Below the pieces are notes generated by a model. The model worked only from the letters and a program-made list of their open reading frames with translations, was not told the DNA's origin and ran no database searches. Of a stretch of DNA of 46,239 nucleotides, positions 1 to 46,239 are shown one piece after another. The DNA is from Candidatus Eiseniibacteriota bacterium (GTDB lineage Bacteria; Eisenbacteria; RBG-16-71-46; JACRLI01). How positions within the stretch are numbered: the stretch's first letter is position 1; every line of letters starts with the position of its first letter. Made by a program: the position numbers and the translations under genes. The DNA is taken from assembly GCA_025351485.1 (NCBI GenBank), contig JANXVU010000100.1, positions 1 through 46,239 of the forward strand, given 5' to 3'.

Positions 1-1122
1 ACCGGCACCGCCAGCATGGGCGCCGGCTACTCCAGCTCCACCGGGCTCACCGGTTTCGCGGACCTGGGGCACAAGAACATCTTCGGGGGTGGCCAGAGCG
101 CCAATCTGCACCTGGAGCGCGGCAACCAGCTCAGCAACTACGAAGTGAGCTACAACGAGCCGTACTTCAAGGACACTCCGACCAGCGTCGGATTCGACAT
201 CTACAACACGTTCCGGAATCGCAACAGCACCAGCCTGACGTCCGTCACCACCCGATACGACCAGAGGCGCCGGGGAGGGGCCGTCACCATCGGGCGTCCG
301 CTGAGCTTCCTGGACTACAGCCGGATCTCGGTCTCCTACCGGCTGGAGGACGTGAGCCTCGAGAATTTCCTGTTCGACTCGGTGTCGGTGTGCGACATCC
401 ACGACACCCTGACCGGCGGCAAGGACACCTGCATCGCCAGCCACCGCACCAAGTCGCCCGGCCAGGAGGATCTGCAGTACCTGGCCGACCAGAAGTATCC
501 CCAGCGCACCAGCACCATTAGCACGCTGTTTTCCCGCAACAGCACCAACAATCCGTTCTATCCGACCGAGGGCTCCGCGCTGACCTACCGGCTGGGGGTC
601 ACCGGAGGTCCGCTCGGGGGCGCGGTGAGCTTCAACAAGAACGTGCTGGACTGGCGCCACTACGTGCATGCGTTCGGGCCGTTCACGTTCATGCACCGGC
701 ACCGCCTCGGGGTGCTCGCGGGCAACCACAACGGGGACCAGGTGCCCCTGTACGAGCGCTTCCGGCTGGGTGGAACCACCGAGGACTATCTGCGCGGGTA
801 CCCGGACTACTACGTGGTGCCGGACCTCGCCCGGCCCGAGACCGGCGGAAAGTGGATGACCAGCAACTCGTTCGAGCTCCAGTTCCTGGCGGTGGATCCT
901 GTTCACGGCGTGGTCTTTTTCGACGCCGGCAACTCGTGGGGCTCCTGGCACGACCTGGAGCGGAATCCGCTCAAGCTGCGCACCAGCGTCGGGGCCGGCG
1001 TGCGGCTGGAAATCCCCTTCCTGGGTCCGGTCGGGTTTGATTATGCGTACGGCTTCGACTACATCAAGAACGGCAAGCGCGGAGCCTGGGTGCCGCACAT
1101 CCTTTTCGGCGGCCAGTTCTAG
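1..1122 (+). CDS. bamA: BamA outer-membrane assembly factor, C-terminal beta-barrel (5' truncated by window edge)
   Basis: The frame is open from the first base, so only the last 373 or so residues are present. The POTRA domains lie outside the window. The visible part is a 16-stranded-barrel type sequence with alternating aromatic and polar strands. It includes a YNEPYF segment near residue 51, a typical Omp85 'NPFYPTEGSALTYRLG' strand near residue 190, and an RFRLGGTTEDYLRGY segment near residue 255 that matches the conserved VRGF/Y-containing lid loop. It ends in GGQF, a terminal Phe as in outer-membrane beta-barrel signals. BamA folds and inserts barrel proteins in the outer membrane. The immediately following skp and lpx genes are its classic neighbours in Gram-negative genomes. 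Identity is firm. The internal ATG at 16 is not a real start. Confidence 0.93.
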   Translation, partial: TGTASMGAGYSSSTGLTGFADLGHKNIFGGGQSANLHLERGNQLSNYEVSYNEPYFKDTPTSVGFDIYNTFRNRNSTSLTSVTTRYDQRRRGGAVTIGRPLSFLDYSRISVSYRLEDVSLENFLFDSVSVCDIHDTLTGGKDTCIASHRTKSPGQEDLQYLADQKYPQRTSTISTLFSRNSTNNPFYPTEGSALTYRLGVTGGPLGGAVSFNKNVLDWRHYVHAFGPFTFMHRHRLGVLAGNHNGDQVPLYERFRLGGTTEDYLRGYPDYYVVPDLARPETGGKWMTSNSFELQFLAVDPVHGVVFFDAGNSWGSWHDLERNPLKLRTSVGAGVRLEIPFLGPVGFDYAYGFDYIKNGKRGAWVPHILFGGQF

Positions 1123-1145
1123 GCCGGCTTGACCCTGGAGGAACC

Positions 1146-1721
1146 ATGAAGCGCCTCAAATCCATTCTCACCACCCTGGCCGCGGTGGCCCTCGTGGCCT
1201 GCTCCGCCCCGGCCCCTTCGAGGGCCGACGTGCTCAAGGTCGGCTACGTGGACACCGCCCGGATCTTCGACCAGTACAAGGTGGCCCAGGACGCCCAGAA
1301 AGAGTTCGACCGGCAGGTGCAAACCTGGAACCAGGACCTGGGCGACCTCAAAAATGAGATTGCGAAACTGCGCAAGGAATTGGAAGATCAGAGCCTGGTG
1401 CTGACCGACGCCAAGCGGCGCGACAAGGAATCCACGCTCAGCCGCAAGCAAAGCGATTATCAGAGCCAGGTTGACGGGGTCTGGGGGCCACGGGGCAAGG
1501 CGACACTTCGCAACGAAGAACTGGTCCGTAACGTCATCGATAAGGTCAAAAAAGTCCTGGATACCATGGCCCAGAAGGAAGGCTACACGTTTGTCCTGGA
1601 CGGCGCCTCCGGCAGGATCCTCTACGGCGCCAAGGAACACGATCTGACCCAGCGGGTCATCGAGCAACTGAACCAGGAAGCCTCGGAGAACCCCTCGGGC
1701 GGCACGCCCGGGAATCGCTGA
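1146..1721 (+). CDS. skp: Skp/OmpH-family periplasmic chaperone, possibly lipid-anchored
   Basis: The protein has 191 residues and starts at an ATG preceded by a GGAGGA ribosome site (1137-1142). The family binds unfolded outer-membrane proteins in the periplasm and hands them to BamA, encoded just upstream. An N-terminal signal sequence is followed by the family's opening strand (VGYVDTARIFDQY, about residues 33-45). A long charged coiled-coil arm spans residues 50-130, and a C-terminal strand region (YTFVLDGASGRILYG) precedes a Gly/Asn-rich tail. The signal contains L16-V17-A18-C19, a good lipobox, so the protein may be a lipoprotein rather than a soluble trimer. Cleavage by signal peptidase I after the SRA at about residue 27 is the alternative. 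Length and layout fit Skp, but the anchoring is uncertain. Confidence 0.88.
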   Translation: MKRLKSILTTLAAVALVACSAPAPSRADVLKVGYVDTARIFDQYKVAQDAQKEFDRQVQTWNQDLGDLKNEIAKLRKELEDQSLVLTDAKRRDKESTLSRKQSDYQSQVDGVWGPRGKATLRNEELVRNVIDKVKKVLDTMAQKEGYTFVLDGASGRILYGAKEHDLTQRVIEQLNQEASENPSGGTPGNR

Positions 1722-1791
1722 GCATCCTTCCGAATTGCGGGTCCCGCCCGGCCCATCTGCCGCGTCCACGACTCACCGGGGAAAGCACCGC

Positions 1792-2823
1792 ATGAGACTT
1801 GCCCAGATTGCCGAGCGAATCGGGGGACAACTGTACGGCAACCCGGACATCGAGATCACCGGTGTCGCCGGGATCCGCGAGGCGGGAAATTCCGAACTGA
1901 CTTTCCTGGCCAATCCGCGCTATGAAGCCTTCATGGACACCACCCGGGCCGCCGCCGTGGTCGTGGGCCTGAACGGACGCGAATACGACCGGCCCCACAT
2001 CCGCATGTCCAATCCCTACCTGGGCTATGTTTGCGCCCTGCGCCTGCTCCACGGGGACGGAACTCCCGCAGTGGATCCGGGCACGCACGCCCACGCCACC
2101 GTGTCGGCCAAGGCGCACCTGGGCCAGGACGTCCACGTCGGCGCCGGGTCGGTGATCGAGGACGGCTCGCGGATCGGCGACCGCACCGTGATCCTGCCCC
2201 AGGTCCACGTGGGCCGCGACGCGCAGGTCGGCCAGGATTGCCTGCTCTATCCCGGCTCGGTGGTCCGCGAGAGGTGCGTGCTCGGGAACCGGGTCATCCT
2301 GCACTGCGGGGCGGTCGTGGGCAGCGACGGATTCGGCTACGTGTGGGACGGCGAGCGGCACCAGAAGATCCCGCACCTGGGGATCGTGGTGCTGGAAGAT
2401 GACGTCGAAATCGGCGCGAACTCCGCCGTGGACCGGGGCACGACCGGCGAGACCCGCGTCGGCAAGGGCACCAAGATCGATAACCTGGTCCAGGTGGCCC
2501 ACAACGTCCGCCTCGGGGAACATTCGCTCGTGTGCGCCCAGGCAGGGATCTCGGGCTCAACCGAACTTGGCCGACGCGTGACCCTGGCCGGACAGGTGGG
2601 CCTGGCCGGCCATCTCAAGATCGGGGATGGAGCGATCGTGGGGGCCCAGTCGGGCGTGGACTGCGACGTGCCCGAAAAAGAATTCTGGTTCGGTTACCCC
2701 GCCAAGGACGCCCGCAAGGCCATGAAGGAATATGCCGCCCTGGGCCGGCTGCCTGAGCTGCTCCGAAGGGTTCGCGAGCTCGAGGCCCGCCTGGCGGAGA
2801 AGGAGAGCGGCGAGAAGCCATGA
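1792..2823 (+). CDS. lpxD: UDP-3-O-(3-hydroxyacyl)glucosamine N-acyltransferase LpxD
   Basis: LpxD adds the second, N-linked hydroxyacyl chain to UDP-3-O-acyl-glucosamine in lipid A synthesis, using hydroxyacyl-ACP in the cytosol. The 343-residue protein has the N-terminal uridine-binding domain (residues 1-100) and a left-handed beta helix of hexapeptide repeats (about 105-310). The HCGAVVGSDGFGY segment and the catalytic histidine in VQVAHNV are intact. It ends in a helical, Glu/Arg-rich tail. I chose the ATG at 1792, 7 nt after a GGGGAAAG site, over a TTG at 1735 that would add 19 non-conserved residues. The stop overlaps the lpxC start in ATGA, so the two are probably translationally coupled. 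Confidence 0.95.
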   Translation: MRLAQIAERIGGQLYGNPDIEITGVAGIREAGNSELTFLANPRYEAFMDTTRAAAVVVGLNGREYDRPHIRMSNPYLGYVCALRLLHGDGTPAVDPGTHAHATVSAKAHLGQDVHVGAGSVIEDGSRIGDRTVILPQVHVGRDAQVGQDCLLYPGSVVRERCVLGNRVILHCGAVVGSDGFGYVWDGERHQKIPHLGIVVLEDDVEIGANSAVDRGTTGETRVGKGTKIDNLVQVAHNVRLGEHSLVCAQAGISGSTELGRRVTLAGQVGLAGHLKIGDGAIVGAQSGVDCDVPEKEFWFGYPAKDARKAMKEYAALGRLPELLRRVRELEARLAEKESGEKP

Positions 2824-4136
2824 GCGCAGTCCAGCGGACCCTCAAGAAGGAAGTGACCTACACCGGGATCGGCCTGCACACCGGCGCCGAGGGGCGCGTG
2901 CGTCTGGTGCCTGCCCCGGCCGGGAGCGGCATCCGGTTCGTCCGGGTGGACAAGCCCGGTCATCCCTCGGTGAAACTGGCCCCGGAGAACGCGCACTACG
3001 ACTCCGCGCGCGGCCGGCGAACCATCCTGGGGCAGGACGGCGTGGAATTTCACACCGTCGAGCACCTGCTCGCGGCGCTCGCAGGCCTGGGCGTGGACAA
3101 CCTCACCGTGGAAGTGGATTCGGCGGAGCTGCCCGAGCCCAAGGACGGCAGCGCCGCGCCACTGGTCGAGTTGTGCCTCGAGGCGGGCCTCGAAGACCAG
3201 GTCGGGCCGCGTAATTTTCTGGTGGTGGACAGCCCCGTCAGCTACACCGTCGGCGACATCCAACTCCTGGCGGTGCCCTATGACGGCCTGAAGATCTCCT
3301 TCACCATCCTGTATGATGACGAGTTCGTGCGCACCCAGCACGCCTCCTTCGACATCGATTCCGAGGTCTTCATCCGGGAGATTGCGCCGGCCCGCACCTT
3401 CGTGCTGGAGCGCGACCTGGAGGCGCTGCGCGCGCGGGGCCTCATCCAGGGCGGGCGGCCCGAGAGCGGGGTGGTGGTGCTGCGGACCGGCATCGCCAAC
3501 GCCGAGCCGCTGCGCTTTCCCGACGAGTTCGTGCGGCACAAGATCCTGGACCTGCTGGGGGACCTGTATCTGCTGGGCCGCCCGGTCCGCGGGCATTTCA
3601 TCGCCGTGCGTTCCGGGCATGAGTCCAACGTGCAGTTCGTGCGGCGCATCGCGGCGGCCCACGCGTCGCGCAACGGCCGGCCGGCGCTTCCCGCCCAGCC
3701 GGCCGCCTTCGATATCCAGCAGATCATGGAGATCATGCCCCACCGATACCCCATCCTGCTGGTGGACCGGATCCTGGAACTGGAGCCGGGCAAGCGCGTG
3801 GTGGGCATCAAGAACGTCACCATCAATGAGCCCTGCTTCCAGGGCCACTTCCCGGGCAGGCCGGTCATGCCGGGGGTGCTGATCGTGGAGGCCATGGCCC
3901 AGTGCGGCGGCTTCCTGCTGCTCAACACGATGGCCGACCCGCGCAACAACCTGGTGTATTTCCTGGCCATCGAGAACGCCCGTTTCCGGCGCATGGTCAT
4001 ACCCGGGGACACCTTGCGGCTCGAGGTGGAAATGCTCAAACTGAAGTCCCGGATGTGCAAGGTCCGGGCAAAGGCGTTCGTGGGAGCCGAGCTCGCCGCC
4101 GAGGCCGAGCTGCTCACCGGGATCATCGAGAGATAG
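2820..4136 (+). CDS. lpxC/fabZ: Bifunctional UDP-3-O-acyl-GlcNAc deacetylase / 3-hydroxyacyl-ACP dehydratase (LpxC-FabZ fusion)
   Basis: One 438-residue chain joins two enzymes. Residues 1 to about 285 are LpxC, the zinc deacetylase that commits UDP-acyl-GlcNAc to lipid A. Zinc ligands are visible as H82 (in HTVEH), H240 and D244 (in RHKILDLLGD), with the catalytic-site histidine H267 (in SGHESN). After an Ala/Pro linker, residues 300-438 are FabZ, the hotdog dehydratase of fatty-acid elongation, with catalytic H308 (MPHRYP) and E357 (in GVLIVEAMAQ). Such fusions are known in Bacteroidetes, Chlorobi and relatives. Joining them places two users of 3-hydroxyacyl-ACP chemistry under one translation unit. 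All catalytic residues are present in both halves, so both activities are expected. Confidence 0.95.
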   Translation: MSAVQRTLKKEVTYTGIGLHTGAEGRVRLVPAPAGSGIRFVRVDKPGHPSVKLAPENAHYDSARGRRTILGQDGVEFHTVEHLLAALAGLGVDNLTVEVDSAELPEPKDGSAAPLVELCLEAGLEDQVGPRNFLVVDSPVSYTVGDIQLLAVPYDGLKISFTILYDDEFVRTQHASFDIDSEVFIREIAPARTFVLERDLEALRARGLIQGGRPESGVVVLRTGIANAEPLRFPDEFVRHKILDLLGDLYLLGRPVRGHFIAVRSGHESNVQFVRRIAAAHASRNGRPALPAQPAAFDIQQIMEIMPHRYPILLVDRILELEPGKRVVGIKNVTINEPCFQGHFPGRPVMPGVLIVEAMAQCGGFLLLNTMADPRNNLVYFLAIENARFRRMVIPGDTLRLEVEMLKLKSRMCKVRAKAFVGAELAAEAELLTGIIER

Positions 4137-4146
4137 GCGGAAGACC

Positions 4147-4956
4147 ATGGACCTTGAACGAAAGGCCGCACGGGCCGAGCCCGGCCGGCGCATTCACCCC
4201 ACCGCGATCGTCGACCCGCAGGCGGAAGTGGGCGACCAGGTCGAGATCGGGCCCTACGCAGTGATCGGTCCAGACGTCCGGCTGGGAGCGCGCACCCGGG
4301 TGGGACCGCACGTGGTGGTCCTCGGGCATACGCGCATCGGCGAGGACTGCGTCCTGCACGCGCACAGCGTGCTGGGCGATGTTCCACAAGATCTCAAGTA
4401 CACGCGCTGTGTCTCCTACGTGGAGATCGGGGCCCGCAACCATTTCCGCGAGTTCAGCACCGTGCACCCGGCAACCCACGAGGGCGCCAGCACCCGCATC
4501 GGCTCCGACAACCTGTTCATGGCCTACACCCACGTGGCCCACGACTGCACCGTGGGGAGCCACGTGATCATGGCCAACTGCGCCCAGATCGGCGGCCACG
4601 TGACCGTCGAGGACTGGGCCATCCTTGGCGGGATGGCGGCCGTGCACCAGTTCACCCGGATCGGTCGGCACTCCATCATCGGGTTCGGGGGCCGGGTGTC
4701 GAAGGACGTCGCCCCGTTCGTGAAGTGCGGGCGCGAACCGCTCCGCGCGGTGGGCCTCAACAGCGTCGGCCTCGCCCGGCGCGGGTTCTCCGAGGAGACG
4801 CGCCTGGAGCTGAAGCGCGCCTACCGCATCCTCTTCAGGGCCGGGCTGCCGCTCAGCGAGGCGCTGGAGCGCGTACGCGCCGAGCTGCGAGCCTTGCCCG
4901 AACTGGCCCAGCTCTGTTCCTTCATCGAAGGCTCCGAGCGCGGCCTGACGCTCTAG
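4147..4956 (+). CDS. lpxA: UDP-N-acetylglucosamine acyltransferase LpxA
   Basis: LpxA performs the first acylation of lipid A synthesis, moving a 3-hydroxyacyl chain from ACP to the 3-position of UDP-GlcNAc. The 269-residue protein is a left-handed beta helix (IHPTAIVDPQAEVGDQVEIGP onwards is hexapeptide repeats). The catalytic histidine sits in the YTHVAHDCTVG segment near residue 125, and the C-terminal helical domain begins at GLARRGF. The length matches the family. The gene starts 10 nt after lpxC-fabZ with a short GGCGGA site. The neighbouring dehydrogenase bears on whether the acceptor is plain UDP-GlcNAc or a 3-amino analogue. The sequence alone does not settle ester versus amide specificity. 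Confidence 0.95.
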   Translation: MDLERKAARAEPGRRIHPTAIVDPQAEVGDQVEIGPYAVIGPDVRLGARTRVGPHVVVLGHTRIGEDCVLHAHSVLGDVPQDLKYTRCVSYVEIGARNHFREFSTVHPATHEGASTRIGSDNLFMAYTHVAHDCTVGSHVIMANCAQIGGHVTVEDWAILGGMAAVHQFTRIGRHSIIGFGGRVSKDVAPFVKCGREPLRAVGLNSVGLARRGFSEETRLELKRAYRILFRAGLPLSEALERVRAELRALPELAQLCSFIEGSERGLTL

Positions 4957-5026
4957 CCTTGGCGAGGCCGCTCCTTCCGGGCACGCCCCGGCATCCGGCC
5001 CGACCTTCGCCTCTTCCGGTCCGCCC

Positions 5027-5998
5027 ATGAACCTCCGCGCCGCCGTCATCGGGCTGGGCCACCTCGGCCGTCATCACGCCCGCATCCTGGACGAAATTCC
5101 CGGCATCGACCTGGTGGCGATCTGTGACACCGATCCAGCCAAGTTCGAGCAGGCCGAGTGTCCCCGCGGGCCGCTGCGCACCCCGGACGCCGGCGAGGCC
5201 ATGGCCTCCGCCGATCTCGTGGTGGTGGCGGTGCCCACGCTTCTCCACGCCGAGGTGGCGCTCCCGGCCCTGCGCACGGGGCGGGATGTGCTGGTGGAAA
5301 AGCCGCTCGCCTCCGACATGGACTCCGGCCTTGCGATGGTGGAAGGGGCCCGCGAATCCGCCGTTTCTCTCCTGTGCGGGCACGTGGAGCGTTTTAACGG
5401 CGCGTTCCGCTCCCTCGCGCTGCCGCTCGCCGGTCCCCGGTTCGTGGAGGGGCACCGGCTGGCTCCCTTTACCGCGCGCAGCCTGGACGTGGACGTGGTG
5501 CTGGACCTGATGGTGCACGACCTCGACCTCTTGCTCCACCTGGTGGGCCGTCCGGTGGTGGGCGTGGAAGCGGTCGGAATCCCGGTGATTTCCTCCAGGG
5601 TGGACATCGCCAACGCGCGGATCACCTTCGAGGGGGGATGCGTCGCCAACCTGACCTCGAGCCGCGTATCCGAATCCGCCACGCGCAAGTTGCGGGTGTT
5701 CGACCGCGACGCCTACTACAGCCTGGATTTCAAGGAGGGCTCCGCGGGGGTGACCCGCCTGGTGGGCCTGCCGGGGGGGCCGGCGCGCCCGGTCCGCGAA
5801 GTGCTCAAGGAAGCGGGCGAGCCGCTGCGACTGGAACTCGAAGACTTCGTGGCCTGCGCCCGCGCCCGGCGGGAGGGCAGGCCCGCCGCAAGCCGGGGTG
5901 CGAGCGGGGAAGAGGCCCTCGCGGCTCTCGGGCTGGCGCTGGAAGTGCGCTCGGCCATCGGAAGGCACTTCGCCCGCTTCGGGGGCGCGGGGACTTGA
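5027..5998 (+). CDS. Gfo/Idh/MocA-family NAD(P)-dependent dehydrogenase in lipid A operon (GnnA-like by position)
   Basis: The 323-residue protein opens with a Rossmann nucleotide-binding motif (AVIGLGHLGRHHA, residues 6-18). It carries the family's EKPLA motif (catalytic Lys) near residue 92 and a DLMVHDLDLLLHLVG segment with the conserved active-site histidine near residue 163. It belongs to the Gfo/Idh/MocA oxidoreductases. In Acidithiobacillus and Leptospira a relative, GnnA, oxidises the 3-OH of UDP-GlcNAc and sits between lpxA and lpxB beside the transaminase GnnB. Here the gene has exactly that position, but no transaminase is seen in the window. It starts at ATG 5027 after a 70-nt gap without a clear ribosome site and overlaps lpxB by 4 nt. 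Family membership is certain. The GnnA role is inference, and another sugar dehydrogenase activity is possible. Confidence 0.85.
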   Translation: MNLRAAVIGLGHLGRHHARILDEIPGIDLVAICDTDPAKFEQAECPRGPLRTPDAGEAMASADLVVVAVPTLLHAEVALPALRTGRDVLVEKPLASDMDSGLAMVEGARESAVSLLCGHVERFNGAFRSLALPLAGPRFVEGHRLAPFTARSLDVDVVLDLMVHDLDLLLHLVGRPVVGVEAVGIPVISSRVDIANARITFEGGCVANLTSSRVSESATRKLRVFDRDAYYSLDFKEGSAGVTRLVGLPGGPARPVREVLKEAGEPLRLELEDFVACARARREGRPAASRGASGEEALAALGLALEVRSAIGRHFARFGGAGT

Positions 5999-7134
5999 GC
6001 GGGCCCCAGCTCCTGATTTCCGCCGGTGAGCCTTCCGGGGACCGTCACGCCGCACGCTTTCTGGAAGCCTTTCGCAGGGCCCATCCCGGAGTAAAGGCCT
6101 TCGGGCTCGGAGGCCCGGAGCTGAGAGACCAGGGGCTGGAGTGCCTGGCGCGCATGGAAGACCTCGCGGTGGTGGGGCTGGTCGAGGTGATCGGAAAGCT
6201 GCCCGCGGCCATGGGTGCCCTGGGGCGACTGGTCCTGGAGGCGCGCCGGCGGCGACCCGACCTGGTGGTGCCGGTGGACTTCCCGGATTTTAATCTTCGC
6301 CTGGCTTCGCGCGCGCACCGGCTGGGGCTCAAGGTGCTTTACTATGTGAGCCCGCAGGTGTGGGCCTGGCGGGAGGGCCGCGTGGAAGGCATCCGACGGG
6401 ACGTCGACCGAATGGGCGTGGTCTTTCCGTTCGAAGCCGAGTTCTACCGCGAGCGGGGGTTCAAGGCCGACTTCGTGGGTCATCCGCTGCTGGAGGAGAT
6501 GCACCCGCCCACGGCCGGCCGGGCCGAGGTGCGCACGCGCCTGGGTCTCGCCGGGGGCGGACCGCTGGTCGCGCTCTTTCCCGGCAGCCGCGCCGGCGAG
6601 GTGCGCCGGCATTGGCCGCTGCTCCTGGATGCCGCGCGCGCGCTGGCAAAGGAACGAGCCGACGTGCGGTTCGCGGCGGCGTTCGCGCCGGGGCTCCCGG
6701 CCGGGTGCCTCCCGGTGCCCACGGACTTGCGCCTCGCGGTGCTGGCGGGCGCCGAACATGATCTTTTCCACTGCGCCGATGCGGCCGCGGTGGCGGCGGG
6801 GACGGCCACGCTGGAGGCGCTTCTCGCGGGCTGCCCCACGGTGGCCTTCTACAAGACTTCGGGCCTGACCTACGCGCTGCTTCGCCGGGCGGCCCGGGTC
6901 ACGCGGGTGAGCCTGGCGAACCTCGCCTCGGGGGAGGATCTGGTGCGTGAACTGCTCCAGGGAGCGGCCACTCCCGCCGCGCTCGCGGGGGAACTGCGCA
7001 GGCTCCTGGACGATGCGGGGGCGCGCGAGGCAATGGGCGCGGCCGCGGTCCGGCTCCGCGCGCGACTCGGCGGCCTGCGGGCTTCGCAAGAGATGACTCG
7101 CATCGCGGGAGAGCTTCTTTGGACGAACAGCTAG
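5995..7134 (+). CDS. lpxB: Lipid-A-disaccharide synthase LpxB
   Basis: LpxB (family GT19) condenses UDP-2,3-diacylglucosamine with lipid X to give the lipid A disaccharide at the inner face of the inner membrane. The chain begins MSGPQLLISAGEPSGDRHAA, matching the family's N-terminal glycine-rich loop. It also contains YYVSPQVWAWREGR and LFPGSRAGEV, typical LpxB landmarks. The start is TTG 5995, whose TTGA overlaps the TGA stop of the preceding dehydrogenase, with a GGGGA site just upstream. No ATG is available near the conserved N-terminus, so longer versions reading into the upstream gene are not credible. The product is 379 residues, normal for LpxB. It overlaps the next gene by 16 nt. Confidence 0.93.
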   Translation: MSGPQLLISAGEPSGDRHAARFLEAFRRAHPGVKAFGLGGPELRDQGLECLARMEDLAVVGLVEVIGKLPAAMGALGRLVLEARRRRPDLVVPVDFPDFNLRLASRAHRLGLKVLYYVSPQVWAWREGRVEGIRRDVDRMGVVFPFEAEFYRERGFKADFVGHPLLEEMHPPTAGRAEVRTRLGLAGGGPLVALFPGSRAGEVRRHWPLLLDAARALAKERADVRFAAAFAPGLPAGCLPVPTDLRLAVLAGAEHDLFHCADAAAVAAGTATLEALLAGCPTVAFYKTSGLTYALLRRAARVTRVSLANLASGEDLVRELLQGAATPAALAGELRRLLDDAGAREAMGAAAVRLRARLGGLRASQEMTRIAGELLWTNS

Positions 7135-7799
7135 TCGAATCCTGGATGACCCCGATCGGGCCCGAGGTTCCCTACCTCGGGCGGGCGTTCGCGGGGGCCC
7201 TGTCGCTCCTGGGCCGAACCTGGAGATTTCATACGGTGGGCGCGGAGCACGAGGCGGCCGCGCGGCGCGTGTGCGGGCGGATCATCTACGCGCTGTGGCA
7301 CGGCCGACTGCTGACGCTGGCCTTCGCCTACCGCGGCCGCGGCGTGCGCACGCTGGTGAGCCGCCATCGTGACGGTGAAATCCTGGCGCATGCGCTGGAG
7401 AGCCTCGGATACGAGGTGCGGCGCGGGTCTTCCCGCCGGCGCGGGACTGCGGCGTTCCTCGGATTGCTCGAGGAGGCCCGTCGTGGAGACGTGGCCATCA
7501 CGCCCGACGGCCCGCGTGGCCCCGCGGGGGCCCTGGCCCCGGGGGTGCTGCACCTGGCCCAGCGCAGCGGCCTTCCGATTCTGCCGGTCAGTTGCACCGC
7601 GTCGTCGAGTTGGCGGATCGGCACCTGGGACCGGATCCTGCTCCCGCGTCCGTTCGCCCGTGTCACCATCCAGGTGGGCCGGCCCGTGCTGGTTCCCCGG
7701 GACGCGGGCCCGGACCAGCTGCGGAAGAGCGGCGTGGAGCTTTGTGACTCGCTGGAAAGCCTCTCCCGTGGAGGCCTCCCCGGAGAGGGACCCGCGTGA
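7119..7799 (+). CDS. DUF374-family lysophospholipid/Kdo-lipid acyltransferase-like protein
   Basis: The 226-residue protein matches the DUF374 branch of the lysophospholipid acyltransferase superfamily. Its motifs in order are IYALWHGRLL (about residues 53-62), VSRHRDGEILAHALESLGY, RGSSRRRGTAAF and the ITPDGPRGPAG block. Members occur in lipid A operons beside kdtA and are presumed to transfer an acyl chain to lipid A or a phospholipid at the inner membrane. The specific substrate is not established. The TTG at 7119 has a GGGAGAG site 5-6 nt upstream and is preferred over ATG 7146, which has none. The gene overlaps lpxB by 16 nt and kdtA by 4 nt (GTGA). It may stand in for a late acyltransferase such as LpxL, which is not seen in the window. 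Confidence 0.85.
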   Translation: MDEQLVESWMTPIGPEVPYLGRAFAGALSLLGRTWRFHTVGAEHEAAARRVCGRIIYALWHGRLLTLAFAYRGRGVRTLVSRHRDGEILAHALESLGYEVRRGSSRRRGTAAFLGLLEEARRGDVAITPDGPRGPAGALAPGVLHLAQRSGLPILPVSCTASSSWRIGTWDRILLPRPFARVTIQVGRPVLVPRDAGPDQLRKSGVELCDSLESLSRGGLPGEGPA

Positions 7800-9058
7800 A
7801 CGGACCGGCCTCGGCGTGGTCCGCGCTCGGCGGGCTGCTCCAGCCCGCGCTGGAGCTGGCCTCCCGATGGCCCGGCGATCCGGAGCGGCGCGCGCGCGCC
7901 GGACTGGTTTCCGGCGAGCCCGGTGGGGCGATGTGGCTGCACGCTTCCTCGGTCGGGGAACTGGGGGCGGTTCCGCCCTTCCTCGGGGCCGTGAATGCGG
8001 CCGGCCTGGATGACCGGGCGCGCGTCACCTGTCACACCCGCACCGGCCTTGCGCATGCGAGGGGGCGGCTCCATCTGCGCGCCGACCTGGCGCCCTTCGA
8101 CGCGCGATTCGCCCTGCGCCGCCGCCTCGGACGGACCCGTCCATCGGCGCTGATCCTTTTCGAGACGGAGCTGTGGCCCTGCATGGTGACGGAGGCCGCT
8201 TCCACGGGCCTGCCGGTTTCATGGGTGAATGCCCGCGTGTCCGCCGAGAGGTTCCCGGGCTATCGCCGCTGGAAAAGCGTGCTTGCCCCCGCGCTGCGGC
8301 GGGTTTCCGCCGTGGCCGCGCAGACCGGCGACGATGCCATGCGATTCTGCGAGCTGGGCGCGCCGCCCAACCGGGTGGCGGTATGCGGGAACCTCAAGCA
8401 CGACCGCGCCGAGCCCGAGCCGCTTTCCCGCTCGCAGGCGGGCCTGGCAGCGGACGGTCCGGTGGTGGTCTTCGGAAGCCTCCGCGAGGGCGAGGAGGCG
8501 CCGGTGCTGGAGGCGCTCCGACGTATCCGGGAGTCCCGGCCCGAGTGGATCGCGGTGCTGGCCCCGCGCCATCCGGAGGAAAACGAGATCGTGGCCCGTG
8601 CGCTCGATGCGCGCGGGATCCCGTTTGAGCGCCGCAGCCGACCCGGGGGCGTCTCGCGGACGCTGTTACTGGACACGCTCGGCGAACTCGCGGGATTCTA
8701 CACCCTGGCGGATGTGGCCTTCGTGGGCGGAAGCCTCCTGGATTTCGGCGGGCACGACGTGATGGAGCCGGCCCGCGCCGGCGCTCCGGTGCTCTTCGGC
8801 CCCTACACTTCGCACTGCCGGTCCGAATCGGAAGAGCTGGTTCGCGCCGGCGCGGCCCACGTGGCCCGCGGAGCGGATGAGCTCGCGGATGCGATGGCGC
8901 GGTGGGGCGCCGTGGAGCCGGAACGGTCCCGGGCGGCGCGCGCCGCGCGGGAGGTGGCGCGCGCTTCGCGCGGAGCGGCCGGCAGGGCGGTCGCCTGGCT
9001 GTCGCGGTGGGGCGGGCTCTTGCCCGCGCGGGGGAGCGGAGGAAATCTTGGAGGCTGA
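7796..9058 (+). CDS. waaA: 3-deoxy-D-manno-octulosonic acid transferase (KdtA/WaaA)
   Basis: WaaA transfers Kdo from CMP-Kdo to the lipid A precursor. The 420-residue GT30-type protein shows the N-terminal motif WLHASSVGE (about residues 46-54), whose Glu is the family's catalytic residue. It also has FETELWP, SWVNARVSAERFPGY, a CGNLKHD segment, and the C-terminal VGGSLLDFGGHDVMEPA nucleotide-binding region. The start is GTG 7796 in a GTGA overlap with the previous stop, preceded by GGAGAGG. The usual N-terminal membrane helix is short or absent: the first 25 residues are only mildly hydrophobic. That is a small departure from the E. coli enzyme, although peripheral attachment is still likely. 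It overlaps lpxK by 11 nt. Confidence 0.93.
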   Translation: MNGPASAWSALGGLLQPALELASRWPGDPERRARAGLVSGEPGGAMWLHASSVGELGAVPPFLGAVNAAGLDDRARVTCHTRTGLAHARGRLHLRADLAPFDARFALRRRLGRTRPSALILFETELWPCMVTEAASTGLPVSWVNARVSAERFPGYRRWKSVLAPALRRVSAVAAQTGDDAMRFCELGAPPNRVAVCGNLKHDRAEPEPLSRSQAGLAADGPVVVFGSLREGEEAPVLEALRRIRESRPEWIAVLAPRHPEENEIVARALDARGIPFERRSRPGGVSRTLLLDTLGELAGFYTLADVAFVGGSLLDFGGHDVMEPARAGAPVLFGPYTSHCRSESEELVRAGAAHVARGADELADAMARWGAVEPERSRAARAAREVARASRGAAGRAVAWLSRWGGLLPARGSGGNLGG

Positions 9059-10088
9059 CGACTTTCCGCGGATCGCGATCCCCTTTGGCTGCATCGCCGC
9101 GTGGGGCGCGGCCTGGAGGCGGCGCACCCGGGCTGGACGCGGCACGCGCGTCGCGCTGCCGGTCATCTCGGTGGGCAACCTCACCGTGGGAGGCACCGGC
9201 AAGACCCCCGTGGTGCGCGCCGTGGCGCGCTGGCTGGAGGAGGCCGGGGCGCGTCCGGCCATCCTGTCGCGCGGGTACGCGCGGCCTATGCCCCAGCCGG
9301 GAGTCACGCGAATCTCGCACCGCGGCCGCATCGACGTGCTCCGCTGGGAGATGGCCGGCGACGAACCCTGGATGCTGGCTCGAACGCTCCGGAAGAGCTC
9401 GGTCTACGTCAGCGCCGACCGCGTCCCAGCCGCCTTCGCCGCCGAAGCGGACGGCGCGGGCATCCTGGTCCTGGACGACGGGTTCCAGCACCTGGGGCTG
9501 CGGCGAGACCTGGACATCGTGTGCCTGCGCGGGGACGAAGCCGGTCTGCGGGTCCTGCCGGCCGGGCCGCTTCGCGAAAGCGCCTCCGCGTTGAAGGACG
9601 CGGGCGCGGCGGTGTGGATCCGGGCCCCGCTGGCCCCGGACGAAGGGGACGATCCGGCGAAGGAGGCCTCCCGGTTGCGTGGCCGGCTGGCCCCCGGGGC
9701 CATCTGGGCGGTGGCCGGACTCGAACCCGAGCGGATCACCCTGCCGGACGGAACCGACGCAGCCCCCGGCCAACTGAAAGGCAGGGCAGTCGGAGTTTTG
9801 TGCGGGATTGCGCGGCCGCTCCGGTTTGCGGCCACGCTGCAGGGTCTGGGCGCCCGCATCGAGGCGTTTCATACCCGCGGCGATCACCACGTGTTCACGC
9901 CACGCGAGCTGGAAATGCTGCGCGAGGACCTGCTGTGGGTGACCACCGAGAAGGACGCCGCCAGGCTGCCGGCCTCCTATCCCGTGGCGGTGGTGCGCTC
10001 GCGGCTGCTGTTTTCCGAAGGCGAGGATGAGCTGAAACGCAAGGTGCTCGATCTGGCGGCCGACGTGCCGGCCGCGGAGGAACCCTAG
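9048..10088 (+). CDS. lpxK: Tetraacyldisaccharide 4'-kinase LpxK
   Basis: LpxK phosphorylates the 4' position of the lipid A disaccharide using ATP at the inner membrane. The 346-residue product has the LpxK-specific Walker A sequence SVGNLTVGGTGKTP near residue 42, the ILSRGYARP segment, and the LVLDDGFQHLGLRRDLDIV block that contains the catalytic Asp and the conserved DDGFQH motif. The start is taken as TTG 9048, four bases after a GGAGGA site (9038-9043) and inside the end of waaA. An earlier in-frame GTG at 8877 would add 57 arginine-rich residues that read as an out-of-frame copy of waaA, so it was rejected. The gene ends 1 nt before nadB. Confidence 0.92.
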   Translation: MEADDFPRIAIPFGCIAAWGAAWRRRTRAGRGTRVALPVISVGNLTVGGTGKTPVVRAVARWLEEAGARPAILSRGYARPMPQPGVTRISHRGRIDVLRWEMAGDEPWMLARTLRKSSVYVSADRVPAAFAAEADGAGILVLDDGFQHLGLRRDLDIVCLRGDEAGLRVLPAGPLRESASALKDAGAAVWIRAPLAPDEGDDPAKEASRLRGRLAPGAIWAVAGLEPERITLPDGTDAAPGQLKGRAVGVLCGIARPLRFAATLQGLGARIEAFHTRGDHHVFTPRELEMLREDLLWVTTEKDAARLPASYPVAVVRSRLLFSEGEDELKRKVLDLAADVPAAEEP

Positions 10089-10089
10089 A

Positions 10090-11712
<1,623 letters not shown>

Positions 11713-11742
11713 TGGTTCCCGGAACCGTGGAGGACCGAGGAG

Positions 11743-12135
11743 TTGGAAAGCAAGGCTGAGTTCTACGAAGTGGTCGAGGGCATCGCCGAGCGCGATCCGC
11801 GCTACAAGCCGGAGGCGTACAGCTTCCTGATGCTGGCCCTGAACCACACCGTGGCGCTGCTCGACTCCCCCCGCCACGTGAGCGGACAGGAGTTGCTGGT
11901 GGGGATCCGCGACTACGCCATCGACCAGTTCGGCCCGATGGCCAAGACCGTGTTCCACCACTGGGGGGTGAACGAGACCCGGGACTTCGGGCACATCGTG
12001 TTCAACCTGGTGCAGAGTGGCCTGCTGGGAAAGACCGACAGCGACCGGATCGAGGACTTCACGAACGGGTTCGACTTCGAGACCGCGTTCGTGACCGAAT
12101 ATCCGTGGGGCGTCCAGCCCGAAGGCAAGGAGTGA
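11743..12135 (+). CDS. Minf_1886-family conserved hypothetical protein
   Basis: This is a 130-residue soluble, acidic protein with no signal or membrane segment. Motif-like stretches are RYKPEAYSFLMLAL (about residues 20-33), RHVSGQELLVGIRDYAIDQFG, and a well-conserved-looking VFHHWGVNETRDFGHIVFNLV (about 69-89). By recall it resembles the Minf_1886 family first described from Planctomycetes and Verrucomicrobia. The function is unknown and I do not assign one. The start is TTG 11743 with GGAGG (11729-11733) 9 nt upstream. It lies 30 nt after nadB and 4 nt before msbA, so it is co-transcribed with lipid A genes. The His-His-Trp and Asp-Phe-Gly-His residues could form a binding site, but this is speculation. 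Confidence 0.7.
   Translation: MESKAEFYEVVEGIAERDPRYKPEAYSFLMLALNHTVALLDSPRHVSGQELLVGIRDYAIDQFGPMAKTVFHHWGVNETRDFGHIVFNLVQSGLLGKTDSDRIEDFTNGFDFETAFVTEYPWGVQPEGKE
12127..12132 (+). promoter_or_regulatory. Shine-Dalgarno site that decides the msbA start (CTG 12140)
   Basis: AAGGAG lies inside the end of the Minf_1886-like gene and is followed after exactly 7 nt by CTG at 12140. No comparable site precedes the first ATG/GTG/TTG of the msbA frame (GTG 12206). The spacing and strength argue that msbA begins at the CTG. Confidence 0.6.
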
Positions 12136-12139
12136 TCCC

Positions 12140-14029
12140 CTGGATACCCTGACCCGTTCCGCGGAAACATCGTCCGGCCGGGCGTTCCTGCGCCTGTTCC
12201 GGTACGTGCGTCCCTACAGCCCGGAGATGGCGCTGGCCTTCGTGTTCATGGCCCTGTACTCGGCCGCCAGCGGGCTGTGCATCCTGATGTTCAATCCGTT
12301 CATGCGCCTGGTGCTCTCCACCGGCGCCGGCGCGGCCCCGGCCCCGGTCCACCTGGACTGGGCCCGCCCGGGAAGCGTGATTCCGGCGCTGCGGGTGTGG
12401 CTCGAGCGGCAGCTCCTGGACTGCCCGCCCGTGGACGCCATCAACCGCGTGTGCCTGATCCTGCTGGCCAGCTTCGCGCTGAAGAACCTGTTCAACTATG
12501 TCCAGAACGTCTTGGTGCAATCGGTGGAACAGCGGGTCATCCGGGACCTGCGCAACGTGCTCTACCGCCATCTGCAGGGGCTGTCGATCTCGTTCTTTCA
12601 CGGCCGGCGCACCGGCGCGCTGATCTCGCGGATCATGAACGACGTGACCCTGGTGCGCGGCACCATCACCGCGGCCTTCTCCAGCCTGGTGAAGGACTCG
12701 CTCATGCTGCTGGTGAGCATGTCCATCGTGCTCTCTCTCTCGTGGCGCCTGGCGCTGATCTCCTTCCTGGTGCTGCCGCCGGCCGGCTGGCTCATCGTCA
12801 CCCTGGGGAGGCGGCTGCGCGCGCACAGCGACGTCTCGCAGGAGCGCATGGGGGAGATGACCACGGTCCTCCAGGAGACCCTCTCGGGGATCCGGGTGGT
12901 CAAGGCCTTCGGGATGGAAAAATTCGAGACGGACCGTTTCGAAGAGGCCAACCGCCGCCACACCCGAGCCCTGCTGAGGGTTCGGCGCCTGGGGGCGCTG
13001 GCGACCCCGCTGGCCGAGATCCTCACCACCGGCGTGGCGGTGCTGGTGCTGTGGATCGGGGCCCGCGAATTCGAAGGCACGCACCGCATGGCCAGCAGCG
13101 ACTTCGTGGTGTTCTTCCTGGCGATGCTCTCGATGATGAATCCCATCAAGAACCTGAGCAACCTGAACACCTCGGTCCAGGAGGGCATCCTGGGGGCGAT
13201 GCGGGTGTTCCGGCTGTTGGACACCGAGGAGCGCCTCCCCGTGCGCGAGGACGCGATCGGGATCTCGCACCTGGGTTCGGGCGTGAGCGTGGAGGACCTG
13301 AGCTTCCGCTACGGGCAGGGCCCCCGGGTGCTCCAGGGGGTTTCCTTCCAGGTGCGGCCCGGGCAGGTGGTGGCGGTGGTGGGCCCTTCCGGGGCGGGCA
13401 AGTCCACGCTGGCCGACCTGCTGGTGCGTTTCTACGACCCCGAGGAAGGCCGCGTGCGGATGGACGGCCACGACCTGCGCGATCTCAAGCCGGTCTCCTT
13501 GCGCGGCCTGACCGGCGTGGTGCCGCAGGAAACGATCCTGTTCAACGACACCGTGCGCAGCAACATCGCCTACGGCCTGCCCGACGTGCCCATGGAGCGC
13601 ATCGAGGCGGCCGCGCGGGCGGCCAACGCGCACGACTTCATCCGCGCCCTTCCCTCGGGCTACGACTCGCTGATCGGCGAGCGCGGGGTGAAGCTTTCGG
13701 GCGGGCAGCGGCAGCGGCTGGCGATCGCGCGCGCGCTGCTCAAGAACCCACCTTTCCTGATCCTGGACGAGGCGACCAGTTCCCTGGACACGGAGTCCGA
13801 GCGGCTGGTGCAGGAGGCCCTGGAGCGGCTCATGGCCCACCGCACCGTGGTGGTGATCGCGCACCGGCTCTCCACCATCCAGCGCTCGGACCACATCCTG
13901 GTCCTGGACCAGGGCCGGGTGGTGGAGCAGGGCACTCACCAGGAACTGCTGGCCATGGGCGGGCTGTACCGCCGCCTCTACGAGGTGCAGTTCCGGACGC
14001 CGCCCGCGCTCCGGCGCGTGAGCCCGTGA
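12140..14029 (+). CDS. msbA: MsbA-like lipid A flippase, ABC transporter (fused permease-ATPase)
   Basis: This 629-residue half-transporter flips core-lipid A across the inner membrane and works as a homodimer. The N-terminal ABC_membrane domain has six helices (about residues 30-340). The nucleotide-binding domain follows, with Walker A GPSGAGKS at 415-422, Q-loop VPQETILF, signature LSGGQRQR, Walker B FLILDEATSSLD and H-loop AHRLST. The start is probably CTG 12140, which adds 22 residues (including the FLRLFRYVRPY elbow helix expected before the first membrane span) compared with GTG 12206. The position after waaA/lpxK and before heptosyltransferases supports lipid A-core as substrate. A general lipid or drug exporter is the alternative. 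The stop overlaps the next gene by 4 nt. Confidence 0.9.
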   Translation: MDTLTRSAETSSGRAFLRLFRYVRPYSPEMALAFVFMALYSAASGLCILMFNPFMRLVLSTGAGAAPAPVHLDWARPGSVIPALRVWLERQLLDCPPVDAINRVCLILLASFALKNLFNYVQNVLVQSVEQRVIRDLRNVLYRHLQGLSISFFHGRRTGALISRIMNDVTLVRGTITAAFSSLVKDSLMLLVSMSIVLSLSWRLALISFLVLPPAGWLIVTLGRRLRAHSDVSQERMGEMTTVLQETLSGIRVVKAFGMEKFETDRFEEANRRHTRALLRVRRLGALATPLAEILTTGVAVLVLWIGAREFEGTHRMASSDFVVFFLAMLSMMNPIKNLSNLNTSVQEGILGAMRVFRLLDTEERLPVREDAIGISHLGSGVSVEDLSFRYGQGPRVLQGVSFQVRPGQVVAVVGPSGAGKSTLADLLVRFYDPEEGRVRMDGHDLRDLKPVSLRGLTGVVPQETILFNDTVRSNIAYGLPDVPMERIEAAARAANAHDFIRALPSGYDSLIGERGVKLSGGQRQRLAIARALLKNPPFLILDEATSSLDTESERLVQEALERLMAHRTVVVIAHRLSTIQRSDHILVLDQGRVVEQGTHQELLAMGGLYRRLYEVQFRTPPALRRVSP

Positions 14030-15054
14030 CCGGAAGTCCGCGCCTGCTGCTGGTGCGCCTCTCCTCCCTCGGGGACGTGGTGATGGCGACCTCGGTCCCG
14101 GCGAGCATCCGCCGCGCGCTGCCCGGCGCGCACCTGTCGTTCCTCACCCGCAGCCGCTACCGGGATTTGCTCACCTATCATCCCGCCGTGGACCGGCTGA
14201 TCGAAGCCCCCGACGAGCTGAACTCCCTGGACGCGTGGTTCCGGCTCGGGCTGGGCCTGCGCGAGGGCCGCTTTGACGCTGTGGTGGATCTTCAATACAA
14301 TTGGCGCACGCTGGCCCTGGAGGCGGCCCTGGCCCCGGTGGAGGTGCGCCGGTGGGACCGCTCCAATCTGGCCCGCCGCCGGAAGATCCAGGACCACTCG
14401 GCCCCGGCGGTCCCGCACATGGTGGAACGGTTTCACCGCGCCGCCGAGCCGTGGACCCGGGGGGAGATCCAACCCCCTGTGGTTGGCGAGGATCCCGGAG
14501 CGGAGGAAAAGGCCCGGAATTTTCTTCAATGCCGGGGCGAGCCGGGCACATCGTGGCTCGGGGTGGTTCCGGTGGCCCACTGGGCCACCAAGCGGTGGGC
14601 CCCGGAGAAGTTCGCCCGCCTGTGCGAGGCGTGGACCGGGGCGGGGGACGGCCGACGGGCATTGGCGTTCTTCGGACCCCGGGACCAAGCGGTCCGAAAA
14701 AGTTTCACTGCGGCCGGAGGCGGCGGTCCGCGCACGCACGTCGCCGAGGGTCCGCTTTCCATGGCGGCGGCGCTCCTTCGCCGCATGACCGCGGTGGTGG
14801 CCGGCGACACCGGCCTGATGCACCTTTCCGCGGCGGTGGGCACGCCCACGCTGGGACTCTACGGGCCCACGTCGCCCGATTTCGGGGTGGCGCCCTACGG
14901 TCCGGGGCACCTGGCCCTGGGGCTCGAGCTGGACTGCCGGCCGTGCTCGCTGCACGGCGGAGACGAGTGCCCGCTGGGGCACCACCGATGCATGCATGAT
15001 CTTCAGCCCGAGCGCGTCCTGGCCGGGCTTCAAACGATTCTTCACGCGCCCTGA
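14026..15054 (+). CDS. Glycosyltransferase family 9 (heptosyltransferase-like)
   Basis: The 342-residue protein begins MTGSPRLLLVRLSSLGDVVM at GTG 14026, whose GTGA overlaps the msbA stop. The SSLGDVV motif is the GT9 hallmark near the N-terminus. The C-terminal half carries VVAGDTGLMHLSAAVGTPTLGLYGPTS, the ADP-heptose-binding region, and ends with the DCRPCSLHG...CPLGHHRCM cysteine pattern seen in WaaF/WaaC relatives. It should add an L-glycero-D-manno-heptose to the LPS inner core at the cytosolic membrane face. Which heptose position it serves cannot be told from sequence. The long open frame that continues upstream into msbA is a shadow and not a fusion. Confidence 0.87.
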   Translation: MTGSPRLLLVRLSSLGDVVMATSVPASIRRALPGAHLSFLTRSRYRDLLTYHPAVDRLIEAPDELNSLDAWFRLGLGLREGRFDAVVDLQYNWRTLALEAALAPVEVRRWDRSNLARRRKIQDHSAPAVPHMVERFHRAAEPWTRGEIQPPVVGEDPGAEEKARNFLQCRGEPGTSWLGVVPVAHWATKRWAPEKFARLCEAWTGAGDGRRALAFFGPRDQAVRKSFTAAGGGGPRTHVAEGPLSMAAALLRRMTAVVAGDTGLMHLSAAVGTPTLGLYGPTSPDFGVAPYGPGHLALGLELDCRPCSLHGGDECPLGHHRCMHDLQPERVLAGLQTILHAP

Positions 15055-15086
15055 GCGCGCACGACCCATCCAACGGAAGGAAGGAC

Positions 15087-16538
15087 ATGTCCGGTACCGA
15101 TAAGTTCGTAGAGGACCTCACCGACAAGAGCGACGATTTTTCGCGCTGGTACGGCGAGGTGATCCAGAAGGCCCAGTTGGCCGACTACGCCCCGGTGCGC
15201 GGGTGCATGGTGATCCGCCCGTACGGGTTCGCCATCTGGGAGCTGATGCAGGCGGCGCTGGACAAGCGCATCAAGGACACCGGCCACCAGAACGCCTACT
15301 TCCCGCTCCTGATCCCGGAGAACTTCCTGGCCAAGGAAGCCGAGCACGTCGAGGGCTTCGCGCCGCAGGTGGCGTGGGTCACCCACGGCGGCAACGAGAA
15401 GCTCGAGGAGCGCCTGGCCATCCGCCCGACCTCGGAAGCCATCATCTGCCACATGTACTCCAAGTGGATCGACTCCCACCGCGACCTGCCGGTGCTCATC
15501 AACCAGTGGGCCAACGTCATGCGTTGGGAAAAAGTGACCCGGCTGTTCCTGCGCACCGCGGAGTTCCTGTGGCAGGAGGGGCACACCGCCCACGCGACCG
15601 AGGCCGAGTCCGAGGAAGAGACGCTGAAGATGCTCGAGGTGTACCGGGACTTCATCGAGACCGAGATGGCCATTCCGGTCATCAAGGGCCGCAAATCGGA
15701 GCAGGAAAAGTTCGCCGGCGCGCTGCGCACCTACTCGGTCGAGGCGTTGATGTCGGACGGCAAGGGCCTGCAGGCGGGCACGTCCCACAATCTGGGCCAG
15801 CACTTCGCCAAGGTGTTCGACATCACCTTCCAGGACGTGGACGGCGAGCGCCGGCACGTGTGGCAGACTTCGTGGGGCGTTTCCACCCGCCTCATGGGCG
15901 CGCTGATCATGGTGCACGGGGACGATTCGGGCCTGAAGATCCCGCCGCGCATCGCGCCGATCCAGGCCGTGGTCATTCCGATCTACCGCAAGGAGACCGA
16001 GCGCGCGGAGGTGCTGGAGGCCTCGCACCAGGCCGCCAGCCTGCTCAAGGCCGGCGGCGTGCGCGTGTACGTGGACGATCGAGACCAGTACACGCCGGGC
16101 TGGAAGTACAACGAGTACGAGCTGCGCGGGGTGCCGCTGCGGCTGGAGGTCGGGCCGCGCGACGTGGCCGCCCGGCAGGTCATGTCGGTGCGTCGGGACA
16201 ACCGCGCCAAGGAGGCCATCGCCTGGGACTTCCTGGCGGAAAGGGTCCCGATGGTGCTGGAAGAAGTGCAGAAGGCGCTGTTCCAGAAGGCGCTGGAGTT
16301 CCGGGAGTCCTCGACCCGTTCGGCGGCGACGCTGGACGAGCTGGACGTGGTGGTGAGCGAGCACCGTGGGTTCGTGCGCGCCTACTGGTGCGGCCGCAAC
16401 TCGTGCGAGGACCAGGTGAAGGCGCGCTGCGCCGCCACGATACGGTGCCTGCCGCTGGACGACCACAGCGAGCCGGGCAAGTGCGTGGTGTGCGGCGCGG
16501 ACGCCCCGCATCGGGTGCTCTTCGCCAAGTCGTACTGA
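15087..16538 (+). CDS. proS: Prolyl-tRNA synthetase, archaeal/eukaryote-type (ProS type 3)
   Basis: The 483-residue class II synthetase charges tRNA-Pro. It lacks the large editing insertion of the common bacterial form. Motif features include RGCMVIRPYGFAIWE near residue 38, LAIRPTSEAIICHMYSKW near 110, RWEKVTRLFLRTAEFLWQEGHTAH near 148, and the SWGVSTRLMGALIMVHGDDSGLKIPP motif 3 region near 255. The C-terminus has the zinc-domain cysteines (C...C in YWCGRNSCED, then KCVVCGADA) and ends KSY, as in the archaeal/eukaryotic type. A good GGAAGGAAGG site precedes ATG 15087. It is embedded between two heptosyltransferase genes. No editing domain is visible, so Ala-tRNA-Pro clearance would need a separate protein. 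Confidence 0.94.
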   Translation: MSGTDKFVEDLTDKSDDFSRWYGEVIQKAQLADYAPVRGCMVIRPYGFAIWELMQAALDKRIKDTGHQNAYFPLLIPENFLAKEAEHVEGFAPQVAWVTHGGNEKLEERLAIRPTSEAIICHMYSKWIDSHRDLPVLINQWANVMRWEKVTRLFLRTAEFLWQEGHTAHATEAESEEETLKMLEVYRDFIETEMAIPVIKGRKSEQEKFAGALRTYSVEALMSDGKGLQAGTSHNLGQHFAKVFDITFQDVDGERRHVWQTSWGVSTRLMGALIMVHGDDSGLKIPPRIAPIQAVVIPIYRKETERAEVLEASHQAASLLKAGGVRVYVDDRDQYTPGWKYNEYELRGVPLRLEVGPRDVAARQVMSVRRDNRAKEAIAWDFLAERVPMVLEEVQKALFQKALEFRESSTRSAATLDELDVVVSEHRGFVRAYWCGRNSCEDQVKARCAATIRCLPLDDHSEPGKCVVCGADAPHRVLFAKSY

Positions 16539-16563
16539 TCCCGCGGGCCACTCCGGGCGAGCC

Positions 16564-17544
16564 GTGAAGCCCCTCGATCCCCGCCGGGTCCTGCTGCGTC
16601 TTCCAAACTGGATCGGTGACGCCGCCATGTCCACGGCGGTGGTGCGCGCGTTCCTCGAGCAGCGTCCCGGGGTGGAGCTGGAAGTGGTCGGTCGGGGGGG
16701 AACGCCTGATCTGATCCGGGGACTCCTCCCCGATTCCGCATGCCACCTGCTCACGGCCGGGTCCCGCCGGGGTTTGCGGGGCCGGTTCGACCTGGGCGTG
16801 CTCCTGCCGGACTCCTTTTCCTCCGCCTGGTATTTCACACGGATGGGTCTTCCCAGCCTGGGACGGCGCGGGGACGCTCGGACCTTCCTGCTTCGATACC
16901 CGCGGCCCGCGCGCCGCCGTCCCGCCGAGCGCCACATGGTGGAGGAGTGGGACGACCTCCTGGAGCCGCTCGGGGTGCGGCCGTCCCTGGCCGGGTGCCG
17001 ACTGGCTCTTTCCGGCGAAGAGCTCGAAGCCGGCGCGAAGATGCTGCGAGGCCTCGCGGGTGGGGCGCGGCCGGTGGTGCTGTGCCCGGGGGCCGCGTTC
17101 GGAAACGCCAAGAGATGGCCGGTGGAGTCCTATGCCGCGCTCGCTCGGGAGCTTTCTGCCCGGGGGATCGCGTGCGTGGCATCGGGCGGGCCGGGGGAGG
17201 AAGCCCTGGTCGCACAGGTGGCCGAGGCCGCCCGCACCAGGCCGCTCCTGGGTCTTCCGGTGCGTGCGTGGGCCTCGTCCATGGCGCACGCGCGGCTGGT
17301 GGTGGCCAATGATTCCGGCGCCGCGCACGTCGCGGCCGCGGCCGGAGTGCCGGTGCTGGCCGTGTTCGGCTCCACCGATCCGGTGTGGTCCCGGCCGCGG
17401 GGAAGCGCGAACCGGGTGGTGTGCCTGGGGCTGGATTGCGCGCCGTGCTTCCGGCGCGAGTGCCCCTTGGGCCACCTGAATTGTCTTCGGCACATCCGGG
17501 TGCCGGCCGTGATGGAGTCGGTGCTCGAAATGCTCGAATCCTGA
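16564..17544 (+). CDS. waaF: ADP-heptose--LPS heptosyltransferase, WaaF-like (GT9)
   Basis: This 326-residue GT9 enzyme starts at GTG 16564 and opens RVLLRLPNWIGDAAMSTAVV, the WaaF-style 'PNWIGD' signature. Later blocks are VLCPGAAFGNAKRWPVESYA, the substrate-binding PGAAxGxAKRWP stretch highly typical of heptosyltransferase II, and LVVANDSGAAHVAAAAGVPVLAVFGSTDP. The cysteine pattern DCAPCFRRECPLGHLNC lies near the C-terminus. It should add the second heptose to the inner core. It is followed after 9 nt by gmhB, which supplies the ADP-heptose precursor, so context and motifs agree. The ribosome site is weak (GGGCGAG). Confidence 0.9.
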   Translation: MKPLDPRRVLLRLPNWIGDAAMSTAVVRAFLEQRPGVELEVVGRGGTPDLIRGLLPDSACHLLTAGSRRGLRGRFDLGVLLPDSFSSAWYFTRMGLPSLGRRGDARTFLLRYPRPARRRPAERHMVEEWDDLLEPLGVRPSLAGCRLALSGEELEAGAKMLRGLAGGARPVVLCPGAAFGNAKRWPVESYAALARELSARGIACVASGGPGEEALVAQVAEAARTRPLLGLPVRAWASSMAHARLVVANDSGAAHVAAAAGVPVLAVFGSTDPVWSRPRGSANRVVCLGLDCAPCFRRECPLGHLNCLRHIRVPAVMESVLEMLES

Positions 17545-17553
17545 GGAGGCGGA

Positions 17554-18102
17554 ATGAATCGTGGGGTGCTCATCGACCGGGACGGAACCCTGATCACCGA
17601 GGAGAACTATCTCTCGGATCCGGAGCACGTCAAGTTCACCGCGGGCGCAGTGGAGGCGGTCAAGGCCCTGAATGACGCCGGCCGCAGGGTGGTGGTGGTT
17701 TCCAACCAGGCCGGAATCGCGCGGGGACTCTTCGGGGAGGACACGGTGCGCGAGATCCACTGCCGGATCGACCTGCTGCTGAAACTCGAGGACGCCCGCA
17801 TCGACCGCTACTATCTCTGCCCCCATCACCCCGACTTCGGCGGCCCGTGCCGCTGCCGCAAGCCCGAGCCCGGAATGGTGCTGGACGCCATCCGCGACTT
17901 CGACCTGAATCCCCAGGCCTCCTGGATCATCGGGGACCGCGTGGGGGACGTGGAGGCGGGCCTGCGCGCCGGGGTGCCGGGCATCCTGGTCCGCACCGGC
18001 TACGGCCGCAAAGAGGAAGAGCTGCTGGCGCGCCCCGGTCAGGCGCACCCGCAGCTCGTCTCCGACAATCTGGCCGCGGCCGTGGAGTGGATCCTGGGAT
18101 AG
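17554..18102 (+). CDS. gmhB: D-glycero-beta-D-manno-heptose-1,7-bisphosphate 7-phosphatase GmhB
   Basis: The 182-residue HAD phosphatase removes the 7-phosphate in ADP-heptose synthesis. The nucleophile and acid/base are D8 and D10 in LIDRDGT. Motif II is VVSNQAGIARG, the zinc-binding loop is CPHHPDFGGPCRCRKP (about residues 89-104), and motif IV is IIGDRVGDVEAG. All are intact, and the size is that of single-domain GmhB. It follows the WaaF-like gene by 9 nt with a GAGGCGG site and ends the plus-strand envelope operon. Only 3 nt separate its stop from the stop of the convergent aminopeptidase gene, and no terminator is visible there. A histidinol-phosphatase-like activity is the usual misannotation; the zinc loop and context favour GmhB. 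Confidence 0.93.
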   Translation: MNRGVLIDRDGTLITEENYLSDPEHVKFTAGAVEAVKALNDAGRRVVVVSNQAGIARGLFGEDTVREIHCRIDLLLKLEDARIDRYYLCPHHPDFGGPCRCRKPEPGMVLDAIRDFDLNPQASWIIGDRVGDVEAGLRAGVPGILVRTGYGRKEEELLARPGQAHPQLVSDNLAAAVEWILG

Positions 18103-18105
18103 CGG

Positions 18106-19578
18106 CTACTCCCAGCGCATGGCGAGGTCCACTAGGCTCCGCACCCCGAAGCCGGTCCCCCCGCGCGCCAGCCCCGGCCGCTCGCGGTCGACGTGACCCA
18201 CTCCGGCGATGTCCAGATGCGCCCACGGATACTTCGTGAACTGCTTCAAGAAAGCGGCGGCGCTGCATGCGCCGCCTTCCCGCACCCCCGCCGCGTTCTT
18301 CAGATCGGCCACGTCGCTTTTCATCAGGTCCAGGTAGTCTTCCCACATCGGCATGGGCCACATCCGCTCGCCGGTGCGCCTGGAGGAGTCCATCAGTCGC
18401 GCGCCCAGCTTGTCGTCGCCCGCGTACATGCCCGCGGTGAAGGTTCCCAGGGCGATGATGATCGCGCCGGTCAGCGTGGCCAGGTCCACCACCGCGTCCG
18501 GCTGCAGTTTCTGCGCGTACGACAGCGCGTCGGCCAGTACCAGCCGCCCCTCGGCGTCGGTGTTGGTGATCTCGATGGTGGTCCCGTTCATCGCCTTCAG
18601 CACGTCGCCCGGCTTGTAGGCCTTGCTTCCGGGCATGTTCTCGCACGTGGCCACGATGCCCACCACCTTCACCTGGGGCTTGAGCTGGGCGATGGCCTGC
18701 ATCGCGCCCACGACGGCGGCCGCGCCGCACATGTCGAACTTCATGCGGTCCATGTTGTCGGCGGGCTTGAGCGAGATTCCGCCGGAATCGAACGTGATGC
18801 CCTTGCCCACGAACACCAGCGTGCCGCGCGAGCGGCCCTTGGGAGCGTAGGTGAGCTCGATCATGCGCGGTTCCTCGGTGCTGCCGCGGGCCACGCCCAG
18901 GATGGCTCCGGCGCCCAGCTTCTCGAGTTCGCGCGGGCCAAACACCTTGCACTGGAGAGCGTTCGCGCGGGCCATGACCTGGGCGCTTTCCGCAAAGGCG
19001 CGCGGCGTGAGGTCGTTGCCCGGGCGGTTGGCCAGTTCCCGGGCGGCGCGCACTCCGTCGAGGAGGGCCGCCAGGGAGGCGGCCATGGACTTGGCCTCGG
19101 CCAATTCTCCCTTGCCCGCGAAAAAGATGAGCGAATCCAGGTCGGCTGGCTTTTCGGAAGCGCGGGTCCGGTAGGCGGTGTAGGCGTACCCGCCGTGCGA
19201 GAGGCCCTCCGCGAGCGCCTGGAGCGAGCCGGCGAGCGGCAGGCGCGGGGAAACAGAGGGGAGCCACACCCCGACTTCGTGCGCTCCCAGGGCCTGCGCC
19301 CGCCGTCCGGCTAGGGCGGCGGCTTCCCGCAGGACGTCCGCGTTGATTTCCTTGCGCGCCCCCAGGCCGGACAACAGCAGCCTGCCGGAGTCCGCGTAGA
19401 CCACCGCGAGCTGGTTCTTCTTTCCGGTGATGTCCCGGGCGGCGATGGCCGCCCGCACCGGGCGGCGGAACGCGGCGGGGAGCTTGAGCGACTCGAGGGT
19501 ATCGCCCTCGGCCATGCCTATCCACAGAGCCGGAACGCGTGGGGCTCCGGCGGCGATCGGTCTCACGGCGATGCGCAT
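18106..19578 (-). CDS. pepA: Leucyl aminopeptidase (M17 family, PepA)
   Basis: The 490-residue protein has an N-terminal alpha/beta domain (about 1-165) and a C-terminal dimetal peptidase domain. The latter holds FVGKGITFDSGGISLKPA (metal ligands Lys and Asp), MKFDMCGAAAVVGAM, and the NTDAEGRLVLADAL signature with the other Asp/Glu ligands. M17 enzymes release N-terminal residues from peptides in the cytosol as hexamers, and some relatives also bind DNA. No signal peptide is present. The minus-strand ATG at 19578 follows a GAGGAGG site, and a promoter is visible at 19617-19645, so it is probably transcribed alone. All motif residues are canonical. Confidence 0.95.
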   Translation of the reverse strand: MRIAVRPIAAGAPRVPALWIGMAEGDTLESLKLPAAFRRPVRAAIAARDITGKKNQLAVVYADSGRLLLSGLGARKEINADVLREAAALAGRRAQALGAHEVGVWLPSVSPRLPLAGSLQALAEGLSHGGYAYTAYRTRASEKPADLDSLIFFAGKGELAEAKSMAASLAALLDGVRAARELANRPGNDLTPRAFAESAQVMARANALQCKVFGPRELEKLGAGAILGVARGSTEEPRMIELTYAPKGRSRGTLVFVGKGITFDSGGISLKPADNMDRMKFDMCGAAAVVGAMQAIAQLKPQVKVVGIVATCENMPGSKAYKPGDVLKAMNGTTIEITNTDAEGRLVLADALSYAQKLQPDAVVDLATLTGAIIIALGTFTAGMYAGDDKLGARLMDSSRRTGERMWPMPMWEDYLDLMKSDVADLKNAAGVREGGACSAAAFLKQFTKYPWAHLDIAGVGHVDRERPGLARGGTGFGVRSLVDLAMRWE

Positions 19579-19616
19579 GAATCCTCCTCGGACGATGGGT
19601 TCACAACGGAGGACTC

Positions 19617-19645
19617 AGTCTTGCAGAACCGCGCAGGGCGGTCAA
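19617..19645 (-). promoter_or_regulatory. Putative sigma-70-type promoter of pepA
   Basis: Reading the minus strand, TTGACC (19645-19640) is followed after 17 nt by AAGACT (19622-19617), about 38 nt before the pepA start. It lies just downstream of a terminator hairpin for the previous operon, which fits an independent transcription start. The -10 box is only a partial match. Confidence 0.45.
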
Positions 19646-19660
19646 CGAAGGGAAAGCGAT

Positions 19661-19696
19661 AGGGCCCGTTCCGGGATGGAATCCGGACCGGGCCCT
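19661..19696 (-). terminator. Stem-loop terminator of the TPR/DUF4388 operon
   Basis: An 8-bp perfect stem (AGGGCCCG pairing with CGGGCCCT) with an inner CCGG pairing lies 23 nt after the stop of the DUF4388 gene. On the minus strand it is followed by a short pyrimidine-rich run (about 19660-19646) rather than a clean T tract. It separates that operon from pepA. Confidence 0.6.
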
Positions 19697-19719
19697 GTCG
19701 AAACAGCTGGCGGGGAAAG

Positions 19720-20781
19720 CTAGTGCGAGTCGTCCGCCAGGATTCCCGCCAGCACTTTGGGGTCGGCGGCGTCGGGCGCGCCGGACGGGGCGTGGCTCCA
19801 GCCTTTCACATGCGGCATGGAAAGCGGGTAGGTTCCATGCTCCATGCGCTGCACTTCGGCCTGCAGGCGGATGTCGTCCAGATATTGCTCGGTGGCGGCT
19901 TCGTCCCAGACCGAGGGCGCCGGGCCCGGAACCGGGGCGAAGAATCCGGCGCTCAGCAGGCGCACCACCAGGCACAGGCCGGCCATGGCCACCGCGGCTC
20001 CGGCGCCGAAGGCCACCTGCTCCACGGGTGAACTGGCCAGGCGTTTCTGCATTTCGCTGGAGCCCTTGCGCTCGCTGGCGCCCTGGACCTCCACCACTCC
20101 CAGTTCCCATAGCTCGTAGAGCCCCTCGTACAATTCGAACAGCCACAGCGGAAGGTTGTCCTCGAGGTCGCCCAGGGTGCGCGGGGTCGCGACGGCCTCC
20201 AGGATCCGCCGCTTGCGGGAATCCGGCTCGCGCGCCAGGGACAGGTCCTGCCGGCTCACCATGGCGGCCTTGTTGGACAGCGCCCGGCGGAACCGCGCCA
20301 TTTCGTCCTGGCGGCGCATGGCCTCCATCAGGATGCCCTCGGTGCGGAAAGCGAGCCGAAAGCCGTTGGCGCTCGGGGTGGCCGTTCGGTTGATGAACTC
20401 ATAGTTGCCGCTGCGCCAGGCGAGGGCCCGCAGCAGCACGTCCTGGATGTGTTCTTCCAGGAAGTGGGCCAGCTCCTCGGGCGGCATCGCGCCGGTGCTC
20501 ATGAGCACGTCGAGCGGGTCGGCCCCTTCGGTGCGGCGGATTTCGCCGACTCGGCCGAGCTGCACGCCGGATAGCTTCCCCATGCGCTCCAGGGCCAGTT
20601 CCAGGCCCGACGGGTCGCGAGAAAGCGGCTCGTGCGTGGACGTGATCCGGCCCTCCTCGAACAGGACCGCAAAGCGCAGGTCGCCCTTGGAGAGACGGAG
20701 CACGCCCGTCTTTCGCTGGCTGGCGATGAGCTGGAGGATCTCCTCCAGCCGGAAAGTCTCGAGATTACCCTTGAGTGCCAT
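19720..20781 (-). CDS. DUF4388 (PATAN-like) protein with membrane anchor and pilin-like tail
   Basis: The 353-residue protein starts with a DUF4388 domain (MALKGNLETFRLEEILQLIA, residues 1 to about 100), a module found in bacterial signalling and gliding/polarity proteins. A helical middle region (about 100-240, including LPLWLFELYEGLYELWELGVV) follows. A hydrophobic segment at about 253-275 could anchor it in the membrane. The C-terminal tail has EQYLDDIRLQAEVQRMEHGTYP, like the solvent-exposed part of type IV pseudopilins ('...YrxxxGxYP'). The AAGGTAA-type start region at ATG 20781 follows the TPR gene by 12 nt, so the two form an operon. The function is unknown; a role in cell-surface or signalling assemblies is inference. 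Confidence 0.75.
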   Translation of the reverse strand: MALKGNLETFRLEEILQLIASQRKTGVLRLSKGDLRFAVLFEEGRITSTHEPLSRDPSGLELALERMGKLSGVQLGRVGEIRRTEGADPLDVLMSTGAMPPEELAHFLEEHIQDVLLRALAWRSGNYEFINRTATPSANGFRLAFRTEGILMEAMRRQDEMARFRRALSNKAAMVSRQDLSLAREPDSRKRRILEAVATPRTLGDLEDNLPLWLFELYEGLYELWELGVVEVQGASERKGSSEMQKRLASSPVEQVAFGAGAAVAMAGLCLVVRLLSAGFFAPVPGPAPSVWDEAATEQYLDDIRLQAEVQRMEHGTYPLSMPHVKGWSHAPSGAPDAADPKVLAGILADDSH

Positions 20782-20793
20782 TCGATCGATTCC

Positions 20794-22620
20794 TCAGGCG
20801 GCCTGGTCGAAGACCTGGGGCCGCGCTTCGAGTTCCATCTCCTGCTCGCGATGGTGAAGTGTCCACTCCCGGTGTGCAGCAGGGATCCAGGCCGCGATCA
20901 CAAGGACGCCGGCGATCAGCGCCTGGGGAACGGAAAGGATGCCCGCCAGGTAATTCGGCCCGGGGTGGATCCAGAAGCCGCCCTTCACGAAGGCCAGGAA
21001 GAGAAAGCTCAATCCGCACCACCATGCGCCGGCGACGGCCCAGCGGCCGGCCAGCGCTCTTCCAAAGGGCGGGCAAAGCAGGCTCACGGCCAGGACCATC
21101 GCGCCGCGTTCCCGGATCCGCTTGGAACGGCGGCGCTCCAGGAGCACCCGCCCGAAGGGCCCGCCGCTGGTGACGGACATATGGCCTAGGCAGGTCTGGC
21201 AGAAGGTCTCGCTGCGGCGGCGGCCGCTGCAGCGTCGGCACAACGTGGCGCCGCAGTTGGCGCACTGATAGGTCGGAAGCCAGCGGGTCCCAAGCCGCGC
21301 CAGCAGCGAGCCCACGGCCAGCACCAGCAGGGCCAGGATCGAGAACAGCCCGGGGCGCGATTCCCACGCGGACGCGAGCCACGCGGGCGGCTCCATCCAG
21401 TCGGTGCGCACGTTGGTCTCCTCGCGCCACAGCTTCCAGAGCGCCTCCGGGGAAAGCTCCTCCTGCATCATGAGCGCCTGCCCCATCCCGAACGCGTTGA
21501 AGTGGCGGCGGAGTCGATCAAAGTCGAGCGCGCCGGCCCGCAGCATTTCGCGGTTCGCGCCGTCGAAGTCGAGCTTGCGCGACAGCACCTGCGCGAGGTT
21601 GTAGTGCGGCGAAGTGAGCCGGTCGTCGGCCTTGATCGCCTCCACGAGGTGATTCTCCGCCAGGGCGGTCTTTCCGCGCATCCACTCGGCCACCGCCAGG
21701 TTGTTCAGCGTGCGGGCGTTGCCGTGCGAGAGCGAGTCGGCGCGGGCGAAGTCGCGCACCGCATCGTCCACGCGGCGGGCGCGCAGCTCCATGACGCCGC
21801 GCGCGAAGGGGATTTCATAGTGCCCGGTGGCCTCGGCCTCGGCTCGCCCCAGGCGGGCAATCCAGGCGGGCGATAGCGAAGCGCGCTGGGCCCGCACCGC
21901 GGTCCCGACCCAGCTCGTGGAGGTGCGCGGGAGCAGCAGCGAGTCGGCTTCCCGGATCACCCAGGGAAGCGCCAGCGTGCACACCAGCAGCAGGGCCCAC
22001 AGCCGCCGGGCCAACCCGCTCAGCGAAGGCTGCATCACGGCCAGGAGAAAGAGAGTCGGCAGGATCACGCCCAGACCCATGCAGAAGGGCAGGGCCGCGG
22101 CCAGCATGGCCAGGACCGAAGCGTAGTTGCGGTCCTGGTAGCGCGCGAAGAACTCGGTGAGCCGGTGGTGAAGCGCCGGCATGCCGATGGCGATGGCGGA
22201 AAACGAGAGTCCCAGCAGCGCCAGCATCACCGCGAAGCAGCCCCATAGGAGCAGGTGGAACATCCACAGATGCTGGTGTCGGAACGATCCCCACATCAGA
22301 TGCAGTCCCTGGAGCAACTCGGGAAGAGACTCGCCCGGATCCTGCAACAGGCTGGACCAGGCGAGCGAAAAGTGCGGGTCGGCCCACTGCGGGTCGGCCT
22401 GGGCCGCGGCCTGGAAGTGCTGGAGCGCCACGGCTTCGTGTCCCGCCGCCCGTTCCAGGAGACCCTGGCGGTAGTGCACGCTTGCCGCCATCGCCACATC
22501 CACGGACGTGGTGGGCGCGGCCTGGGGAGCGGCGGCCGCACGGACGCTCGCGGGTGTCAGGAGCAACTGGCCGATCAGGGCCATGCTGGCGAAAATGGCA
22601 AGGCGTGAGCGTAGCGGCAT
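20794..22620 (-). CDS. Multi-spanning TPR protein with zinc-ribbon segment, function unknown
   Basis: The 608-residue protein has a signal peptide (to VRA, about residue 28), then a TPR unit (ASVHYRQGLLERAAGHEAVALQHF) facing the periplasm. Two or three membrane helices follow at about 120-220, then a second TPR stretch near 270-350 (ARTLNNLAVAEWMRGKTALAENHL) and a helix near 423-440. Next comes a cysteine cluster C453-x2-C456-x4-C461-x2-C464-x9-C474-x2-C477, which looks like a zinc ribbon or B-box-type site. Two final hydrophobic helices complete it. I do not recognise a named family. An AGGAAG site precedes ATG 22620. It is the first gene of a two-gene operon with the DUF4388 protein, so the two products probably act together at the inner membrane. 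Confidence 0.7.
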   Translation of the reverse strand: MPLRSRLAIFASMALIGQLLLTPASVRAAAAPQAAPTTSVDVAMAASVHYRQGLLERAAGHEAVALQHFQAAAQADPQWADPHFSLAWSSLLQDPGESLPELLQGLHLMWGSFRHQHLWMFHLLLWGCFAVMLALLGLSFSAIAIGMPALHHRLTEFFARYQDRNYASVLAMLAAALPFCMGLGVILPTLFLLAVMQPSLSGLARRLWALLLVCTLALPWVIREADSLLLPRTSTSWVGTAVRAQRASLSPAWIARLGRAEAEATGHYEIPFARGVMELRARRVDDAVRDFARADSLSHGNARTLNNLAVAEWMRGKTALAENHLVEAIKADDRLTSPHYNLAQVLSRKLDFDGANREMLRAGALDFDRLRRHFNAFGMGQALMMQEELSPEALWKLWREETNVRTDWMEPPAWLASAWESRPGLFSILALLVLAVGSLLARLGTRWLPTYQCANCGATLCRRCSGRRRSETFCQTCLGHMSVTSGGPFGRVLLERRRSKRIRERGAMVLAVSLLCPPFGRALAGRWAVAGAWWCGLSFLFLAFVKGGFWIHPGPNYLAGILSVPQALIAGVLVIAAWIPAAHREWTLHHREQEMELEARPQVFDQAA

Positions 22621-22642
22621 TTGTCTTCCTGGTCCGGCGGGA

Positions 22643-22669
22643 TTGACAGCCGGCGAACCGGCCTATTAG
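22643..22669 (+). promoter_or_regulatory. Possible promoter of asnS, with a hairpin in its spacer
   Basis: TTGACA (22643-22648) is followed by TATTAG (22664-22669) with a short 15-nt spacer, about 108 nt before asnS. The spacer is itself an inverted repeat, GCCGG-CGAA-CCGGC (22649-22662), which could be an operator or a hairpin. The short spacing lowers confidence. The 157-nt gap (22621-22777) must also hold the start signals of the divergent TPR operon, which I could not place. Confidence 0.35.
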
Positions 22670-22777
22670 TTTCACGACTCAAAGCGTGCTGCACTCGCCG
22701 CTGGAGATGCGGCGTTCTCGAGGCTCCCCCGATTTATCGGCACGGCGCCCCGTTATCCTTAGCGTTCCGGGAGACCC

Positions 22778-24070
22778 ATGGCCCCGACCACGATTTCCGA
22801 GATCCACCGCCTCGAAGGGCAGGAAGCCCATTTGAGAGGCTGGGTGTACAACACCCGCTCCAGCGGCAAGTTACAGTTCATCCTGGTCCGGGACGGTTCC
22901 GGGGTGATCCAGGCCGTGGCTTCCCTGAAGAACGTGGGGGAGGAGCTCTTCCAGGAGCTGGGGCGCCTGACCCAGGAGTCCTCCCTGGAGGTCTGGGGCA
23001 TGGTCAAGGCGGATCCGCGCGCTCCGGGCGGGTTCGAGCTTTCCATCACCCGGGCGAAGATCGTCCAAATCGCCCAGGAGTATCCCATTTCACCCAAGGA
23101 GCATGGGATCGAGTTCCTGCTCGACCACCGGCACCTGTGGCTGCGCTCGTCCCTGCAGCACGCCATCCTGAGGGTGAGGGCCGAGGTGATCCGCTCGGCG
23201 CGCGAGTACCTGGACGACCACGGGTTCCTGAACATGGACACCCCCATCCTGACGCCCGCGGCGTGCGAGGGGACCACCACGCTCTTCCAGGTGGAGTACT
23301 TCGAGGAGTTCTCGTTCCTGACCCAGAGCGGCCAGCTCTACAACGAGGCCACCGCCGCCGCCTTCGGCAAGGTCTACAGTTTTGGCCCCACCTTCCGCGC
23401 GGAAAAGAGCAAGACCCGCCGCCACCTGACCGAGTTCTGGATGCTGGAGCCGGAGGTGGCTTACGCCGGCCTGAACGACATCATGGAACTGGAAGAGAAG
23501 CTGATCGAGCACATCGTCGGAAGGGTGCTGGAGCGCCGGGCGGAGGAGCTCAAGCGGCTGGAGCGGGACACGTCCAAGCTGGAAAAGGTCAAGGCCCCGT
23601 TCCCGCGGCTCCACTACGCCGATGCGGTCAAGCGCCTGAACGAAAAGGGAGTGGATTTCCAGTGGGGCGGGGATTTCGGGGCCCCGGACGAGGCGGTGCT
23701 GACCGAGGACTACGAGACGCCGTTCTTCGTGCACCGGTTTCCGAGCCAGATCAAGGCCTTTTACATGGAGCCGGATCCCGCGGACCCGAAACACTGCCTG
23801 TCCGTGGACTGCCTGGCGCCGGAGGGCTACGGGGAGATCGTGGGGGGTGGGCAGCGCATTGCGGACTATGACCTGCTGCTGGAGCGGATCCGCGAGCACA
23901 AGCTGCCCGAGGAGGCATTCGAGTGGTACCTGGACCTTAGGCGGTACGGAAGCGTGCCCCACTCGGGGTTTGGAATCGGCGTGGAGCGCACCACGGCGTG
24001 GCTGTGCGGTATCGAACACGTCCGCGAGTGCATACCGTTCCCGCGGACGATCTACCGAATGAAGCCGTGA
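22778..24070 (+). CDS. asnS: Asparaginyl-tRNA synthetase AsnRS
   Basis: The 430-residue class IIb synthetase has an N-terminal OB-fold anticodon domain ([24 protein letters not shown], residues 19 to about 100) and a catalytic domain with the three class II motifs. Motif 2 is [21 protein letters not shown] near residue 208, and motif 3 is [15 protein letters not shown] near 395. The EFWMLEPE variant and GQLYNEA indicate AsnRS rather than AspRS. It charges tRNA-Asn directly, so this organism need not rely only on the transamidation route. It stands alone: divergent from the TPR operon and convergent with the BMC gene 32 nt downstream. The ATG 22778 follows GGGAGACC. Confidence 0.94.
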
Positions 24071-24102
24071 GGCGACGCGGAGACCGCAGCGACGGCGGCG
24101 AA

Positions 24103-24372
24103 TCAGGCGATCGGCAATCCCTTGTCCACCTGGTCGTCGGGCTTGGGAATGATGTGGCTCGCGACCAGCTTCTTGAACTGGGCCGCCCGCGCGGCGCCGG
24201 CCGCGACCGCCGCTTCGACGGAAGCCACGTCGCCGCGCACCACCACCGTCACCAGCCCGGCGTCGATCTTACGGTGTCCCACCAGTTCCACCGGCGCGGC
24301 CTTGACCATGGCATCGGCGGCTTCCACCGCGGGGATGAACCCGCGTACTTCGATCATTCCAAGGGCTTTCAT
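24103..24372 (-). CDS. Bacterial microcompartment shell protein, single BMC-H domain (PduA/EutM/CcmK type)
   Basis: The 89-residue protein is one complete BMC domain (Pfam BMC, PF00936). It opens MKALGMIEVRGFIPAVEAAD, carries KAAPVELVGHRKIDAGLVTV, then the VVRGDVASVEAAVAAG segment, and ends with the HIIPKP strand. Such proteins form hexamers that tile polyhedral protein organelles, with the central pore lined by the loop after KI. Here the pore loop reads K35-I36-D37-A38-G39, where PduA has K-I-G-S-G, so the pore should be acidic. The start is ATG 24372 with an AGGAGG site. A longer upstream extension in frame has no conserved sequence. It has its own promoter (24392-24420). No other shell or encapsulated-enzyme gene is present in the window. 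Confidence 0.93.
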   Translation of the reverse strand: MKALGMIEVRGFIPAVEAADAMVKAAPVELVGHRKIDAGLVTVVVRGDVASVEAAVAAGAARAAQFKKLVASHIIPKPDDQVDKGLPIA

Positions 24373-24391
24373 TGGATCCTCCTGACGGGTC

Positions 24392-24420
24392 AGCTTAGGG
24401 CTTTCCGGGCCGGGGCACAA
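24392..24420 (-). promoter_or_regulatory. Putative promoter of the BMC-H gene
   Basis: On the minus strand TTGTGC (24420-24415), 17 nt and TAAGCT (24397-24392) form a sigma-70-like promoter about 20 nt before the BMC start codon and its AGGAGG site. It is arranged divergently from the promoter at 24452-24480. Confidence 0.5.
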
Positions 24421-24451
24421 GGGACCGGTGCGACTGTCTCGCAGCGGGCAT

Positions 24452-24480
24452 TTGACGCGGCGGCCGCCGGGCCCTATGGT
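24452..24480 (+). promoter_or_regulatory. Putative promoter of the KimA-like pair
   Basis: TTGACG (24452-24457), 17 nt and TATGGT (24475-24480) match the promoter pattern seen elsewhere in the window. Transcription would begin near 24487, only about 17 nt before ATG 24504. This leaves no room for a riboswitch leader, and no Shine-Dalgarno site is visible. Confidence 0.55.
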
Positions 24481-24503
24481 TACGCGATGCCACGGCACGC
24501 GCC

Positions 24504-26468
24504 ATGCCAGACTTAAAAAACGTCCTGCTCGGGCGTCCCCGCGACATCTGGGACCCAAAAATCTTCCACCGGATCTCGCTGGTCGCCTTCCTCGCGTGGG
24601 TCGGCCTGGGAGCAGACGGTCTATCGTCCTCGTCGTACGGTCCCGAACAGGCCTTCCTCGCGCTCGGATCCCACAAGTACCTGTGCGTCTACCTGGCCAT
24701 CATGATGGCGGCCACAGTGTTTATCATCTCCTACGCCTACAGCCGGATCATCGAGGCGTTCCCGAACGGCGGCGGCGGGTACCTGGTTGCCACCAAGCTG
24801 CTGGGGGACTGGGCCGGCCTGACCTCGGGCGCAGCGCTCCTGGTGGACTATGTGCTTACCATTTCCGTGTCCATCGCGAGCGGCGTGGCGGCCATCTGGA
24901 GCCTCCTGCCGCCCCGGATGCACCACATGCAGCTGGTGGTGGACGTCCTGGTGCTGGTGTTGCTGGTGCTGCTCAACCTGCGCGGGGTGAAGGAGTCGGT
25001 GCAGTTCCTGTCGCCGATCTTCTTCCTGTTCCTGATCACCCACGTGATCCTGATCGGCGGCGGGCTCTTCGAGGGCGCCCGGCACGTGCCCGAGCTGCAC
25101 CGGGAGGTGACCCAGGGCACGCGGGCCGATCTGGCGGCCATGGGACTGGTGCCGCTGCTGCTGCTGTTCTTCCGGGCGTATTCGCTGGGCGGCGGAACCT
25201 ACACCGGGATCGAGGCGGTCTCCAACGGGCTTCCGATGATGCGCGAGCCGCGCGTCGAGACCGGCAAGAAGACCATGGTGCTGGTCGCGGTGTCGCTGGC
25301 CTTTACGGCCGGCGGGATCCTGTTGTGCTACCTGTTGCTGAGTGTCTTTCCGCAGCACGGCAAGACCATGAACGCCGCGCTGGCCGAGGCCTTCGTGGCG
25401 GGGCTCCACTTCGGTTCCACCTGGCCGGGCCGGATCTTCGTGATCCTGGTGCTCATCTCCGAGGCCCTGCTGCTCTTCGTGGCCTCCCAGAGCGGCTTCC
25501 TGGCCGGGCCGCGGATCATGGCCAACATGGCGGTGGACTCGTGGTTCCCGCACCGCTTCTCGGCGCTCTCCGAGCGGCTCACCATGCAGAACGGGGTGCT
25601 GCTCATGGGGTTTGCGGCCCTGGCCACGCTGGTCTATACGCGCGGGCGGGTGGAGACCCTGGTGATCATGTACTCCATCAACGTGTTCCTGACCTTTTCC
25701 CTGGCCCAGCTCGGGATGATCCGGTACTGGATGGAGGCGAGGCGGCGCCACGAGCACTGGAAGCGGCACGTGCCCATCCACGTGGTGGGCTTCCTGCTGT
25801 GCGCCGGGATCCTGCTGGTGACCATCTTCGAAAAATTCACCGAGGGCGGATGGGTGACCCTGGCCATCACCGGCCTGCTGGTGCTGTTCTGTTCCCGGGT
25901 CCGGCGGCACTACCGGCAGGTCGCCGGCACCATGGCCGAGCTGGACGAGATCCTGGCCAACATTCCAGGCCACCCCACGGTGGAGCCGCGCGAACTGAAC
26001 CCGTCCGCCCCCACGGCCGTGCTGCTGGTCTCGGGCTACAACGGGCTCGGGATCCACTCCCTGCTGTCGCTGCTCCGCGTGTTTCCCAATCACTTCGCGA
26101 ACGTGGTGTTCGTCGCGGTCGGGGTGTTGGATTCGGCCAACTTCAAGGGCGCCGAGGAGACCGCGGCCCTGAACGCCAAGACGGAAGAGGATCTCAAGAA
26201 GTACGTCGACCTGGCCCGGCGCCTGGGCATGGCGGCCACCATCCGCTTCGCGCTGGACACCGAGGTGGTCTCGGCGGCCGAGAAGCTTTGCCGAGACGTG
26301 CACAAGGAGTTCCCGCGGGCGATCGTGTTCGCGAGCAAGCTGATCTTCCGCCGCGAGACGGCCTTCCAGGGCATGCTCCACAACGAGACCGCGTACGCCA
26401 TCCAGCGTCGGCTGCAGTTCTCGGGCCTCCAGACCATCGTGCTGCCGCTGCGCGTAGGGAGCCTCTAG
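24504..26468 (+). CDS. KimA-like APC-superfamily potassium transporter, copy 1
   Basis: The 654-residue protein has a 12-helix APC-superfamily core (residues 20 to about 470) and a cytoplasmic USP-like C-terminal domain (about 500-654, with LLVSGYNGLGIHSLLSLL and LHNETAYAIQRRLQF). It resembles Bacillus KimA (YdaO) in architecture and in the residues I recall as K+ ligands there: D38 and Y45 (in GADGLSSSSYG), Y116, T119 and S123 (in DYVLTISVS), T234 and E237 (in TYTGIEAVSNG), and Y390. KimA is a high-affinity K+/H+ symporter inhibited by c-di-AMP, so K+ uptake is the best guess. An amino-acid permease is the alternative. It has a promoter immediately upstream and copy 2 lies 18 nt downstream. 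Confidence 0.82.
   Translation: MPDLKNVLLGRPRDIWDPKIFHRISLVAFLAWVGLGADGLSSSSYGPEQAFLALGSHKYLCVYLAIMMAATVFIISYAYSRIIEAFPNGGGGYLVATKLLGDWAGLTSGAALLVDYVLTISVSIASGVAAIWSLLPPRMHHMQLVVDVLVLVLLVLLNLRGVKESVQFLSPIFFLFLITHVILIGGGLFEGARHVPELHREVTQGTRADLAAMGLVPLLLLFFRAYSLGGGTYTGIEAVSNGLPMMREPRVETGKKTMVLVAVSLAFTAGGILLCYLLLSVFPQHGKTMNAALAEAFVAGLHFGSTWPGRIFVILVLISEALLLFVASQSGFLAGPRIMANMAVDSWFPHRFSALSERLTMQNGVLLMGFAALATLVYTRGRVETLVIMYSINVFLTFSLAQLGMIRYWMEARRRHEHWKRHVPIHVVGFLLCAGILLVTIFEKFTEGGWVTLAITGLLVLFCSRVRRHYRQVAGTMAELDEILANIPGHPTVEPRELNPSAPTAVLLVSGYNGLGIHSLLSLLRVFPNHFANVVFVAVGVLDSANFKGAEETAALNAKTEEDLKKYVDLARRLGMAATIRFALDTEVVSAAEKLCRDVHKEFPRAIVFASKLIFRRETAFQGMLHNETAYAIQRRLQFSGLQTIVLPLRVGSL
25197..25277 (+). 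repeat. DNA-level repeat patch A, copy in first KimA-like gene
   Basis: This 81-nt stretch is identical to 27192-27272 at 79 of 81 positions, and both differences are silent. It encodes TYTGIEAVSNGLPMMREP and following residues. A second patch, 25521-25610 against 27516-27605, differs at 5 of 90 positions. The rest of the two genes is clearly more diverged. Confidence 0.85.
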
Positions 26469-26486
26469 CCCGGCCGGGCGCTTTTT

Positions 26487-28460
26487 ATGGGATCCTTCTT
26501 CTCCGACATCAAGAACACCCTGCTGGGCCGCCCGCGGGATATCCGCGACCCTCACATCTTCCACCGGATTTCCCTGGTGGCGGTGCTGGCGTGGGTCGGC
26601 CTGGGCGCCGATGGCCTGTCCTCCTCGTCCTACGGGCCCGAGCAGGCCTACCTGGCCCTGGGCGAGCACCGCCACCTGGCGGTGTTCATCGCCCTGCTCA
26701 TGGTGGCCACGGTGCTGCTCATCTCCTACGCCTACACCCGCATCATCGAAGCCTTCCCGGGCGGCGGGGGAGGCTACCTGGTGGCCAGCAAGCTCCTGGG
26801 CGAGGGGGCGGGGGTCACTTCCGGCTCGGCACTGCTGGTGGACTATGTGCTCACCATCACCACTTCGGTCGCGAGCGGCGTGGACGCGCTGTGGAGCCTG
26901 ATGCCGCCGCACCTGTCCGCGTGGCGCATGCCGGTGGCGATCATGGTCCTGACCGCCCTGGTGGTGCTGAACCTGAGAGGCGTCAAGGAGTCGGTCACCA
27001 TCCTGTCCCCGATCTTCTTCATCTTCCTCGTCGCTCACGCCTTCCTGATCGGCGGGGGAATCTTCCAGGGCCTGGCCCACCCGGCCGCCCGCCACATGGA
27101 CATCGTGGCGCGCACCCACTCGGACCTCAAGTTCATGGGCCTGTTCGCCCTGCTGGCGCTGTTCTTCCGGGCCTACTCGCTGGGAGGCGGCACCTACACC
27201 GGGATCGAGGCGGTCTCCAACGGGCTCCCGATGATGCGCGAACCGCGCGTCGAGACCGGCAAGAAGACCATGCTCTACATGGCCGTCTCGCTGGCGATCA
27301 CCGCGGCCGGGATCATGGTGTGCTACTACCTGCTGGACGTTCACCCGGAGTCGGGCAAGACCCTGAACGCGGTGCTCACGGAGCGCTTCGCAGCCGGTTG
27401 GGGCAGCGGCTTCTCATCCCTCGGACAGCCGTTCCTTGTCGTGGTGCTACTCTCGGAGGCCCTGCTGCTGTTCGTCGCCGCGCAGAGCGGCTTCCTGGAT
27501 GGGCCTCGGGTGATGGCCAACATGGCCGTGGACTCGTGGTTCCCGCACCGCTTCGCGGCGCTCTCGGAGCGCCTGACCATGCAGAACGGGGTGCTGCTCA
27601 TGGGGGGCTCGGCGCTGGCGCTGCTGATCTATTCGCACGGCAGCATCGAGATCCTGGTCACCATGTACTCGATCAACGTGTTCCTGACCTTTTCCCTCTC
27701 CCAGCTGGCCATGGTGCGCTACTGGCTCCAGGCGCGGAAAAGGCGGGAGCACTGGAAGCGCAACATCGCGATCCACGTGGTGGGCCTGGGGCTGTGCGCG
27801 GGCATGCTGGTGGTCACGGTGCTGGAGAAGTTCACGGAGGGCGGCTGGCTGACGCTCCTGATCACCAGCTTGCTCATCGTCGGATGCGTGTTCGTGCGGC
27901 GGCATTACCGGCGGGTGAGCCACAAAATGGCGGAACTGGACGAAATCTTGGCCGCGCTCCCGGGGAAGGTGGAAGGGCCGGCCCCGGAGCTCCGCAAGGA
28001 CGCGCCCACCGCCGCACTGCTGGTCTCGGGATACAACGGGCTTGGGATCCACTCCCTGCTGTGGCTGATGCGGCTCTTCCCGGGCTACTTCAAGAACGTG
28101 GTGTTCGTCTCGGTGGGGGTGCTGGACTCGGCCAACTTCAAGGGGGCCGAAGAGACCGAGGCCCTGCGCCTGGACGTGGGGCAGCAGGGCGCGCGGATGG
28201 CGGATGTGGCCAACCGGCTCGGCCTGGCCGCCACCAGCCGGATCGCGCTCGGGACCGAAGTCGTGGCGGAGGCGGAGAAGATCTGCCTGGAGCTGGCCCG
28301 GGAGTTCCCCAAGACCATCGTTTTTGCCAGCAAGCTCATCTTCCGCAAGGAGAACCTCTTCCAGGGGGTGCTGCACAACGAAACCCCCTATGCCATCCAG
28401 CGGCGGCTGCAGTTCTCGGGGCTCCAGACGGTGATCCTGCCGGTGCGGGTCCGACCGTAG
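26487..28460 (+). CDS. KimA-like APC-superfamily potassium transporter, copy 2
   Basis: The 657-residue paralogue of the preceding gene has the same layout. It has a 12-helix transporter core and a C-terminal cytoplasmic domain (about 505-657, with LLVSGYNGLGIHSLLWLM and LHNETPYAIQRRLQF). The equivalents of the KimA cation-site residues are all kept: D42, Y49, Y120, T123, S127, T238, E241 and Y394. It begins 18 nt after copy 1 with no good ribosome site (the gap ends in a T run), so translation may depend on copy 1. Differences from copy 1 concentrate in the loop around residues 195-215, the external loop near 330-350 and the C-terminal domain. The pair may be two isoforms with different regulation, or a heteromeric transporter, since KimA acts as a dimer. 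Confidence 0.82.
   Translation: MGSFFSDIKNTLLGRPRDIRDPHIFHRISLVAVLAWVGLGADGLSSSSYGPEQAYLALGEHRHLAVFIALLMVATVLLISYAYTRIIEAFPGGGGGYLVASKLLGEGAGVTSGSALLVDYVLTITTSVASGVDALWSLMPPHLSAWRMPVAIMVLTALVVLNLRGVKESVTILSPIFFIFLVAHAFLIGGGIFQGLAHPAARHMDIVARTHSDLKFMGLFALLALFFRAYSLGGGTYTGIEAVSNGLPMMREPRVETGKKTMLYMAVSLAITAAGIMVCYYLLDVHPESGKTLNAVLTERFAAGWGSGFSSLGQPFLVVVLLSEALLLFVAAQSGFLDGPRVMANMAVDSWFPHRFAALSERLTMQNGVLLMGGSALALLIYSHGSIEILVTMYSINVFLTFSLSQLAMVRYWLQARKRREHWKRNIAIHVVGLGLCAGMLVVTVLEKFTEGGWLTLLITSLLIVGCVFVRRHYRRVSHKMAELDEILAALPGKVEGPAPELRKDAPTAALLVSGYNGLGIHSLLWLMRLFPGYFKNVVFVSVGVLDSANFKGAEETEALRLDVGQQGARMADVANRLGLAATSRIALGTEVVAEAEKICLELAREFPKTIVFASKLIFRKENLFQGVLHNETPYAIQRRLQFSGLQTVILPVRVRP
27192..27272 (+). 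repeat. DNA-level repeat patch A, copy in second KimA-like gene
   Basis: Partner of the 81-nt patch at 25197-25277, with two silent differences. It covers codons for the cation-site Thr/Glu pair (T238/E241). Confidence 0.85.
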
Positions 28461-28493
28461 ATTAACCCGAGGCAACGTAAATGGTTACGGCTA

Positions 28494-28523
28494 TTGACAG
28501 TTCCGGGGCGGCTCGCCTACGAT
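28494..28523 (+). promoter_or_regulatory. Putative upstream promoter (P1) of the PstS-TPR-STAS-ExbBD-TonB operon
   Basis: TTGACA (28494-28499), 18 nt and TACGAT (28518-28523) lie about 97 nt before the PstS-like start codon and 34 nt after the second KimA-like gene. It gives an approximately 90-nt leader. Confidence 0.6.
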
Positions 28524-28573
28524 GCCTCTTCCGTTTCCAAGAAGCGCTCCGGGGGTTTCCAGTGGATCGCACG

Positions 28574-28602
28574 TTGACAGGCGCGGCGTGGTCTCGTACC
28601 GT
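28574..28602 (+). promoter_or_regulatory. Putative downstream promoter (P2) of the same operon
   Basis: TTGACA (28574-28579), 17 nt and TACCGT (28597-28602) lie 17 nt before the start codon at 28620. The -35 and -10 hexamers are the same as those at 35784-35812. A transcript from here would be almost leaderless. Confidence 0.6.
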
Positions 28603-28619
28603 CAAAGTATTCTAGAGCC

Positions 28620-29507
28620 ATGCGTTGCCGCCTCTGTGTCTTCCTGGTACCCCTCCTCGCCTTCGCGGGTTGTGGCTCCCCGAAAGGGGGCGGGCCCGCG
28701 GACACGCTGACCGCGGGCAAGTTGAGGTTGGTTGCGGCCGAAACGGCTGTTCCACTGGCCCGCAAAGAATCGGAAGCGTTTGGAAAGCTTTACCCGGGTG
28801 CGACTCTCGAATTGAAGACGAACACGGCGAGGGGCGCCGTCGGCGACCTGTTCGCCGACCGCGCGGACGTGATCCTGATGCCGCGCGAGTTGTCGCCCGA
28901 AGAGGATTCGCTGGCCGCGGCCTACAAGGTTCGGATCCAGGGGTGGCGGGTAGGACTCGAGGCCCTGGCCGTGGTGGTGCACCCCTCCAATCCGGTGCGG
29001 CAGATCGCGTTGGACCAGTTGAGGGAGATCTACACCGGTCGCCTGAAGAGCTGGGACCGGCTCGGCGGATCAGCGGCGCCGGTGCGCACGATCTGGAGCG
29101 AGCCCAACTCGGCCGCCTACCAGCTGGTGCTGGAGCGGGTGCTGGCCGGGGAAAAGCCGGCGGCCCCGGACGCGTGGTCCTTCAGCGACAGCGAAACCGC
29201 CGCCCGGGTGGCCCGCGATCCAAATGCGCTGGGCATCCTCGGGGTGGCCGCCGCGGGTCCAAGTGTCAAGGTGCTTCGGGTAAGCGAGGCGCGGGGGTTT
29301 GCCTACTTCGCGCCGGATGCCGAGAACGTGTGGAACCAGAAGTACCCGCTCAGGCATTACGATGTGCTGATCTACCGAAAACCGGCTCCCCCGCTGGCCG
29401 ACGGATTTGCGACCTACGTGCTCAGCAACGAAGGTCAGAAGGCGGCAAGGGACCTCGGTCTGGTCCCGACCGCCGTGCCGATCAAGATCCACCGCGCGAA
29501 GCCGTGA
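28620..29507 (+). CDS. PstS-like periplasmic substrate-binding lipoprotein
   Basis: The 295-residue protein has a lipoprotein signal (FAGC, Cys18) and a PBP-like-2 fold. It contains GKLRLVAAETAVPLARKESEAF near residue 33, a FADRADVILMPREL segment, IALDQLREIYTGRLKSWDRLGG near 125-146 (a PstS hallmark), FSDSETAARVARDPNALGILG near 185, and YPLRHYDVLIYRKP. The usual phosphate-coordinating GSGT and G-S-G-x-G stretches of PstS are replaced by AETA and NTARGAV, so phosphate may not be the ligand. No pst permease genes are nearby. It is the first gene of an operon encoding TPR, STAS, ExbB, ExbD, ExbD and TonB proteins, behind two promoters. It is probably a sensor or docking subunit of that machine rather than part of an ABC importer. 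Confidence 0.8.
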   Translation: MRCRLCVFLVPLLAFAGCGSPKGGGPADTLTAGKLRLVAAETAVPLARKESEAFGKLYPGATLELKTNTARGAVGDLFADRADVILMPRELSPEEDSLAAAYKVRIQGWRVGLEALAVVVHPSNPVRQIALDQLREIYTGRLKSWDRLGGSAAPVRTIWSEPNSAAYQLVLERVLAGEKPAAPDAWSFSDSETAARVARDPNALGILGVAAAGPSVKVLRVSEARGFAYFAPDAENVWNQKYPLRHYDVLIYRKPAPPLADGFATYVLSNEGQKAARDLGLVPTAVPIKIHRAKP

Positions 29508-29548
29508 GGCCGCGAGGGAAACTCGACAGGAGCCGCAAGGTACCCGAC

Positions 29549-31609
29549 ATGACTCGAATTCAAGAGCGTCATTCGTTCGCCAGGAAGACCCTGCTGCCCG
29601 CCCTTGCCTGCGCCCTGATCGCGGCACTCGCGCTTGCGGGACCGGCCCGCGCCGGCGACAACCTCAAGCAGGGCCGGGCAGCCCTGGAGCGCCACGATAT
29701 CGGAACCGCGCTGGCCCTGCTGCAGCGCGCGGTGGTGGAGGAACCGGGAAACCTGGACGCGCACTCCGCATTTGCGCTGGCCCTGGTCCAGGGGCACCGG
29801 AGCGCGGAGGCCAAGGGAGAAATCGAGGCCTGCTCAAAGATCAACGCCGAGAGCGAAGTGATCCCGTACCTCGAAGGCCGGCTCGCGGAGTCCCAGGAGG
29901 ACTGGGATGGCGCCATCGCAAAATACCGCGCCGCCATTGCCCGCCGCAGCAAGTACGCCGATGCGTCCTATTCCCTGGGCATGGCGCTTCGCCACCAGGG
30001 CAAGTCCCAGGATGGCCTGGCCGAGCTCAACCGGGGCCTGGACTTCGCGCGGGAAAACGACGTGCCGCGGTTTCTGTCCGGGATCGGCCTGGCGCTCATG
30101 GACATGGATTCCCTCTCCGCCGCGGCCGATTCGGCCACCCGCGCCGTGGCGCTCGACCCGGACAACGTGCTCACGCACGTCGCCCTGGGGCAGATCTACC
30201 TGAAGCGCGGCGTTTACTCGCTGGCCAAGATGTCCCTCGACCGCGCCGTGCAGCTGGACACCCTGGACCCGGTGGTTTATTTCCAGCTGGGCAAGGCCAA
30301 CTACTACAGCCAGCAGTACTCGGATGCGCTCCAGTCCTTCAAGACCGCCGCCGCGCTGGACACGCTGTACGCCGATCCGCAGTACTGGATCGGGCACCTG
30401 TACGTGCTGGCCGGCGTGGCCGACCGCGAAAAGTACTCGCTCGCCGCGCCCTTCCTGCGCACCTACACCCGGCTGCGCCCGGGCGATTCCAAGGGCTGGC
30501 TGGACCTGGGCGAGGCGCTCTACCGCAGCCCCGCCAGCACCGAAGACGAATTCAAGGAATCTGCCGCGGCGCTGGATAAGTCCAGCGCGATCAACGGCAA
30601 CGAGTCCAAGGCCTATCTTCTGATGGTCAAGGTCAGCGCCTACAAGCTCAAGGACTTCGACAAGGCCTTCGCGGCTTACAACCGGATGCAGGCGGCCGGC
30701 GCCAAGCTCAGCGCGGACGACATCCTGCTGGTGGCCTCCCTTTACACCTACAAGAGCATGTTCCCGCAGGCCGATTCCGTGATCGCGGAGGCTATCAAGG
30801 CCGACACGACCGCGCCCGACGGCTGGTTCAAGATGGCCGAGAGCAAGTTCTTCCAGCGCGAGTACGCTGCCGCGATTCCTTTCTTGCAAAAGCGCATCGA
30901 CGTGGATTCCACCGGCGAGCGCTCCAAGATCGGCGTGGCTCCGTTCCTGCCGTACTACATGCTGGGCCAGGCCTACAACCAGATCCAGAAGTACGATTCG
31001 TCCACCGTGTTCGTGAAGATGGCGCTGGCCCACGCCGATTCGGCGACCACCAAGCCGGTGGACCTGGCCAAGATGCACCTGGAGCTGGGCACGGCCTACG
31101 CCAAGGGCGATTCGCTGAGCCGGGAGCTGGCCAAGGGCGAGTTCGCCTCGGTCATCGAGGCTGATTCCACGTCGCAGCAGGCCGTGTCGGCCATGTACAA
31201 CATGGGATACACGGATTTCGCCGCCAAGAAGTACCGGGAGTCGGCCGAGATGCTCGAGCGCGCCCAGGGCACGATCGAGCGCAACAGTCCGCCGCTGAAG
31301 CCGCGGCTGGACGTGCTGCTGCTGCTGGCGTCCAGCTATGTCGGCACCAAGGACTACGACCGGGCCCGGGAAGTCGCCAAGAAGGGACTCGCGCTCGATC
31401 CGACCAACAACATCCTTTCAAAGATCGCCGCGCCGCCGGCTCCGGTGAAGAGCAAGCCGGCCGGCACGGGAACGGCCCCGGGCGGAGCTTCCGCACCCGG
31501 CGCTGCCCCGTCCGGCGATGCCTCCTCCGCCAAGGGGAAGGTCGTGGGCAAGAATCCGCCCGCCAGCACGGTTCCGCCGGTGACGACCACGGCGCCAAAG
31601 AAGAAGTAA
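29549..31609 (+). CDS. Large periplasmic TPR protein with disordered Pro/Ala/Lys tail
   Basis: The 686-residue protein has a signal peptide ending at PARA (about residue 36), then roughly a dozen TPR units from residue 38 to about 620. Examples are YADASYSLGMALRHQGKSQD, VLTHVALGQIYLKRGVYSLA and VYFQLGKANYYSQQYSDALQ. A low-complexity tail (about 630-686) is rich in Pro, Ala, Gly and Thr and ends in Lys-Lys-Lys. TPR arrays bind partner proteins, and the tail could thread through peptidoglycan. The true start is ATG 29549 (AAGG nearby); the frame stays open upstream through the PstS-like gene only as a shadow. It is separated from neighbours by 41 and 36 nt. Its position suggests it is a periplasmic partner of ExbBD-TonB, but the role is unknown. 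Confidence 0.75.
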   Translation: MTRIQERHSFARKTLLPALACALIAALALAGPARAGDNLKQGRAALERHDIGTALALLQRAVVEEPGNLDAHSAFALALVQGHRSAEAKGEIEACSKINAESEVIPYLEGRLAESQEDWDGAIAKYRAAIARRSKYADASYSLGMALRHQGKSQDGLAELNRGLDFARENDVPRFLSGIGLALMDMDSLSAAADSATRAVALDPDNVLTHVALGQIYLKRGVYSLAKMSLDRAVQLDTLDPVVYFQLGKANYYSQQYSDALQSFKTAAALDTLYADPQYWIGHLYVLAGVADREKYSLAAPFLRTYTRLRPGDSKGWLDLGEALYRSPASTEDEFKESAAALDKSSAINGNESKAYLLMVKVSAYKLKDFDKAFAAYNRMQAAGAKLSADDILLVASLYTYKSMFPQADSVIAEAIKADTTAPDGWFKMAESKFFQREYAAAIPFLQKRIDVDSTGERSKIGVAPFLPYYMLGQAYNQIQKYDSSTVFVKMALAHADSATTKPVDLAKMHLELGTAYAKGDSLSRELAKGEFASVIEADSTSQQAVSAMYNMGYTDFAAKKYRESAEMLERAQGTIERNSPPLKPRLDVLLLLASSYVGTKDYDRAREVAKKGLALDPTNNILSKIAAPPAPVKSKPAGTGTAPGGASAPGAAPSGDASSAKGKVVGKNPPASTVPPVTTTAPKKK

Positions 31610-31645
31610 ACGAGTCGCACGCAATCCGGGAAGGAGATATAGGAA

Positions 31646-31987
31646 ATGGCCCTGAAGGAAAAGAACGAAGGCGATGTCGTCATCCTGTACCCCAAGGGAT
31701 TTCTCATGGGGGGCGCGGAAACCGACGAGCTCCAGAACCGCGTCAAGGAACTCGAGGAAACCGGCAATCAGAAGCTGATCATCAGCCTGTCCGAGACCTC
31801 CATGATGAACTCGACCGCGATCGGCGTGTTCATCACCGCCCACAAGCACTACTCGGAGCGCGGTGGAAGGCTCAAGCTGTGCAGCGTGGACAAGAAAATC
31901 CAGAACGTGTTCGTGATCACCAAGTTGAGCCTCGTGTTCGACGTGTATGCCAACGAGGCCGAGGCGATCGCCAGCTTTTCCAAGTAG
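31646..31987 (+). CDS. STAS-domain protein (anti-sigma factor antagonist-like)
   Basis: The 113-residue protein is a single STAS domain: DVVILYPKGFLMGGAETDEL opens it, the conserved LIISLSETSMMNSTAIGVF loop spans 44-62, and GGRLKLCSVDKKIQNVFVI follows. In SpoIIAA-type proteins the Ser of the D-S-S-G loop is phosphorylated by a serine kinase. Here the loop reads N55-S56-T57-A58, so S56 or T57 could serve, but the Asp is replaced by Asn. No kinase or phosphatase gene lies in the window. A strong AAGGAG site precedes ATG 31646. It stands between the TPR and ExbB genes, so it may gate the motor or signal its state. Confidence 0.88.
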   Translation: MALKEKNEGDVVILYPKGFLMGGAETDELQNRVKELEETGNQKLIISLSETSMMNSTAIGVFITAHKHYSERGGRLKLCSVDKKIQNVFVITKLSLVFDVYANEAEAIASFSK

Positions 31988-32043
31988 CGACTTTCGGCTG
32001 TCCCCCGGGCCGGAATTCTGAAATAATGACGGGTACCCGGACA

Positions 32044-32059
32044 CCGTCTTTCCGGACGG
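32044..32059 (+). other. Small stem-loop in the 144-nt STAS-exbB gap
   Basis: CCGTC-TTTCCG-GACGG forms a 5-bp stem between the STAS and exbB genes, and a GGGTACCC palindrome lies at 32031-32038. No T tract follows, so this is more likely a transcript-processing or attenuating structure than a terminator. No promoter was found in the gap. Confidence 0.35.
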
Positions 32060-32131
32060 CCTCCTGAACCCTCCAGGTGGAATACAAACACATCTCCATA
32101 CGTCCTGCGTGCAGAGGAGGTCAGTGCTCCA

Positions 32132-32857
32132 ATGAAAAAGTATGCCATGCCGTTGTTGTTCTTCTCGCTTCTGATCGTTTCGATCCTTGTGTACATGTAC
32201 GTCGTGCCGCCCCTGGTTCGTGCCGGCGGCCCGCTCGTGGCCGGACTGATCTTCCTGGCCATGCTCGCCGTTTCGTTCGTCCTGGAGCGACTGTTCACGC
32301 TTCGTCGGGCCCAGGGCACCCAGCCGCTGCCGATCTTCATCACCGGGGTCAAGCGTGAGTTGATGCTGGGCAACGTGGACGCGGCGATGGCGCTGTGCGA
32401 CAAGCAGCGCGGCTCCGCGGCCAACGTGCTCAAGTCGGGCCTTGCCCGTTACCGCCAGTTGATCCGTGAAAACGCTCCCAAGGAGAAGATCGTTCCGGAG
32501 ACCCAGCAGGCCATCCAGGAAGCCAACGCCCTGGAAGTCCCGCTGCTGGAGCGCAACCTGGTCGGTCTGTCCACCATCGCCTCGATCGGCACCATGGTGG
32601 GCTTGCTCGGCACGGTGATCGGAATGATCCGCGCATTCGCGGCCGCCTCGAACGTCGGAGCCGTGGACGCCACCCAGCTGGCCAAGGGAATTTCCGAGGC
32701 GCTCATCAACACCGCCGGCGGAATCCTGATCGCCATCTTCTCGATCGTGCTCTACAACGTGTTCACGACCAAGGTGGACAACTTCTCCTACATGATGGAC
32801 GAAGCGAGCTACGAGACCATCCAGCTGCTCACCTCGAACACCATCGACCAGAAGTAG
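32132..32857 (+). CDS. exbB: MotA/TolQ/ExbB-family proton channel protein
   Basis: This 241-residue inner-membrane protein has an N-terminal helix (residues 5-28), a second at about 32-52, a cytoplasmic loop with LMLGNVDAAMALCDKQRG, and two C-terminal helices. These carry the family signature GLSTIASIGTMVGLLGTVIGMIRAF (helix 3) and the ALINTAGGILIAIFSIVLYN helix, whose Thr and small residues line the ion path. ExbB forms a pentamer around ExbD and couples proton flow to TonB motion. A GAGGAGG site precedes ATG 32132. The exbD genes follow by 18 and 83 nt. TolQ versus ExbB cannot be told from the sequence alone; the downstream TonB favours ExbB. Confidence 0.9.
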   Translation: MKKYAMPLLFFSLLIVSILVYMYVVPPLVRAGGPLVAGLIFLAMLAVSFVLERLFTLRRAQGTQPLPIFITGVKRELMLGNVDAAMALCDKQRGSAANVLKSGLARYRQLIRENAPKEKIVPETQQAIQEANALEVPLLERNLVGLSTIASIGTMVGLLGTVIGMIRAFAAASNVGAVDATQLAKGISEALINTAGGILIAIFSIVLYNVFTTKVDNFSYMMDEASYETIQLLTSNTIDQK

Positions 32858-32875
32858 CCGGGGAGGCGAAGAGCA

Positions 32876-33328
32876 ATGGCAGGGGTCAAGCACAAGAAGC
32901 GCATGGGGATCAAGATGGACATGACCCCTATGGTGGACGTGGCTTTCCTGTTGCTCATCTTCTACATGAGCACCACCGTGTTCAAGCCGCCCGACAAGGA
33001 ACAGATCAGCCTGCCGGAGTCGCACTCGGACCTGCAGGCTCCCGAGAACAACACGATCACGATCAACGTCAACAAGGACTCCGGGGTCAGCATCAAGTAC
33101 AAGGCCAGGGACAGCGCCACCGGCAAGCTGGTGACCGTGGACACCCCGGTGGCCTCGGGCCTGTTGGAGCCGGAGCTGGACAAGGCCCGTCAGTTCGCGC
33201 CCATGGCCTACATCATCGTGCGCATGGACAAGGACGCCAAGTACGGCACTATGTCCGACGTGATGGACGTGATCCAGAAGAGCAAGACGCTCCGGTTCAA
33301 CGTGATGACGGAGATCTCGAAGAGCTAG
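32876..33328 (+). CDS. exbD: ExbD/TolR-family protein, first copy
   Basis: The 150-residue protein has a short Lys-rich cytoplasmic start, one membrane helix (MDMTPMVDVAFLLLIFYM, about residues 14-31) and a periplasmic domain. D21 in TPMVD is the conserved protonatable aspartate of the family. ExbD works inside the ExbB pentamer. The periplasmic part includes PESHSDLQAPENNTITINVN and ends near RFNVMTEISKS. It has a clear GGGGAGGCG site upstream of ATG 32876. Two ExbD genes in a row suggest a heterodimeric ExbD pair, as is common in FCB-group bacteria by recall. Confidence 0.9.
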   Translation: MAGVKHKKRMGIKMDMTPMVDVAFLLLIFYMSTTVFKPPDKEQISLPESHSDLQAPENNTITINVNKDSGVSIKYKARDSATGKLVTVDTPVASGLLEPELDKARQFAPMAYIIVRMDKDAKYGTMSDVMDVIQKSKTLRFNVMTEISKS

Positions 33329-33411
33329 TTGCTTCCGCTCCGGGCGGCCCGGGCGGCATCCCCGCCACGGACCGCGCAGGCGGATGATTTTTTGAAACGA
33401 GGTGATTTGCT

Positions 33412-33927
33412 TTGGGAGCCGTAGACTCTCCAGAACCAAAAAGTAAAGCCAAAGGCGGCAAGCGCAAGCCGCACCGCGTGGGCATTCGAGTGGACATGAC
33501 GCCCATGGTGGACGTGGCATTTCTATTGCTGATCTTTTTCATGGTGACCACGGTGTTCCGCACCCCCAGGGCGATGGAGATCAACCTGCCGCCGGACAAG
33601 GACACCAAGGTCGAGATCGCGCAGTCCAAGGTGCTCACCCTTCGCGCTTCGGCGGACAACAAGCTGTACTGGAGCCTCGGGACTGAAAAGCCCCAGGTTT
33701 CCAATCTGAAGTCCCTGCAGCCGGTGCTGGTGGCCAAGTCCAAGCAGTTCTGGAACAACACCAAGCAGGAGTCCGACCTGAACGTGGTCATCAAGGTGGA
33801 CCGGGAGGCCAGGTTCCACAACCTGGTGGATCTGATCGACGTGCTGAGCCTGGCCAAGATCACGCGCTTTGGATTTGCGCCCTTCACCGACGACGACAAG
33901 AAACAGATTCTCACCGCGGGCGCCTGA
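33412..33927 (+). CDS. exbD: ExbD/TolR-family protein, second copy
   Basis: The 171-residue protein starts at TTG 33412, five bases after a GAGGTGAT site, with no ATG before the conserved helix. A Lys-rich tail of 26 residues precedes the membrane helix RVDMTPMVDVAFLLLIFFM, in which D34 is the conserved proton-carrying aspartate. The periplasmic domain is longer than in copy 1 (NLPPDKDTKVEIAQSKVLTL, then a region near SLAKITRFGFAPF). The membrane motif is nearly the same in both copies while the periplasmic parts differ, which would fit two roles in one complex. The tonB gene follows by 47 nt. Confidence 0.9.
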   Translation: MGAVDSPEPKSKAKGGKRKPHRVGIRVDMTPMVDVAFLLLIFFMVTTVFRTPRAMEINLPPDKDTKVEIAQSKVLTLRASADNKLYWSLGTEKPQVSNLKSLQPVLVAKSKQFWNNTKQESDLNVVIKVDREARFHNLVDLIDVLSLAKITRFGFAPFTDDDKKQILTAGA

Positions 33928-33974
33928 ACCGCAGGCGACCGCCGTCCTAACCCTTGAAGGCAGGTCGAGGCACT

Positions 33975-34724
33975 ATGAGCAGCACAGCGCATCCCGCCGA
34001 ACCCGGGATCGGAACCGGGCAGCGCCCCTACGAGCAGTACGGGGCATCGGAACTCAAGACCGTGTTCCAGAGGTACATGACGCTGGGCGTGGCCCTGTCG
34101 GCCGCGCTCAATACGTTCCTGATCCTGCTGGCGCTGGCGGCGCTCTACGTCAACCAGAAGCTGCACGAGCGCCAGGAGACCCGCGTGCGGGTGGTGCCGT
34201 TCCAGCAGCTCCAGCCGCCTCCGCTCTCCAAGCAGCAGACCGACCAGATCAAGACGCCGGAAAAGGTGGCCCCGCCGTCCGTGGGAATTCCGGTGCCGGT
34301 GCCGGACGCCCAGGCGCCGCAGCAGCAGCAGCTGGCCTCGCTGGAGGACATCAACAAGGCCGCCGGCGGCTCCAACGTGGGCACCGGAAACGACATCGTG
34401 ATCGCCGCCAGGGATGAAGACACTGGTCCGGCGTCCGGCAGCTACGTGTACCGCGATGACGAGCCGGTGCTGGTCAAGGCGGTGGCCCCCAAGTACCCTG
34501 ACCTTGCCCGCTCGAGCGGCATCGAGGGCAAGGTCGTCCTGAACGTCCTGGTCGGCACCAACGGCAAGGTCGAGAAGGTCGAGGTGCAGCAGGGGGTGCC
34601 GGTGCTGAACGACGCGGCCATCGAAGCCGTGAAGCAGTACCTGTTCAAGCCGGCGCTCGCGAACAACAAGCCCGTGGCCGTGTGGGTCGCGGTGCCCATC
34701 TCGTTCAAGCTGAGCGGCAACTAG
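33975..34724 (+). CDS. tonB: Energy transducer TonB, first copy
   Basis: The 249-residue protein has a cytoplasmic start with RPYEQYGASELKTVFQRYM, a membrane helix at about 39-58, a Pro/Gln-rich periplasmic linker, and a C-terminal TonB domain from about 160. The C-terminal domain includes PKYPDLARSSGIEGKVVLNV and QYLFKPALANNKPVAVWV. TonB carries the proton-motive force from ExbBD to outer-membrane receptors. I chose ATG 33975, which follows a GGTCGAGG site; the TTG at 33954 would add 7 residues. It ends the ExbBD operon and is followed by a hairpin. No TonB-dependent receptor is found in the window. Confidence 0.9.
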   Translation: MSSTAHPAEPGIGTGQRPYEQYGASELKTVFQRYMTLGVALSAALNTFLILLALAALYVNQKLHERQETRVRVVPFQQLQPPPLSKQQTDQIKTPEKVAPPSVGIPVPVPDAQAPQQQQLASLEDINKAAGGSNVGTGNDIVIAARDEDTGPASGSYVYRDDEPVLVKAVAPKYPDLARSSGIEGKVVLNVLVGTNGKVEKVEVQQGVPVLNDAAIEAVKQYLFKPALANNKPVAVWVAVPISFKLSGN

Positions 34725-34749
34725 CAGCGCCGGAAGAGATGTTCGGGAA

Positions 34750-34774
34750 GGGACCGGGGGAACGCCCCGGTCCC
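34750..34774. terminator. 10-bp perfect stem-loop between the two tonB genes
   Basis: GGGACCGGGG pairs with CCCCGGTCCC around a 5-nt loop, 25 nt after the first tonB stop. An outer 7-bp pairing (CCGGAAG 34730-34736 with CTTCCGG 34789-34795) could extend it. There is no adjacent T tract, though a run of T occurs at 34810-34815. A terminator or an mRNA-stability element is likely. The remaining gap to 34933 holds no gene, and I found no convincing promoter in it. Confidence 0.5.
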
Positions 34775-34933
34775 GATCCGCAGCCATACTTCCGGGTTTC
34801 GGTCCGATAGTTTTTTCTCACCCCTCCAGCGACGCTGCATCGAATTTGTCCCCTCCGCCGACATCCCCTCCTGCAGGATCCAGTTCCAGCGGTCCATACC
34901 CTTCCGGGACCTCCACGCATGGAGGTGCACGTC

Positions 34934-35707
34934 ATGTCTGCCGCCGCGCTGCTCCACCGTACTCTCCGCGGAACAGCCCCGATACCCTATGCCCGCTACG
35001 GGGCCTTCGAGCTGAAGCATGCCTCCCGCAGGCACCTGGCCTACGGGGTGACTTTGTCCGCGCTGTTCAGCACGCTGGTCCTGATTACAGTGGCGGTGCT
35101 GGTAGCCAGGATGCCGCCGGCGGCACGCCCGCTGATCGAAGTCATCCACATTGTGGACTACCCTGTGCCAGCCCGGCCGACGCCTCCCAAATTCGACCCC
35201 GCCGCTCTGAAGCGCCCCCCGGGTTCGAAGGCGGATCCCGCAGCCGGTGTTGTCATGACCGTCCCGGACTTCCCCGACAAAACTGCCACGGACACTCCGC
35301 CCGACCTGCCGCCCATGACCCTGCCGCCGGATGGGGGAGCGGGCCCCGGGTCGGCCGGCTCGGCGGGCACGGGGCCATCCACCGCGGTTGCCCCGAACGG
35401 AGTTTCGCTCACCAGCGCGGCCGGCACTTGGACAGTGCACGACACCGAACCCGAGCTGCTGGTCGCGCCCCGGCCTTTCTACCCGGAAATCGCCAAGCGG
35501 GCCATGATCGAGGGCAGGGTGAGGTTGTGGCTGCTGGTGGGAAAGGACGGGCGGATCGCCCGGGTGGATGTCCGGGAGGGGGTCACCATGCTTTCCCCGG
35601 CGGCGGTGGAGGCGGCCCGTGGATACATCTTCAAGCCGGCCCTGGCGAACGGCCGCCCGGTGGCAGTCTGGGTGGAGGAGACCTTCGATTTCCGGATCCT
35701 GCCGTAG
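34934..35707 (+). CDS. tonB: Energy transducer TonB, second copy
   Basis: The 257-residue paralogue has the same arrangement: an N-terminal PYARYGAFELKHASRRH motif before a membrane helix (about 38-58), a Pro-rich linker (residues 60-165) and the C-terminal TonB domain. The last includes RPFYPEIAKRAMIEGRVRLWL and GYIFKPALANGRPVAVWVEE. I chose ATG 34934, 7 nt after a GGAGGT site, rather than ATG 34919, which would overlap that site. It lies 209 nt after the first tonB beyond a strong hairpin, so it may be expressed separately. Both TonB proteins share the PYxxYGAxELK motif in front of the helix. There is no dedicated ExbBD set for this copy in the window. Confidence 0.9.
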   Translation: MSAAALLHRTLRGTAPIPYARYGAFELKHASRRHLAYGVTLSALFSTLVLITVAVLVARMPPAARPLIEVIHIVDYPVPARPTPPKFDPAALKRPPGSKADPAAGVVMTVPDFPDKTATDTPPDLPPMTLPPDGGAGPGSAGSAGTGPSTAVAPNGVSLTSAAGTWTVHDTEPELLVAPRPFYPEIAKRAMIEGRVRLWLLVGKDGRIARVDVREGVTMLSPAAVEAARGYIFKPALANGRPVAVWVEETFDFRILP

Positions 35708-35783
35708 ACGGCCAGGGCGTGAAGGTGGGGCATCGTGCGCCTTCTTCGGTGATCGGTCTGAACGGAGCCCCGGCTGGCCCGGT

Positions 35784-35812
35784 TTGACACCTTCCGAAAC
35801 CCGTGATACCGT
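35784..35812 (+). promoter_or_regulatory. Putative promoter of the Yip1-family gene
   Basis: TTGACA (35784-35789), 17 nt and TACCGT (35807-35812) give a start near 35819, about 50 nt before the Yip1-family GTG. The hexamers are the same as in P2 at 28574-28602. Its -10 box covers an in-frame GTG at 35803, which therefore cannot be the gene's start. Confidence 0.6.
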
Positions 35813-35868
35813 GCTGTTTCCATCAAGTTAGCCGGATTTCCTCACCCTTCTTGGAGGAAGGTGCTGCC

Positions 35869-36603
35869 GTGACCACGACCGACGTCCCCGTTGCCCCCGC
35901 TCCGGAAGAAGCCCCGCCGCTCGGCGAACCCGCGCGCATGTTCGGGGTGATCTGGAGCCCCCGGAAGGCCTTCACCGACATCGTGCGGCGGCCGTCCTTC
36001 TGGGCGCCTTTCGTATTGCTGGTGGTGTTCCAGACCGCGGTCTCGCTGGCCATCTACAAGCCGGTGATCATCCCTTCGCAGCTGGCCAAGATGGCCGAGC
36101 AGCCCAATTTCACGGCCGAGAAGCAGGCCATGATCGAAAAGGGCATGGAAAGCCCGGTGGGTTGGGTGATCGCCACGGCGACCGGGTTGCTCGGGATGCC
36201 CATCGCGCTGTTGCTGTGGGCCGGCATGCTTTACTTCGTCTTCAGCCTGCTGATGAGCGGCCGGGCCAATTTCAAGTCGGTGTTCACGGTGGTCTGCTAC
36301 GCATCCATCGTCGGGATGATCGCGGCCCTGGTGAAACTGCCCCTGATGATCGCCCGGCAGGACCTGGAGGTCAGCATCGGGCCGGCCGCCCTCTTGGAGC
36401 GCCCGGACCCGCCGACCTTCCTGTACAGCTTCCTGCAGGGAATGGACGTGCTGGGGATCTGGTCCTGGCTGGTGGTCGCCGTGGGCCTTTCGGTGCTGTA
36501 CCGCAAGCCCCAGGGCTCCACGACCCTGGCCACCATGGCGATCTTTCTGGTGTTTGTCCTGGTCTCGGCCGGGATCCGCTCCATGTTCCACCCGGGATCC
36601 TAG
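35869..36603 (+). CDS. Yip1-family multi-pass membrane protein
   Basis: The 244-residue protein has a Pro/Ala-rich cytoplasmic start and about five membrane helices. The first is at about 45-65 (WAPFVLLVVFQTAVSLAIY), with others near 103-125, 140-160, 200-220 and 225-240. The family signature VIWSPRKAFTDIVRRPSFWAPFV lies at its N-terminus. Bacterial Yip1-domain proteins have no defined function. The start is GTG 35869, with GGAGGAAGG 7 nt upstream. The GTG at 35803 overlaps the promoter's -10 and would add unrelated residues. It stands between the second tonB and the tolC operon, and has its own promoter. Confidence 0.8.
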   Translation: MTTTDVPVAPAPEEAPPLGEPARMFGVIWSPRKAFTDIVRRPSFWAPFVLLVVFQTAVSLAIYKPVIIPSQLAKMAEQPNFTAEKQAMIEKGMESPVGWVIATATGLLGMPIALLLWAGMLYFVFSLLMSGRANFKSVFTVVCYASIVGMIAALVKLPLMIARQDLEVSIGPAALLERPDPPTFLYSFLQGMDVLGIWSWLVVAVGLSVLYRKPQGSTTLATMAIFLVFVLVSAGIRSMFHPGS

Positions 36604-36699
36604 CCAGGATCCGCCGCGTCTTCCATGGGCATGGTTCCCCGGCAAGGGGGGATCGGGCGCCCTGCCGCGTCTTTCTTCGAAACTATTGAAACTCCAACT

Positions 36700-36727
36700 T
36701 TGATCGTCCGTAGAGCGTCAAGATAGT
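36700..36727 (+). promoter_or_regulatory. Possible promoter of the tolC efflux operon (weak)
   Basis: TTGATC (36700-36705), 16 nt and GATAGT (36722-36727) lie 55 nt before the tolC ATG. An alternative -35 is TTGAAA at 36686-36691. Neither is a close match, but the AT-richer 36680-36730 stretch is unusual in this GC-rich window. Confidence 0.3.
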
Positions 36728-36781
36728 CGTCGCCGAAAGGGGGGCCGGGTGGCCCTCCCGCATGGCTCAAGGAGGATGGGA

Positions 36782-38221
36782 ATGATCTTCGGTCATCGTG
36801 AAATCCGCGGGGCACTTTGCCTGGTGGCGCTGGGAACGCTGGCTGCCGCGGGCGCTGCGCGCGCGGAACTGTCGCGCCTGACGGTGGATGAGGCGGTGCG
36901 GCTGGCGCTGCGCGACAACACCACCGTGTACTCGGCCATGAAGCAGGTGGAGCAGGCGGAGGGGGCTTTCCAGCAGGCCCGCTCCAGCATCCTGCCCCAG
37001 CTTTCCGCCACCGGCGACCTGGCGCACAGCTTCCAGGGCGAACAGAAGTCCACCACCCGGCTGGGAGGGTCTGTCCCCAGCAGCCGGTCCAACTCCCACT
37101 CGGGAGGACTCAGCCTGAGCCAGGAGGTCCTGAACCTGCAGTCGTGGAACCTGGTCCGGGAGTCGGACCTGTCCCTGGACGCCATCCGGCACGGCGAGAT
37201 CAACACCCGCCTGGTCGTCGCCCTGGCCACCAAGCAGCAGTTCTACGCCCTGGTCCGGGCCAAGCAGCTCGCGGACGTGGACGCCGATGCCGTCAAGCGC
37301 GACTCGTCGGTCCTGGCCCTGACGCAGGGGCTGTTCGAGGTGGGTTCGGTGCCCCGCACCGACCTGCTCAAGGCGCGCACCCAGTCGGCGCAGTCCACGC
37401 TGGCCCTGATCACCGGGCGCCACTCGGTGGACATCGAGCGCCTGCGGCTGGCCAGCCTGCTGGGACTCCCGGACGACCAGGGACTGGACGTGGAGGACAA
37501 GCTGGCGGACGACATCGCGCTGCCGGACTCCTCCAGCCTGCTGGACACGGCCTTGAAGAACCGCCCCGACCTGCGCCAGCTGGAATCCCAGATCGAGGCC
37601 TCCGACGCGGGCGTCTCCGCGGCCAGGGCGTCGCGCTACCCGACCATCGGCGCCCAGGTCAACTTGCAGAAGAACTTCAACAGCACCACCCAGGACTCGT
37701 TCACGTCGATCAACAACACGAGCTATCTCTCGGGCGGAAACGTGAATCTGCAGACCGGGGACCTGAATTTCCGGTACCGCGACACCACGGTGGTTTCGTT
37801 TTCTCCGGAGCGCACGTACGAAAGCCGGCCGTTCAGCTGGCAGGCTGCGGCGCGCCTGAGCCTGCCGATCTTTGACGGGCTGAACGCGCACGGCCGCATC
37901 CAGCAGCGCTCGGCCGAGGCCGACATCCAGCGCCGCAATCTGCGCCAGAAGCGCACCGACGTGGCCCTGGAAGTCCGGCAGGCATGGCTTGGGCTTCAGG
38001 AGGCCAGGCAAAGGACCCGCGTGGCGAACGATGAGATCGCCTACGCCACCGAAAGTTACGAACTCAACAAGGAAAAGTATCGGCTGGGTTCCTCCACGCT
38101 GCTCGACCTCACCACGGCGGAGGCGGAACTCACCCGCAGCCGCTCGGATGTGGTGGATGCGGCCGTGGGGCTCCAACTTGCCAGGGCGCAGCTGGACCGC
38201 GCCCTCGGCCTGAACCCGTAG
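36782..38221 (+). CDS. tolC: TolC-family outer-membrane efflux channel
   Basis: The 479-residue protein has a signal peptide (cleavage after AARA, about residue 26). Two outer-membrane-factor repeats follow, with LSRLTVDEAVRLALRDNTTV at the start and long heptad-rich helices. A second-half marker is SLLDTALKNRPDLRQLESQIEASDAGVSAARASRYPTIG near 255-293. TolC proteins form trimers through the outer membrane and periplasm. Of three possible starts, ATG 36782 lies 6 nt after AAGGAGG (36769-36775); ATG 36776 is adjacent to that site and GTG 36749 precedes it. Next come the periplasmic adaptor and ABC genes, so this is the exit duct of a tripartite exporter. Confidence 0.92.
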   Translation: MIFGHREIRGALCLVALGTLAAAGAARAELSRLTVDEAVRLALRDNTTVYSAMKQVEQAEGAFQQARSSILPQLSATGDLAHSFQGEQKSTTRLGGSVPSSRSNSHSGGLSLSQEVLNLQSWNLVRESDLSLDAIRHGEINTRLVVALATKQQFYALVRAKQLADVDADAVKRDSSVLALTQGLFEVGSVPRTDLLKARTQSAQSTLALITGRHSVDIERLRLASLLGLPDDQGLDVEDKLADDIALPDSSSLLDTALKNRPDLRQLESQIEASDAGVSAARASRYPTIGAQVNLQKNFNSTTQDSFTSINNTSYLSGGNVNLQTGDLNFRYRDTTVVSFSPERTYESRPFSWQAAARLSLPIFDGLNAHGRIQQRSAEADIQRRNLRQKRTDVALEVRQAWLGLQEARQRTRVANDEIAYATESYELNKEKYRLGSSTLLDLTTAEAELTRSRSDVVDAAVGLQLARAQLDRALGLNP

Positions 38222-38251
38222 AAGATACCCCCCGACCCTGGGAGAGCGCGG

Positions 38252-39544
38252 ATGAACCGGAAGAAATGGATATTCATTGGCCTGGGAGTGGTGCTCGTGG
38301 CGATTTTCGCCATGGCGGCCCTCAAGCAGCAGCAGGGCAAGGTGACCTCGGTGGAACTCGCCAAGGCCACCCGCGAGGACGTGGTCTCGCACGTCAAGGC
38401 GCCCGGCAAGATCGAGCCCTTCACCCTGGTAAAGATGTCCGCGACGCTTCCCGGCCGCGTGACCGAACTGAACGTCAAGGAAGGCCAGCGGGTGCGCCGC
38501 GGGCAGCTGTTGCTGCAACTCGACCCGACGCAGTACCAGGCGGACCTCCAGCGGGCCCGGGCGGCCCTGGCCACGGCCGAGTCGCGCATGCGCCAGGCCA
38601 AGTTCAACCAGGACCGGGCCGAGCAGACCCTGGAACGCAGGATGCAGCTGGCCAAGAGAAATCTGGTCTCCCAGGACGAAGTCGAGCAGGTCACCACCTC
38701 GGCCAACGTGGCGCGTTCGGAATTCCAGGCCAGCCTGCACTCCGTGAGCGAGGCCCGGGCGTCCCTGGAAGCGTCCCAGGACAACCTGAACAAGGTCACC
38801 TTCGTGGCCCCGTTCGATGGGCTGGTGTCCCAGTTGAACGTGGAAAAGGGTGAAAACGTCATCACCGGGACCATGAACAACCCCGGCACGCAGATCCTGT
38901 CGGTGGCCGACACCAGCCGCATGATCGTCCGCGCCAACGTGGACGAAACCGACGTGGTGGACGTCAAGGTGGGGCAGACGGCGCAGATCAAGGTGGACGC
39001 CTGGCCGGATTCCACGTTCCGGGCGGAAGTGATCGAAGTGGGCAACACCGCCAAGAGCGCCGCGGAGACCGGGACCCAGCAGAGCAACTTCGAGGTGAAG
39101 GTGGTGTTCCTCGATCACGTCCCCAACATCCGGCCGGGCATGACCGCCGACGTGGACATCCAGACCCACATCCACAAGGCCTCCCTGGCGGTGCCCATCC
39201 AGAGCGTGGTGGTCCGCACCCAGCGCGAACTCGACGATGCCCGAAAGATGAAGGCCGGCTCCAAGTCCAAGCACGACACGGCCAGCGCCGCGGAGAACGA
39301 GACCGAGGTCCAGAAGAAGGCCAAGGAAAAGGAGATCACCGGCGTGTTCCTGGTCCGCAAGGGCGTGGCGACGTTCCTGCCGGTACGGCCCGGTATTTCC
39401 AGTGACTTGAGCACCGAGATCGAAGCCGTGATGCAGCCTGGCGACCAGATCGTGAGCGGTCCCTACAAGGAACTCCGGGGTCTCAAGGACGGCGACAAGG
39501 TCAAGAAGCTCGAAGTCAAAAAGGGCGGCGAAAAGAAAGAGTAG
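38252..39544 (+). CDS. macA: Efflux periplasmic adaptor (HlyD/MacA family)
   Basis: The 430-residue membrane-fusion protein has an N-terminal anchor helix (residues 5-24) and a lipoyl/biotinyl-type domain ([23 protein letters not shown], about 70-92). It has an alpha-hairpin of coiled coil (about 95-185), the second lipoyl half ([22 protein letters not shown]), a beta-barrel domain, and a membrane-proximal domain. It bridges TolC with the ABC transporter. A charged insertion at about 330-370, rich in Lys, Glu and Ser, lies just before [20 protein letters not shown] and is not typical of E. coli MacA. It starts at ATG 38252 after GGGAG and is 4 nt from the ATPase gene. Confidence 0.9.
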
Positions 39545-39548
39545 GCCC

Positions 39549-40244
39549 ATGCTGATCAGCATTCGAGGAGTGACCAAGGTCTACAACGTGGGGGGCGAGG
39601 ACGTTCACGCCCTGGCCGGAGTCGACCTGGACATCGAGCGGGGCGAGTACATCGCCATCATGGGGCCTTCGGGCTCCGGCAAGTCCACGCTCATGAACAT
39701 GCTGGGCTGCCTGGACACCCCCACCAGCGGCTCCTACAAGCTCAACGGCAGCGAGATCCGCGAAATGGACGAGGACCAGCTGGCCGCGATCCGCAACAAG
39801 GAGATCGGGTTCGTGTTCCAGACCTTCAACCTGCTGGCCCGCGCGGACGCGCTGCACAACGTGGAGCTGCCGCTGATCTACAACGGCACTTCGCGGGTGG
39901 AGCGGCGCAAGCGGGCCGAGGAGACCCTGGTCTCGGTGGGACTCGCGGACCGCATGCACCACAAGCCCAACGAGCTCTCGGGCGGGCAGCGCCAGCGCGT
40001 GGCCATCGCGCGCGCCCTGGTGAACCGTCCGTCCATCATCCTGGCGGACGAGCCCACGGGTAACCTGGACAGCCGCACCGGCGACGAGATCATGGCGGCG
40101 TTCGCGGGGATCCACGCCCAGGGCAACACGATCATCCTGGTGACCCACGAAGAGGACGTTGCCCGGCACGCGCACCGCATCGTCCGTCTGCTGGACGGCC
40201 GTATCTCCTCCGATGAACGCATCGCCAGGGGCGTTTCGGCATGA
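39549..40244 (+). CDS. macB: MacB-type ABC transporter ATPase
   Basis: The 231-residue ATPase has all motifs: Walker [19 protein letters not shown] near residue 40, the Q-loop [25 protein letters not shown], signature [20 protein letters not shown], Walker [17 protein letters not shown], and the H-loop [13 protein letters not shown]. This is the LolD/MacB/FtsE subfamily that drives permeases with extracytoplasmic domains. It probably powers mechanotransmission through the two permeases that follow. It is fully separate from them, unlike the fused E. coli MacB. Its stop overlaps the next start (ATGA). Confidence 0.93.
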
Positions 40245-41455
40245 TGCTGCGCGAGAGCGTCTCGATCGCCATCTCGGCCCTGCGGGCCAACAAGCTTCGG
40301 TCGTTCCTGACCCTGCTGGGCAACATCGTGGGGGTCTCCTCGGTGATCGCCATCGTGGCCATCATCGCGGGCATGAATGGGTACGTGGCCAGCAAGCTCG
40401 CCCAGCAGGGATCCAACGTGTTCTGGGTGGACAAGTTCGGGATGATCTTCAGCGAGGAGGAATTCCGGGACGCCCTGAAGCGCAAGGACATCACCGTAGA
40501 GGACGGCAGGGCCATCCTGGAGATCTGTCCCTCGGTCAAGGCGGTGGTGCCGCAGGCGGAGACCCGGCAGGCGGTGAAGTTCCGCACCCGGTCCGCGGGC
40601 GCAGCCATCCAGGGCCTTTCCGACGGCTACCCCGAGGTGAACGACGTGAACCTGACGGCCGGCCGGCATCTGACCGCCACGGACGTCCGGCACAATTCGG
40701 CGGTGTGCGTGCTGGGTTCCGACATTGCCGAAAAGCTGTTCGAGAACCTGGATCCCCTCGGCCGCCAGGTCCGGGTTGCCAACTACAGCTACACCGTGGT
40801 GGGGCTGGCTGCGCGCAAGGGCAAGATCCTGGGCCAGTCGCAGGACGAGGTGGTGATCATTCCCATCACGGCGTTCCAGAAGCAGTTCGGGCACCGGAGC
40901 CAGATCGTCTTGCAGGTGCAGGCCACCAGCGCCGCCACCTACAAGAAGGCGCAGGACGAGGCGCGCGTGATCCTGCGGGCCCGCCGGCACGTGCCGTACA
41001 CCAAGAAGGACGATTTCGGCCTCATCACCGCCGACATGATCACCGGGTTCTTCGAGAACTTCAGCAAGGGCGCCTTCGCGCTGATGGTGGGTGTGGCCGG
41101 ATTGTCGCTGGTGGTGGGCGGGATCGTGATCATGAACATCATGCTGGTCTCGGTGACCGAGCGCACCCGCGAGATCGGGATCCGCAAGGCCCTGGGCGCC
41201 CGCGGGGCCGACCTGCTCCACCAGTTCCTCTCCGAAGCCGTGGCGCTGTCGCTGCTCGGCGGGGTGATCGGCGTGCTCGTTGGCGCGGGCGTGGCCCTGC
41301 TGGTCAAGGCGGTCACGCCTCTTCCCGCCCGGATCGAACCGTGGTCCGTGTTCATGGGGCTGCTGGTGGCCTCCTCGGTGGGCCTGTTCTTCGGAATCTA
41401 TCCGGCCATGCGCGCCGCGCGCCTGGATCCCATCGAAGCCCTGAGGTTCGAATAG
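40241..41455 (+). CDS. macB: MacB-type ABC permease, first of pair
   Basis: The 404-residue protein has four membrane helices: one N-terminal (about 20-42, [21 protein letters not shown]) and three C-terminal. Between them is a MacB-type periplasmic domain (about residues 45-270). The FtsX-like C-terminal part carries the coupling-helix motif [24 protein letters not shown] near 300-324, which contacts the ATPase. It starts at ATG 40241 in an ATGA overlap with the ATPase gene. A second, paralogous permease follows 2 nt downstream, so the two may form a heterodimer. The substrate is unknown, and efflux or lipoprotein/peptide export are the usual roles. Confidence 0.9.
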
Positions 41456-41457
41456 TC

Positions 41458-42711
<1,254 letters not shown>

Positions 42712-42734
42712 CCTCTCCCCGCGGGGGCGGCGCG

Positions 42735-42763
42735 TTGACAAATCCCCGCGCCGTTCCTAGCAT
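42735..42763 (+). promoter_or_regulatory. Putative promoter of the superoxide dismutase gene
   Basis: TTGACA (42735-42740), 17 nt and TAGCAT (42758-42763) lie about 62 nt before the sod ATG. This is a near-consensus -35 with the TAnnnT -10 seen elsewhere. The leader ends in a GGGAGG ribosome site (42811-42816). Confidence 0.65.
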
Positions 42764-42824
42764 CCAAACCACGATGTTACATTCGTGTTCGACCGATCCC
42801 CCAATCCGCAGGGAGGCTTAGTTC

Positions 42825-43451
42825 ATGCCCAGCTTCAGTACCCACAAGTTCACCGCCAGGCCCCTGGCGCCCCAGACCCTTGAAATGGAAGGCATCTCGA
42901 AGAAGACCATGGAAGAGCACTTCAAGCTCTACCAGGGCTACGTGAACAAGGCCAACGAGATCCTCGAGAAACTCGAAGGCGTGGACCGCGATCCGGCCAA
43001 GGCCAACCAGACCTTCAGTGACATCCGCGTCCTTAAGACCGAGTTGACCTTTGCACTGGGCGGGATCAAGAACCACGAAATCTACTTCGGCCACCTGGGC
43101 GGCAAGGGCGGACAGCCCGGCGGCGCGCTGGCCGCGGCCATCCAGGATAATTTTGGATCCTTCGACGCCTGGGCCAAGGACCTTAAGGCCACCGGCATTG
43201 CCGCCCGCGGCTGGGTATGGCTGGCGCTGGACCACGACTACGGCCACCTGTTCAATTACCTCGGCGACGCGCAGAACACCTTCCCGGTCTGGAACGCCAC
43301 GCCCATCCTGGCGCTGGATACCTACGAGCACGCCTACTTCATCGACTATGGCGCGGCTCGCGCCGGCTACATCGACCAGTTCATGAAGGTGCTGGACTGG
43401 AAGGTCGTGGAAGAGAACTACGCCCGCGCGGCGAAGATGAGCGGCCGCTAA
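42825..43451 (+). CDS. sod: Fe/Mn superoxide dismutase, variant active site
   Basis: The 208-residue enzyme dismutes superoxide in the cytosol; no signal peptide is present. The four metal ligands are visible: H32 (EEHFKLY), H84 (KNHEIYF), and D165 and H169 (LDTYEHAYF). The canonical second-shell pair KHH-x2-Y of E. coli SodB is changed: after the first ligand the sequence is F33-K34-L35-Y36-Q37-G38-Y39, so the two His become Leu-Tyr and one residue is missing, while the gateway Tyr (Y39) remains. IDYGAARAGYIDQF is normal for the family. It has its own promoter and terminator and so is a monocistronic gene. Confidence 0.92.
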   Translation: MPSFSTHKFTARPLAPQTLEMEGISKKTMEEHFKLYQGYVNKANEILEKLEGVDRDPAKANQTFSDIRVLKTELTFALGGIKNHEIYFGHLGGKGGQPGGALAAAIQDNFGSFDAWAKDLKATGIAARGWVWLALDHDYGHLFNYLGDAQNTFPVWNATPILALDTYEHAYFIDYGAARAGYIDQFMKVLDWKVVEENYARAAKMSGR

Positions 43452-43496
43452 CCCCGGGGGGGAAGCCCCGCCCGGCAGCGGCGGGCCGAAACGAAG

Positions 43497-43527
43497 ACGG
43501 CGGTCCCTCGCGGGCCGCCGTTTCTCA
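43497..43527. terminator. Bidirectional terminator hairpin after sod
   Basis: ACGGCGG-(T)-CCC and GGG-CCGCCGT form a 10-bp stem with one bulge and a TCGC loop, followed by TTTCTC on the plus strand. It lies 46 nt after the sod stop and 20 nt before the 3' end of the convergent Cys-rich gene, so it may serve both directions. Confidence 0.65.
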
Positions 43528-43547
43528 TGGGATGGGGTGCGGTCCGC

Positions 43548-43931
43548 TCAGGGGTGGATCTTTTGCCTGGCGTCCCGGACCAGGGCCCGCGCCAATCCCA
43601 GGCTGGTCTTGCACTCGGCGTCCGTGAGGCGGCACTCGGCGATGTTCTCCTTGCAGCCGCAGGTACACGGCTCCGCGGCCGCCCGGCGAAGCACCTCGAA
43701 GCGCTGCCGGTCGGTCAGGCCCGCAAGGTCGACTCCAGGCAGGGTGCCGTAGGGAAGTCCCCTTGGCCCCCGAGGGCTCGTGCGCCCGGTCGCCGGGGGG
43801 CAGACGGCTCCGCGCGTGGCCGGGGGAAAGAGCCGGGGCCCGGCCAGGCGCCAGAGGGTGAGGCCGACCAGGAGCCCCAGCGAGACCCAGAACAGCCCGC
43901 CTCGCCGGGATCCCTTGGAAATGTCGCTCAT
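43548..43931 (-). CDS. Small membrane-anchored Cys-rich protein, unknown function
   Basis: The 127-residue protein has a short basic start, one membrane helix (residues 13-27), a Pro/Arg/Gly-rich stretch (about 35-65) and a helical domain. That domain holds the pattern C89-x-C91-x-C93-x6-C100-R-x-x-D104-x-x-C107 (in EPCTCGCKENIAECRLTD). Five closely set cysteines suggest binding of zinc, iron or another metal, or a redox site. I do not assign a family with certainty. By recall, a C-x-C-x-C followed by CRxxD occurs in small anchored proteins of several deep-branching phyla. ATG 43931 has only a weak GGA site. It is convergent with sod and divergent from the FN3-NHL lipoprotein. Confidence 0.65.
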   Translation of the reverse strand: MSDISKGSRRGGLFWVSLGLLVGLTLWRLAGPRLFPPATRGAVCPPATGRTSPRGPRGLPYGTLPGVDLAGLTDRQRFEVLRRAAAEPCTCGCKENIAECRLTDAECKTSLGLARALVRDARQKIHP

Positions 43932-43987
43932 TCCAATACGTTAGCCCACCCCCGGGCCACCCGCAAGTTCCACCCGGGGGACGGCCC

Positions 43988-44001
43988 CCCGGGGCCCCGG
44001 G
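43988..44001. repeat. Perfect 14-nt GC palindrome in the divergent gap
   Basis: CCCGGGGCCCCGGG lies 57 nt upstream of the Cys-rich gene and 30 nt upstream of the putative promoter at 44031. It could be an operator or a cruciform, or chance in GC-rich DNA. The rest of the 43932-44191 gap shows only the promoter listed. Confidence 0.35.
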
Positions 44002-44030
44002 AGCGCCGCAAGTACCGCATTCCTAAATCC

Positions 44031-44060
44031 TTGCCCCTCCCGGGCGGCATCTGGTAGAGT
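44031..44060 (+). promoter_or_regulatory. Putative promoter of the FN3-NHL lipoprotein gene
   Basis: TTGCCC (44031-44036), 18 nt and TAGAGT (44055-44060) would give a leader of about 125 nt. The -35 is a partial match. Confidence 0.4.
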
Positions 44061-44191
44061 CCGGGCAAGCAAAAGTCCGCCAGGCAACCCACCTCCTCCT
44101 GCCCGTGCCCCACCCCGTGCAGAGAGTGCCTGTCGCGGCCATCCCATCCCTCTCCATGACCTTGACCATTTTCGGAGGTAGGCGACTCCCT

Positions 44192-46180
44192 ATGCGACGT
44201 TTCCCCGCCTGGATCCTTGTTGTCGGTTTGGCCCTGATGGCTCTCGGCTGTTCCAAGTCTGCGCCCGTGACCCGGCCTTCGCTCCTCCAGGGCCCGGTGC
44301 TGAAACTGCCGGTCCCGGGTTTCGAGACCGGGAGCGACTATGTCGTGCTGAACTGGTCGGCGGCCACCAGCGCCGATTTCCTCTCGTATGAAATCCACAT
44401 TCTTCCGGATTCCACGACCCGTCCCGGCCCGACGACGCTGAAGGCCATCGTCACCGACCGGAACTTGACCAGGTTCAGCGTGGCCGGGTTGATCCGCGAC
44501 ACCGACTACATCTTTGTCGTGCGCACCGTGATCAAGTCCGGCGAAGTGGCGGCCAGCAACATCGTGCTGGCCCGCACCGTCAGCGCGGAGACTCCGCCGC
44601 CCGCTTGCGTGACGCTGCTCAATCCCCTGAACGTCGTTCGCAACGGGATGACGCTGAAGTGGACCTCGAACTTCGAGCGCAACTTCCTTTCGTACCGGCT
44701 GTACATCGGCGATTCGGCGAATTTCGATCCTTTCACCGCCGGCACCCTGATTGCCGCCACGTTCCGCTCGCAGGACACCACGCTGGCGACCCAGAGCCTG
44801 GCTCCCAGCCGGATCTACTACTTCAAGGTGCTGGTCTACAACTTCGCCAACAAGTACTGCGCCTCGAACGAGGTGTTCGACACCACCAGTTCCGACCAGG
44901 ACACGATTCCGCCGGTCGCGGGGCAGTTCTATCCCATCACCAAGAAGGACGTCACCGGAACCAGCATTCGTATCCGTTGGCACCGGAACCACGACAACGA
45001 TTTCGCGGAATACGACATTCACATGGGGACCCGTGACGGGTTCCAGGACAGCGCATCGAACCAGATCGACCAGATTCTGGCCCAGGACGACACCACCGCG
45101 ACGGTGGAAGGGCTCAAACCCGCCAGCACCTATTATTTCAAGATCTTCGTGAAGGACCGTTCGGGGCTTCGTTCAAAGGCGCTGGTCAACTTTGCGGGCA
45201 CGACCCAGCCGCCGGTGGATCCATCCCTGATCTTCGGCTCCTTTGGGACCGCGATCGGCAAGTACAACTCGCCCTCCGGAGTGGTCGTGGACTCGAAGGG
45301 GCGGGTGTTCGTTTCCAACACCGCCAACGGCCGGATCGATGTCGTGGCCGACCCGATCAGCACGCCGCCCGACACGTCCGTGGTGAAGTCCTACGGTCAA
45401 GGCTTCGACGCGCTCGGGATCGGCCGTCCGGGCGCGCTGGCGATCGACAGCGCCGACAATCTGTTCGTGTGCGATCCGGGCTCACAGTCCGTCCTGAAGA
45501 TTTCGGCTACCGGCGAACTCCTGTTCCGCATTGGAGTATTCGGTTCCGAAAAAGGCCAGTTCAGCAACCCGGCTGCCGTCGCCCTGGATGACAGCGGCAA
45601 CATCTGGGTGGCGGACCGGGACAACAACCGGGTGCAGAAGTTCACGCCGGTCGGCTCGTTCGTCCTGCAGGTCACGCGCGCCGAGCAAGGTTCGCTCATC
45701 GGCCCCTCGGGACTTGCTTTTGACCCGCTGTCGAAAAAGATCTTCGTGCTTGACCAGGGCAACGGGCGCATCGTCGGCTTCAAGGCCGCGGATGGGTCCG
45801 CCACCCCGGGGCAGATCGGCAAGGGCACCGCCAGCGAAGCCCCCGGCTACATGTCGAACGCGACCGCCCTGACCACGGACGGCGCCGGACGACTGCTGGT
45901 CTGCGACACCGGCAACAACCGGGTGCAGGTATTCACCACTACCGGCGGCAACGACCCGATCTTCGTGCTCAAGACCACGACCGGGCTCGGGGAACCGGAA
46001 AACCTGGAAGTCGTGAAGTTCCATTTGCTCAGGCCACGGGGATTTGCCATTTCGGGCCAGCACGGGGTGCTGCTGGACTCGGGCAACCATCGGATGATGA
46101 TCTGCGACCTGACCCTGTCGGCCGCGGCGCCGTCCAAGGCCCGGCGCCATGGTTTTGCGGCCGGGGCGCCCCGCCGGTAG
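44192..46180 (+). CDS. Lipoprotein with three fibronectin type III domains and a six-blade NHL propeller
   Basis: The 662-residue protein carries a lipoprotein signal (ALGC, Cys20). Three FN3-type domains follow at about 28-130, 135-228 and 245-340; recognisable pieces are VVLNWSAATSADFLSYEIHI, KWTSNFERNFLSYRLYIGDS and RWHRNHDNDFAEYDIHMG. From about 347 to 650 there are six NHL-like blades, for example SPSGVVVDSKGRVFVSNTAN and NPAAVALDDSGNIWVADRDN. The layout suggests a cell-surface or periplasmic binding protein; NHL propellers bind sugars, peptides or RNA. The start is ATG 44192 with GGAGGT 12 nt upstream, chosen over GTG 44105 because the signal peptide begins there. The function is unknown. 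Confidence 0.85.
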   Translation: MRRFPAWILVVGLALMALGCSKSAPVTRPSLLQGPVLKLPVPGFETGSDYVVLNWSAATSADFLSYEIHILPDSTTRPGPTTLKAIVTDRNLTRFSVAGLIRDTDYIFVVRTVIKSGEVAASNIVLARTVSAETPPPACVTLLNPLNVVRNGMTLKWTSNFERNFLSYRLYIGDSANFDPFTAGTLIAATFRSQDTTLATQSLAPSRIYYFKVLVYNFANKYCASNEVFDTTSSDQDTIPPVAGQFYPITKKDVTGTSIRIRWHRNHDNDFAEYDIHMGTRDGFQDSASNQIDQILAQDDTTATVEGLKPASTYYFKIFVKDRSGLRSKALVNFAGTTQPPVDPSLIFGSFGTAIGKYNSPSGVVVDSKGRVFVSNTANGRIDVVADPISTPPDTSVVKSYGQGFDALGIGRPGALAIDSADNLFVCDPGSQSVLKISATGELLFRIGVFGSEKGQFSNPAAVALDDSGNIWVADRDNNRVQKFTPVGSFVLQVTRAEQGSLIGPSGLAFDPLSKKIFVLDQGNGRIVGFKAADGSATPGQIGKGTASEAPGYMSNATALTTDGAGRLLVCDTGNNRVQVFTTTGGNDPIFVLKTTTGLGEPENLEVVKFHLLRPRGFAISGQHGVLLDSGNHRMMICDLTLSAAAPSKARRHGFAAGAPRR

Positions 46181-46208
46181 CGGGGCTTCGGCAGGCCGCA
46201 GGAATCTG

Positions 46209-46237
46209 GGGGCTCCCGCGCGGGAGCCCCTTTTTTT
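46209..46237 (+). terminator. Strong Rho-independent terminator
   Basis: GGGGCTCCCG-CG-CGGGAGCCCC, a 22-nt perfect palindrome, is followed directly by seven T. It lies 29 nt after the FN3-NHL stop and closes the transcription unit at the window edge. Confidence 0.95.
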
Positions 46238-46239
46238 AG

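Follow-up and report, generated by a model that had tools for sequence, protein, structure and literature searches.

A TonB motor cluster of Candidatus Eisenbacteria and its accessory genes conserved across FCB phyla

A large proportion of Gram-negative bacteria depend on TonB motors for their nutrient supply. Within the FCB group, which includes the gut Bacteroides, little is known to our knowledge about the partners of the motor. A stretch of 46,239 nucleotides (the window) from a genome of the phylum Candidatus Eisenbacteria, with a completeness of 98.6%, contains genes for a PstS-like lipoprotein, a periplasmic TPR protein, and a STAS protein placed with those of an ExbB-ExbD-ExbD-TonB motor. 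The cluster is probably the main Ton energiser of the cell, together with accessory proteins.

The seven genes were located on the forward strand at positions 28620–34724 in the order PstS-like, TPR, STAS, ExbB, ExbD, ExbD, and TonB, and were separated by gaps of 41, 36, 144, 18, 83, and 26 nt, as described in the first-pass annotation. The domain of each gene scored above the cut-off of its Pfam profile. The end of the cluster, which had been placed at 34724, did not hold, since a second TonB gene and exporter genes continued on the same strand:

28494..28523, + strand: sigma-70-like site (TTGACA-18-TACGAT) 5' of the cluster; weak
28620..29507, + strand: PstS-like lipoprotein with a lipobox Cys and degenerate phosphate loops (PF12849, 98.7 bits)
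29549..31609, + strand: periplasmic TPR superhelix protein with a disordered C-terminal tail (signal peptide by inspection)
31646..31987, + strand: STAS protein, SpoIIAA-like, with conserved N55-S56 and G60 (PF01740)
32132..32857, + strand: ExbB/TolQ-type proton channel subunit (PF01618, 99.2 bits)
32876..33328, + strand: ExbD, first copy, with Asp21 (PF02472)
33412..33927, + strand: ExbD, second copy, with Asp34 (PF02472)
33954..34724, + strand: TonB (PF03544, 76.3 bits); translation may instead start at the ATG at 33975
34749..34773, + strand: GC-rich hairpin between the two tonB genes, a possible terminator or attenuator (z-score -2.5 for 34722-34830)
34919..35707, + strand: second TonB, missed in the first-pass annotation (PF03544, 55.3 bits)
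35803..36603, + strand: Yip1/YknW-type membrane protein (PF04893; NF052650 below cut-off)
36749..38221, + strand: TolC-type outer-membrane efflux protein (PF02321)
38252..39544, + strand: HlyD/MacA-type membrane-fusion protein (PF16576)
39549..40244, + strand: MacB-type ABC ATPase (PF00005)
40241..41455, + strand: MacB-type permease (PF12704, PF02687)
ORF ending at 42711, + strand: second MacB-type permease, following the permease at 40241..41455

Two promoters had been proposed at the front of the cluster. A single sigma-70-like site was located in positions 28000–37000, where 0.9 sites were expected by chance, and the proposed pair therefore carries no weight as evidence.

The motor genes encoded an ExbB-type channel, ExbD proteins with a membrane aspartate, and a TonB with a TonB_C domain. 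The protonatable aspartates, Asp21 in the first ExbD copy and Asp34 in the second, were present as claimed. The scores on the NCBIfam equivalog models, 62 bits for ExbB (cut-off 206) and about 31 bits for ExbD (cut-off 153), fell below cut-offs that label characterised subfamilies and that the mechanism does not require to be passed. ExbB and both ExbD proteins scored higher on the TolQ/TolR models than on the ExbB/ExbD models, all below cut-off. Among the motor models only the TonB domain passed, and the cluster was thus assigned as TonB-type by this domain and by genome context, not by ExbB/ExbD equivalogy.

The PstS-like protein adopts a PstS-type periplasmic binding protein fold. Its AlphaFold model (pLDDT 90) best matched PDB entry 4gd5, with a TM-score of 0.91 by target length, and the lipobox Cys was invariant in an alignment of 24 rows, whereas the score on TIGR02136 was 97 bits, under the cut-off of 206.6. 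Judged from its residues, the protein has lost most phosphate contacts: the Ser/Thr of loop 1, the GSS of loop 2, and the R..GSGT of loop 4 were replaced in the window protein by AETA, TAR, and S..NSAA, respectively. Loop 1 carried Glu in 47 of 70 family members, and only Arg89 and Ser164 were mostly kept in the family. Neither PstC nor PstA was encoded among the neighbouring genes scanned, in agreement with the annotation. A role in phosphate uptake was rejected because the contacts were lost and the permease genes were missing.

When searched by fold, the TPR model matched only generic superhelices. The TPR proteins of Bacteroidales loci carried a C-terminal CarboxypepD_reg domain, for which the window protein gave no Pfam match. 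SusC-type receptors carry CarboxypepD_reg as their N-terminal domain, and four of eight receptors examined from the host genome had it. Its occurrence on the Bacteroidales proteins suggests that the scaffold, TonB, and the receptors may dock with one another.

The pairing of the motor with PstS-like and TPR genes in Bacteroidetes, put forward earlier, proved to be real and FCB-wide: a neighbourhood comparison across FCB genomes, which had been proposed as a check, recovered the gene set in several phyla. Relatives whose ExbB was about 60% identical shared the gene order of the window, and named loci of Bacteroidetes, Ignavibacteriae, KSB1, and Kryptoniota had the order (STAS)-ExbB-ExbD-ExbD-TonB-PstS-TPR. 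A PstS-like gene was found no more than 2.8 kb away, on the same strand, in 18 of 39 sampled Bacteroidota genomes with this ExbB, against a roughly estimated 0.1 by chance; about half of these genomes lacked it, so the accessory genes are not obligatory neighbours. In addition, the PstS gene was immediately preceded in 59 loci by a gene for an unannotated membrane protein of about 75 residues, which was absent from the window. This small protein, a new finding here, matched no Pfam or NCBIfam family above cut-off, and nothing in the PDB matched it. A sigma-54 mechanism for the Ignavibacteria-type loci, acting through an adjacent kinase and NtrC-type regulator, was considered as well and set aside as suggestive but not general, since just three of the 20 upstream gaps contained a consensus site (0.06 expected).

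Shared gene order might reflect ancestry alone, with ExbB-ExbD-ExbD-TonB as the entire machine and the PstS-like and TPR proteins serving some unrelated purpose, for example the sensing of phosphate or pyrophosphate. Some loci, those of Chitinophagales among them, had the motor without PstS and TPR, pyrophosphatase genes followed the TPR gene in many Ignavibacteria-type loci, and the PstS and ExbB distances correlated at just 0.50. The pair nevertheless accompanied the motor on either side in several phyla, the phosphate contacts were degenerate in the PstS-like family, and the Bacteroidales TPR proteins bore a receptor-type domain; ancestry alone is an improbable account. The TPR and ExbB distances correlated at 0.81, a value that shared ancestry alone could produce.

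The reading of the cluster as the main Ton energiser agrees with the genome context. The absence of a TonB receptor nearby, noted earlier, was true beside the cluster but misleading, since nine TonB-dependent receptors were encoded in the host genome and such receptors were present in all 27 genomes searched. The sole other ExbB match in the host was a lone exbB-exbD pair, and tolA-tolB-pal-cpoB lay on another contig, so that no further complete ExbB-ExbD-TonB set was found in this nearly complete genome. The same genes decided against an envelope-stability machine replacing Tol-Pal, in which the TPR protein would be the counterpart of CpoB and the PstS-like protein an outer-membrane lipoprotein tether. 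This alternative draws on the higher TolQ/TolR scores, on the ExbB and ExbD proteins being nearer to TolQ structures, and on the lack of recognisable Tol-Pal in Bacteroidetes (PMC12204202). However, TolB and Pal were absent from the cluster, as was any OmpA-type domain, and were encoded elsewhere in the host, TolB_N matched in 8 of the 27 genomes, and the TonB_C domain scored above cut-off. A Tol-Pal replacement is thus very unlikely.

It is equally doubtful that the motor mainly powers or regulates the downstream MacAB-TolC-type exporter as one export machine: although most class relatives with a sufficiently long contig carried Yip1, TolC, membrane-fusion, ABC, and FtsX genes after the motor, and two genomes (L051 and L052) without PstS, TPR, or STAS carried the TolC, fusion protein, ABC, and FtsX genes after an ExbB of another subfamily, other FCB phyla had the same motor genes without the exporter, the hairpin and 194 nt separated the two parts in the window, and MacAB-type exporters are ATP driven.

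The STAS gene, which had been regarded as an extra element, lay directly 5' of ExbB in all 38 loci having STAS, also in phyla where the genes were ordered differently. The serine at the position phosphorylated in SpoIIAA was invariant in 54 of 54 STAS sequences. The protein resembles SpoIIAA/RsbV in its STAS fold and this serine, and its closest solved structures were anti-sigma factor antagonists; it differs in that an invariant Asn replaces the preceding Asp and in that its gene always adjoins exbB rather than a sigma/anti-sigma pair. A MlaB-type subunit was also considered and rejected, with no MlaB among the solved-structure matches. No anti-sigma kinase or sigma gene was adjacent to STAS in the window cluster, and HATPase_c_2 kinases were encoded elsewhere in the host genome. 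It is conceivable, if rather unlikely, that STAS acts as a cytoplasmic phospho-switch: phosphorylation of its invariant serine by an RsbW-type kinase would start or stop the ExbB-ExbD motor, and the degenerate PstS-like lipoprotein and the small membrane protein would pass on signals about the state of the envelope. If true, STAS would be the first case known to us of a TonB motor being regulated from the cytoplasm, and the accessory set would be of FCB-wide age.

For the cluster as main Ton energiser, we infer that each accessory protein interacts with the motor. ExbB and the two ExbD proteins would form a proton-driven motor, and one or both TonB proteins would carry the force to receptors whose genes lie elsewhere in the genome. 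The TPR protein would act as a periplasmic scaffold helping TonB and receptors meet, and the PstS-like lipoprotein would be a structural part or a sensor of another ligand. On the cytoplasmic side, STAS would modulate the assembly or activity of ExbB, probably via the conserved serine. The accessory gene set beside the motor is conserved FCB-wide, and its products may be helpers: the recurrence of these genes, the small membrane protein, and STAS with its invariant serine across phyla gives a short list of testable partners.

Four known systems were compared with the cluster. In the TolQ-TolR-TolR-TPR-vWA loci of the PVC group, a TPR gene likewise adjoins a motor that has two distinct TolR-like proteins, whereas a vWA domain replaces TonB_C in the transducer (PMC12204202). 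The TonB2 system of Vibrio vulnificus, compared by TPR repeats only, encodes a TPR protein, TtpD2, which is essential in that iron transport system (PMC6957404); the earlier statement that nothing is known to link the non-motor genes to TonB energisation was therefore too strong. It differs by having TtpC2 and TtpB2, whose counterparts TtpC and TtpB were not among the identified cluster genes, and a PstS-like or STAS protein was not described there (PMC6957404). In Bacteroides thetaiotaomicron, the genes BT2664–BT2668 for a substrate-binding protein, ExbDs, and ExbB respond jointly to iron, and no STAS was reported (PMC10434189). In Riemerella anatipestifer, a gene for a phosphate-type substrate-binding protein lies downstream of exbB2-exbD-exbD-tonB2 on the same strand, and tonB2 was shown genetically to be required for normal hemin uptake (PMC4446302). 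In contrast, the window has PstS-like and TPR genes before the motor, plus STAS and a second tonB, with orthology judged by published gene order. The hemin/iron uptake role of this syntenic operon (PMC4446302), and the separate Tol-Pal genes, left the peptidoglycan or lipid cargo suggested earlier unsupported; of the earlier interpretation, the Bacteroidetes pairing and the FCB spread stood, and the cargo and STAS as an extra did not. The motor most likely powers nutrient uptake across the outer membrane.

The seven genes of the cluster lay on the + strand at the coordinates assigned by the first-pass annotation, with gaps of 41, 36, 144, 18, 83, and 26 nt, and each product scored above the Pfam cut-off for its domain. 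The membrane aspartates of the two ExbD proteins were D21 and D34, as originally read. The two promoters proposed at the front were weak, with a single sigma-70-like site (28494–28523) found where 0.9 would be expected. The seven-gene set was confirmed, but same-strand genes, which may or may not share its transcript, continue past its proposed end at 34724; a strong hairpin lies 3' of the first TonB gene, before a second one.

28620–34724, + strand: PstS-like, TPR, STAS, ExbB, ExbD, ExbD, and TonB genes
34919–35707, + strand: second TonB gene, after the hairpin

The second TonB gene was followed on the same strand by genes for a Yip1/YknW protein, TolC, a membrane-fusion protein, an ABC ATPase, and MacB-type permeases. 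The window is contig C17 of a genome of 3.44 Mb that is 98.6% complete. Phylum-wide searches centred on the window and on the genome of locus L073, titled Candidatus Eisenbacteria, each spanned 46 genomes and gave the same two matches, which places the window in that phylum. On the 5' side, two tandem, similar amino-acid/potassium permease-like genes (24504–28460; 654 and 657 residues) and a gene for a BMC-domain microcompartment shell protein (24103–24558, − strand) were present, with no second shell gene among the scanned neighbours.

Among 28 relatives, ExbB was detected at E below 1e-60 in 24, and a STAS gene, often in two copies, was directly 5' of it in 22 of these. The order (PstS-)TPR-STAS-ExbB-ExbD-ExbD-TonB was retained wherever the contig was long enough. 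The downstream Yip1-TolC-fusion protein-ABC-FtsX block was found in most class relatives examined; at loci L051 and L052 the exporter block, without Yip1, followed a motor of another ExbB subfamily lacking PstS, TPR, and STAS. In the sister family (loci L035–L042, L044, L053, and L054) the STAS genes were tandem duplicates, compared with one copy in the window.

A scan of named genomes gave 80 loci, whose record titles were Bacteroidetes, Ignavibacteriae, KSB1, Kryptoniota, Eisenbacteria, Chlorobi relatives, and one Beijerinckiaceae bin, which resembles Bacteroidota judging from its neighbour genes. In the 54 loci having 6 kb on both sides, a PstS-like gene was nearby on the same strand in 40, a TPR gene in 36, and a STAS gene in 21. 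The commonest order was (STAS)-ExbB-ExbD-ExbD-TonB-PstS-TPR, while several Bacteroidales loci had PstS-TPR-ExbB-ExbD-ExbD-TonB. The set is kept in several FCB phyla. Bacteroidota (the phylum of locus L110) was sampled evenly with 70 genomes; 39 had this ExbB, and 18 of those also had a same-strand PstS-like gene no more than 2.8 kb away, against roughly 0.1 expected by a rough estimate. The linkage of PstS-like and TPR genes to the motor is therefore real and old, but not universal: the motor stood without it in Chitinophagales loci and in a set of small genomes (2–3 Mb, perhaps Chlorobi).

The predicted structure of the PstS-like protein (pLDDT 90) best matched phosphate-bound 4gd5. With contact residues chosen from the alignment and from what is known of E. 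coli PstS rather than from the 4gd5 ligand, the window protein has lost the loop 1 Ser/Thr and the GSS of loop 2, has no Arg, Gly, or Thr in loop 4, and retains Arg89 and Ser164. In 47 of 70 members of the family a Glu stands in place of the loop 1 Thr, and the lipobox Cys was invariant in a 24-row alignment.

In most FCB loci the PstS-like gene was immediately preceded, or overlapped by a little, by an unannotated gene for a small membrane protein (~70–80 residues). This protein has one or two segments of strong hydrophobicity, the second with a conserved Arg close to it.

12475–12690 of locus L055: example of the small protein gene

The family was recovered from 59 loci, of which 58 came from the named-genome scan; neither Pfam nor NCBIfam gave an above-cut-off match to it, and the PDB gave no match. 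The window genome and almost all of its phylum lack it, but loci L073 and L050 have it, so a loss in the window lineage is probable.

ExbB was the immediate neighbour of STAS in all 38 loci having STAS, and N55, S56, and G60 were invariant in 54 of 54 STAS sequences. The closest solved structures were SpoIIAA-type anti-sigma factor antagonists; in SpoIIAA the equivalent serine is the phosphorylated residue. The genome also encodes RsbW-type HATPase_c_2 domains at other sites, and the STAS protein could act as a switch on the motor. Separately, a HAMP histidine kinase and NtrC-type response regulator pair lay directly 5' of (STAS-)ExbB at L057, L070, L086, and ~20 other loci, with sigma-54-like sites in 3 of 20 upstream gaps.

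In its model, the TPR protein forms a long superhelix and has a disordered tail. In five Bacteroidales loci scanned it bore a C-terminal CarboxypepD_reg domain, which forms the N-terminus of SusC-type receptors and occurred on 4 of 8 receptors examined in the window's genome. A role for this domain in receptor–TonB contact is cited in PMC12204202. At L059–L067 and other loci a pyrophosphatase gene followed the TPR gene, of the membrane-bound HppA type in 15 and soluble in 12; assigned by inspection of sequence, these are two unrelated enzymes with the same reaction in the same place.

The cluster is best read as a Ton energiser with conserved accessory proteins. The NCBIfam equivalog cut-offs for ExbB and ExbD were not reached, so the basis for this reading is the TonB domain together with the genomic context. 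The genome encodes nine TonB-dependent receptors, and relatives also carry them in varying numbers. The Tol-Pal genes lie apart from the cluster, with tolA, tolB, pal, and cpoB on contig C45 and an exbB-exbD pair on contig C138. Within the open-access library that was searched, no paper turned up that treats the accessory set as a unit, and it may be described elsewhere. Among known systems, Riemerella has a phosphate-type binding protein gene after exbB2-exbD-exbD-tonB2, and its normal hemin uptake depends on tonB2 (PMC4446302); in Vibrio, TonB2-dependent iron transport requires the TPR protein TtpD2 (PMC6957404).
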